Shown: positions 1-35,001 of the stretch, one piece after another
How positions within the stretch are numbered: position 1 is the first letter of the stretch
How the letters are laid out: each line of letters starts with the position of its first letter
From: Candidatus Zixiibacteriota bacterium
Lineage (GTDB): Bacteria; Zixibacteria; MSB-5A5; UBA10806
Length of the DNA stretch: 35,001 nucleotides
Direction: 5' to 3'
Assembly: GCA_020348065.1 (NCBI GenBank)
Contig: CP070742.1
Location: 2,373,376 to 2,408,376 of the forward strand
Position numbers and translations under genes: made by a program
Notes under the pieces: generated by a model
What the model was told of the DNA's origin: nothing
Seen by the model: the letters and a program-made list of their open reading frames with translations, nothing else
Databases searched by the model: none

Positions 1-783
1 CAGATTCCGGTTGATCGTATTGCCTCTTATGGACGGGGAAGACTGGCGGCAGAAAATCCCGCCGCCCCGTACAGCCTCGTTTTCGGTGATGAAGTTGCCG
101 GTTATGGCGGCATCAGACATATTGCAATAAATCCCGGCGCCGTCGTTAATATTGTAATTTCTGCTAATGTAATTAACGGAAATAATAAGCTCCGGACTGT
201 TTTCGCAGTATATGGCGCCGCCCAGCTCGGCGAAATTCCCCATGAAAGTATTACCTGTAATCTTGGCCCGCGACCAATAGCACCCGATACCGCTTGATAT
301 ATTCGCGGATATGCTGTTTTCGCTTATGATCGGATCGGCTCCATAACAGTATATTCCGCCTCCGTATTCGCCGTAGTTTTGCATAATGTAATTGCGGGTT
401 ATCAAAGGATTGGTTCCATCACAGATTATTCCGCCGCCTTCAATGCCGCCGCCATTAGTGATCGTGAAGCCGGTAATAACAGTTGAGGAGTTCTCGAAAT
501 TCGAGAGAGTAATAACCGCCCCCGATGAATCGCCGTCGATAATAGTCGAGGAGATATAACTTTCATCCCCGGTCGTCAAAAAAAGCGATCCCAGCGCGAT
601 ATTGTGCCCGTTGAAATTGATATTTTCAATGTAGGTCCCCGGCTGCACCAGCACCGTGTCGCCTTCGGAACTGGCGCCGATCCCCTGCTGGATGGTGGGG
701 TAGTCGGCGGGGATGTTGATGATAGCGGCGGAGGAGGTCGCCGCTATTCCCGAAACTAATAATATTACGATTATCTTCTTCAT
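1..783 (-). CDS. secreted parallel beta-helix repeat protein (C-terminus cut by window edge)
   Basis: The reading frame is open from an ATG at 783 (minus strand) to the left edge, so the C-terminus is missing. It begins with a Sec signal peptide (MKKIIVILLVSGIAATSSA). A segment INIPADYPTIQQGIGA follows, then DTVLVQPGTY and a series of GGGI.C/NxI..N repeats. These are typical of right-handed parallel beta-helix proteins of the pectate-lyase-like fold. The first ~85 residues almost duplicate the next gene (974-2530), so the two are tandem paralogues. A purine-rich stretch (AAAGGGAAT) lies just upstream of the ATG. The protein is expected to be exported; by analogy with its neighbour a C-terminal sorting domain would lie beyond the window. 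No catalytic residues could be assigned; it may be structural or an adhesin. Confidence 0.85.
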   Translation of the reverse strand, partial: MKKIIVILLVSGIAATSSAAIINIPADYPTIQQGIGASSEGDTVLVQPGTYIENINFNGHNIALGSLFLTTGDESYISSTIIDGDSSGAVITLSNFENSSTVITGFTITNGGGIEGGGIICDGTNPLITRNYIMQNYGEYGGGIYCYGADPIISENSISANISSGIGCYWSRAKITGNTFMGNFAELGGAIYCENSPELIISVNYISRNYNINDGAGIYCNMSDAAITGNFITENEAVRGGGIFCRQSSPSIRGNTINRNL

Positions 784-794
784 ATTCCCTTTTA

Positions 795-888
795 TGTCAT
801 CCCCGCGTTATCGAAGATCCCCGAAGGGAAAGCGGGGATCCAGAGCATTGACCCAATCCTGGATTCCCGATCGGGGTCGGGAATGACA
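795..888. repeat. 94-bp inverted-repeat (MITE-like) element
   Basis: The outer ends are TGTCATCCCCG and CGGGAATGACA, near-perfect inverted repeats. An inner pair, GGGGATCCAG and CTGGATTCCC, also matches in inverted orientation (9 of 10). TGTCATTCCCG-type repeats occur in many bacterial genomes. No coding potential is seen. It lies between the two tandem beta-helix genes. Confidence 0.6.
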
Positions 889-904
889 GAAAAAATTAAT
901 GCAA

Positions 905-926
905 CGTCAGGAACCCTTTCCTGACG
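905..926. repeat. palindromic repeat, GCGTCAGGAA class
   Basis: A perfect 9-bp stem, CGTCAGGAA / TTCCTGACG, with a 4-nt loop. The same core recurs at 8591-8616 and 13281-13304, so this is a dispersed hairpin family rather than a gene-specific terminator. No T-run follows on either strand. Confidence 0.7.
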
Positions 927-973
927 CATTCCCGGGCTGCATATCACCGCTTACGGTGGCCGCAATCCAGATA

Positions 974-2530
974 TCATTTCAATAACACCATCCTCTTCGT
1001 TACAATCGCATCTCCAGCCTGCAGCCTGTAAAAAAATACACCGCTGGAGAGGGCGGAGGCGTCAAAAGTGACACTGTGAATTCCCGGCTCCCTGTATTCG
1101 TCAATTAAGACCTCGATCTGGCGGCCGAGAAGGTCGTAATCGGTTAATTGCACATCTTGCGATTTCGGTAAAATGAATCTGATAGTGGTTTGAGCATTGA
1201 ATGGGTTGGGGTAGTTTTGCGTTAAAGCGAATTTATCCGGCAGGATATTATATTCACGGAGAACATCGGCAGGGTCGCATCCAACTCCCAACGCGCCGAT
1301 ATCTTCGCCGTTCTCTCCCGCGCCGGCGCAACACGAGTTTTCCGCAAGATGAAAATCGCCCGTTTCCGGATCGCAAAACAGCGGATCGCAATCGATATTC
1401 CCCACTCCGCTCCATCCGCCTTGAATATCGCAATAGGTAACCGCGGTCGAACCATAGTATGTATAAATCTGGGAGCCCATCATGAACGCCTGGTTATTCC
1501 GTAATATGTTATTTTTGGTTACGGGGTTGGTATTGGAAAACAATAGACCACCACCATAGCTGGCGCTATTTTCGATTATGGTGTTATTTTTAATCAGGGG
1601 GCTGCTGCCCAGGCCGCAATGAATGCCGCCGCCATGAGTTCCGGCGGCGTTACCGCGTATGACATTGAAAGTAATGGCAGGATTGCAATTATGATGACAA
1701 AAAATACCTCCGCCGTCTTCTCCGGCGAAATTCCCCGAGATCTCATTCCCGTTTATGGTGGGATAAGAGCCCACGCAACAGATCCCCCCTCCATAGGCGC
1801 TGGCGCCCAGCGCCGAATTATTATTAATGGTGTTATTTGTGATTACGGGACTCGAGCCGGTTTTGCACACGATCCCGTTGCTCTGGTTATCGCTGATTAT
1901 GTTATTGTTTATCGACGGAGCGGCGCTTTCGCAGGTTATCCCGCTTCCGATGTTCTCGATAATCATATTATTGGCGATCTCGGAATTGGACTCGTTGCAA
2001 TAAATCCCCCCACCGAGGCCGTAAGTCCCTTGGGCAGTATTATTCCTGACTATGTTATCGAGAATTGACGGTTCAGATTGAAAACAGTAAATTCCACCGC
2101 CGTTATAGGCGGAATTTCCGCTAATAATATTACTGATGATTGCGGGATTGGAGTTATATTGGCAGATAATTCCCCCGCCGCACAGACTGTATCCATCTGT
2201 TATTGTAAATCCCTTTAAAATGGCGAGGCGATTCTCGCCCATCTCGAAGGACACCGCGGGCGCCGCCGAATCCCCGTCTATCGCCGTCTGCTCGATATAG
2301 CTCGTATCCCCCGTGGTCAAAAACAGCGATCCCAGCACGATATTATGACCGTTGAAATTGATATTCTCATAATACGTCCCCGGCTGCACCAGCACCGTGT
2401 CGCCGTCGACGCTGGCGTCGATCCCCTGCTGGATGGTGGGGCAGTCGGCGGGGATGTTGATGATGGTGGCGGAGGCCCAAATCGGGGAGATAATCAATAC
2501 CGCGGTAAGGGTTACCGTTTTTCGCATCAT
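974..2530 (-). CDS. secreted parallel beta-helix protein with T9SS-like C-terminal sorting domain
   Basis: 518 residues. A signal peptide occupies residues 1-21. Residues ~25-420 form a right-handed beta-helix with recurring GGGI.C and NxIxxN turns. Residues 434-518 are a type A C-terminal sorting-like domain (NYPNPFN at 439-445, YDLLGRQ, GVFFYRL, MVLLK), the kind removed by the type IX secretion apparatus in FCB bacteria. The protein is therefore probably exported across both membranes and surface-anchored or released. ATG at 2530 is preceded by AAAGGGG at good spacing; ATG at 2527 also follows directly. A consensus promoter lies at 2592-2620. The upstream half is nearly identical in style to the partial gene at 1-783, pointing to duplication. 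No enzyme active site could be assigned. Confidence 0.88.
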   Translation of the reverse strand: MMRKTVTLTAVLIISPIWASATIINIPADCPTIQQGIDASVDGDTVLVQPGTYYENINFNGHNIVLGSLFLTTGDTSYIEQTAIDGDSAAPAVSFEMGENRLAILKGFTITDGYSLCGGGIICQYNSNPAIISNIISGNSAYNGGGIYCFQSEPSILDNIVRNNTAQGTYGLGGGIYCNESNSEIANNMIIENIGSGITCESAAPSINNNIISDNQSNGIVCKTGSSPVITNNTINNNSALGASAYGGGICCVGSYPTINGNEISGNFAGEDGGGIFCHHNCNPAITFNVIRGNAAGTHGGGIHCGLGSSPLIKNNTIIENSASYGGGLLFSNTNPVTKNNILRNNQAFMMGSQIYTYYGSTAVTYCDIQGGWSGVGNIDCDPLFCDPETGDFHLAENSCCAGAGENGEDIGALGVGCDPADVLREYNILPDKFALTQNYPNPFNAQTTIRFILPKSQDVQLTDYDLLGRQIEVLIDEYREPGIHSVTFDASALSSGVFFYRLQAGDAIVTKRMVLLK

Positions 2531-2591
2531 AAAATCCCCTTTATAAAAGATCCGCGATTAACACGCCAATGATGCTATATCAATCCATAAT

Positions 2592-2620
2592 AATATAGCA
2601 GGCACCAATTTCGATGTCAA
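2592..2620 (-). promoter_or_regulatory. sigma70-type promoter for the beta-helix gene
   Basis: Read on the minus strand, TTGACA (2620-2615), a 17-nt spacer, then TATATT (2597-2592). It lies about 60 nt upstream of the ATG at 2530. Both boxes are at or one base from consensus, with optimal spacing. Confidence 0.75.
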
Positions 2621-2657
2621 GTTATTTTTTATCAATAAGTTGCGCTACAATGAATGT

Positions 2658-2683
2658 GGTGTCGGGTCACCTGACCCGACACC
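2658..2683. repeat. palindromic repeat, GGTGTCGGGTCA class
   Basis: A perfect 12-bp inverted repeat with a 2-nt loop (GGTGTCGGGTCA / TGACCCGACACC). A related copy sits at 25818-25843 and a divergent one at 24256-24285. It lies between two divergent promoters and could act as a boundary; no T-run follows. Confidence 0.7.
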
Positions 2684-2789
2684 TTCCTCTGTTTCGGGAC
2701 CTTTGATTTTATGTGGTTGGCGTACCTCCCGGTGCGCCAACCCGGCGTTAATTTATTATGACCGCCCTCTATTTTTTTCAAAAAAAAGC

Positions 2790-2818
2790 TTGACACCTGC
2801 ACAAATGTTCAGTATATT
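2790..2818 (+). promoter_or_regulatory. sigma70-type promoter for the zinc-protein/helicase unit
   Basis: TTGACA (2790-2795), a 17-nt spacer, then TATATT (2813-2818). It is followed by a ~180-nt leader carrying a REP-like hairpin (2866-2892) before the first start codon at 3008. It has the same box sequences and spacing as the divergent promoter at 2592-2620. Confidence 0.75.
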
Positions 2819-2865
2819 GACCGATGAATAATAGGATAGGGGGAGGCTGACTGGCTGGCTGTTGT

Positions 2866-2892
2866 GTCAGGAGCCGGGGGCTCCTGACCTAC
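2866..2892 (-). repeat. REP-like element (GTAG head, GTCAGGAG core)
   Basis: GTCAGGAGCC, a 3-nt loop, GGCTCCTGAC, then CTAC. Read on the minus strand this is a GTAG tetranucleotide followed by a 10-bp hairpin, the layout of REP elements associated with RAYT transposases. It lies inside the presumed 5' leader of the helicase unit. Confidence 0.65.
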
Positions 2893-3007
2893 GGTCTGGA
2901 TAGGCAAAGTAGCTTGAGACTGCCGGATCGATAAACCCGGGCCCCTGAGGCCTGCTGATCGAAAACTCTATATGAAATACGCGATTAACACAAAACGGGA
3001 GGGCAAA

Positions 3008-3202
3008 ATGACCAGGACACTGGAATACGATCTTTTCGCCGCCAGGAAAAAATGCCACTGCGGGCAGGGGCTGGTTTACGACGGTACCCTGATGGTCTGC
3101 GTGGGATGCTATGATATTTTCTGCCCCAGCTGCTTCAACCGGGCCGTAACCGAGGGCGGATGCTTCGCCTGCGCCGTCTGCGGCTGGAGCGCCTGTATTT
3201 AG
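3008..3202 (+). CDS. small cysteine-rich zinc-ribbon-like protein
   Basis: 64 residues when started at ATG 3008, which has GGGAGGG four bases upstream. An in-frame ATG at 2972 has no such site. Ten cysteines lie at residues 16, 18, 31, 34, 39, 42, 52, 55, 58 and 63, mostly as CxC/CxxC pairs, so the chain probably folds around two zinc ions. It has no signal peptide and no membrane segment. The stop is only 4 nt before the GTG of the helicase gene, so the two are probably translationally coupled. This suggests the protein acts with the helicase, for example as a nucleic-acid-binding or adaptor subunit. That role is inference; I do not recognise the family. Confidence 0.7.
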   Translation: MTRTLEYDLFAARKKCHCGQGLVYDGTLMVCVGCYDIFCPSCFNRAVTEGGCFACAVCGWSACI

Positions 3203-3206
3203 ACCG

Positions 3207-5780
3207 GTGAAGACCGAGGTTCTCGAAAGGTACGGCATTCCGAAAGAGGTAATCAAACGATGGCATACAGGCGGCATCAGGCAACTTCTCCCCATCCAGA
3301 TTCAATCGATTACCAGGTTCGGCATCCTCGACGGTAACAGCCTGATCATATCAGGCCCCGGGACGTCGGGAAAGACCTTCTGTGGGGAGATGGCGGCCCT
3401 TAAGACCGCTTCAATCAGGGAAAAGACGGTATTCCTGGTGCCGCTCAAGGCCATCGCGATAGAAAAATATAAGATCTTCAAAAACCGCTACTCGCCCCTG
3501 GGTTTGAATATAAGGCTGTCCACAAGAGATCATACAGATCAGGAAAAGGATATAATAAAAAACCGCTTCAATATTTTGATCTCCATATACGAAAAATTCA
3601 ATTCTCTCACCTCAAAGGATATAACCCTCATCAAATCCTGCCGATGTTTCATCCTCGATGAGTTCCAGATGATATCTGATCCCGAGCGCGGAATGGAGAT
3701 CGAGCTTATTATATTGAAAATCAAGAAATTCAATCCCGGCGCCCAGATCGTTATCCTCATGGGCGGGGGAGCGTCGGCTGATGGTATTTCCGAATGGCTG
3801 AACATCCCGGTACTGGAGGAAACCCGGCGCCCCGTCGATCTCAGGCTCGGCGTCCTCTTCAGGGGGACGTTCCATTTCAGGGGATTCAACAACCACGACG
3901 AGGGCGACGAGCGCTGGCTGCAGGAACGCGAACAGATAGAGGAATCGCCGGTAAACCCGCAGATATTTTCGGCCATCAAACTCCTCGCCGAAAGGGGAGA
4001 GCAGACCATCATTTTCACATCTACCAAGCGCAATGCTGTCGGTTTGACCCGCTTTCTTTCAAAGGAACTGAATCTAAAGTCGGCGAAAAATACAATCGCT
4101 GGTCTGGATGATCTTCCGCTGTCAGTCCAAAATGAGATCCTCGGCGAATGCCTTTTCGGGGGTACAGCGTTTCATCACGCCGAACTGGACCAGGACCAGA
4201 GAGAACTGGTTGAGGCCGGTTTTCGTTCCGGGGAGATTAGAATACTTGTATCCACCACTACCCTCGCCTGGGGAGTCAATCTTCCCGCCAAAAACGTCTT
4301 CATCGAAAGCATGAAGTATTCCGGTTCCAGGTCGTTTAACTGCAGGGACACTCTCATACCGCTATCGACGGTCGACTTCAGCCAGGCGGCCGGGCGGGCC
4401 GGACGAATTGGATACGACAGAGATTACGGCCGCGCCGTCCTTACCGCCACCTCGCCATTCGAGCAGGAGATCCTCTGGGAAAACTATATCTACGGCGAAT
4501 CCTCCGACATCATGTCCGGCCTGAATGAAGAACGTTTGCCTGAATTCATGGTGCGATTGATATCATGTCGCATCATCGGCTCCAGATCAGAAATAAACAG
4601 CGCGCTTTCCGATACCTTCTGGTCCCGGTCTGTCGAACATGACGATATATCAAAAACGGCGGAAGCGACTTTAGATTTCCTCAAGAAAGGCGATCTGATT
4701 CAAATCACCACCGGCGATCAAATTCGGGTCACGAAACTCGGAGAGATCCTCTCCTCCAGCGGCTTCTCGGCCAGGTCGATAATCGATATCTATGAAAAAT
4801 CAATTGAAAACGAACTTTCCAGCATCCTCGATTGGATCTATTTCTCCTTCGGCCTTATAGAATGGCGCGACAATTGTGGTTATTACGTCTTAAATCATGT
4901 ATCATCCGATGATCTTTATAAAAGGTTGAACGAATTATCCAACGGGGCCTTCGAAAACTCCGCTTATCTGGCATCGCGGTTTTTTGATGCAAAAAACGGT
5001 CTGATCAACCGACGCTTTATTGAGATGTTATTCGCGCTGGAATGGATTTCGGGAAGACCGACGAGGGATCTGGAAAGGTTATTCAGTCGCGGTTCCGGCG
5101 GCCTGCGCCAGGACGGTTCGCTTTTACGCTGGATTATAAGTTCAATATCGAAAGCCCTGGAGATAAATAAAAATTCGGCGGATGAAGCCAAGACGATCGC
5201 AGCGTGTCTATCCGCGCTCGCGATAGAATTAAAGCACGGGCTTCCTAACGAGAAAATCGGGATTGCTAAGACTTTAGATCTTGATAGAGAATTCGTAAAC
5301 CGACTATACGATTTCGGAATCAATTCTGTCGCTGATATAAAAAACTCCGATTATACATTTTTGCGTGAGATTCTACCGTCAAAAATTCTTGCAAGAGTTG
5401 TGAAGATAATAAATGGACCTGATAAAACTGAGATGAAAACCTCTCCTTATTTGTCGCGGGATTCCGGAAGTGATACTATTTTCACGGGAAAGAGCCGAAG
5501 GCTGAGGAAAGAGATAAAAATCGCGGGAAAATCTCTATTTCTTCAACCCCGGCTTTATTCATATTTCCAGAAACTGTGGTGGGGGATAAAATCGGAAAAC
5601 CCCTGGGTTCATAAAGACAGCCTGGAACCGGGATTAAACCAGGCCAAGTATATAAGCAAACTGAGAAGAGTTTTCAGAGATAATAAACTGGAAATAAAGA
5701 TTATTTCCGATGGAGGCGGCCATTACAGGCTGTTTCTATCTGAATGCGAAAACGACGCCGTTGTCGTTGGCGACGATTAA
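3207..5780 (+). CDS. Ski2/Hel308-like superfamily 2 helicase with C-terminal winged helix
   Basis: 857 residues from a GTG start. The SF2 motifs appear in order: Q-like LLPIQ (27-31), Walker A GPGTSGKT (50-57), Ia VPLKAIA (78-84), II DEFQ (151-154), IV IIFTST (268-273), AFHHAEL (321-327), V STTTLAWGVNLPA (349-361), VI QAAGRAGR (393-400). The HHA.L and GVNLPA signatures place it in the Ski2/Hel308 group. Two features are unusual. Motif II is DEFQ rather than DEVH/DEIH. The motif III site reads MGGGAS (185-190) where family members have SAT. A helix-hairpin-helix-like stretch lies at ~695-745. Residues ~768-845 resemble an OmpR-type winged helix (YISKLRRVF then GGHYRLF). It presumably remodels DNA or RNA using ATP; the physiological role is unknown. 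Its 3' end overlaps the convergent PQQ gene by 45 bp. Confidence 0.88.
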   Translation: MKTEVLERYGIPKEVIKRWHTGGIRQLLPIQIQSITRFGILDGNSLIISGPGTSGKTFCGEMAALKTASIREKTVFLVPLKAIAIEKYKIFKNRYSPLGLNIRLSTRDHTDQEKDIIKNRFNILISIYEKFNSLTSKDITLIKSCRCFILDEFQMISDPERGMEIELIILKIKKFNPGAQIVILMGGGASADGISEWLNIPVLEETRRPVDLRLGVLFRGTFHFRGFNNHDEGDERWLQEREQIEESPVNPQIFSAIKLLAERGEQTIIFTSTKRNAVGLTRFLSKELNLKSAKNTIAGLDDLPLSVQNEILGECLFGGTAFHHAELDQDQRELVEAGFRSGEIRILVSTTTLAWGVNLPAKNVFIESMKYSGSRSFNCRDTLIPLSTVDFSQAAGRAGRIGYDRDYGRAVLTATSPFEQEILWENYIYGESSDIMSGLNEERLPEFMVRLISCRIIGSRSEINSALSDTFWSRSVEHDDISKTAEATLDFLKKGDLIQITTGDQIRVTKLGEILSSSGFSARSIIDIYEKSIENELSSILDWIYFSFGLIEWRDNCGYYVLNHVSSDDLYKRLNELSNGAFENSAYLASRFFDAKNGLINRRFIEMLFALEWISGRPTRDLERLFSRGSGGLRQDGSLLRWIISSISKALEINKNSADEAKTIAACLSALAIELKHGLPNEKIGIAKTLDLDREFVNRLYDFGINSVADIKNSDYTFLREILPSKILARVVKIINGPDKTEMKTSPYLSRDSGSDTIFTGKSRRLRKEIKIAGKSLFLQPRLYSYFQKLWWGIKSENPWVHKDSLEPGLNQAKYISKLRRVFRDNKLEIKIISDGGGHYRLFLSECENDAVVVGDD

Positions 5781-6824
5781 CATATTATCATAAATGGCGG
5801 GCGACGATGTAATGGGGGCGCCGAGAAATTCCCTCCAGACCGGGCCGCCGGTCTCGGTATCCAGCGCGTATAGATAACCGTCATGGCAGCCGATATAGAC
5901 CCGGTTTCCGCACACCGCCGCCGACGAATAGACTATCCCCCCGGTGCGATATCTCCAGATCTCCTCGCCGGTATTCTGGAAGAGGCAGTATATGGTGGAA
6001 TCGGTCGAACCGAAAAACACTTTCTCGTTGTGTATGGCAGGCGATGAGAACATCGCTCCCCCGGTATCAAACTCCCATATCTGTTCGCCGGTCCTGCGGT
6101 CCAGGCAGTAAAATTTCATGTTGTTGGAACCGAAGTATACTCGCGACGTGTCTATGGCGGGCGTACAGCTGATATCCCCGCCGGCGTCAAACTCCCATTC
6201 GGGATTGAAATTTACCTTGTTGAGTGCGTAGAACTTCGAGTTGCGGCTTCCGAAATAGAACGTTTCCCCGTCGAAAGCGGCGGAGCCGACTAACCAGTCC
6301 CCCGTGGTAAATATCCTCCCGACATTTCCATTGTTGAAATTTAACGTCGTGAAAAAGCCGGTGAAATCGCCTGCAAAAATCCCGTCCTCGACTATCACCG
6401 GCGAACAATCAACCACCGCCGGAAATTCTGTCGCCCAGACCTTATCGCCGTTTTTACCTTTCAATCGGTAAACATATTTATCCCAGGAGCCGAAAACGAT
6501 ATCTCCTCCATAATAGGTCGGGGTCGAAAACACTTTCTTTTCGGTCGAGAACTCCCAGCGAATCTTGCCCGAATAGGGATCGACCGAAATCATGCCCTTA
6601 TGGTATCCGAGGTACATCCGGCCGCCCGCGATTATCGGCGATGATAACGCCTGATCCTGAAAATCGATCTGCCAGATGATTTCGGGATTATCGGACGGCC
6701 CGGCGTCGGGACTGTACCCGGTTCGATGATAATTCCCCCGGAATGTCGGCCAGTCGGCGCCCCTTCTCGGTTCGGAACAGAATAATAAACAGAATATAGG
6801 AAGTATGATAACAAGCTTTTTCAT
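5736..6824 (-). CDS. PQQ-like beta-propeller lipoprotein
   Basis: 362 residues. A lipoprotein signal peptide with lipobox LLFC followed by Ser points to a lipid-anchored envelope protein. The mature part opens with WPTFRGNYHRTGYS, common in PQQ-type propellers. Roughly seven blades follow, each ending in patterns such as VYFGS...FYCLDRRTGEQIWEF. This is the PQQ/WD-like fold also used by BamB; no quinone-dehydrogenase catalytic residues are evident. ATG at 6824 overlaps the upstream TPR gene stop by 4 nt (ATGA), so the two are co-transcribed and coupled. The stop region overlaps the end of the opposing helicase gene by 45 bp. A scaffold role in the envelope is inference. Confidence 0.85.
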   Translation of the reverse strand: MKKLVIILPIFCLLFCSEPRRGADWPTFRGNYHRTGYSPDAGPSDNPEIIWQIDFQDQALSSPIIAGGRMYLGYHKGMISVDPYSGKIRWEFSTEKKVFSTPTYYGGDIVFGSWDKYVYRLKGKNGDKVWATEFPAVVDCSPVIVEDGIFAGDFTGFFTTLNFNNGNVGRIFTTGDWLVGSAAFDGETFYFGSRNSKFYALNKVNFNPEWEFDAGGDISCTPAIDTSRVYFGSNNMKFYCLDRRTGEQIWEFDTGGAMFSSPAIHNEKVFFGSTDSTIYCLFQNTGEEIWRYRTGGIVYSSAAVCGNRVYIGCHDGYLYALDTETGGPVWREFLGAPITSSPAIYDNMLIVANDNGVVFAFR

Positions 6825-8359
6825 TGAGATAGTTTATCCAGCGAATCGGCGTACGCGGCTATTCTACCCCTGGCCGGAGATCCCGGATATTTTTCCATAT
6901 ATTGTCTTAAAAGATTAGCCGCTTCGGACCTCCTGCCTAACTTGCTGGCCAGGATATCGGCCGCCTGCGGTAACGCCGAATGCCCTTCGGCAGTTCCCGG
7001 ATATTTCAAAGCCAGCGTTTTTAAAATCTCCACCGACTCTTCCCATTTTTCCTGCAGGATTTTACATCTTATGAGATAAGCCGTAGCCGACGCGGCAATC
7101 GCGGGTCTTGCAGTGTAAGTATCGGCCATCTTTCTATAATCCCTCTCTGCTTCCGAAAATGATTGCCCCGCCAGGTCCGTCTTGCCGCCGCGAAGATAAT
7201 ATTCGGCGATATGAAGAGGTATCGCCATACCCTTTTTTGTGGTGCCGTGGTTTACCCAGACAAAATCGTATTCGCCCAACGCCCGGTTCCATTTTCCTTC
7301 CTCCTCAAAGCAGACCGCGGTAAGATAATGAGCGTCCGCGATCAGACCGACCGGCACATTAGGCATCTTGTCCAATAACGAGAATTCATAACGGGCCTTT
7401 TCGTATTCTCGTTGATGATATAATACGATTCCGATTCCCATCCGCGCCGATACGGCCAGCCGGTTGTCCGGATAATTGGCGATAAACTCGCGGAAGGTTT
7501 TCTCCGCGGCTTTATAATCCTTCAAATTCCTTTCCTGTATGGTCCCGATATTGAGCAATACCAATGGCGGTATCTTTCCGGTATCAGGATTTTTTACCGA
7601 CGAAAGAGCCGCTATGGCGCTGTCGGCCAGGTCTCCCAGCAATAGCGCCGAGGCCAGCTTACCCACCGCCGCGTCGGCAAGGGGCGTGCCCTCATACGCG
7701 GTTATTATATGAAAATAGTAATCTATGGCGTCCGCCGTCTGTTCTCTGAATCTCCTTTTTTCATCCGCCTCCCTGTAAATTTTGGCCGCCAGAAGGGGCG
7801 ATTCCAGAACGTCGAGGTTGGGATTGTATATCGGCTCCGGCATCTCCGCGTAATCTTGAGCGACCAGGTTGTATAAGACTATCGCCTCCGGATATCTCTT
7901 CTGCTTGTAACGCGCCAGAGCCTGCATGAAAATAGCCCTTTGAACCTGGTGACGCCTGAACCCGTAGCGATTTACAAGTGTCGATAAATTTTCGAACGCT
8001 TCGTCGTAATTTTCCATTTCCATCTCTAAGAGGCCCAGATTGTAATACGCCAGTCCCGCCAGCTGCCATGACAACTGCAATGCCTCCGGAGAATTTGCTA
8101 TAGCTGAAGAATCATCCGGAGGAACCGAAACCATTTCCGTAATTGATTCGAACGCCTCCCTCAATTCCGCTCTTTCCGAATCGTTCAGGCCCCCATCCGA
8201 AAAGTAAAACTGTTCCTTGAGCTTATTGACATCGTTAATCGCCTTTTCCATCCTGAACTGGCGCTCCAGCTCGCCATCGGAACAGCACAGAGCCAAAATA
8301 CCAGCAAGCAAAATCAATCTGAATGGACGCGAAAATCCTTTGAGTCTATTCGTTTTCAT
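6821..8359 (-). CDS. TPR-repeat lipoprotein
   Basis: 512 residues. A long basic N-terminus leads into a lipoprotein signal ending LALCCSDG. The remainder is all-helical, with tetratricopeptide-like repeats (AYYNLGLLEMEMENYDEAF, ARMGIGIVLYHQREYEKA and similar). These resemble the tol-pal/BamD type of TPR scaffold proteins. It is the first gene of a two-gene operon with the PQQ propeller protein, sharing a 4-nt overlap. A pairing of lipid-anchored TPR and propeller proteins recalls BamD/BamB in outer-membrane assembly, but this protein is about twice as long as BamD and the match is only by architecture. No clear Shine-Dalgarno site precedes the ATG; see the promoter at 8366-8394. Confidence 0.83.
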   Translation of the reverse strand: MKTNRLKGFSRPFRLILLAGILALCCSDGELERQFRMEKAINDVNKLKEQFYFSDGGLNDSERAELREAFESITEMVSVPPDDSSAIANSPEALQLSWQLAGLAYYNLGLLEMEMENYDEAFENLSTLVNRYGFRRHQVQRAIFMQALARYKQKRYPEAIVLYNLVAQDYAEMPEPIYNPNLDVLESPLLAAKIYREADEKRRFREQTADAIDYYFHIITAYEGTPLADAAVGKLASALLLGDLADSAIAALSSVKNPDTGKIPPLVLLNIGTIQERNLKDYKAAEKTFREFIANYPDNRLAVSARMGIGIVLYHQREYEKARYEFSLLDKMPNVPVGLIADAHYLTAVCFEEEGKWNRALGEYDFVWVNHGTTKKGMAIPLHIAEYYLRGGKTDLAGQSFSEAERDYRKMADTYTARPAIAASATAYLIRCKILQEKWEESVEILKTLALKYPGTAEGHSALPQAADILASKLGRRSEAANLLRQYMEKYPGSPARGRIAAYADSLDKLSQ

Positions 8360-8852
8360 ACAATAATTTTACGACATACCGGTATTCCATGCAAGGAATT
8401 TTGATCGGAGAATTCATTTCCTCCGCGTCCATAACCGGTCCGTAGGTCAGATCTCCCCGAGATCTGACATCAAAGCCTTAGGTCCGGTTTGACATTTCCC
8501 CAAACCCGACGCCCGAGCTGTCGGTCCATAATACTGGTTACCAACCCGCCTGCTTGGTAACCTCACATGGCTGCGGCAGTTCCTCAATGCGGCGTCAGGA
8601 ACCCATTCCTGACGCCTTCTCCGCTCTCCTGACGTGCCCTCATGATGATACTCCGTTCCATCATGAGGGATATTGCCTGTTCCGTCAGGTCGTAGGCCGA
8701 AGGCGGTGACCTGACGGCTTTTTTGTTGTGTTTCGGGAAAGGTGATTCCCGAAATATCCGATATAACGAATGCAAAATGTGCTGCCGGGTCACCGACCCG
8801 GCAGCTTAAAGTAGTCGTAGGTCGGGTTTCGCAGAAACCCGACGCCCGAGCC
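8360..8852. repeat. cluster of REP-like and other palindromic repeats
   Basis: This 490-bp gap has no convincing gene. It holds five perfect or near-perfect hairpins. They are a GTAG-headed element with core GTCAGATCTC (8442-8468); GGCGTCAGGAA/TTCCTGACGCC (8591-8616); CCGTCAGGTC/GACCTGACGG followed by CTTTTTT (8682-8724), which could terminate plus-strand transcripts; GCTGCCGGGTC/GACCCGGCAGC (8781-8805); and a GTAG-headed GTCGGGTTTC/GAAACCCGAC (8817-8843). A further pair, CTCATGATG/CATCATGAG, lies at 8639-8667. Confidence 0.7.
8366..8394 (-). promoter_or_regulatory. candidate promoter giving a nearly leaderless TPR/PQQ operon mRNA
   Basis: On the minus strand, TTGCAT (8394-8389), a 17-nt spacer, then TAAAAT (8371-8366). 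Only 6 nt separate the -10 box from the ATG at 8359, so transcription would begin at about the start codon. No Shine-Dalgarno is visible, which is consistent with a leaderless message. Confidence 0.4.
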
Positions 8853-9137
8853 CTATAGAGTTCCCCGTTCGAGCTCTGTTAGGAAATGAATCTCGGGATT
8901 CTCGATTACGCCGGCCTTCTCCATGGCGCTCTTCAGCTCCGGAGATTTGAAAAATGTCCGTGCGTTATCTGCGTTATCCCACTCGAATATAACGTCCAGT
9001 TCGTTGGGATCGTTTTCCGTATGGCAGATACGGTACGATTTTTCTCCGCCCTTTTTGCGGGTCTCGCGGAAATCGTCGAATACTGTCTTCCAGGTGTCGT
9101 AATCCCGGACCTTGTGCTTAATTCTTAAAACTGTCAT
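8853..9137 (-). CDS. ABM-like dimeric alpha/beta-barrel protein
   Basis: 94 residues, cytoplasmic, from an ATG with GGAGG upstream. The pattern VRIKHKV.DYDTWKTVFDDF...RICHTENDPNELDVIFEWDNADNARTFF..PELKSAMEKAGV is that of the antibiotic-biosynthesis-monooxygenase-like / dimeric ferredoxin-like barrel family. Members are small oxygenases, cyclases or stress proteins, and many have no known reaction. No specific substrate can be inferred. It appears monocistronic and is hemmed in by repeat clusters on both sides. Confidence 0.75.
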   Translation of the reverse strand: MTVLRIKHKVRDYDTWKTVFDDFRETRKKGGEKSYRICHTENDPNELDVIFEWDNADNARTFFKSPELKSAMEKAGVIENPEIHFLTELERGTL

Positions 9138-9377
9138 GGTTCCTCCGTTCTTTGAGGTTGCTGGTTACGAAAATTCGTGAAAATGGGTTCTCTTTTTAAA
9201 AGGCTTTTTAGAATAATCTTCCTGGTCAAATTCATTTTACCGATAAAACCGGGAACCGCCTTTCGGGTATTGTTAAATTGACCACGATCTAACAAACAAG
9301 ATTATTATGATAATGGTTCCCATTTGCATAATGGATAAAATGGCATTCGATCCAGTTTTGCTGTGCCCGCAGATATG
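9138..9377. other. intergenic stretch with no recognised gene
   Basis: Apart from the Shine-Dalgarno region of the ABM-like gene at its left end, I see only AT-rich non-coding sequence here and no convincing hairpin, promoter or small ORF. Confidence 0.5.
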
Positions 9378-9455
9378 GTAGGTCAGGAGCCCGCAGGGCT
9401 CCTGACAATATTGGATAATCTAAATGGCGTCAGGAGCTTTCAGCTCCTGACCTAC
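9378..9455. repeat. BIME-like pair of inverted REP-like hairpins
   Basis: The left half is GTAG plus GTCAGGAGCCC / GGGCTCCTGAC (9378-9406). The right half is GTCAGGAGCT / AGCTCCTGAC plus CTAC (9429-9455), so the two elements face each other. Head-to-head REP pairs with GTAG heads are the BIME arrangement known in enterobacteria and pseudomonads. No RAYT transposase gene is in the window. Confidence 0.68.
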
Positions 9456-9462
9456 CGACTGA
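9408..9462 (+). repeat. 55-bp direct repeat, copy 1
   Basis: Matches 10091-10145 with two mismatches over 55 bp. It starts ATATTG.ATAATCTAAATG and ends in the REP-like hairpin plus CCTACCGACTGA. The two copies flank the small lipoprotein gene at 9508-9972. Confidence 0.75.
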
Positions 9463-9507
9463 TGCGGTTGAGATAAGGGCGGCACGCGAATTAAAGCTTA
9501 GTGCGTT

Positions 9508-9972
9508 CTATTTAAAAGGATGTCCGGAAAATGTAAAATAGCCCGATGGAAAATAAGGTTCAATAAACCTGAGCATGGTGCTATCCTGATGGTATATGTT
9601 CTCATCCATCTTGATGCCTGTAGGCCATAGCGCTATACTCCTTACTATTTTATTTTCAGGAGAATATAACACGCAACATATTCGGCAATCGCCGGTGAAA
9701 ACAGCCATATCCCATTTTTCGAGAGAAAGGCTGTCTAGCATTTTAGACCATTCCCTGATTTCATCGGAATCATCTATAGATATACTGTGTATCATTGAAG
9801 ATGATGCTGTCATTAGATCTTCACAATCAAACGGTGGATTCAGAGTCATAAACCAGAAGTTTAAGTAGTGTAATTCGATCCTGGCTATTTTTCCCTTTTG
9901 GCTATAGTCGCCTTCACATGTAAACATAGCGATAACGCAGATCATTAAGGAAATTTGTGATAATATTTTCAT
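9508..9972 (-). CDS. small hypothetical lipoprotein
   Basis: 154 residues if started at ATG 9972, which puts a lipoprotein signal at the N-terminus (MKILSQISLMICVIAMFTC then Glu). An upstream ATG at 10038 would add 22 residues that destroy this arrangement. The mature protein has paired cysteines (CRICC) and no family I recognise. It is flanked by a 55-bp direct repeat (9408-9462 and 10091-10145), which suggests it was inserted or duplicated as a unit. An Asp at lipobox +2 would suggest inner-membrane retention; the visible residues are E-G-D, so outer-membrane sorting is more likely. Function unknown. Confidence 0.62.
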   Translation of the reverse strand: MKILSQISLMICVIAMFTCEGDYSQKGKIARIELHYLNFWFMTLNPPFDCEDLMTASSSMIHSISIDDSDEIREWSKMLDSLSLEKWDMAVFTGDCRICCVLYSPENKIVRSIALWPTGIKMDENIYHQDSTMLRFIEPYFPSGYFTFSGHPFK

Positions 9973-10090
9973 ATCAATCTTCAACTCCGATAGTTCAAGC
10001 CTTGTTTCCAATTTTAATCCTGCCAACGCTTTTGTCAACGATTAAAAATTCCTCGATACCGCGAGGAGTCCCGATCGGAGAAGGTAGACG

Positions 10091-10145
10091 ATATTGAATA
10101 ATCTAAATGTCGTCAGGAGCTTTCAGCTCCTGACCTACCGACTGA
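10091..10145 (+). repeat. 55-bp direct repeat, copy 2, with REP-like hairpin
   Basis: Second copy of the repeat at 9408-9462. It contains GTCAGGAGCT / AGCTCCTGAC followed by CTAC (10112-10138). It lies directly before the control element of the phage-like cassette (10158-10192), so it also marks the cassette's left boundary. Confidence 0.75.
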
Positions 10146-10157
10146 CCGCAATCCCCC

Positions 10158-10192
10158 AAAAAACACGTCCAAAACGCATTTGTTTTCAAAAG
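10158..10192 (+). promoter_or_regulatory. shared 35-bp control element, copy 1 (upstream of portal gene)
   Basis: 30 of 35 bases are identical to 16214-16248. Both begin with six As and C.CGTCCA, and both end with a 17-base identical block, GCATTTGTTTTCAAAAG. The element lies 50 nt upstream of the portal ATG, and the second copy lies 33 nt upstream of the protease ATG. A similar distance to two structural gene blocks suggests a cassette-specific (late) promoter or activator site. It does not resemble a plain sigma70 promoter. Confidence 0.65.
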
Positions 10193-10241
10193 GGTCCAAT
10201 TTATGAGGACGATAAAATGAAGAAAATTCCAGGGAGCCCCC

Positions 10242-11537
10242 ATGTTCGGACTTAATATCTTCAATAAAAAATCTGTCACAGGCAAACCCCGGCCGGTCGA
10301 CCTGGCCCAGCGCGCCGGGTCGTTTACCTTTGTTACCAAACGCGAAAAAACCGGCTCGGCGCTCAAAAACGATGATGCCATGCTGAGCTTCATGGGCGAT
10401 TACGGATATTACGAACGTATCACCCTTTACCGGTTTATAAAAGACAACATCCCCGTCATCAACGGCGCCATCTGGACCTGGACCCGGCTCTGCTCCAGTC
10501 CGCTCGAATTCTATATCCCCGAAAATGAAAGCAAAAAAGACCTGAAGCTCCTGAACGACTCCGTATCGGCCTTAAACGAACGGCTGGCCTCCGACGATTA
10601 CCGCAAGTCGGGCGGTCTCGAAAGACTCTCCGATCTTTTCTTCAACTCCCTGTTCACCGACGGCGCTTTCGCCGGGGAGATTGAGTTCGGCAGGGGAAAA
10701 GGGATCACCCGTTTCCTACCCTCCGATGTCCGCCGCCTCTCGTTCGAGAAGGATGGAGCTCCGTCCTCCTGGAAGATCTTTCGCGAGACCGAGGATGGCA
10801 AGTCCCTGCTGGACCCCGCCGCTTTCATCTACATACCCCTCGATGACGACGCCGTCGATCCCCGCGGCAAAAGCATATTGCAGTCGGTCGGATTTGTAAG
10901 CCGAATGGAGCAGAAACTCCTTTATGATATGCAGCAGACCCAGGAAAAGGCCGGGTATAACAGGATGCACGTGAAAATCAAAAAACCCGAACGCCGCATG
11001 GGGGAATCCGAGGACAACTTCCTCGACCGCGCCAACCGTTATTTCGACGATACCGTGACCCTCTTCTCCGGAATAAAACCTGCCGACTCGGTGGTTACCT
11101 GGGACGACATCGAGATCGAGACCATCGCCCCCAAAAGCGGCAACACTTCCGCCTCCAACTCCTGGTATCTCTCTCACCGCAGCCTGGTGGAGGATATCTG
11201 CGCCGGCGTGCATCTCGATCCCTTCATGCTCGGCTATTCCTATGGCAACACCCGGAGCTGGGCGCGGTTCAAGTTCGAGCTGGTATTGAGGCAGGTGGTA
11301 TCGGTTCAGAAACCGGCGGTCAGGTTTTTCGAGTGGCTGGTTAATACTCATCTTGCGAAATCGGGAATAAACCTGAAGGCGGCTGTCCGGTTCAACAACG
11401 ACCGTATCAACGGCGCTCTTGCCCGATATGAATCGGAAAGAGAGGCCTGCGGCAGAATCATCGAACTTTATAACGCGGGATTGATCGATAAAGATGAAGC
11501 CAGAAACAGAATCTTCCGGATCGAAAGCGAAAACTGA
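10242..11537 (+). CDS. phage portal protein
   Basis: 431 residues, preceded by AGGGAG. The protein shows the portal-family pattern: an N-terminal region ending in a segment that samples neighbouring subunits (INGAIWTWTRLC), a clip-like hydrophobic beta region ending IYIPLDDDAVDPRGKSIL (196-213), and a long helical C-terminus (ARFKFELVLRQVV...). Portals form the dodecameric ring at one capsid vertex through which terminase pumps DNA. It is the first gene of the cassette, and large terminase lies two genes downstream, the reverse of the usual terminase-then-portal order. Family identity is from pattern recognition; no domain search was run. Confidence 0.82.
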   Translation: MFGLNIFNKKSVTGKPRPVDLAQRAGSFTFVTKREKTGSALKNDDAMLSFMGDYGYYERITLYRFIKDNIPVINGAIWTWTRLCSSPLEFYIPENESKKDLKLLNDSVSALNERLASDDYRKSGGLERLSDLFFNSLFTDGAFAGEIEFGRGKGITRFLPSDVRRLSFEKDGAPSSWKIFRETEDGKSLLDPAAFIYIPLDDDAVDPRGKSILQSVGFVSRMEQKLLYDMQQTQEKAGYNRMHVKIKKPERRMGESEDNFLDRANRYFDDTVTLFSGIKPADSVVTWDDIEIETIAPKSGNTSASNSWYLSHRSLVEDICAGVHLDPFMLGYSYGNTRSWARFKFELVLRQVVSVQKPAVRFFEWLVNTHLAKSGINLKAAVRFNNDRINGALARYESEREACGRIIELYNAGLIDKDEARNRIFRIESEN

Positions 11538-11913
11538 ACGAAAGACCGCAGTTGGCGTACTGGGCGGTTCCGTAACCAGGAAGAAAACCTCCAAACGCGC
11601 CAAAGGTTCAAAATCGGGACGATCCGATTTATCGGCGTGCCAATCTGTAAAAGAAGCACATCCCGAGCAAATCAGCCCCACCGTTACTGTAGTCGCTGCC
11701 CCGCAAAAACATGTGACCGACCTCGAATTCCTCGATACCGTTAAAGAAACCGTATATAAAAAGCTGGTAGACGGCGAACTCGATCTCAAAATCGATTCCG
11801 GCTTCAAAGCCATCGAGTTGAAAAACAAGATCTCCGAGACCTCCGAAAACGAGAGATTGCTTCTGGAGATACTTTCCGAAATCAGGTCCGAGGAACTGAG
11901 CAAATCGAAATAA
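11494..11913 (+). CDS. small basic protein between portal and terminase (possible small terminase)
   Basis: 139 residues; its start overlaps the portal gene end by 44 bp in another frame. Residues 10-45 are rich in Lys/Arg/Ser and probably disordered. Residues ~75-139 are predicted helical (FLDTVKETVYKKLVDGELDLKIDSGFKAIELKNKI). No family is recognised. Its position directly before the large terminase, and a DNA-binding-like charge distribution, make a small-terminase or packaging-adaptor role possible. It lacks an obvious helix-turn-helix. The Shine-Dalgarno site is weak, which suggests translation by coupling to the portal gene. Confidence 0.6.
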   Translation: MKPETESSGSKAKTERKTAVGVLGGSVTRKKTSKRAKGSKSGRSDLSACQSVKEAHPEQISPTVTVVAAPQKHVTDLEFLDTVKETVYKKLVDGELDLKIDSGFKAIELKNKISETSENERLLLEILSEIRSEELSKSK

Positions 11914-11927
11914 TAAAAGGTTGATAT

Positions 11928-13259
11928 ATGTCGCCACTAAATTCGGCCGGTTACGGACGGTGCTGGCGGCGTGCGGTTAGCGATCCGGTTTATTTTGCCC
12001 GCGCCTTTCTGGATTTCCATCCCCATCCCGGCCAGGCCAAATGGCTTAAAACCTCCACAGGTTCGGAAAACGCCCTGGTTACCGGCAACCGCTGGGGGAA
12101 ATCGGAAATTCAGGCGGTAAAACTGATACATCGCGCTTTCTTCCAGATCCGGGAAACAGCATACGATAAGCCGGGAGTCTACCGCTGCGCCAACGTTTCC
12201 ATTACGCAGGATCAAGCCGGGATTATCTTCGCGAAAATAAGCGGATTTATTGGACGTTTCTCGATTTTACATCCCTTCGTAAAGGAAATCAGGCAAACCC
12301 CCTTCCCGCATATCGTTTTCAAAAACGGCTCCGAGATCTGGGCTCGCTCCACTCATAACAGGGGAGAATATCTCCTGGGACACGATTTCGATTATATTAA
12401 TTTCGACGAGGCCGCTTACGATCCCGCCGGCGAGTGGGTGGTGGATAGCGTAATCAAACTTCGTCTCGCCGATAGAAACGGCGTCCTCGATTTCTCTTCC
12501 ACCCCCAACGGCCTGAACTGGTTTTTCAAGCGAAGTGAGATAATAAAAAGAGAAAAGCGGGGGATTGTCCGTCACGGCTCCACGTTCGAGAATCCGTATC
12601 TCTCCAAAAAATATCTTGCCGATCTGAAAAAGGGCTTATCGGAATCCCGCATAGCCCAGCATTTATACGGGAGATTTACATCCTTCGAAGGACGGCTTTT
12701 CCCGGAGCACGTCATTACCAACTGTCTGATCGATAAAGATAAATGTTACGTTGACAAAGCCGGTTTCTTTATCCACGGCTGGGACCTGGCCAGGAAAATG
12801 ACTCACACAGTCGGAATTACTATTGACGCTGCAAATAAACCATATAAGGTTATTGAAATCCTGAGAACCCAGCGCGAATGGCCGGTTATCATTAACGCCA
12901 TCAAGCAGAGACACAAAAGATACGGGGGAATTACCATCATCGATTCCACCGGCCTGGGCGATGTCGTACTGTCGGAGCTCGACGATATCGGGGCGGTGGG
13001 GTTCAATTTCGGCGGCGGCAACCGTGACCTGCTTCTGGCCAACTTCGAACGCGCCGTTTTCTCCGACGAAATAAGATGGCCGCACGAGGAGTTGCCCGAT
13101 AACGGTTCGGTCTGGAGCCTCACCGACGAGATCCGCGCCATGGATAAATCGTACATCAACGTCGGCGACGGTGTCTGCGCGCTGGCGCTGGCTCTCTGGC
13201 AGGTCCGCGAACGCTCGGCGGTGGCGCCGTTCCTCAGAGCGTCTATCGGCCGATTTTGA
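11928..13259 (+). CDS. terL: phage terminase large subunit
   Basis: 443 residues. The ATPase half has Walker A VTGNRWGKSE (51-60), Walker B YINFDE (156-161) and coupling motif SSTPNG (190-195). The nuclease half has GWDLA with D286, IIDSTG with D339, and a C-terminal GDGVCALALAL with D413, giving the acidic triad of the RNase H-like nuclease. This is an intact large terminase, which would cut and pump DNA into preformed capsids through the portal. The gene follows the 139-residue protein by 14 nt. It ends just before a GCGTCAGGAA-class hairpin (13281-13304), after which a separate promoter starts the cargo genes. Confidence 0.88.
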   Translation: MSPLNSAGYGRCWRRAVSDPVYFARAFLDFHPHPGQAKWLKTSTGSENALVTGNRWGKSEIQAVKLIHRAFFQIRETAYDKPGVYRCANVSITQDQAGIIFAKISGFIGRFSILHPFVKEIRQTPFPHIVFKNGSEIWARSTHNRGEYLLGHDFDYINFDEAAYDPAGEWVVDSVIKLRLADRNGVLDFSSTPNGLNWFFKRSEIIKREKRGIVRHGSTFENPYLSKKYLADLKKGLSESRIAQHLYGRFTSFEGRLFPEHVITNCLIDKDKCYVDKAGFFIHGWDLARKMTHTVGITIDAANKPYKVIEILRTQREWPVIINAIKQRHKRYGGITIIDSTGLGDVVLSELDDIGAVGFNFGGGNRDLLLANFERAVFSDEIRWPHEELPDNGSVWSLTDEIRAMDKSYINVGDGVCALALALWQVRERSAVAPFLRASIGRF

Positions 13260-13280
13260 AGGTTATTAAGTATTAATGCG

Positions 13281-13304
13281 CCGTCAGGAATCCTTTCCTG
13301 ACGG
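13281..13304. repeat. palindromic repeat after terminase
   Basis: CCGTCAGGAA / TTCCTGACGG, a perfect 10-bp stem with a 4-nt loop. Same class as 905-926 and 8591-8616. No T-run follows, so it is not a classical intrinsic terminator. Confidence 0.65.
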
Positions 13305-13392
13305 TGAATTAGCCGAGGGGGATGTGAGCCCCGCGCTCCTGATACTATGCATAATGTTAAAATCCAAAAAGAATGTGGCTTTCTTTTAATTA

Positions 13393-13422
13393 TTGACGAT
13401 ATGTTACATAGAAAGATAAAAT
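13393..13422 (+). promoter_or_regulatory. promoter for the secreted cargo pair
   Basis: TTGACG (13393-13398), an 18-nt spacer, then TAAAAT (13417-13422), 34 nt before the ATG at 13457. A host-type promoter inside the particle cassette implies that the two secreted genes are expressed independently of the packaging genes. Confidence 0.6.
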
Positions 13423-13456
13423 TATATTTATGGCTGATTATGACCCGGAGGTAACA

Positions 13457-14479
13457 ATGCTTAAATTCGGAAGCATAAGATACATAGTTATTATGACGAT
13501 ATTTTGCCTATCCAGTCAAACCGCATCGACAGTATCAAATGAAAATGACCCAAAAGAATTCTTTAAATCCGGCGTTACCTTCGGCTTCCAAGGGGACGGC
13601 GTCTTATTCGGCGACCCGGAATTTATCGGCCCGGATTATAACCCGGAAAATGACGAATTGCTGCAAAAATATTTACATGATAATACTCCGATCGGCACCG
13701 TTATAGGAAATTACGAATTGATTAAACTCCCGTTTGAATATATTGATAGCAAAATAGCAGATTCCCCCGGGGATACGGTACAGATAATTTCCTCAGGAAA
13801 CAAAATTTATGCGGTAATTGACAGAGTAGTGTATTTTTTTGATGCTGTAGGATGCTATCAAGGCGTCGAATGCGTCTTGGCCCCTATCGATAAACAGGAT
13901 ATTGAAATACGAATATCGGGCGATTTTGTTATTTTAAGAAGGGGCAAATTTTATTCGGGTTCGATAACCCCTTATCGGGAATATGTAATTTCCGGCCCAT
14001 CATATGAAGCCATAGTCGATTCGGTTGTCGTAGATTTGGCAAATGCGGCGATGGATTATAAGGACGGCAAATTAAGAAATATTAACAACCGGGGCGAAAG
14101 CGACTTTATCCGATCATGGAGGGAAAATCGCCAAGACCCCTCTTATGCATTCCCATTAATAATAATTGAATCAAAAGTCTACAGTATTAAGGCATTAGAT
14201 ATGCCCGATACGCTGTTTCTGGCTGTATACGCAAACGTCGAGGGTAATACGTTTCATGGATGGACAGCGCTGCTCAAACTGTATAGAAGTGGAAATGAAT
14301 GGAATGCGATACCCTTGCTCGAATCCCATCCTGGATGGGGTATTAGTATTAAGTGCTCGATAGACCTTAACGAAGATTCTATCCCGGAATATTTTGTATT
14401 AATCTGGAGTGGCGCTCTCTATACATATATAGACGGTAAGATGGAAATGGTCGCTTACGCAGGTTATAGCGGATGTTAA
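13457..14479 (+). CDS. secreted protein of unknown function, cargo paralogue 1
   Basis: 340 residues from ATG 13457, which has GGAGGT four bases upstream; an ATG at 13430 is in frame but has no such site. A signal peptide (MLKFGSIRYIVIMTIFCLSS) is followed by FKSGVTFGFQGDGVLFGDPEF, closely matched in the next gene. The C-terminal half contains SIDLNEDSIPEYFVLI, resembling a single FG-GAP/EF-hand-like calcium loop. It appears to be a periplasmic or surface protein. No family is recognised. It sits between terminase and prohead protease, where virion genes are expected, and has its own promoter, so it behaves like a phage moron or an insertion. Confidence 0.72.
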   Translation: MLKFGSIRYIVIMTIFCLSSQTASTVSNENDPKEFFKSGVTFGFQGDGVLFGDPEFIGPDYNPENDELLQKYLHDNTPIGTVIGNYELIKLPFEYIDSKIADSPGDTVQIISSGNKIYAVIDRVVYFFDAVGCYQGVECVLAPIDKQDIEIRISGDFVILRRGKFYSGSITPYREYVISGPSYEAIVDSVVVDLANAAMDYKDGKLRNINNRGESDFIRSWRENRQDPSYAFPLIIIESKVYSIKALDMPDTLFLAVYANVEGNTFHGWTALLKLYRSGNEWNAIPLLESHPGWGISIKCSIDLNEDSIPEYFVLIWSGALYTYIDGKMEMVAYAGYSGC

Positions 14480-14515
14480 ACAAGACCTGTAAAGAAATAC
14501 TTAAGGAGGCAAATT

Positions 14516-15514
14516 ATGAATATCCATGTATTGCTTAGACGGACTCTTTTGATATACATTTTCTTTTCGTTTACCGCCTTTACATACGCCGATGATTCTC
14601 AGATTAAAGCTTTCTTCGATTCCGGCGTGACGTACGGTCTTTTTGGCGACGACGGCCTGTATTGTTATCCCGAATATCAAGAACCGCGCGCAGAGCCGCC
14701 GGAAGATTATATCAGACCGAAAGTTTACAAAATGTATGAAGAAAGAAACGGAAAAGACATCTTCGACCTCCCGCCCGGATATATTGAGAATCATATCAAG
14801 GACCGGGTCGGCGATACGGTTATGGTTATATGCTCCGGGACCAGAGAATACGGCATAATCGACACTGTTGTATATTACTGGCCGGAAGTGGAGGAGGGAG
14901 TGGTATGCGTGGTCAGATCCCTCGGAGCGGAGATTAGTTCACCCGGCTATCCGCCTGACATAATGATTCTGCGAAAAGATAAATTTTACAACGGTGTCTT
15001 CATTCCATACGTGGAATATACCTTCGTAGATTATTCTTATCTTGATCTTAAGGATTCGCTTAAGGCAGTTATGATAGATAGCTATGTCAATCACATGATA
15101 TCATTTTATGACAGCCTGGTAAACAAAGCCTACTATGCACGTATGATAACCGCTTTAGACAGATTCGAGAAATTGAAGGAGACAGGTGAAAATCCCTTTT
15201 ACACCACCAGCGCCAGGTGTTATGGCGAAAAATCCGATATAATTCCCGATACTCTGTATATGGTTTATTCCTGCTGGCAAAACTCCGAAGGGTGCTGGAT
15301 GACTCTTCTCAAAATACACAAGGAGGGATATCAATGGATCCCGCAAACGATACTGGAGCCGCATAGGGACGTGACGACTTCAATTGAATTCAACTGCGCC
15401 TTCGACCTCGATAACGATGGAGTGCTGGAGTATTACATTAACAATTCCATCTATCAATTTAAAAATGGAGAATTAAAATTGATACATGGAGGACCGTTTA
15501 TCGGCGATATATAA
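14516..15514 (+). CDS. secreted protein of unknown function, cargo paralogue 2
   Basis: 332 residues, with a strong TTAAGGAGG upstream. Signal peptide MNIHVLLRRTLLIYIFFSFTAFTYA. Shared features with the preceding gene include FFDSGVTYGLFGDDGLYCYPEY near the N-terminus, GDTV.VI.SG...Y.IID.VVY in the middle, ILRKDKFYNG, and a C-terminal FDLDNDGVLEYYI calcium-loop-like motif. The two are diverged tandem duplicates, separated by 36 nt and probably co-transcribed. The protein has several cysteines, consistent with an oxidising compartment. Function unknown. Confidence 0.72.
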   Translation: MNIHVLLRRTLLIYIFFSFTAFTYADDSQIKAFFDSGVTYGLFGDDGLYCYPEYQEPRAEPPEDYIRPKVYKMYEERNGKDIFDLPPGYIENHIKDRVGDTVMVICSGTREYGIIDTVVYYWPEVEEGVVCVVRSLGAEISSPGYPPDIMILRKDKFYNGVFIPYVEYTFVDYSYLDLKDSLKAVMIDSYVNHMISFYDSLVNKAYYARMITALDRFEKLKETGENPFYTTSARCYGEKSDIIPDTLYMVYSCWQNSEGCWMTLLKIHKEGYQWIPQTILEPHRDVTTSIEFNCAFDLDNDGVLEYYINNSIYQFKNGELKLIHGGPFIGDI

Positions 15515-15582
15515 CCGATTCCGCGGGTTCAGGAAGTATTTCCGGCGCGAGAATCGTAGGCGGTTAGCCCCACGATACGCGG

Positions 15583-15603
15583 GGCTGCCGGCAGCCTTTT
15601 TAT
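15583..15603 (+). terminator. possible intrinsic terminator of the cargo unit
   Basis: GGCTGCCGGCAGCC is a perfect 14-base palindrome followed by TTTTTAT. It lies about 70 nt after the stop of the second cargo gene. The short loop makes it weaker than a classical terminator. It overlaps a GTAG-headed repeat (from 15556) with AGCCCC/GGGGCT arms. Confidence 0.45.
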
Positions 15604-15758
15604 AAATCAATCAAATGCTCTCGAATAAACTGTTTTATCGCCTCTGTAACCTGTTTTTTGAACTCTATGGGACTTGGGCCTTTCTTTTATGGCAAAGGAT
15701 TATACGGTTTTTTCGCTTCAATTTCGTAATCTCTTTCAACCTCAATAACGATATTGAA
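15600..15758 (-). pseudogene. decayed HicB-like antitoxin remnant
   Basis: Read on the minus strand, a single frame gives FNIVIEVERDYEIEAKK..., then one internal TAA, then GPSPIEFKKQVTEAIKQFI..., and a stop at 15600. The parts resemble the first strand and the last helix of the HicB family (NIVIE at the start, EAI..FI at the end). There is no start codon, because TAA precedes the Phe, and no HicA toxin reading frame beside it. The remnant is therefore non-functional. The similarity is by eye over ~50 residues and could be fortuitous, though the single open frame across the internal stop argues for real ancestry. Confidence 0.4.
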
Positions 15759-15765
15759 TTACGAT

Positions 15766-15819
15766 GTTAACCCGGGGCACTTAGGTTAACATAGGTTAAC
15801 TTTAAGCTATGAAGTTAAC
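15766..15819. promoter_or_regulatory. array of four GTTAAC half-palindromes (operator-like)
   Basis: GTTAAC occurs at 15766, 15785, 15795 and 15814. The centre spacings are 19, 10 and 19 bp, close to two, one and two helical turns. A weak promoter (TTAACA 15786-15791, 16-nt spacer, TATGAA 15808-15813) is overlapped by the inner copies. The array lies upstream of the HicB-like remnant (minus strand) and of the region leading to the protease gene (plus strand). It looks like a repressor-binding site; the regulator is not identified. Confidence 0.5.
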
Positions 15820-15860
15820 ATGAAATGCCGTCAAGTAAGCATTTTATTTCAACAAATAAA

Positions 15861-15920
15861 AAGGTCGGCCTCAAGGAGGGAGGGAAAGACCGACCTTCTT
15901 AGTGGCGGAATGGCTCCGCC
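15861..15920 (+). ncRNA. two consecutive hairpins, candidate structured leader RNA
   Basis: Hairpin 1 pairs AAGGTCGG (15861-15868) with CCGACCTT (15890-15897) around a 21-nt purine-rich loop containing AAGGAGGGAGGG. Hairpin 2 pairs GGCGGA (15904-15909) with TCCGCC (15915-15920). A second GGAGGGAG follows at 15952-15959, just before a 24-codon ORF. Adjacent stable hairpins with ribosome-binding-like purines suggest a regulatory leader or small RNA. This is inference from secondary structure only. Confidence 0.35.
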
Positions 15921-15965
15921 TCGTTCGGACTGGCGCAACACTCAGTTGGAGGGAGTGAATTTTCT

Positions 15966-16040
15966 ATGCCCAAACACCCATGCTGCCGGTTATTAACGCA
16001 ACATCTATGCCGATTAACAATCGATTTTCCTTTATTGTAA
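15966..16040 (+). CDS. possible 24-residue leader peptide
   Basis: ATG at 15966 is preceded by GGAGGGAG at 6-nt spacing and runs 24 codons to TAA at 16038. The peptide begins MPKHPCCRLL and contains three cysteines and three arginines; nothing in it is recognisable. Its strong ribosome-binding site is the only support, so it may be chance or a regulatory leader for the genes downstream. Confidence 0.25.
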   Translation: MPKHPCCRLLTQHLCRLTIDFPLL

Positions 16041-16213
16041 TTTCTTAATTAATAGAGAGTTACATTCCCGCCCGAAAGACTAGTACAAAAAAACCATGTA
16101 AAACTGCCTTCACACCTTCATTATGAGTGAAATGTCCTGCACACACCATTTTACAGGTTAATAATTGTAGGCGGCCTTATTAATAACCGTGTTCTGACTG
16201 TGCCCCTAACTGT
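16041..16213. other. AT-rich gap before the second control element
   Basis: No gene, clear promoter or strong hairpin is seen. The stretch leads directly into the 35-bp element at 16214-16248. Confidence 0.4.
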
Positions 16214-16248
16214 AAAAAACGCGTCCATTCTGCATTTGTTTTCAAAAG
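16214..16248 (+). promoter_or_regulatory. shared 35-bp control element, copy 2 (upstream of prohead protease)
   Basis: 30 of 35 bases match 10158-10192, including the 17-base 3' block GCATTTGTTTTCAAAAG. The block ends 33 nt before the protease ATG. This copy is not within a GTAG repeat, so the match is not explained by the dispersed hairpins. It marks the start of the second structural block of the cassette. Confidence 0.65.
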
Positions 16249-16280
16249 TCCCTATAAGTAAAAGCAGGAGGAAAAGGGAA

Positions 16281-17087
16281 ATGATAACTGAAACATTATC
16301 CGGCGAACTTTCCCTGGATAAGCCGAATGAACGCAAAGCATTCCTAATCGAAAGAATAAACGACGTAATAAAACCGCCGCGTCACGCTACGGAGGATAAT
16401 GTCAATATCAGGGCCATGTACCTCTTAAACGACCTGGTAAACACCCATGGCGGCCGGTTCGAACGCGATGAACTTTCCGCGTTATGCGAATTGATCCTGG
16501 ATACCCCCGTTATGATCGGCCATAACCGCGCCGAAGCCCCTATGGCGCGGACATTTCACGCTGACCTGGAAGAAAAGGGCGACATCCTCTGGCTTAAAAG
16601 CTATTTCTACTGGCCCAGCAGGGGAGAGGGCGCCGCCGATGAGACCCTGGAAAAGATAGATTCCGGTATATTAAAAGAATGCTCCATATCGTTCGTATAT
16701 ACATTCCCGCAATGCTCCGTCTGTGGCGAGGACATGAGAAAATGCCCGCATGATATCACTCTTTCGTCTGACGAAAACGACAAACAGTATTTCTATTATA
16801 AAGGCGTTAAAGAGGTGCTTGAGACCTCATTAGTATATAAGGGCTCCGTGAAGGGCACCTTCGTAACCGACCGCCTTGCTCGAGCCAATGTGGTTCAGGT
16901 TACCGTCGGTTTAAAGAATTATAAGAAAATAATATCAATTCCAAAATTAGACAGCCGGCAGGCCGGCCTTTATTTTCTCGCCAAAAACCATAACGCTCTG
17001 CCTGAAATATCGTTCGATGATCCTGATATAAAGACAACATTTGCCGTAAGAGAAAACGGTCTTTATCTGGTAACCGCAAAAAAATAG
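16281..17087 (+). CDS. phage prohead (capsid maturation) protease
   Basis: 268 residues from ATG 16281, which follows AGGAGG; the longer frame from 16200 would run through the control element. The core LDTPVMIGHNR...MARTFHADLE...LWLKSYFYWP...ETLEKIDSGILKECSISFVY matches the HK97-type prohead protease fold. H81 (in GHNR) and a serine in CSISF (134-138) are the likely catalytic residues. A metal-binding-like insertion, C145-x2-C148 ... C155-x-H157, follows. It would cleave capsid or scaffold during head maturation. The family call rests on motif order and its position just upstream of the capsid gene. Confidence 0.72.
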   Translation: MITETLSGELSLDKPNERKAFLIERINDVIKPPRHATEDNVNIRAMYLLNDLVNTHGGRFERDELSALCELILDTPVMIGHNRAEAPMARTFHADLEEKGDILWLKSYFYWPSRGEGAADETLEKIDSGILKECSISFVYTFPQCSVCGEDMRKCPHDITLSSDENDKQYFYYKGVKEVLETSLVYKGSVKGTFVTDRLARANVVQVTVGLKNYKKIISIPKLDSRQAGLYFLAKNHNALPEISFDDPDIKTTFAVRENGLYLVTAKK

Positions 17088-17095
17088 ACAACATT

Positions 17096-17371
17096 ATGTC
17101 TTTTAAAGAACCGATTGTAAGAAATATCATCGCCGTCGCCATAACCATATCGGCTGCGCTATCCGGTTACTTTGCCGCCTATACCGGCCTGCGGGTGGAA
17201 CTGGCGGGGAAAGCGGAGGAGCGTTATGTCGCCGAGATGGATATACGTCTGTCGAGGCTGGAGGCTGTCATAAACGAACGGTTTGCCACTAAAGACGACC
17301 TTGTCAATCTCAAAAAAGAGATGCTGGACAAACTCACTGCCATCCAAACGGTTCTGTCGGATATGGAATAG
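17096..17371 (+). CDS. small membrane-anchored coiled-coil protein
   Basis: 91 residues. One hydrophobic helix at about residues 9-30 (IIAVAITISAALSGYFAAY) is followed by a charged heptad-like helix to the C-terminus (DIRLSRLEAVINERFATKDDLVNLKKEMLDKL). It has no signal cleavage site. The gene starts 8 nt after the protease stop. A membrane-anchored coiled coil inside a head-gene block is unexpected. It could be an XhlA-like lysis accessory protein or could tether particle assembly to the membrane. Function is inference. Confidence 0.62.
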   Translation: MSFKEPIVRNIIAVAITISAALSGYFAAYTGLRVELAGKAEERYVAEMDIRLSRLEAVINERFATKDDLVNLKKEMLDKLTAIQTVLSDME

Positions 17372-17410
17372 TAAATGTGTGAACGTTTTATAAAACCAAA
17401 GGGGAGAATT

Positions 17411-17602
17411 TTGAATCAGGGTGAAATAAAAGAAAGATTGGAGAAGATAAAATCGGATATCGAAAATGCTTTCTCAATAGAGCTTATCGACTTCGATGAA
17501 ATTGAGAGGAAATTATCCTCGGTTATCGATGCCATTCAAGATCTTAATCGAACCGCAATATCCGAGGACAAAATCGTTCTGAACATCGTCAATTACATTT
17601 AA
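17411..17602 (+). CDS. small helical protein of unknown function
   Basis: 63 residues if started at TTG 17411, which has GGGGAG four bases upstream. An alternative ATG at 17375 adds 12 residues but has no ribosome-binding site. The sequence (GEIKERLEKIKSDIENAF...DEIERKLSSVIDAIQDL) is almost entirely amphipathic helix. Small helical proteins just before capsid genes can be scaffolds, but nothing specific identifies this one. It is part of the run from the protease to the capsid gene. Confidence 0.55.
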   Translation: MNQGEIKERLEKIKSDIENAFSIELIDFDEIERKLSSVIDAIQDLNRTAISEDKIVLNIVNYI

Positions 17603-17632
17603 ATCAAATAAATGCCAAAACAAGGAGAGTAA

Positions 17633-18055
17633 ATGAGCGTTAGAGACCAGAACCTTCAAACCGTCGGATTTCTCGCGGCCACCTTTAAAATCCATCAGAC
17701 CGCCGGCGAGGACGACCTGCGGGATGATGACGTCGGGAAAGCCGTCACCATAACGGGCGATTACGAGGTCGGGCCCGGCTCCGACGGCGATATCCTGCTG
17801 GGAAAACTGATATCGCTTTCATTAACCGACGCCGACAACGGCAAGAGGGTCGCCACCGTACAGATAGGCGGAATCTGCACTCTGCCGGTTGTATCGACTG
17901 TTCCCTCGGTGGGCGACAGGGTAGTGGTAAACGGCAGCGGGTCCGTGAAGCAGGCCCCCGCACTGGGCGGCGACGATCCCGCTGGCGGAAACGTGGCCAG
18001 GGGCACGGTTGTCGACGTTAACGGAACGTCAGAAGTAACATTAATTATAGGATAA
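17633..18055 (+). CDS. DUF2190-like capsid decoration protein
   Basis: 140 residues with a strong AAGGAGAG upstream. The pattern DVGKAVTITGDYEVGPGSDGDILLGKLISLSLTDADNGKRVATVQIGGICTLPV...GDRVVV...ARGTVVDV resembles the small beta-rich DUF2190 proteins that sit beside capsid genes and decorate the head surface. It is placed 15 nt before the major capsid gene, the usual site. The identification is by pattern and position. Confidence 0.65.
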   Translation: MSVRDQNLQTVGFLAATFKIHQTAGEDDLRDDDVGKAVTITGDYEVGPGSDGDILLGKLISLSLTDADNGKRVATVQIGGICTLPVVSTVPSVGDRVVVNGSGSVKQAPALGGDDPAGGNVARGTVVDVNGTSEVTLIIG

Positions 18056-18070
18056 TCACAGGGGATATAA

Positions 18071-19180
18071 ATGGAAATGGAAAAACTGTTATCATCGGAT
18101 CTCGGCAGGACCCTGGTTACCGCCGAGGAAAATAAAAATCGGGCAGGCGGCATTGTCGATCTCTCGCGGGCAAAGAATATAGAAATCGACAGGGATCTCT
18201 ACATCGAAGCCCAGTCCCGTGGAATGAGCCTGACCGAACTTCTGGAGCAGCCCGAATACGATCCCAGCCCGCCGGGATGCTCTCTCGACGCTTTCGAACG
18301 TCAACTGGCGGCAAAAGATCTCCGCGTATCCGGCGGAAATCCCATCACGGTCGAGATGTTCTACCGCGGAGCGCCGGCCTTGATGCCGGAATTCATGCAG
18401 AGGGAAATCCGGCGCGGAATGAGCATGCGGCCGGAGTTGGGAAGACTGCTGGCTTCCACCTCGCGGGTCAATACCTCCCGCTATACGCCCATCTATATCG
18501 ATCATTCCATGACCGATAGCGAGATGTCTTTAAGACCGGTGGGTGAAGCCGCGGAAGTCCCTGCCGTAAACGTCACCGAGCAGAACAACACCATCGCCAT
18601 CCCCGATTACGGCCTTTCTTTGAAGGTAACTTACAAGGCCCTTCGTTACCGTAGCATGGCCCAGTTCAAGGTGCTCTTGTGGTATATCGGCTACCGCCTG
18701 CAGTCCGACAAGGCCGCCCTGGTAGTGGATACCATCATCAACGGGGACGGCAACTCTAATCCCGCCGGCGTCATAAACACCGACGTTACCGGCACACTCG
18801 ATTACGACGACCTGGTGAAGTTCTGGAACGAGTTTTATCCCTATCGGCCCAACGTCCTGGTATGTCACAAAGATATGATCAGGAATATTCTTACATTGAC
18901 CGAGTTCAAAGACCCCATCGTGGGATTCAGCTTTCAGGCCAACGGCGAGATAACCTCGCCCCTGGGCGCTACGCTGATACGCTGCGATGAGGTTCCCTCC
19001 GATTATGTCATAGGTCTCGATAACCGATTCGCCATCGAGGAGGTTGTCGGCCAGCCCCTCATGGTGGAGTATGACAAGATCATCAACCAGAAGATCGAGG
19101 AGGCGGTCATTTCCGAGTCGGTGGCCTACGCCAAGGTCATAAAAGAAGCGTCTCTGATTCTCGATAACTCCTGGACCTGA
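18071..19180 (+). CDS. phage major capsid protein (HK97-like)
   Basis: 369 residues with GGGG before the ATG. An N-terminal helical, charged arm (~1-110) could serve as the scaffold (delta) domain cleaved by the adjacent protease. The rest follows the HK97 pattern: a long spine helix (ALRYRSMAQFKVLLWYIGYRLQSDKAALVVDTIINGDG), a P-domain strand and NPAGVINTD loop, then A-domain strands (LGATLIRCDEVPSDYVIGLDNRFAIEEVVGQPLMVEYD) and a C-terminal AYAKVIKEASLIL strand. It would form the icosahedral shell. Confidence 0.8.
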   Translation: MEMEKLLSSDLGRTLVTAEENKNRAGGIVDLSRAKNIEIDRDLYIEAQSRGMSLTELLEQPEYDPSPPGCSLDAFERQLAAKDLRVSGGNPITVEMFYRGAPALMPEFMQREIRRGMSMRPELGRLLASTSRVNTSRYTPIYIDHSMTDSEMSLRPVGEAAEVPAVNVTEQNNTIAIPDYGLSLKVTYKALRYRSMAQFKVLLWYIGYRLQSDKAALVVDTIINGDGNSNPAGVINTDVTGTLDYDDLVKFWNEFYPYRPNVLVCHKDMIRNILTLTEFKDPIVGFSFQANGEITSPLGATLIRCDEVPSDYVIGLDNRFAIEEVVGQPLMVEYDKIINQKIEEAVISESVAYAKVIKEASLILDNSWT

Positions 19181-19192
19181 TCCTGATTAGCC

Positions 19193-20632
19193 ATGCAGAA
19201 ACTGCTTGATACATCCGGGGCGGCTCGGCCCACCGGGTCGCCCCCGCAAAAAGCGCTCTTCAGGGTACCTTCGGGAGTTTTCAAAGGACGGCTGGCCGCC
19301 CTCTATATGAGTTCAACCTCGGCCGTCAAACTGATTTATTCGGATTATCCTTATGAAAGCTGGTCGACACCTCAAACGATTGTTTCAAATTCTTACGACT
19401 CTCCCTTCAGCTCATTTATGGATTCGGGCGGAAATATACATCTTGTCTACACCGACAGCTCCAAAGATATCAAGTATCTGGAAATCTCCTTTGCTGCAGG
19501 CGCGTGGACGCCGGGTTCGGCCGTCGACATCATAACGGTCGACGATAACTACAATCCCTTTTTCCTTATAGACGCTGATGACAACTTCTGGTGCCTGTTT
19601 GTCAATCACAAAACTTCGGGAGATTCCAAGTATTATGTCCGGGTGAAAATATCCGACGACAAAGGCGCCACCTGGGGAACGGGGCCGACCGATACCGGTA
19701 CCGAGCTGTCATCGGGATCGGGCGATATCGCCTATGTTGCAGGAACTCGAATAGGATCGAGGCTCTATGTTATATACGCCGACGGCAGATCCGATCTGAA
19801 ATACCGCATTTACGATACCCAGAACGAGATCTGGGATACCGAATACTCCATATATTCGGGAAATTATATCGATGACGATTTCGATATGGCAGCGTCTAAA
19901 GACGGGAAATTGAGTGTCGCCTTTGCGGTTAGCTCCGAGAGTAAACTGTATTTCAAGGAATATGACGGTTCATCGTGGAGCGGCGTTATTGAAGTGGAAA
20001 CCGTATCCTCCCGATCTCCGCAAATAGCGTATTTCGATTCCGTCCCCCATATTTTTTACGCCAAAAATCATGGAAGCAACTATTACTCCTTAAGAAAAGC
20101 CAAAAAATCGGGAAGCGGGTTTGCAGTTTCCGATTACGCTCCCGCAGTAGGAGCTTTCGATAAGGTCTTCTTATACGACGATTCCGCGTCAACAAAATAC
20201 CAGGACAAAACCGATGAGGCCTCCTCCGATACGTCCGGTGATGTCTTCCATAGTGAATCCTCCGCCCTGTTAGAATCCATCGAGGATTGTCTCTACCTGG
20301 GGAAGCAAAGCAGGTTCTATTGCGTCGCCTCAGTCCTTTCAACTGCCGGAGCGGGAGGTTCGGTGGTTTGGGAGTATTTCGACGGCGAGGACTGGGATCA
20401 GTTCACCCCCGATAGCGGCGCGTATAATTTCGATTCATCCGACAAATTGGTCTATCTCTGGGAAGACGGCGAATCGTTACCTTCGGATTGGCAGGTAACT
20501 AAAGTGAATAATTTTAACGCATATTGGATTCGCATAAGGGTTACGGCGGGATTTTCCACAAAACCGGTGGGAACTCAGATAATCGCCGCGACTAAGTGCG
20601 ACGACCTCGCCCTGGTTAGGGAGGCGGCATGA
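19193..20632 (+). CDS. sialidase-like beta-propeller structural protein (adhesin or baseplate-like)
   Basis: 479 residues with no signal peptide. Residues ~30-310 are repeated blades with Asp-box-like elements (DSGGNIHLVYTDSS, SDDKGATW, AVSSESKLYFKEYDGSSW), as in BNR/sialidase-type propellers; no sialidase Arg triad was identified. Residues ~340-470 form a beta domain with VVWEYFDGEDWDQF...W..TKVNNFNAYWIRIRVTAGF, a pattern I associate with phage baseplate or tail-fibre proteins. It is probably a particle-surface protein that binds a glycan or receptor. The next gene overlaps its stop by 4 nt. Confidence 0.6.
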   Translation: MQKLLDTSGAARPTGSPPQKALFRVPSGVFKGRLAALYMSSTSAVKLIYSDYPYESWSTPQTIVSNSYDSPFSSFMDSGGNIHLVYTDSSKDIKYLEISFAAGAWTPGSAVDIITVDDNYNPFFLIDADDNFWCLFVNHKTSGDSKYYVRVKISDDKGATWGTGPTDTGTELSSGSGDIAYVAGTRIGSRLYVIYADGRSDLKYRIYDTQNEIWDTEYSIYSGNYIDDDFDMAASKDGKLSVAFAVSSESKLYFKEYDGSSWSGVIEVETVSSRSPQIAYFDSVPHIFYAKNHGSNYYSLRKAKKSGSGFAVSDYAPAVGAFDKVFLYDDSASTKYQDKTDEASSDTSGDVFHSESSALLESIEDCLYLGKQSRFYCVASVLSTAGAGGSVVWEYFDGEDWDQFTPDSGAYNFDSSDKLVYLWEDGESLPSDWQVTKVNNFNAYWIRIRVTAGFSTKPVGTQIIAATKCDDLALVREAA

Positions 20633-21000
20633 ACACTACCATAGATTATCTCAAATCCAACAGGAAATGGCTGGTGCGAGATTATGTGGTATGGGGCGAT
20701 AATGGAACATTTGAAGCCGATATGATCATGACCGAGTTCGTTTCCGGCGATGAAAGAATCGTTTTCAACCACGAATTTACCGGGCAAACAGCGCAAACGG
20801 TGATCTATAATGACCTGGTCGATCATCGCGGTAATCAGCTTCCCGAAAAGATCGTTAATCCCGAAATTATCCTGATCCCCAAGAATCCAATCAGGAGTTT
20901 CATTCTCGGAAGCGTCGGCGAAAAATCGTTTTGTATCTCGAAAGATTCAAACCAGCTGTCCAATTCGCTGGTTGACCTTTTAATAATGGAGATGAACTGA
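20629..21000 (+). CDS. hypothetical protein of the particle cassette
   Basis: 123 residues; ATG overlaps the previous stop by 4 nt (ATGA) and the TGA overlaps the next ATG by one base, so this is tightly coupled in the operon. The sequence is mixed alpha/beta (YNDLVDHRGNQLPEKIVNPEIILIPKNPIRSFIL) with no signal peptide and no recognised family. Its place among head genes suggests a small head-completion or stopper role, which is inference. Confidence 0.6.
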   Translation: MNTTIDYLKSNRKWLVRDYVVWGDNGTFEADMIMTEFVSGDERIVFNHEFTGQTAQTVIYNDLVDHRGNQLPEKIVNPEIILIPKNPIRSFILGSVGEKSFCISKDSNQLSNSLVDLLIMEMN

Positions 21001-21821
21001 TGGCCTTTACCACCAGGGAGATAGTGAAAAAGCATATCCTGGATCATCATCTCGGTTCGGAGAACGTGGAAAATGAAAAAACCCGGTTTCAGGGAACGGA
21101 TTGGATACAGCTTTATAAAAGGATGATTCTCGGGGGTTCGGAAAAAATAAAAGGCAAAGAACAGATCGAGCCGACCCGCGAGGATATAAGCTTCGATACA
21201 GCCGATATTCAAAACCTGTCGCATACGGAATTGATACCTGATACGGTGGTGGCCGCGGGCGACAGTTCTCTCGGGATTATCTATATCGAAAATGTCGATT
21301 ACCACGTTGACTATGATATCGGCCGAATTACCAGGATAACCACCGGATCGATTCCCCAGGGCGCGGCCATTGCGGTCTGGTATCTGTACTATCGCGTCTA
21401 TGAAAAGGGGGTCGATTATGATATCGATTACCAGAGAGGCAGGGTCAGGCGCAGATCGGGTGGGGCCATCGAATCGGGACAATGGATCTGCGCCGATTAT
21501 ACGGCCGAGTACGGTTCTCTTGATGACGACGCTATCGCAAACGCCATATCCGAAGCCAACAGCAGGATTATGGATTTCATCGACGGCATCCATCACGATT
21601 CCAATGACAAACTTCTGGTGAGCGCCGAGACCTATCTGGCGGTTTCCATTATTTGTAAGATAAGGGCCATGGAATCAATTTCTCCCTCCCGCGGGAAAAC
21701 TGAAAGCGCCGACGCCATGTCCTGGACCGCCCTTTCGGATATGTATAAAAAAGAAGCGTTTAACATTCTTTCGAAATACGCCGCCCCCGGCGACAACCTG
21801 AATTCTCCGTCAAAAGCATAA
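21000..21821 (+). CDS. head-tail connector-like protein with internal beta repeat
   Basis: 273 residues. A middle section (~98-170) contains two tandem units of the form VDY.VDYD.GRI.R...G.I..G..I...Y. The C-terminal third is helical (DDDAIANAISEANSRIMDFIDGI...YLAVSIICKIRAMESI) and resembles phage connector or adaptor proteins of the gp6 type. This would join portal and tail or close the head. No tail gene lies downstream in the window. The family call is tentative. Confidence 0.5.
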   Translation: MAFTTREIVKKHILDHHLGSENVENEKTRFQGTDWIQLYKRMILGGSEKIKGKEQIEPTREDISFDTADIQNLSHTELIPDTVVAAGDSSLGIIYIENVDYHVDYDIGRITRITTGSIPQGAAIAVWYLYYRVYEKGVDYDIDYQRGRVRRRSGGAIESGQWICADYTAEYGSLDDDAIANAISEANSRIMDFIDGIHHDSNDKLLVSAETYLAVSIICKIRAMESISPSRGKTESADAMSWTALSDMYKKEAFNILSKYAAPGDNLNSPSKA

Positions 21822-21828
21822 GCCGATT

Positions 21829-22404
21829 ATGAGATACCTTTTTTTGACACTTCTGATTTTTTACTCTGCGGCGCAGGGCGATTCCGAGATCCTGTACGCC
21901 GATTCGGTCTCATCGCCCGATCAATGGATCAATGTCGGCGGCGCCAGCAAGGTCGAATCTGTGTCCGATGATGTTGACGGTAATTATATCGACGAAATCA
22001 CCCAGGGCGAGAAGCAGAGATTCACTGTAGAAGACGCCGGGGATATCGGCCCCCTTGACATAATTGATTCGATTGTTATTCACAGCCGTTTCAAAACGCC
22101 CAGCGGCACGGGAGTTGTCGCCAGGGTAAACCACATCGTTTCATCCACCGCCAACGGCACCAGTAGGACGCTTACAGGCTCATGGGCCAACTATACGGAC
22201 ACCTACTCCACCGATCCTGACGGTGGCGGTTGGAGTCTGCCAAGTATTAATAATCTCAAGGTGGAAGCGGAAACCGTTACCGTGCCCGCTTTAAAAAGAG
22301 CGCAATGTACCAGAATATATATCGTCGCTTATTATACTCCGGTTCCCGCCGCGCCTGTTTATCGCCGTAGAATATATCAACAGCAAATGTTATTGGGGGA
22401 TTAA
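21829..22404 (+). CDS. secreted jelly-roll-like surface protein within phage cassette
   Basis: 191 residues. It begins with a Sec signal peptide (MRYLFLTLLIFYSAAQG). A beta-sandwich-like region follows (SPDQWINVGGASKV, DVDGNYIDEI, VVIHSRF-like strands, GGGWSLPSINNLKVEA, RIYIVAYYTP), resembling a domain found in phage tail and spike proteins. An export signal is abnormal for a virion protein assembled in the cytoplasm. It lies 7 nt after the connector-like gene and its stop abuts the next ATG. It may be displayed on the cell surface or be a host domain captured by the cassette. Confidence 0.6.
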   Translation: MRYLFLTLLIFYSAAQGDSEILYADSVSSPDQWINVGGASKVESVSDDVDGNYIDEITQGEKQRFTVEDAGDIGPLDIIDSIVIHSRFKTPSGTGVVARVNHIVSSTANGTSRTLTGSWANYTDTYSTDPDGGGWSLPSINNLKVEAETVTVPALKRAQCTRIYIVAYYTPVPAAPVYRRRIYQQQMLLGD

Positions 22405-23850
22405 ATGAGACCTGTTTCAGTATTCCTTTTGATATTCCTGGTATCATCGATTTCGTACGCTACCGATTTCGGCCTGCTATCGGTTAATGATACCGTCAAT
22501 TTCCCGCTGGTCTGTATGGATACTCTGGGACGAAACGCCTCGCCGGATTCCGTACATGTGATAACCTGGTATCATGGCGAAAGCGCCAACGACAGCACCT
22601 ATGCCGTGGGCTCGACGTCCCCCCTCTCGACATCCTACATAGACAGCGTATACATGGCGGGAACGTCATATTATTTCTTCAAAGATATCGTGAACAATCT
22701 TGACGCTTCCGAAGGCAACGGGCCTTATTCCGGCGTCGTGGCGTTATGGAGCCAGGGATATCCCACATACAACAATTTTTCATTCACCAAAGTCTCTGAT
22801 GAAGCAAAAGACCTGGCGGGATGTCTTATCGCCATTAAGGATTCGGTCGAAAATCAAGATAATTGGATCGCCAGACAATCGGAGGTCGCCAACATCGACG
22901 GCTGGAATCCGATTACCGATAACGATTCGCTGATAATAGATCTCGAATCTTTTTCCTCAGCGGCGCCCGATGTAAATATAGCTTCCGCGGACAGCAACGC
23001 TCTGGAATCGGTCGATTTCGAGGATTATTTCCTTAAAGAATCGAAAATCGACAGCGGAGCCGTTTCCGAATCTAAGATCGCGAACGCCGCTTTCGACAGC
23101 GCCAAATTCTCCGTTGATTACTGGAATGCCCACTCCAATATCGGGGGATCGGCCTCTGTTCCTGATTCCGTGGCCGCCAGGATAGATTCGATACTTGCCA
23201 GCCTCGGCTATGATGCGTCCACCAGCGCCCACGATAAAATCGATAATCTTTCTCTTTCCGGCGGCGGGTCGGAACCGGAGACCCTGATCGTCATGTCATC
23301 GCCGGATTCTACTTTGATAGAAGGAGTATCCGTCATTGTCCGGACTCTCGATCAATCAACCGTAAAGGTCGACGGTCTTTGTACGGATCAGAACGGCCGC
23401 CGATTGCTCGAACTGGACGCCGACAGCTTCTTTGCAGCCTTAACGCATAATAACTACACCCAGACTCTTGATACGATCGTAGTAGAATCCGGCGGGGGAA
23501 CGGACACTCTCTGGATGACAGCATTCGATCCCGGCCAACCGTCGTCGCCCGATTTGTGTCGGGTTTATGGATGGATATATGATATAACAGGCAACGCTGT
23601 CGAGCGAACCAGCGTCACGGCGGAGATTCCCTCGGAGTTTCATCCGGTTAAATATAACAGCGTGATTATCACGCCCTTTAGAAAAACCGCGGAATCCGAC
23701 TCCACGGGATACTGGTATATCGACCTGTTTCCGAATCAGCTTTTGTCTAAAACCGAATCCGAGTACTTGTTCACCATCGAGTATCCGTCGGGAGTGATAT
23801 TTAAAACCGAAACCGCGGTGCCGGATTCGTCATCCTGGCAACTGGAATAG
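22405..23850 (+). CDS. secreted multidomain surface protein within phage cassette
   Basis: 481 residues, ATG immediately after the previous stop, with GGGGA upstream. Signal peptide MRPVSVFLLIFLVSSISYA. The central part (~200-290) has fibre-like sequence (KESKIDSGAVSESKIANAAFDSAKFSVDYWNAH). This is followed by two carboxypeptidase-regulatory/Ig-like beta domains (SSPDSTLIEGVSVIV..., RVYGWIYDITGNAVERTSV...). The style is that of phage fibres and adhesins, but it has an export signal. It might be a surface receptor or attachment protein displayed by the producing cell. Confidence 0.6.
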   Translation: MRPVSVFLLIFLVSSISYATDFGLLSVNDTVNFPLVCMDTLGRNASPDSVHVITWYHGESANDSTYAVGSTSPLSTSYIDSVYMAGTSYYFFKDIVNNLDASEGNGPYSGVVALWSQGYPTYNNFSFTKVSDEAKDLAGCLIAIKDSVENQDNWIARQSEVANIDGWNPITDNDSLIIDLESFSSAAPDVNIASADSNALESVDFEDYFLKESKIDSGAVSESKIANAAFDSAKFSVDYWNAHSNIGGSASVPDSVAARIDSILASLGYDASTSAHDKIDNLSLSGGGSEPETLIVMSSPDSTLIEGVSVIVRTLDQSTVKVDGLCTDQNGRRLLELDADSFFAALTHNNYTQTLDTIVVESGGGTDTLWMTAFDPGQPSSPDLCRVYGWIYDITGNAVERTSVTAEIPSEFHPVKYNSVIITPFRKTAESDSTGYWYIDLFPNQLLSKTESEYLFTIEYPSGVIFKTETAVPDSSSWQLE

Positions 23851-23862
23851 AAAGGGGATATT

Positions 23863-24231
23863 ATGATATCGCAAATGGTTGGGATTTATACCGAAGCGTC
23901 GATTTTTTCATGGATCGGGGATATGCTGTCTGAAAAATCGCTGGCCGCAATCGGCGCGGTGTTGATGTTTTACCTGGGATACATCATCAAAAAGGAAATC
24001 CTTCCGATTTTGAAAATAAAGCGTAACCGCGAAATGGCCGCGCATATTCTGGTTATTGCCGATGACGTTACCGATTATTTCCGTTTGAAATTCCCCAATG
24101 CCCACTGGTCGGTCTGGCTGGATAAAGCGGTCGACAGGATTATCGATATAACCGGCGTCGGCCGGGACGTCGCCGGGAGAGCGGCGAGAGCCTCGGTGGC
24201 CCGAAAGGATGTTCCGAAAATAGAGAAGTAA
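23863..24231 (+). CDS. holin-like membrane protein
   Basis: 122 residues with AAAGGGG upstream. One transmembrane helix at about 27-45 (LAAIGAVLMFYLGYIIK) is followed by a basic segment and amphipathic helices (AAHILVIADDVTDYF...DKAVDRIIDITGVGRDVAGRAARASVARK). Size and topology resemble the phage holin superfamily 6/LLH type. No endolysin or spanin is in the window, so whether it causes lysis is unclear. It is the last gene of the cassette and is followed by an intrinsic terminator. Confidence 0.5.
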   Translation: MISQMVGIYTEASIFSWIGDMLSEKSLAAIGAVLMFYLGYIIKKEILPILKIKRNREMAAHILVIADDVTDYFRLKFPNAHWSVWLDKAVDRIIDITGVGRDVAGRAARASVARKDVPKIEK

Positions 24232-24255
24232 CCGCTTGCTCAGCAAATACTTGAA

Positions 24256-24285
24256 GGTGTCGGGTCAGGTGGCCTCACCTGACGC
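24256..24285. repeat. palindromic repeat after cassette
   Basis: GTCAGGTG / CACCTGAC with a 4-nt loop, inside a GGTGTCGGG...GCC frame. A hybrid of the GGTGTCGGGTCA and GCGTCAGGTGA classes seen elsewhere in the window. Confidence 0.55.
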
Positions 24286-24344
24286 CGCTTTGAAATCGGA
24301 CAATAACCGCTTATTGAACTGAAACTTAGAGTTTTTTAAATTTC

Positions 24345-24375
24345 AAGGCCGGGCATCCGGCCTTTATATATTTTT
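24345..24375 (+). terminator. intrinsic terminator closing the phage-like cassette
   Basis: AAGGCCGG pairs perfectly with CCGGCCTT around a GCAT loop, followed by TATATATTTTT. It stands 110 nt after the holin-like gene and before the host lipoprotein gene, so it probably marks the right end of the cassette transcript. Confidence 0.75.
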
Positions 24376-24487
24376 ATAGAATTATCGGGATAACAGATAT
24401 CCTAAAGCAACCCTCTTTTTTTCCGAAAATCTATGTAAGAAAAGCAAATAGCTAAAATCATAAATAAATCTCAAGAGGGGGATTATT

Positions 24488-25759
24488 ATGAAATTCAAAT
24501 TGGCGCTCGTATTTTCTCTTTTCGCAATGCTGGGCGTGTTGACCGGGTGCAGCAGCGATCCGGTGATGCCCGAGGAACCGGACACCGCCACGGGCACCAC
24601 GGACGGCACCGGTATTTCGACTGTTTCGGCCGGGCCTTATTCTATCGAGGTTTCGGTTGTAAACACTTCACTTTCGCCCGTTTCGGGAGCGTCCGTCGCC
24701 TGCTACCTGATGCATGAACATCTTTTGACAATAGCGAGTCTGCCCAACGGTTCCTACTACCCGGGACTGGTTATGACATCACTCGAGGATGCCCAGAGCA
24801 GACGTAGCGTCGGCGGAGGCGCCGGCCCGGAAATAGTCGGTGCGGCGAAGGCGGCCAGGGAAACCGAGATATCAGTGGAGATAATCGTCCATAACGCCAG
24901 TATCGCCTCCCATGGTTATGACAGCGAACCGCAAAATTACAGCCTTATTCAGTCCGATTCCTGGACGATCGAAAACACCCAGACTCTGGACATGGAATCG
25001 TTCTACCAGTTTATGGATACCGTCGATTTCCAGGGCTCCGTATTTGTCCATCTGAATTCGGATATTTCCTTAGCCGCGGGCGCGGGCCGTCAACTGGCCT
25101 CATTCCTGCTCGGTCATATCAACTCCTTCGAGGCTTTTGCCAGCCTCATGAGCTGGGAACTCAGGCTTTTCAGCGGCGATACCGTTACGGTGACCACCAT
25201 GACCTACATGGAGGGTAAACTGCCGCTCATGAATATCAGCGGTCTGTCTATGTACAGGGATTTCTGGATGCAGTTTACATTGACCTGGGGAGAGAATCCC
25301 TGGGATCTCGATTCGCACCTGTTCACTCCCGAAATCCCCGGAGACTCCGATACCCTGGCATATCATGTTTACTACGGCTCGCCGGGCAATGCCAGCGAAC
25401 CTCCCTACGCCGATCTCGACGTTGACGACGTTACCAGTTACGGGCCGGAGCATATTACCATCTGGGACGAATTCCCGGGAACCTATATTTATGCCGTTTA
25501 CCATTATTCAGGATCAGGGACGATCACCACGTCTGAAGCCGATGTCGGCGTATTAAAGCCTGATGGAACCGTAGAACTGTTCTCGGTGCCGGACGATATC
25601 ACGGCCGGCGATAATTACTGGTGGCACGTGTGCAACATTGACGGAACCACCGGCGTGATAGCCGTTGTGGATACCATTGCCTCGGCGACGCCGGGATGGG
25701 GATATTATTCGATCCCGCCCGGCGCAAACCAGGTCATGCCGCCCAAGAACCGGCAATAA
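24488..25759 (+). CDS. YfaP/DUF2135-like lipoprotein
   Basis: 423 residues, AGAGGGGG upstream. Lipoprotein signal peptide with lipobox LTGC (Cys21) and a Ser after it. A middle region follows. The C-terminal domain (~265-400) has FTLTWGENPWDLDSHLFTPE, YADLDVDDVTSYGPEHITIW, GTYIYAVYHYSG and WWHVCNIDG. This is the signature of the YfaP-like DUF2135 beta domain found in surface and secreted proteins; its function is unknown. The gene is outside the cassette (after the terminator) and looks like an ordinary host envelope gene. Confidence 0.8.
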   Translation: MKFKLALVFSLFAMLGVLTGCSSDPVMPEEPDTATGTTDGTGISTVSAGPYSIEVSVVNTSLSPVSGASVACYLMHEHLLTIASLPNGSYYPGLVMTSLEDAQSRRSVGGGAGPEIVGAAKAARETEISVEIIVHNASIASHGYDSEPQNYSLIQSDSWTIENTQTLDMESFYQFMDTVDFQGSVFVHLNSDISLAAGAGRQLASFLLGHINSFEAFASLMSWELRLFSGDTVTVTTMTYMEGKLPLMNISGLSMYRDFWMQFTLTWGENPWDLDSHLFTPEIPGDSDTLAYHVYYGSPGNASEPPYADLDVDDVTSYGPEHITIWDEFPGTYIYAVYHYSGSGTITTSEADVGVLKPDGTVELFSVPDDITAGDNYWWHVCNIDGTTGVIAVVDTIASATPGWGYYSIPPGANQVMPPKNRQ

Positions 25760-25775
25760 AATGATTTTAACCGTG

Positions 25776-25843
25776 GCGTCAGGTGACCTCACCTGACGCT
25801 ACTTTTTTAAAAGTAAAGGTGTCGGGTCGGGTGACCCGACACC
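25776..25843. repeat. two palindromic repeats downstream of the lipoprotein gene
   Basis: First, GCGTCAGGTGA / TCACCTGACGC (25776-25799), a perfect 11-bp stem followed by TACTTTTTT, so it could terminate. Second, GGTGTCGGGTC / GACCCGACACC (25818-25843). Both cores recur elsewhere in the window. Confidence 0.65.
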
Positions 25844-25881
25844 ACGGTGAATAAATACTGTATTCCTATCCTGTATTAAAG

Positions 25882-25913
25882 GCCTCTGGAAACGGATTTC
25901 CGGGGGCTTTTTT
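25882..25913 (+). terminator. strong intrinsic terminator
   Basis: GCCTCTGGAAA pairs with TTTCCGGGGGC over 11 positions (two G-U wobbles), with loop CGGA, followed directly by six Ts. It probably ends the transcript of the YfaP-like gene or of a small RNA starting in the gap. Confidence 0.75.
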
Positions 25914-25955
25914 GTGGGGAATATTTGGCATGTTGTCGGCGGATTTCCGTATTCT

Positions 25956-26023
25956 GTAGGTCGGCCCCGCGATACGCGGGGTCTGCCGACGCTTTGTTGC
26001 GGGGAGACAAGCTCCCCGCCTAC
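25956..26023. repeat. BIME-like inverted pair of GTAG-headed repeats
   Basis: The left half is GTAG plus CCCCGCG-ATA-CGCGGGG inside GTCGG...CCGAC (25956-25990). The right half is GCGGGGAG / CTCCCCGC followed by CTAC (25999-26023). The outer ends GTAGG...CCTAC are inverted, as at 9378-9455. The remainder of the gap to 26157 has no gene I can recognise. Confidence 0.6.
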
Positions 26024-26157
26024 ATTGAATATGTCTTATAGTAGCATGTTATAATTCATTATGATCGCAAACCCATCCCTACCGCGGTCGCAGTAACTTG
26101 TGACACGCAGGCCACAATCCCCAACCCTTTTCACCTCAAGCACTTCCCCCTTTGCCA

Positions 26158-26185
26158 TTGCCAATTCCCCCATTTTGCTTATATT
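26158..26185 (+). promoter_or_regulatory. candidate promoter of the FG-GAP gene
   Basis: TTGCCA (26158-26163), a 16-nt spacer, then TATATT (26180-26185), 17 nt before the ATG. Moderate match. Confidence 0.4.
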
Positions 26186-26202
26186 TACATAATGGGTAAT
26201 AT

Positions 26203-27789
26203 ATGCGAAGAATCTTGATTAAATCCTGCCTCTTGATTTCCCTTTTCTATGTTTCAGCCTTCTCGCAGGTTCCATACAACACCGAACCGGGATGGCTGTC
26301 GGAATACGACAGCTACTACGGCACCGGTTGCGCAATCGATGATGTCAACGGTGATGGTTTTCCCGACCTGGCGGTCTCCAACGGCAATGATATGGTACAG
26401 GCGCCGAACCTGATTTATTTTACTCCTGACGGATTCATGTCCGATTCTGCCCTGTGGATATCCGCCAACTCTCTTTACTCCGGACACTGCGATCTCGGCG
26501 ATTACGATTCCGACGGTTACCCGGAGCTGGCGGTATCCAACTACATCTCGCCCGGCTGGGAACCGGAGCTTTTGGATATATATGACAATACCCAGGGCGC
26601 ATTGGAGACGTTCCCCTCGTGGAGATCAGACGATTCTCTCTATTCGTTCCGGCTGGCCTGGGGCGATGCCGATAACGACGGCGACCTCGATCTGGCCGTC
26701 GCCACCGGCGAGGCTTATCATGCTCAACGAAAGCCGAATCTGGTCTATTTTAATATCGACGGTATTATGCAATCCTCGCCGGGGTGGGTTTCCGCCGATT
26801 CCGACGCGAGCTATGATGTCAAATGGGTCGATATCGACCTCGACGGCGATCTCGACCTGGCGTTCTGCGAATCGGGCGGGCCGGTTAAAATATATCTTAA
26901 TTATGTGGATTCGATAGCTACGTTTGCGGGGATTCAGACAGCGGAAAGCGACAACTACAACTCCTTCGATTTCGCCGATGTCAACGGCGATGGTTTTCCC
27001 GAACTCGGGGTCGCGGCCAATACCCAGTTCAATGGAACCGGCCTTTTCAAGCTGTTCGCCAACGATAACGGCATATTGGACTCATTGCCGTTCTGGACCT
27101 CCGCCGACTCCGGTTTCGGTTCCGAGGCGGCCTTCTCCGATGTTGATGAGGACGGCGATTTCGACCTGGTATGCGGAAGATGGTCGGGGCCGGTTTTTAT
27201 CTATTTGAACGACCAGGGAACGTTCCCGGCCTATCCCGATTGGAGCAGTTCGGACTCGTATACGAGCGTTATAGAAAATATCGTTTTCGGGGATTTCAAC
27301 CGAGGCGGCGAGAGATGTTACAGGACGGTTTATCCCTCGCCCCGATCAAGATTATTCTACCTGTCTCGCAGACAGCTGACCGGAGTCGATTCGGTCAAAA
27401 TCGATGGAATCGCGGTCGGTCTGGAGGATTACTGCTACAGCCTGTGGGACGGCTGGATATCCGTAAGTGTCTCCGTATCAGACTCCTTTGAGGTTTTTTA
27501 TCGCTATTCGCTGTCCAGGGATATGGCGGTAACGAACTGGGACACCGAAACTTATATATTTTATAACGCCTCGATTCCTTTTATTCCGGGGGATGCCAAC
27601 GATTCGGGTCGTCTTAACGGCCTTGATGTAACCTATCTGGTGGCATATCTTAAAGGTACGGGACCGCCTCCGGCCACGAGATTTCAGGGGGATGCCAACG
27701 GGAGTTGCGACGTGAACGGGTTGGACGTCATTTATCTGGTGAATTATTTCAAGGGAGGTCCGGGACCATTCGCCGGAGATTGCGATTAA
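26203..27789 (+). CDS. secreted FG-GAP/VCBS-repeat protein with dockerin-like tail
   Basis: 528 residues. Signal peptide MRRILIKSCLLISLFYVSAFS. About seven FG-GAP/VCBS repeats follow (DVNGDGFPDLAVSN, DADNDGDLDLAVA, DIDLDGDLDLAFC, DVNGDGFPELGVA, DVDEDGDFDLVCG), each with a calcium loop, folding as a beta-propeller. Residues ~465-525 hold two dockerin-type repeats with complete loops (DANDSGRLNGLD and DANGSCDVNGLD) followed by YLV.Y.KG. Dockerins bind cohesins and anchor proteins to a complex. A cohesin-like protein is encoded downstream (30119-30667). No frameshift is needed through the R/S-rich segment near 27300. Confidence 0.85.
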   Translation: MRRILIKSCLLISLFYVSAFSQVPYNTEPGWLSEYDSYYGTGCAIDDVNGDGFPDLAVSNGNDMVQAPNLIYFTPDGFMSDSALWISANSLYSGHCDLGDYDSDGYPELAVSNYISPGWEPELLDIYDNTQGALETFPSWRSDDSLYSFRLAWGDADNDGDLDLAVATGEAYHAQRKPNLVYFNIDGIMQSSPGWVSADSDASYDVKWVDIDLDGDLDLAFCESGGPVKIYLNYVDSIATFAGIQTAESDNYNSFDFADVNGDGFPELGVAANTQFNGTGLFKLFANDNGILDSLPFWTSADSGFGSEAAFSDVDEDGDFDLVCGRWSGPVFIYLNDQGTFPAYPDWSSSDSYTSVIENIVFGDFNRGGERCYRTVYPSPRSRLFYLSRRQLTGVDSVKIDGIAVGLEDYCYSLWDGWISVSVSVSDSFEVFYRYSLSRDMAVTNWDTETYIFYNASIPFIPGDANDSGRLNGLDVTYLVAYLKGTGPPPATRFQGDANGSCDVNGLDVIYLVNYFKGGPGPFAGDCD

Positions 27790-28019
27790 AAAATGTCTTG
27801 CAATGGGCCTGTGTAGTTCCTATTTTGAATTCGGCGGTTTGCGATCAACAAATCGGCGCCGCCGGTTTTGGATCCTTCATTCGGCAGTGATTTTCGTGAT
27901 CTACTAAATGCCGGATTATGGTAAATGTTGTTTGGCTGGTTTTTTAAAAAAATCACATTATCTTGGATAAGGATTGTAATTGCCGTTTTAGCGAGGGGTA
28001 TAGGGGAAAACGAAAATTA
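27790..28019. other. gap between the two dockerin genes
   Basis: No gene is seen. A weak hairpin, CGGCGG / CCGCCG with a 21-nt loop followed by GTTTTG (27832-27868), could be a terminator. Confidence 0.3.
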
Positions 28020-28048
28020 TTGATTTCCTTTTAATAGAAAATTATTAA
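28020..28048 (+). promoter_or_regulatory. candidate promoter of the LVIVD-repeat gene
   Basis: TTGATT (28020-28025), a 17-nt spacer, then TATTAA (28043-28048), 38 nt before the ATG. Confidence 0.4.
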
Positions 28049-28085
28049 TCCCTGAAGCGTAAAACCAAAAAAAGAGGTTGGAATA

Positions 28086-30089
28086 ATGAAACGAATCATG
28101 ATGGCAGTAGCGTTCTTTAGCATCTTTTCCGTTTCTTTGGCTCAGAATGTAGATTTTCTATCATCGACTATCTGGACCGAAGCCAAGGACGTTAAAGTGT
28201 CGGGGCAGTACGCGTATGTTACTTTTTTCTCAGGATTAGGCATTTTTGATATTTCTAACCTCTCGGAACCTGAGCTAATATCGACCATAGGCTTTCGGTT
28301 TAACTCGCTTAATATGGATATAGACGGAAATTATCTCTATATCGCCAACGAAGAGGCTGGAATGAAAATCGTCGACGTAACCAACCCCTATCTTCCTGTC
28401 GTCGCCGCCCAACGGCCCTTAAACGCCACCGCTGTCGATGTGTCTATTTACGGCAACTACGCTTTCATAGCCGCCCTGAATTCCGGTATGCATGTTGTGG
28501 ATATTTCTGGACCGCTACCAACAATTGTGACAGTATTCGATACGCCCGGTGAAGCCTGGGGCATAAAGGCCATCGGAAGCTATGTCTATATAGCCGATGG
28601 AGATAGTCTTCTGGTGGTGGATATCTTTGATCCGTCCAATCCTTACAGGGTGGGTGCTTACGGCACTGACGGCTATGCGGTAGCGGTGACGGTTCAGGCC
28701 AATTACGCTTACATATCCGATAGCTTTAATGGAATGGTAATAGTAAATATAAATAATCCTACCAATCCCAGTTTCGTCGGCCGATACGCCGGTCCCTATG
28801 TCAATAGAATCCGGGTTTCCTCCAATTTTGCCTATATAGCCGATTTTGCCAACGGTCTGGATATTGTCAGTATAACCAATCCCGGGAGCCCGTTTCTTCT
28901 GGGGAATTATTCCACCCCCGGCATCGCGCGATCGCTATGGGTTACACCGAATTACGCTTTTTTAGCCGACGGCCAGGCGGGATTGGAAATTTATAATGTG
29001 AATGATCCCTCCCTGCCGATACCGGCCGGAGAATTTCAGACCTCATATGTGAGAAAATGTGTGGCCTCCGGCAATTACGCGTACGCGGCAACATGGGAAA
29101 CCGGTCTGCAGATCATCAATATTCAGGACCCGGAGGCGCCGGAGTGGCTGGGATCGGTGGATACGCCCGATCGCGCCGAGGATATCGCGGTTGTCGGAAA
29201 TTACTGTTTTATCGCAGACAGGCAGAACGGGATAGTCGCCGTCGACGTTTCCACACCGGCTTCGCCTCAGATTGTCGACAGCTATGATACTCCCGGTTTT
29301 GCTAAAGCCCTGGCCGTTTCCGGGACATACTGTTATCTCGCCGATTATAATTCGGTGCAGATATTCAACATCGGCAACCCCGCAAATCTTGTTTTCATAA
29401 CGAGTTTCGCGCCCACGGGAAATCCCGTAGGGGTTTATATTGAAGGGGGATATCTTTATGTAGCCTCAGGCAGCGGCGGATGCCAGATCTACGACCTGCT
29501 TGATCCCACATTGCCCTCCCTTGTAGGGTCATACCTGTCCACGGGAGACGTTACCAGGGTCGTGGTCGATGGAAATTACGCTTATCTGGCGGATGTTGCG
29601 GCTGATCTGGTATTGATCAATATCAGCAATCCCGCCGATCCCACGTTTGTCTCCAGTTATGCCCTCGACGATCAAATATCGGACCTTTATTTCGCGTCGA
29701 ATTTCGTACACGTTGCTCATGAATACGGAGGATATACCGTGATCAATGTCATCGACAAAGCCAATCCCTCCAGGAGCGCGTCATATGATACTCCCGGCGT
29801 CGCGGTAGGCGTGTTTTTATATGATGAAAACACTTATGTGGCGGATTATTATGCGTTGCTCCTGCTATATTTCCAGGATTTCTCTCCGGGAGACGCGAAC
29901 GCAGACGGGCAGGTAAACGGCCTTGACGTTATTTATTTGGTAAACTATCTTAAAGGAATCGGCTCGCCGCCCGATCCTCTTTTAAGGGGTGACGTAAACG
30001 GCGATTGCCTGGTAAATGGTCTGGATGTTATTTACCTGGTGAATTATCTTAAGGGCGTGGGACCTCCCCCGATTAGAGGAGATTGTTAA
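28086..30089 (+). CDS. secreted LVIVD-repeat protein with dockerin-like tail
   Basis: 667 residues, GAGG upstream. Signal peptide MKRIMMAVAFFSIFSVSLA. About a dozen repeats of ~42 residues follow the LVIVD pattern (GNYAYIA...GLDIVSITNPGSPFLLGNYSTPG), expected to form a beta-propeller. The C-terminal ~70 residues are two dockerin-type repeats (DANADGQVNGLD and DVNGDCLVNGLD, each followed by YLVNYLKG), nearly identical to those of the preceding gene. The cohesin-like gene starts 29 nt downstream, so both may be in one transcript. Confidence 0.85.
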   Translation: MKRIMMAVAFFSIFSVSLAQNVDFLSSTIWTEAKDVKVSGQYAYVTFFSGLGIFDISNLSEPELISTIGFRFNSLNMDIDGNYLYIANEEAGMKIVDVTNPYLPVVAAQRPLNATAVDVSIYGNYAFIAALNSGMHVVDISGPLPTIVTVFDTPGEAWGIKAIGSYVYIADGDSLLVVDIFDPSNPYRVGAYGTDGYAVAVTVQANYAYISDSFNGMVIVNINNPTNPSFVGRYAGPYVNRIRVSSNFAYIADFANGLDIVSITNPGSPFLLGNYSTPGIARSLWVTPNYAFLADGQAGLEIYNVNDPSLPIPAGEFQTSYVRKCVASGNYAYAATWETGLQIINIQDPEAPEWLGSVDTPDRAEDIAVVGNYCFIADRQNGIVAVDVSTPASPQIVDSYDTPGFAKALAVSGTYCYLADYNSVQIFNIGNPANLVFITSFAPTGNPVGVYIEGGYLYVASGSGGCQIYDLLDPTLPSLVGSYLSTGDVTRVVVDGNYAYLADVAADLVLINISNPADPTFVSSYALDDQISDLYFASNFVHVAHEYGGYTVINVIDKANPSRSASYDTPGVAVGVFLYDENTYVADYYALLLLYFQDFSPGDANADGQVNGLDVIYLVNYLKGIGSPPDPLLRGDVNGDCLVNGLDVIYLVNYLKGVGPPPIRGDC

Positions 30090-30118
30090 CGGGAGTTTAT
30101 CGAATAAAAGGAGGAAAA

Positions 30119-30667
30119 TTGAAGAAAATTTTGGCTGGCGTTTTTGTTTTATTTCTTGTGGTGATAATATCCGCTCAGGAAAAGGAAAGCGAGCCCGAGG
30201 GAAATATCTGTTACGCCGAGAGCGTGGAGGTTGAAAAGGGCGCTTCATTTCCCGTAAAAGTGTTTGTGAATAACGTGGACACTCTTGCCGGTATGCAAGT
30301 TCCGATTTATTACCGTTCTGAGGATGTCGATTTGAGCTGCGATTCCATAACGTTCGAGAAATCTCGCTGCTCGGAGTTCGCCCTCAGTCTTCCTCTGATA
30401 GAGCCGGTAGGGAAAACTGCGTTTTTCGCCTTTATTTCCATGACCGACCCGAACGAGGAACATCCACCGCTTTTTCCGGGCGAGGGAATGGTGGCTACGT
30501 TATGGTTTACCGCGCCGAAGGACGTTAAATCCGGAAAAGTAGAACTTTACAGCGGTCCCAACGCCATTTATCCTCATGACAAAATAGACTACAGCTTCCT
30601 TTTCTGGACGCCGAGCGCCGAACAGAAAGAGTGTGCCTATAAACCGGGTTACATAACTGTAAAATAG
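30119..30667 (+). CDS. secreted cohesin-like protein
   Basis: 182 residues from TTG 30119, which has AAAGGAGG at good spacing. An in-frame ATG at 30083 overlaps the previous gene, has no such site and would spoil the signal peptide. A short signal (KKILAGVFVLFLVVIISA) leads to a single beta-sandwich domain with ESVEVEKGASFPVKVFVNNVDTLAGMQVPIYY...GEGMVATLWFTA, the cohesin/dockerin-partner pattern. Cohesins bind dockerins, and the two upstream proteins both end in dockerin repeats. A local cohesin-dockerin pairing is therefore likely, though untested. Confidence 0.7.
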   Translation: MKKILAGVFVLFLVVIISAQEKESEPEGNICYAESVEVEKGASFPVKVFVNNVDTLAGMQVPIYYRSEDVDLSCDSITFEKSRCSEFALSLPLIEPVGKTAFFAFISMTDPNEEHPPLFPGEGMVATLWFTAPKDVKSGKVELYSGPNAIYPHDKIDYSFLFWTPSAEQKECAYKPGYITVK

Positions 30668-30687
30668 GATTTATTGCCGGCTGTTAT

Positions 30688-30717
30688 AAACCGCGGTATT
30701 TTTTGCCGCGGTTTTTC
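30688..30717. terminator. bidirectional intrinsic terminator between convergent genes
   Basis: AAACCGCGG pairs with CCGCGGTTT around TATTTTTTG, followed by TTC on the plus strand and preceded by TTATAAA, which gives U-rich tails on both strands. It separates the cohesin-like gene (ends 30667) from the opposing CPBP protease gene (ends 30721). Confidence 0.7.
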
Positions 30718-30720
30718 ATT

Positions 30721-31431
30721 TTATATGTTGAAAACGACAAAAAGGATAATGATATCCTGCAGGAAATGTGCCACTACGCAGGGGAAAACGCTTTTCCGGG
30801 CGATAAAAAGACCCGCGAACAGCATGCCGTAGATGAATGTTAAAATAACTCCGGCGATTCCCTGATAGAGATGACCCAGCGAGAATGCCAGCGATCCCGC
30901 CAACGCCCCGATCAGGTAATTTCCCGAAAGTATTTTCAGGCGGGAAATAATAAAGCCCCTGAAACAGATCTCCTCAAAAAGCGCCGCGCTTACAGACAAC
31001 ATTACCCAGAATAATTTTTCGTCGAAAGTTACCGGCAGAACATAGGCGAAATCTTTTTCCGGGAGATACCCCGAGCGGGCGATGGAGCTTTTGATTATTA
31101 TCATCAGGGCGAACGCGCCGATGAAAAATATAATACCCGACAGTAAATTGGATGCCGTAATATCTTTTTTCCCCAGCCCCAATTCAGCAAAACCGCCCCC
31201 GCTTTTTTTCATCCCGATCCAGATACCTACCAGGATAATCAGGTGGATAACGAAAGTGGGAACATATACCTGGTTCATTCTCGATTCGATTTCGACGGTT
31301 TCACCGGCGCCGATTAAGTTGAAAAGGATGCTTAGTAACGGATAACCGAGAAGCAGGAAAATCAGCAAGACCTTCTGCGCGGCGGGCAGTCCGGAAATGG
31401 CCGGCTTAATGATGTCGTTGTCGTTTTCCAT
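30721..31431 (-). CDS. CPBP family intramembrane metalloprotease
   Basis: 236 residues with about six to eight hydrophobic helices. The three CPBP/Abi motifs are present: EE and R in FEEICFRGF (E153, E154, R158), FSLGH (H187) and AHFLQD (H222, D226). Members are CAAX-processing or bacteriocin-immunity-like membrane proteases; the substrate here is unknown. It is monocistronic and convergent with the cohesin gene. Confidence 0.85.
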   Translation of the reverse strand: MENDNDIIKPAISGLPAAQKVLLIFLLLGYPLLSILFNLIGAGETVEIESRMNQVYVPTFVIHLIILVGIWIGMKKSGGGFAELGLGKKDITASNLLSGIIFFIGAFALMIIIKSSIARSGYLPEKDFAYVLPVTFDEKLFWVMLSVSAALFEEICFRGFIISRLKILSGNYLIGALAGSLAFSLGHLYQGIAGVILTFIYGMLFAGLFIARKSVFPCVVAHFLQDIIILFVVFNI

Positions 31432-31514
31432 GATCTTTAAATATAAGTCAATGAGGAGATTTGAAACAAAATTATTTTCGTTTTGAAATTAGAATGAGAT
31501 CTTGAATATGTCGA

Positions 31515-33557
31515 TCAGTTTTCGACGCCGAGGTATTCGAGGACTTTTTTCCATTCGGGGTCTTTTTTGAATTCGATCGATGTCGAATAGCTCGCCAGTT
31601 CCTTGAATTTTTCATAAGATTTCTTGGTATTCTTGTGATCTTCCAGCGCGTGGTAGGTTATGGCAAGATAGTACTGGGCTTTGGGATCGGCGAAATGCAG
31701 TTCTTCCGCGCCCTTAAAGGCCTCCAGAGCTTCGCCGTATCTGCCGTCCCTGTAGCAGGAGTTTCCGAGCTTGTAGTAAGCCTTAAGATTGCGGCGATCC
31801 AGGGTTATTACTTTTTGATAATCCTCGGCGGCGCGGGAATAATCGCCTTTGGAATAGAGCAGATCTCCTCTTTTGAGATAGACGGTGAAATTATTCGGAT
31901 TCATCCCGATAATCCCGGTCAGGGCGTCGTATTGGGTCTCGGTATCGCCCCTGTCCGAGGCGATTTTACCCGCTTCCATAAAACAGGATAAGGCGCTGTC
32001 ATGCATGTTGCGGTTTTTCAGGCAGCGGGCTTTCCCCAAAAGAGCCGAGACATCGCTGGGATTTTTCTGAAGGATTCTTTCATAGTATTTTTGCGCTTCG
32101 CTATATCTGCCGGCCACCTCGTTTTCATAAGCTATTTCGCTGTCGGTTTTTTTATCCAGGCTCGAATCTTTTTTCAATGTGAAACTATAAGAAAACGTTT
32201 TCCCCGATTTTACGGTGATATTTTTGGATTGAGGCCGGTAACCGCTCTTCTTAACCGACAGTAGATATCTGCCCGGCCGGACCCTGTAAGTGTTCGAACC
32301 GACTCCCATCGGTTTGCCGTCGAGATATGCCCTGACGCCCGCCGGCTTTAAGGTGAGTTTTACCGCGCCCGGCTCATTCTTTCCACGCGAGGAGGTTAGG
32401 TTGCTTGATTCCGTTTTTTTTTCCGCCGCGGGAGATTTCCGGTCGGACGCGGGAGCGGTCTCAAGGCTGCTTATCGGTTCGAACCCGGATTCCGATACCC
32501 TGATAGTGCTGGTTTTATCGCCTAATACCGTTATTCTTTCTTCGCCCACGACCTCTTCATCGATGAGATACTCCACCGTATAAATACCCGCGGGCAAGTT
32601 GTTAAATACAAAAAAACCTGCGTTGTTTGTTTTTATTTTCGCTCCCGCTTCCTTGATCCTTACCTCCTGTTCGGCCAGGGGACGATCATCCGGACCCACC
32701 ACGATTCCGACCAGGTTGCCATATGGCGAGGAATTGAACGCGCCGAGGAAGTATAAGGTTATGAAAATGGCCAGGACGGATGAGCCGATTATAGCGTAAA
32801 GACTGTTTTTATCTCTGGGTTTCAATCTTACCTCGTAAGCATTTTCGCCTACCAGTATTTCATCGCCGGCCGATATTTTCGGCCCCCCGGATAGGGTAAG
32901 GCTGTTGCCCGAAAGATAAGCGACCCTGTTCGAGCGTTTAATCTTCGTCAGATCCAGACCTGAAGGGTCCGGGAGCGGTTTTAATTCCCGGAGTTTGGTT
33001 GTGCCGGATTTGGAATTTAGATCCTGATTTTCGAATTTACTCGTATCGTCCAGTTTAATTTTCGTTGTCGCGACTATATTTTCGCCTTCGTTGAAATCAG
33101 TCTGTCGGGGAAGATTCAAAAGGGGAGGAGACTCGTTCTCTTCGGATTGCTGTTTTATTGTGGCTACCGCCGGTCCGGGCAGCTCTTTTTGGGGAGAATT
33201 GATTTCCAGCGGAGAACCGGAACCTGCTCCGCCCATCAGTCTATTCATATCCTCATCATTTCCGGTTTCAAGCTTGTCGGTGGAACTTGCGTTCGGGGGA
33301 TCTCCGGAGATCGATGGTTCCTCGGCGCTTTCCTGCATCAGGAAATCGATGGGATCCGACATCTTCAATGCCTCGTCATCGTCGCCGAATTCGAGATTTA
33401 CGCTGGTGGGGCAGGATTCCTGATTCGCGTCCCGGGGCTCCGAAGCCGGTGGCTGTTTTTCGGGATCGGATGGGATTATCAAAAGCGGTTCCCGGCAGTT
33501 TACACAAAAACTGGCCTCGCTGGATATTATCTCCGTTCCGCATTTATGACAAAACAT
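31515..33557 (-). CDS. zinc-ribbon, TM, PEGA and TPR multidomain protein
   Basis: 680 residues, GGAAGGA upstream. The domains in order are: zinc ribbon (C3, C6, C18, C21); a long acidic disordered linker to ~200; a small beta region (200-245); a single TM helix (253-274); a carboxypeptidase-regulatory-like domain (~280-355); a PEGA domain (397-463, VKLTLKPAGVRAYLDGKPMG); and TPR repeats (~475-675). The cytoplasmic part is presumably the zinc ribbon and the outside part the PEGA/TPR half. Such PEGA plus TPR proteins are often envelope scaffolds; the role here is unknown. Confidence 0.82.
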   Translation of the reverse strand: MFCHKCGTEIISSEASFCVNCREPLLIIPSDPEKQPPASEPRDANQESCPTSVNLEFGDDDEALKMSDPIDFLMQESAEEPSISGDPPNASSTDKLETGNDEDMNRLMGGAGSGSPLEINSPQKELPGPAVATIKQQSEENESPPLLNLPRQTDFNEGENIVATTKIKLDDTSKFENQDLNSKSGTTKLRELKPLPDPSGLDLTKIKRSNRVAYLSGNSLTLSGGPKISAGDEILVGENAYEVRLKPRDKNSLYAIIGSSVLAIFITLYFLGAFNSSPYGNLVGIVVGPDDRPLAEQEVRIKEAGAKIKTNNAGFFVFNNLPAGIYTVEYLIDEEVVGEERITVLGDKTSTIRVSESGFEPISSLETAPASDRKSPAAEKKTESSNLTSSRGKNEPGAVKLTLKPAGVRAYLDGKPMGVGSNTYRVRPGRYLLSVKKSGYRPQSKNITVKSGKTFSYSFTLKKDSSLDKKTDSEIAYENEVAGRYSEAQKYYERILQKNPSDVSALLGKARCLKNRNMHDSALSCFMEAGKIASDRGDTETQYDALTGIIGMNPNNFTVYLKRGDLLYSKGDYSRAAEDYQKVITLDRRNLKAYYKLGNSCYRDGRYGEALEAFKGAEELHFADPKAQYYLAITYHALEDHKNTKKSYEKFKELASYSTSIEFKKDPEWKKVLEYLGVEN

Positions 33558-33848
33558 CTGGCTATCCTTCCGTTAAATTTATACGTTTTCTAAAATTATC
33601 GGTATTGACAAATAGGATTTTAAGATTTTGGAGTTATTCTGGAATTTTAACGAAAATTCGCCATTAAATTTTGCAACAGAAAACCCGGTAATAACTATAC
33701 TGTTACATTGGACGAAGATCATTTTTAGCGCGAATCGGATTTGACCAAAAATTAAACAGAGGGAATTTACATCGTGGAGTCGAATGCTTATAAACTCAAC
33801 ATTTGACTTGATTTATGAGATATTTTTGGTATTTTAATAGCGAGTGCC
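33558..33848. other. AT-rich gap before the Ntn-hydrolase gene
   Basis: No gene is seen. A TTTGAC box at 33802-33807 and a TAnnTTTG-type box (TATTTTTG, 33821-33828) resemble a Bacteroidota-style promoter, but the spacing is short (15 nt), so confidence is low. Confidence 0.3.
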
Positions 33849-35001
33849 ATGAGCAGAATCATTCTAAATTCGCTTTTGTTTTTCCTGGTTTTCGTTGCCG
33901 ACAGATATACTTTTCTACACCCCGACGATTACGGAGAATGCACCATCGGAGTGTTTTCCGGGTCGGCTACCGTCGACGGGCGTCCCATAATATGGAAAAA
34001 CCGCGACGTTACCGACGATGTTCAGAAATTCTGCTATTTCGAACCGCGACTGCCGTATATGGATACGACTTTTTACGCGTATATAGGAAATGTTTATTCC
34101 TCGGATACCAGCCGGGTATTTATGGGAATAAACGAGGTCGGATTCGGAATTATAAACTCCAACTGCTACAATTTGAACGATATTCTCGGTCGGGGGATAA
34201 GCGACGGCGAGCTTTTGCGGATGGCCCTGGAGCGATGCCGGAATATCGGAGAGTTTGAGCAGTTTCTGGAATATACCGCGACGAAAGGGCGAATAGACTG
34301 TTGGAATATCGGAGTTATTGACGCCTTTGGCGGGGCGGCTCTTTACGAATGCTCGAACTTTTCTCATACCAGGTATAACGCCAATAATCCCGAGCAGGCC
34401 CCCGACGGAATTATAATCAGGACGACCTTCGCCCTTTCGGGAGGGAGTCATCGTCCCAGTATGAATAGATATAAAAGGGCATACAAACTCGCCCACGAGA
34501 GAAAAAATGAGGAGCGTCTGGATGCCGGGTACGTGCTCCAGACCATGTCCCGCGATCTATTTAACTATCTTGACGACCCCTATCCGCTGCCTTATACCGG
34601 GCAGCAGAACGGTCGTCCCCCGGGTTTTATACTGAGCTATGATATTACGATTAACCGTGACAAGACCAGATCGGTTATGGTCATCCGCGGCGTCGCGCCG
34701 GGTGAGGATCCCCGATTGAGCACCGCCTTCTGTACCATCGGCCCGCCCGTCATATCCGTCGCTTATCCCCTCTGGGTATTTTCGAGAAAGGTTCCGATAC
34801 AGTTGAATTTCGGCGAGGAAGTCCCCATGTTTTCAAAGGTATTGCTTCACAGGGCGATGCTGTATCCGTCGTTAAAAGAACCTCTCTATCTCAACAGTCT
34901 TTATCTGAAAAACTATGAAGGAACCGGATTATACGAGTATTCTCTACCGCTCGAAATGGAAGCCTTACGAATGGCGGATTCGTGTGTGGAAGCCTGGGGG
35001 A
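33849..35001 (+). CDS. C45-type Ntn hydrolase (carcinine hydrolase/acyltransferase-like), partial
   Basis: 384 codons from ATG 33849 to the right edge, so the C-terminus is missing. A hydrophobic start (MSRIILNSLLFFLVFVADR) could be a signal peptide or anchor. The Ntn signature follows: GECTIGVFSGSATVDGRPIIWKNRDV, with Cys31 as the expected nucleophile after autocleavage. Then come NEVGFGIINSN, GGAALYECSNF and RTTFALSGG, all typical of the isopenicillin-N N-acyltransferase/carcinine-hydrolase (peptidase C45) group. These cleave linear amides; the substrate is unknown. No good Shine-Dalgarno precedes the ATG. The frame is open throughout. Confidence 0.72.
   Translation, partial: MSRIILNSLLFFLVFVADRYTFLHPDDYGECTIGVFSGSATVDGRPIIWKNRDVTDDVQKFCYFEPRLPYMDTTFYAYIGNVYSSDTSRVFMGINEVGFGIINSNCYNLNDILGRGISDGELLRMALERCRNIGEFEQFLEYTATKGRIDCWNIGVIDAFGGAALYECSNFSHTRYNANNPEQAPDGIIIRTTFALSGGSHRPSMNRYKRAYKLAHERKNEERLDAGYVLQTMSRDLFNYLDDPYPLPYTGQQNGRPPGFILSYDITINRDKTRSVMVIRGVAPGEDPRLSTAFCTIGPPVISVAYPLWVFSRKVPIQLNFGEEVPMFSKVLLHRAMLYPSLKEPLYLNSLYLKNYEGTGLYEYSLPLEMEALRMADSCVEAWG

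Follow-up and report, generated by a model that had tools for sequence, protein, structure and literature searches.

What is a complete-looking set of phage head and packaging genes, without a recognised long tail, doing in a bacterial chromosome: is it left over from a virus, or does it belong to the bacterium? The locus that raises this question lies at positions 10242-24231 of a 35,001-nt stretch, here called the window, from Candidatus Zixiibacteriota bacterium (GCA_020348065.1, contig CP070742.1, positions 2,373,376-2,408,376 of the forward strand; GTDB lineage Bacteria; Zixibacteria; MSB-5A5; UBA10806). Its genes for portal protein, large terminase, prohead protease, decoration protein and HK97-type capsid are all intact. 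We think it likely that the cassette specifies a domesticated particle resembling a gene transfer agent (GTA), which would package host DNA and, having no long tail, is probably short-tailed; both packaging and delivery are inferred.

Gene content of the cassette

The features are as follows, in window coordinates.

10242-11537, plus strand: portal protein (phrog_3753, 1.8e-27; dN/dS 0.052)
11494-11913, plus strand: small lysine-rich protein, inferred as a candidate for the small terminase subunit
11928-13259, plus strand: terminase large subunit (TerL), ATPase and nuclease (phrog_2, 9e-25)
13430-14479, plus strand: secreted protein, lineage-specific insertion
14516-15514, plus strand: secreted protein, tandem paralogue of the preceding gene
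16200-17087, plus strand: prohead protease-like protein (phrog_16951, 5e-13)
17096-17371, plus strand: small coiled-coil protein with one transmembrane segment, may act in the membrane or in lysis (kept in 24 of 28 loci)
17375-17602, plus strand: small protein, replaces a 137-aa protein of other families
17633-18055, plus strand: head decoration or cement protein (phrog_4588, 7e-7; phrog_122, 2e-4)
18071-19180, plus strand: major capsid protein, HK97-type (phrog_3922, 5e-68; PF25209, 1e-8, over cut-off)
19193-20632, plus strand: beta-propeller with C-terminal beta domain, inferred to be a receptor-binding protein or the nozzle of a short tail
20629-21000, plus strand: small conserved protein, inferred to complete the head or neck
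21000-21821, plus strand: connector-like protein, beta domain and three C-terminal helices
21829-22404, plus strand: exported protein, variable accessory
22405-23850, plus strand: exported fibre-like protein with hydrophobic N-terminus, variable middle and conserved C-terminus (from the alignment)
23863-24231, plus strand: small membrane protein, weakly holin-like
24345-24364, plus strand: terminator-like hairpin behind the last gene of the cassette

The original prediction described a head-only cassette with intact portal, terminase, protease, decoration-like and capsid genes, and the PHROG and Pfam matches bear out the identity of these genes. TerL in addition matches Terminase_6N just over the cut-off and, as a profile, the solved phage terminases 5tge (7e-11) and 4znj (1e-8), and its Walker A (TGNRWGKS), Walker B (FDE), D286, D339 and D414 are invariant. 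The portal profile matches in all nine single-contig genomes of the phylum that were searched. The protease, which in other families carries an extra C-terminal extension of about 300 aa, is present in 28/28 relative loci that hold the capsid, with H108 and S162 invariant in 29/29 sequences and a CxxC...CxH knuckle also conserved. The decoration protein likewise occurs in all 28 loci. That the 11494-11913 gene encodes the small terminase is only a guess: its product has no family match beyond phrog_1007 (6e-4), and the gene adjoins terL in two families (f1 and f2) and lies behind the 20629-21000 gene in most others.

The absences named in the same prediction hold too. No tape measure, sheath, integrase or endolysin was recognised in the cassette, no replication or regulator genes were found in or near it, and the gene set does end in a terminator-like hairpin; a promoter scan gave a result no better than shuffled sequence. 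An endolysin candidate of 121 aa in another locus (L234) matched no family. The term head-only is right in that there is no long tail and wrong in that several conserved unnamed genes (propeller, connector-like, 20629-21000, fibre-like and weakly holin-like) are probably parts of the particle, and we therefore prefer to speak of a cassette with no long tail. It probably encodes a short connector or tail of its own, which had been overlooked. The 14-kb set also holds the two secreted paralogues at 13430-15514; as neither has a homologue in 28 relative loci, we regard the pair as a lineage-specific insertion, which is probably not part of the particle.

The evidence for a short tail comes from fold rather than from sequence. 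The beta-propeller gene is found in 27 of 28 relative loci, and its AlphaFold model (pLDDT 91.7) has Foldseek matches to sialidases, to lectins and to the portal-tail complex of phage LME-1 (9efk_M, 2e-10), with the sialidases ranking above the latter. Beta-propellers occur in the short-tailed portal-tail assemblies of both T7 (the gp12 nozzle; PMC6702177) and LME-1 (9efk), but neither shares sequence similarity with the Zixibacteria protein, whose position on the portal is inferred. The modelled protein could equally be a lectin-like adhesin. The connector-like gene, also in 27 of 28 loci, has homologues that adjoin the capsid gene or terL in other phyla, and its model (AlphaFold 86.9) is matched in part, according to Foldseek, by baseplate, tail and neck proteins of phages. 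No phage record matched propeller or connector by tblastn, and sequence searches against solved structures gave nothing useful for the capsid, the connector-like protein or the 20629-21000 protein, the last of which has no structural or family match although its gene is kept in 26 of 28 loci.

Of the remaining genes, the fibre-like one occurs in 24 of 28 loci, and its product starts with a hydrophobic N-terminus in 17 of 19 sequences. Signal peptides are unusual on virion fibres, which counts against a role as a fibre in the particle. The 21829-22404 gene is found at profile level in only three of 28 loci, once weakly, and in other families unrelated secreted genes take its place. The 23863-24231 gene (14 of 28 loci) is called holin-like on weak grounds, as only one homologue matches a holin family (phrog_6918), at 0.065.

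Occurrence and inheritance in the phylum

The capsid gene is present as a single copy without internal stops in 73 of 78 good Zixibacteria genomes and in 11 of 291 genomes outside the phylum. Comparison of synteny, a check that had been proposed together with the calculation of dN/dS, revealed that the gene order of the cassette is kept across 16 families; in close relatives it occupies one fixed site, and in several families the portal gene adjoins the same divergent TPR gene. The dN/dS values of the core genes decoration (0.030), capsid (0.048), portal and terL lie between 0.030 and 0.055, by which measure this core is under purifying selection. The cassette tree shares 19 of 25 splits with the ribosomal-protein tree (shuffles: mean 0.11, maximum 2), and sequence identity falls from 95 to 56% with decreasing kinship. 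As far as such comparisons can tell, the cassette is inherited with the bacterium and not caught as a virus. Since it is intact in nearly all members and passed on with the host, Zixibacteria probably build DNA-carrying particles of their own.

In many genomes portal and terL are retained even though they often lie apart from the rest, at a second locus 15 kb to 1.3 Mb distant, beside which we found no further conserved gene set. A multi-locus layout is also known from established GTAs (PMC9662315). In one genome (G024; 99% complete, one contig) portal and capsid are present and terL is not detectable. Nearly all genomes retain the portal and the ATPase and nuclease motifs of TerL, a sign of selection for DNA packaging.

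What kind of particle?

According to the ICTV definition, a GTA has particle proteins derived from caudoviricetes, is fully endogenised, often at several loci, and is mostly inherited vertically; it packages random host DNA into a head too small for its own genes and delivers this DNA to other cells (PMC9662315). The cassette meets the criterion of caudoviricete-derived proteins by its portal, terminase, capsid and decoration matches, although particles have not been seen, that of endogenisation by its fixed neighbours, the split between capsid and portal/terL loci and the lack of a nearby integrase, and that of vertical inheritance by its co-diversification with the host. What is observed is thus the identity of the genes, their vertical inheritance, the selection on them, the conservation of catalytic residues and the absence of the two long-tail families searched. 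Packaging of host DNA, the short-tail morphology, lysis and delivery are inferred, and an intact TerL, as read from its sequence, is only compatible with random packaging. ComEC is encoded in 27/27 genomes of the phylum; it is widespread in bacteria and as evidence for DNA delivery therefore weak and only compatible.

But could the particle serve another purpose than gene transfer? It might kill relatives, as PBSX does, or carry another cargo or a signal: no delivery machine is proven, the propeller and the exported fibre-like proteins could be means of killing or of adhesion, and terL is undetectable in the genome mentioned above. The near-universal retention of portal and TerL motifs speaks for packaging, however, and neither a sheath nor a tape measure is there to support a tailocin-like action, so that we consider this explanation unlikely without dismissing it. 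A domesticated particle whose long tail is encoded by distant genes too diverged for recognition seems to us distinctly improbable. The genome-wide search covered only two tail families, portal and terL themselves have split off in many genomes, and the surroundings of these split loci were not scanned for tail families. On the other hand, the 40 kb that flank the window (20 kb per side) held no match to a tail or integrase PHROG family, the tape measure family (PF10145) exceeds the cut-off in none and the sheath family (PF04984) in one of 27 genomes of the phylum, and the split loci lack a further conserved gene set. The suggestion that this is a phage part with its tail elsewhere is thus unsupported, and the findings named beforehand as refuting a domesticated particle, a tail module and integrase adjoining the window or disrupted frames in related genomes, were sought and not encountered.

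Satellites of the cfPICI type have genes for capsid, portal, protease and terminase but none for a tail. In gene content the cassette resembles such an element, which would borrow the tails of a helper phage, but the integrase and the replication and regulation module required beside the capsid genes are absent in and near it, and phylum-wide vertical inheritance and split loci do not suit a mobile satellite; we give this possibility very little credence. Hardly any credence at all is left for repeated acquisition of the head genes as part of an ordinary or decaying prophage. The core genes are all of phage descent, yet they co-diverge with the host at a fixed position, in single copy and under purifying selection, and over 400 kb separate them from the nearest integrase-family gene of the genome. 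Sporadic occurrence with an integrase or decaying frames is not what we see, and an active or defective prophage is refuted for the phylum as a whole. An encapsulin nanocompartment, an HK97-fold shell with a cargo enzyme and without portal or terminase, is ruled out by the presence and conservation of both.

The reading as a GTA-like domesticated particle, already contained in the original prediction, is strongly supported by phylum-wide single copy, co-divergence, purifying selection and fixed position. We propose that the common ancestor of Zixibacteria acquired a phage head-and-packaging module, which has been passed down vertically ever since. Capsid, decoration protein and protease would form a small head on the portal. 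This head would be filled with host chromosomal DNA by the intact terminase, and connector and beta-propeller may seal its portal vertex in the form of a short tail or a plug that binds receptors. Particles would leave by lysis, the exported fibre-like protein might aid attachment, and recipients could take up the DNA via the ComEC pathway. The weak points of this proposal are that no particle has been seen, the hosts being uncultured, that no endolysin is recognised in the cassette, that the small terminase is guessed and that terL goes undetected in one genome.

Comparable systems and significance

The nearest validated analogue, by resemblance of organisation, is the podovirus-like FpGTA of Faecalibacterium prausnitzii, whose particles of about 40 nm without visible tails hold 8.4-8.9 kb of host DNA (Nat Commun 2026, PMC12946183). 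As with the cassette, its large terminase, portal, head scaffold region and capsid are grouped in one compact operon, with more genes at a second site; no long tail is visible, and its distribution is near-ubiquitous, in its case in the host genus (PMC12946183). Its host is a Gram-positive genus, however, as opposed to a whole candidate phylum, and only gene order was compared; homology of its capsid and portal (RCH50849.1, RCH50851.1) to those of Zixibacteria is not shown. RcGTA (Rhodogtaviriformidae) and other ICTV GTAs share vertical, co-divergent, multi-locus, phage-derived head and packaging genes, but RcGTA, BaGTA and BhGTA have tails of 49-100 nm, whereas no tape measure was detected in the Zixibacteria genomes searched; no matches to ICTV GTAs were seen in the searches made, which did not include a direct comparison. 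Terminases of tailed phages of Thermus/Meiothermus and haloarchaea belong to the same family as TerL (22-24% identity), but there the terminase is the only matching gene in a whole phage genome.

Relatives of the head set are present in gut bacteria and other phyla; one search turned up 394 relatives. Gut-derived contigs from unidentified hosts have the same gene order with 30-39% capsid identity, and a locus from another phylum (L227) combines related genes for small and large terminase, portal, protease and connector with a cell-wall hydrolase and no recognised tail gene. As to current records, IMG/VR includes a cassette of the Zixibacteria type (L131), and the phage entry MT835508 (L177) is a piece of chromosome that carries ribosomal genes.

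To our knowledge, only a few lineages have GTAs whose genes are known, and those with a formal classification are long-tailed; an earlier report of such a system in Zixibacteria was not found in the literature. The proposed Zixibacteria GTA without a long tail may be ancestral and phylum-wide and a branch of a larger, mostly unrecognised group of short-tailed GTAs with a common capsid, portal and protease lineage, also present in gut bacteria and several other phyla, a view for which we see an even chance. Such loci get counted as viruses, which calls for caution in databases. Capsid, portal, TerL and propeller provide a search set for virome proteomes and particle-protected sediment DNA, without the need for culture. 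If our reading is true, bacteria can retain particles dedicated to DNA transfer for as long as a phylum has existed.

Gene content of the cassette and its surroundings

The source genome (G000; 3.74 Mb, one contig) carries the head and packaging cassette at 10242-24231, and family searches bear out the gene calls that the original prediction had made there:

10242-24231, plus strand, first part: portal, small gene, large terminase, two secreted paralogues, protease, two small genes
10242-24231, plus strand, continued: decoration protein, capsid, beta-propeller protein, small conserved gene, connector-like gene
10242-24231, plus strand, end: two exported proteins, small membrane protein
24345-24364: terminator-like hairpin

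The hairpin agrees with the earlier proposal that a terminator closes the gene set. Tail, integration and replication genes had not been recognised there, and indeed no tail, integrase or phage replication family was found in the cassette or in the 20-kb flanks of the window; the nearest integrase-family genes of the genome lie more than 400 kb from the cassette. The two secreted paralogues stand in tandem at 13430-15514, inserted between the terminase large subunit gene (terL) and the protease gene, and have no counterpart at any of the 28 relative loci that were compared. At 26203-30664, dockerin domains occur in FG-GAP and LVIVD proteins whose neighbour weakly resembles a cohesin; this could be a Zixibacteria surface system of the cellulosome kind.

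Distribution and inheritance within Zixibacteria

The capsid is present in 85 of 98 relatives searched and in 73 of 78 good Zixibacteria genomes, nearly always as a single gene and never with internal stops; tallied from the table of a single profile search, it occurs in 88 of 97 phylum genomes versus 11 of 291 others. Capsid identity declines as kinship becomes more distant, from 95% between members of the genus and about 80% at family level to 68-73% at order level and 56-67% across the class. Since several capsid-less genomes keep terL, the gaps are partly a matter of assembly; among the good genomes checked for capsid, terL and portal, only G040 and G098 lack all three. In one genome (G081; L232, L233) the capsid gene is split, its two parts being separated by about 600 kb, and both stretches contain runs of N; the probable cause is either faulty scaffolding or an inversion that cuts the gene.

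In some genomes the capsid genes are separate from portal and terL, at a distance of about 15 kb (G041), 18 kb (G065), 90 kb (G001), about 410 kb (G097) or 1.3 Mb (G059), or on other contigs (G003, G005, G009, G018, G032, G037). Both loci are retained in these genomes and are therefore probably both needed. In G097 (L230, L037) the capsid locus still has a C-terminal fragment of terL next to the protease gene, left over perhaps from a relocation, or else produced by an assembly join.

For 28 genomes, a tree of six cassette proteins has 19 of 25 splits in common with a tree of six ribosomal-locus proteins, as compared to an average of 0.11 and a maximum of 2 after label shuffling; conflict between well-supported splits is limited to two pairs. 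The distances of each cassette protein also track the ribosomal distances (Spearman 0.59-0.74, a level that none of 999 permutations reached). In families f1, f2, f9, f17, f18 and f19 the neighbour of the portal is one and the same TPR gene, read divergently, an indication that the chromosomal site is fixed. Between the source genome and G001, dN/dS, which the original prediction had proposed calculating for capsid and terminase, is 0.048 for the capsid and 0.055 for terL, with 0.030 for the decoration protein and 0.052 for the portal (dS 0.65-0.97). Tree congruence, a shared neighbour and low dN/dS are marks of a gene set needed by the host, and we hold it to be nearly certain that the cassette is a domesticated, vertically inherited head-and-packaging set.

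Packaging, probable DNA transfer and a possible short tail

Judged by conserved residues, the packaging machinery appears intact. Walker A (TGNRWGKS), Walker B (FDE) and the nuclease-half aspartates 286, 339 and 414 are retained in 12 of 12 aligned terminases, matches of the terminase profile to phage terminases of known structure cover both halves, and the protease has H108 and S162 in 29 of 29 sequences as well as a cysteine knuckle. The exception is Zixibacteria RBG-1 (G024, L226; one contig, 99% complete), which keeps portal and capsid and has secreted proteins at the terL position; no terL was found elsewhere in its genome. Measured against the ICTV feature list for gene transfer agents (GTAs; PMC9662315), the three sequence-testable features are met and three others need particles. 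The closest validated system is the Faecalibacterium prausnitzii GTA, reported as the first podovirus-like GTA-like element, whose particles of about 40 nm show no visible tails and contain 8.4-8.9 kb of host DNA (PMC12946183), although homology to the Zixibacteria cassette has not been shown. None of the papers searched mentions Zixibacteria together with gene transfer agents or prophage capsids. Without particle data, we consider it likely that the cassette packages and transfers host DNA.

Would such a particle have a tail? In 27 phylum genomes the tape measure (PF10145) exceeded the cut-off in none and the sheath (PF04984) in one; both searches were positive in several control genomes. The AlphaFold model of the propeller protein (pLDDT 91.7) matches sialidases, lectins and chain M of the phage LME-1 portal-tail complex, and in the short-tailed phage T7 a seven-bladed propeller forms the basis of the nozzle (PMC6702177). 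The model of the 21000-21821 protein shows a beta domain and three helices at the C-terminus, with partial matches to phage baseplate, tail and neck proteins. From these models we infer that the two proteins may form a short tail or plug; a role as receptor-binding adhesin is possible instead, and on whether the particle has a short tail we are evenly divided. In 17 of 19 sequences of the fibre-like protein (22405-23850) the N-terminus is hydrophobic and resembles an export signal, which is unusual for a virion component and for which we have no explanation.

Relatives of the head set elsewhere

Capsids of 30-39% identity were found in gut-derived and other contigs. Two capsid relatives, G123:C18:9367-10446 and G286:C31:3558-4295, contain a single in-frame TAG; they possibly belong to phages with a recoded stop or are in early decay. 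L177 (MT835508), catalogued as a phage, is a bacterial ribosomal-operon contig: a piece of chromosome whose ribosomal genes are accompanied by 6 kb encoding small terminase, large terminase, portal, protease and capsid, and no tail gene was recognised in this run. A Zixibacteria-type cassette (L131) is likewise filed as virus in IMG/VR. The compact gut elements L134 and L138 (about 14 kb) have the same head set, joined in L134 to a contractile tail (sheath, baseplate J); they could be contractile GTAs, tailocins or prophages.

Members of the set occur in genomes of other phyla as well. In G169 one contig (L227) encodes small and large terminase, portal, protease, connector and a PF07486 cell-wall hydrolase, and a second contig the capsid; capsid, connector, large terminase and portal are present in G266 and G397. 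The packaging cassette of G397 (L234) also encodes small membrane proteins and, as a possible endolysin, a 121-aa protein without assignment. In G255 and G385 portal and capsid lie on different contigs, and two genes behind the G255 capsid is a Dit-like distal tail protein (L180:2895-3575; phrog_33, 2e-11), so this relative may have a tail tip. Given these relatives, the head-gene lineage has probably been domesticated more than once, and not always without tail proteins.
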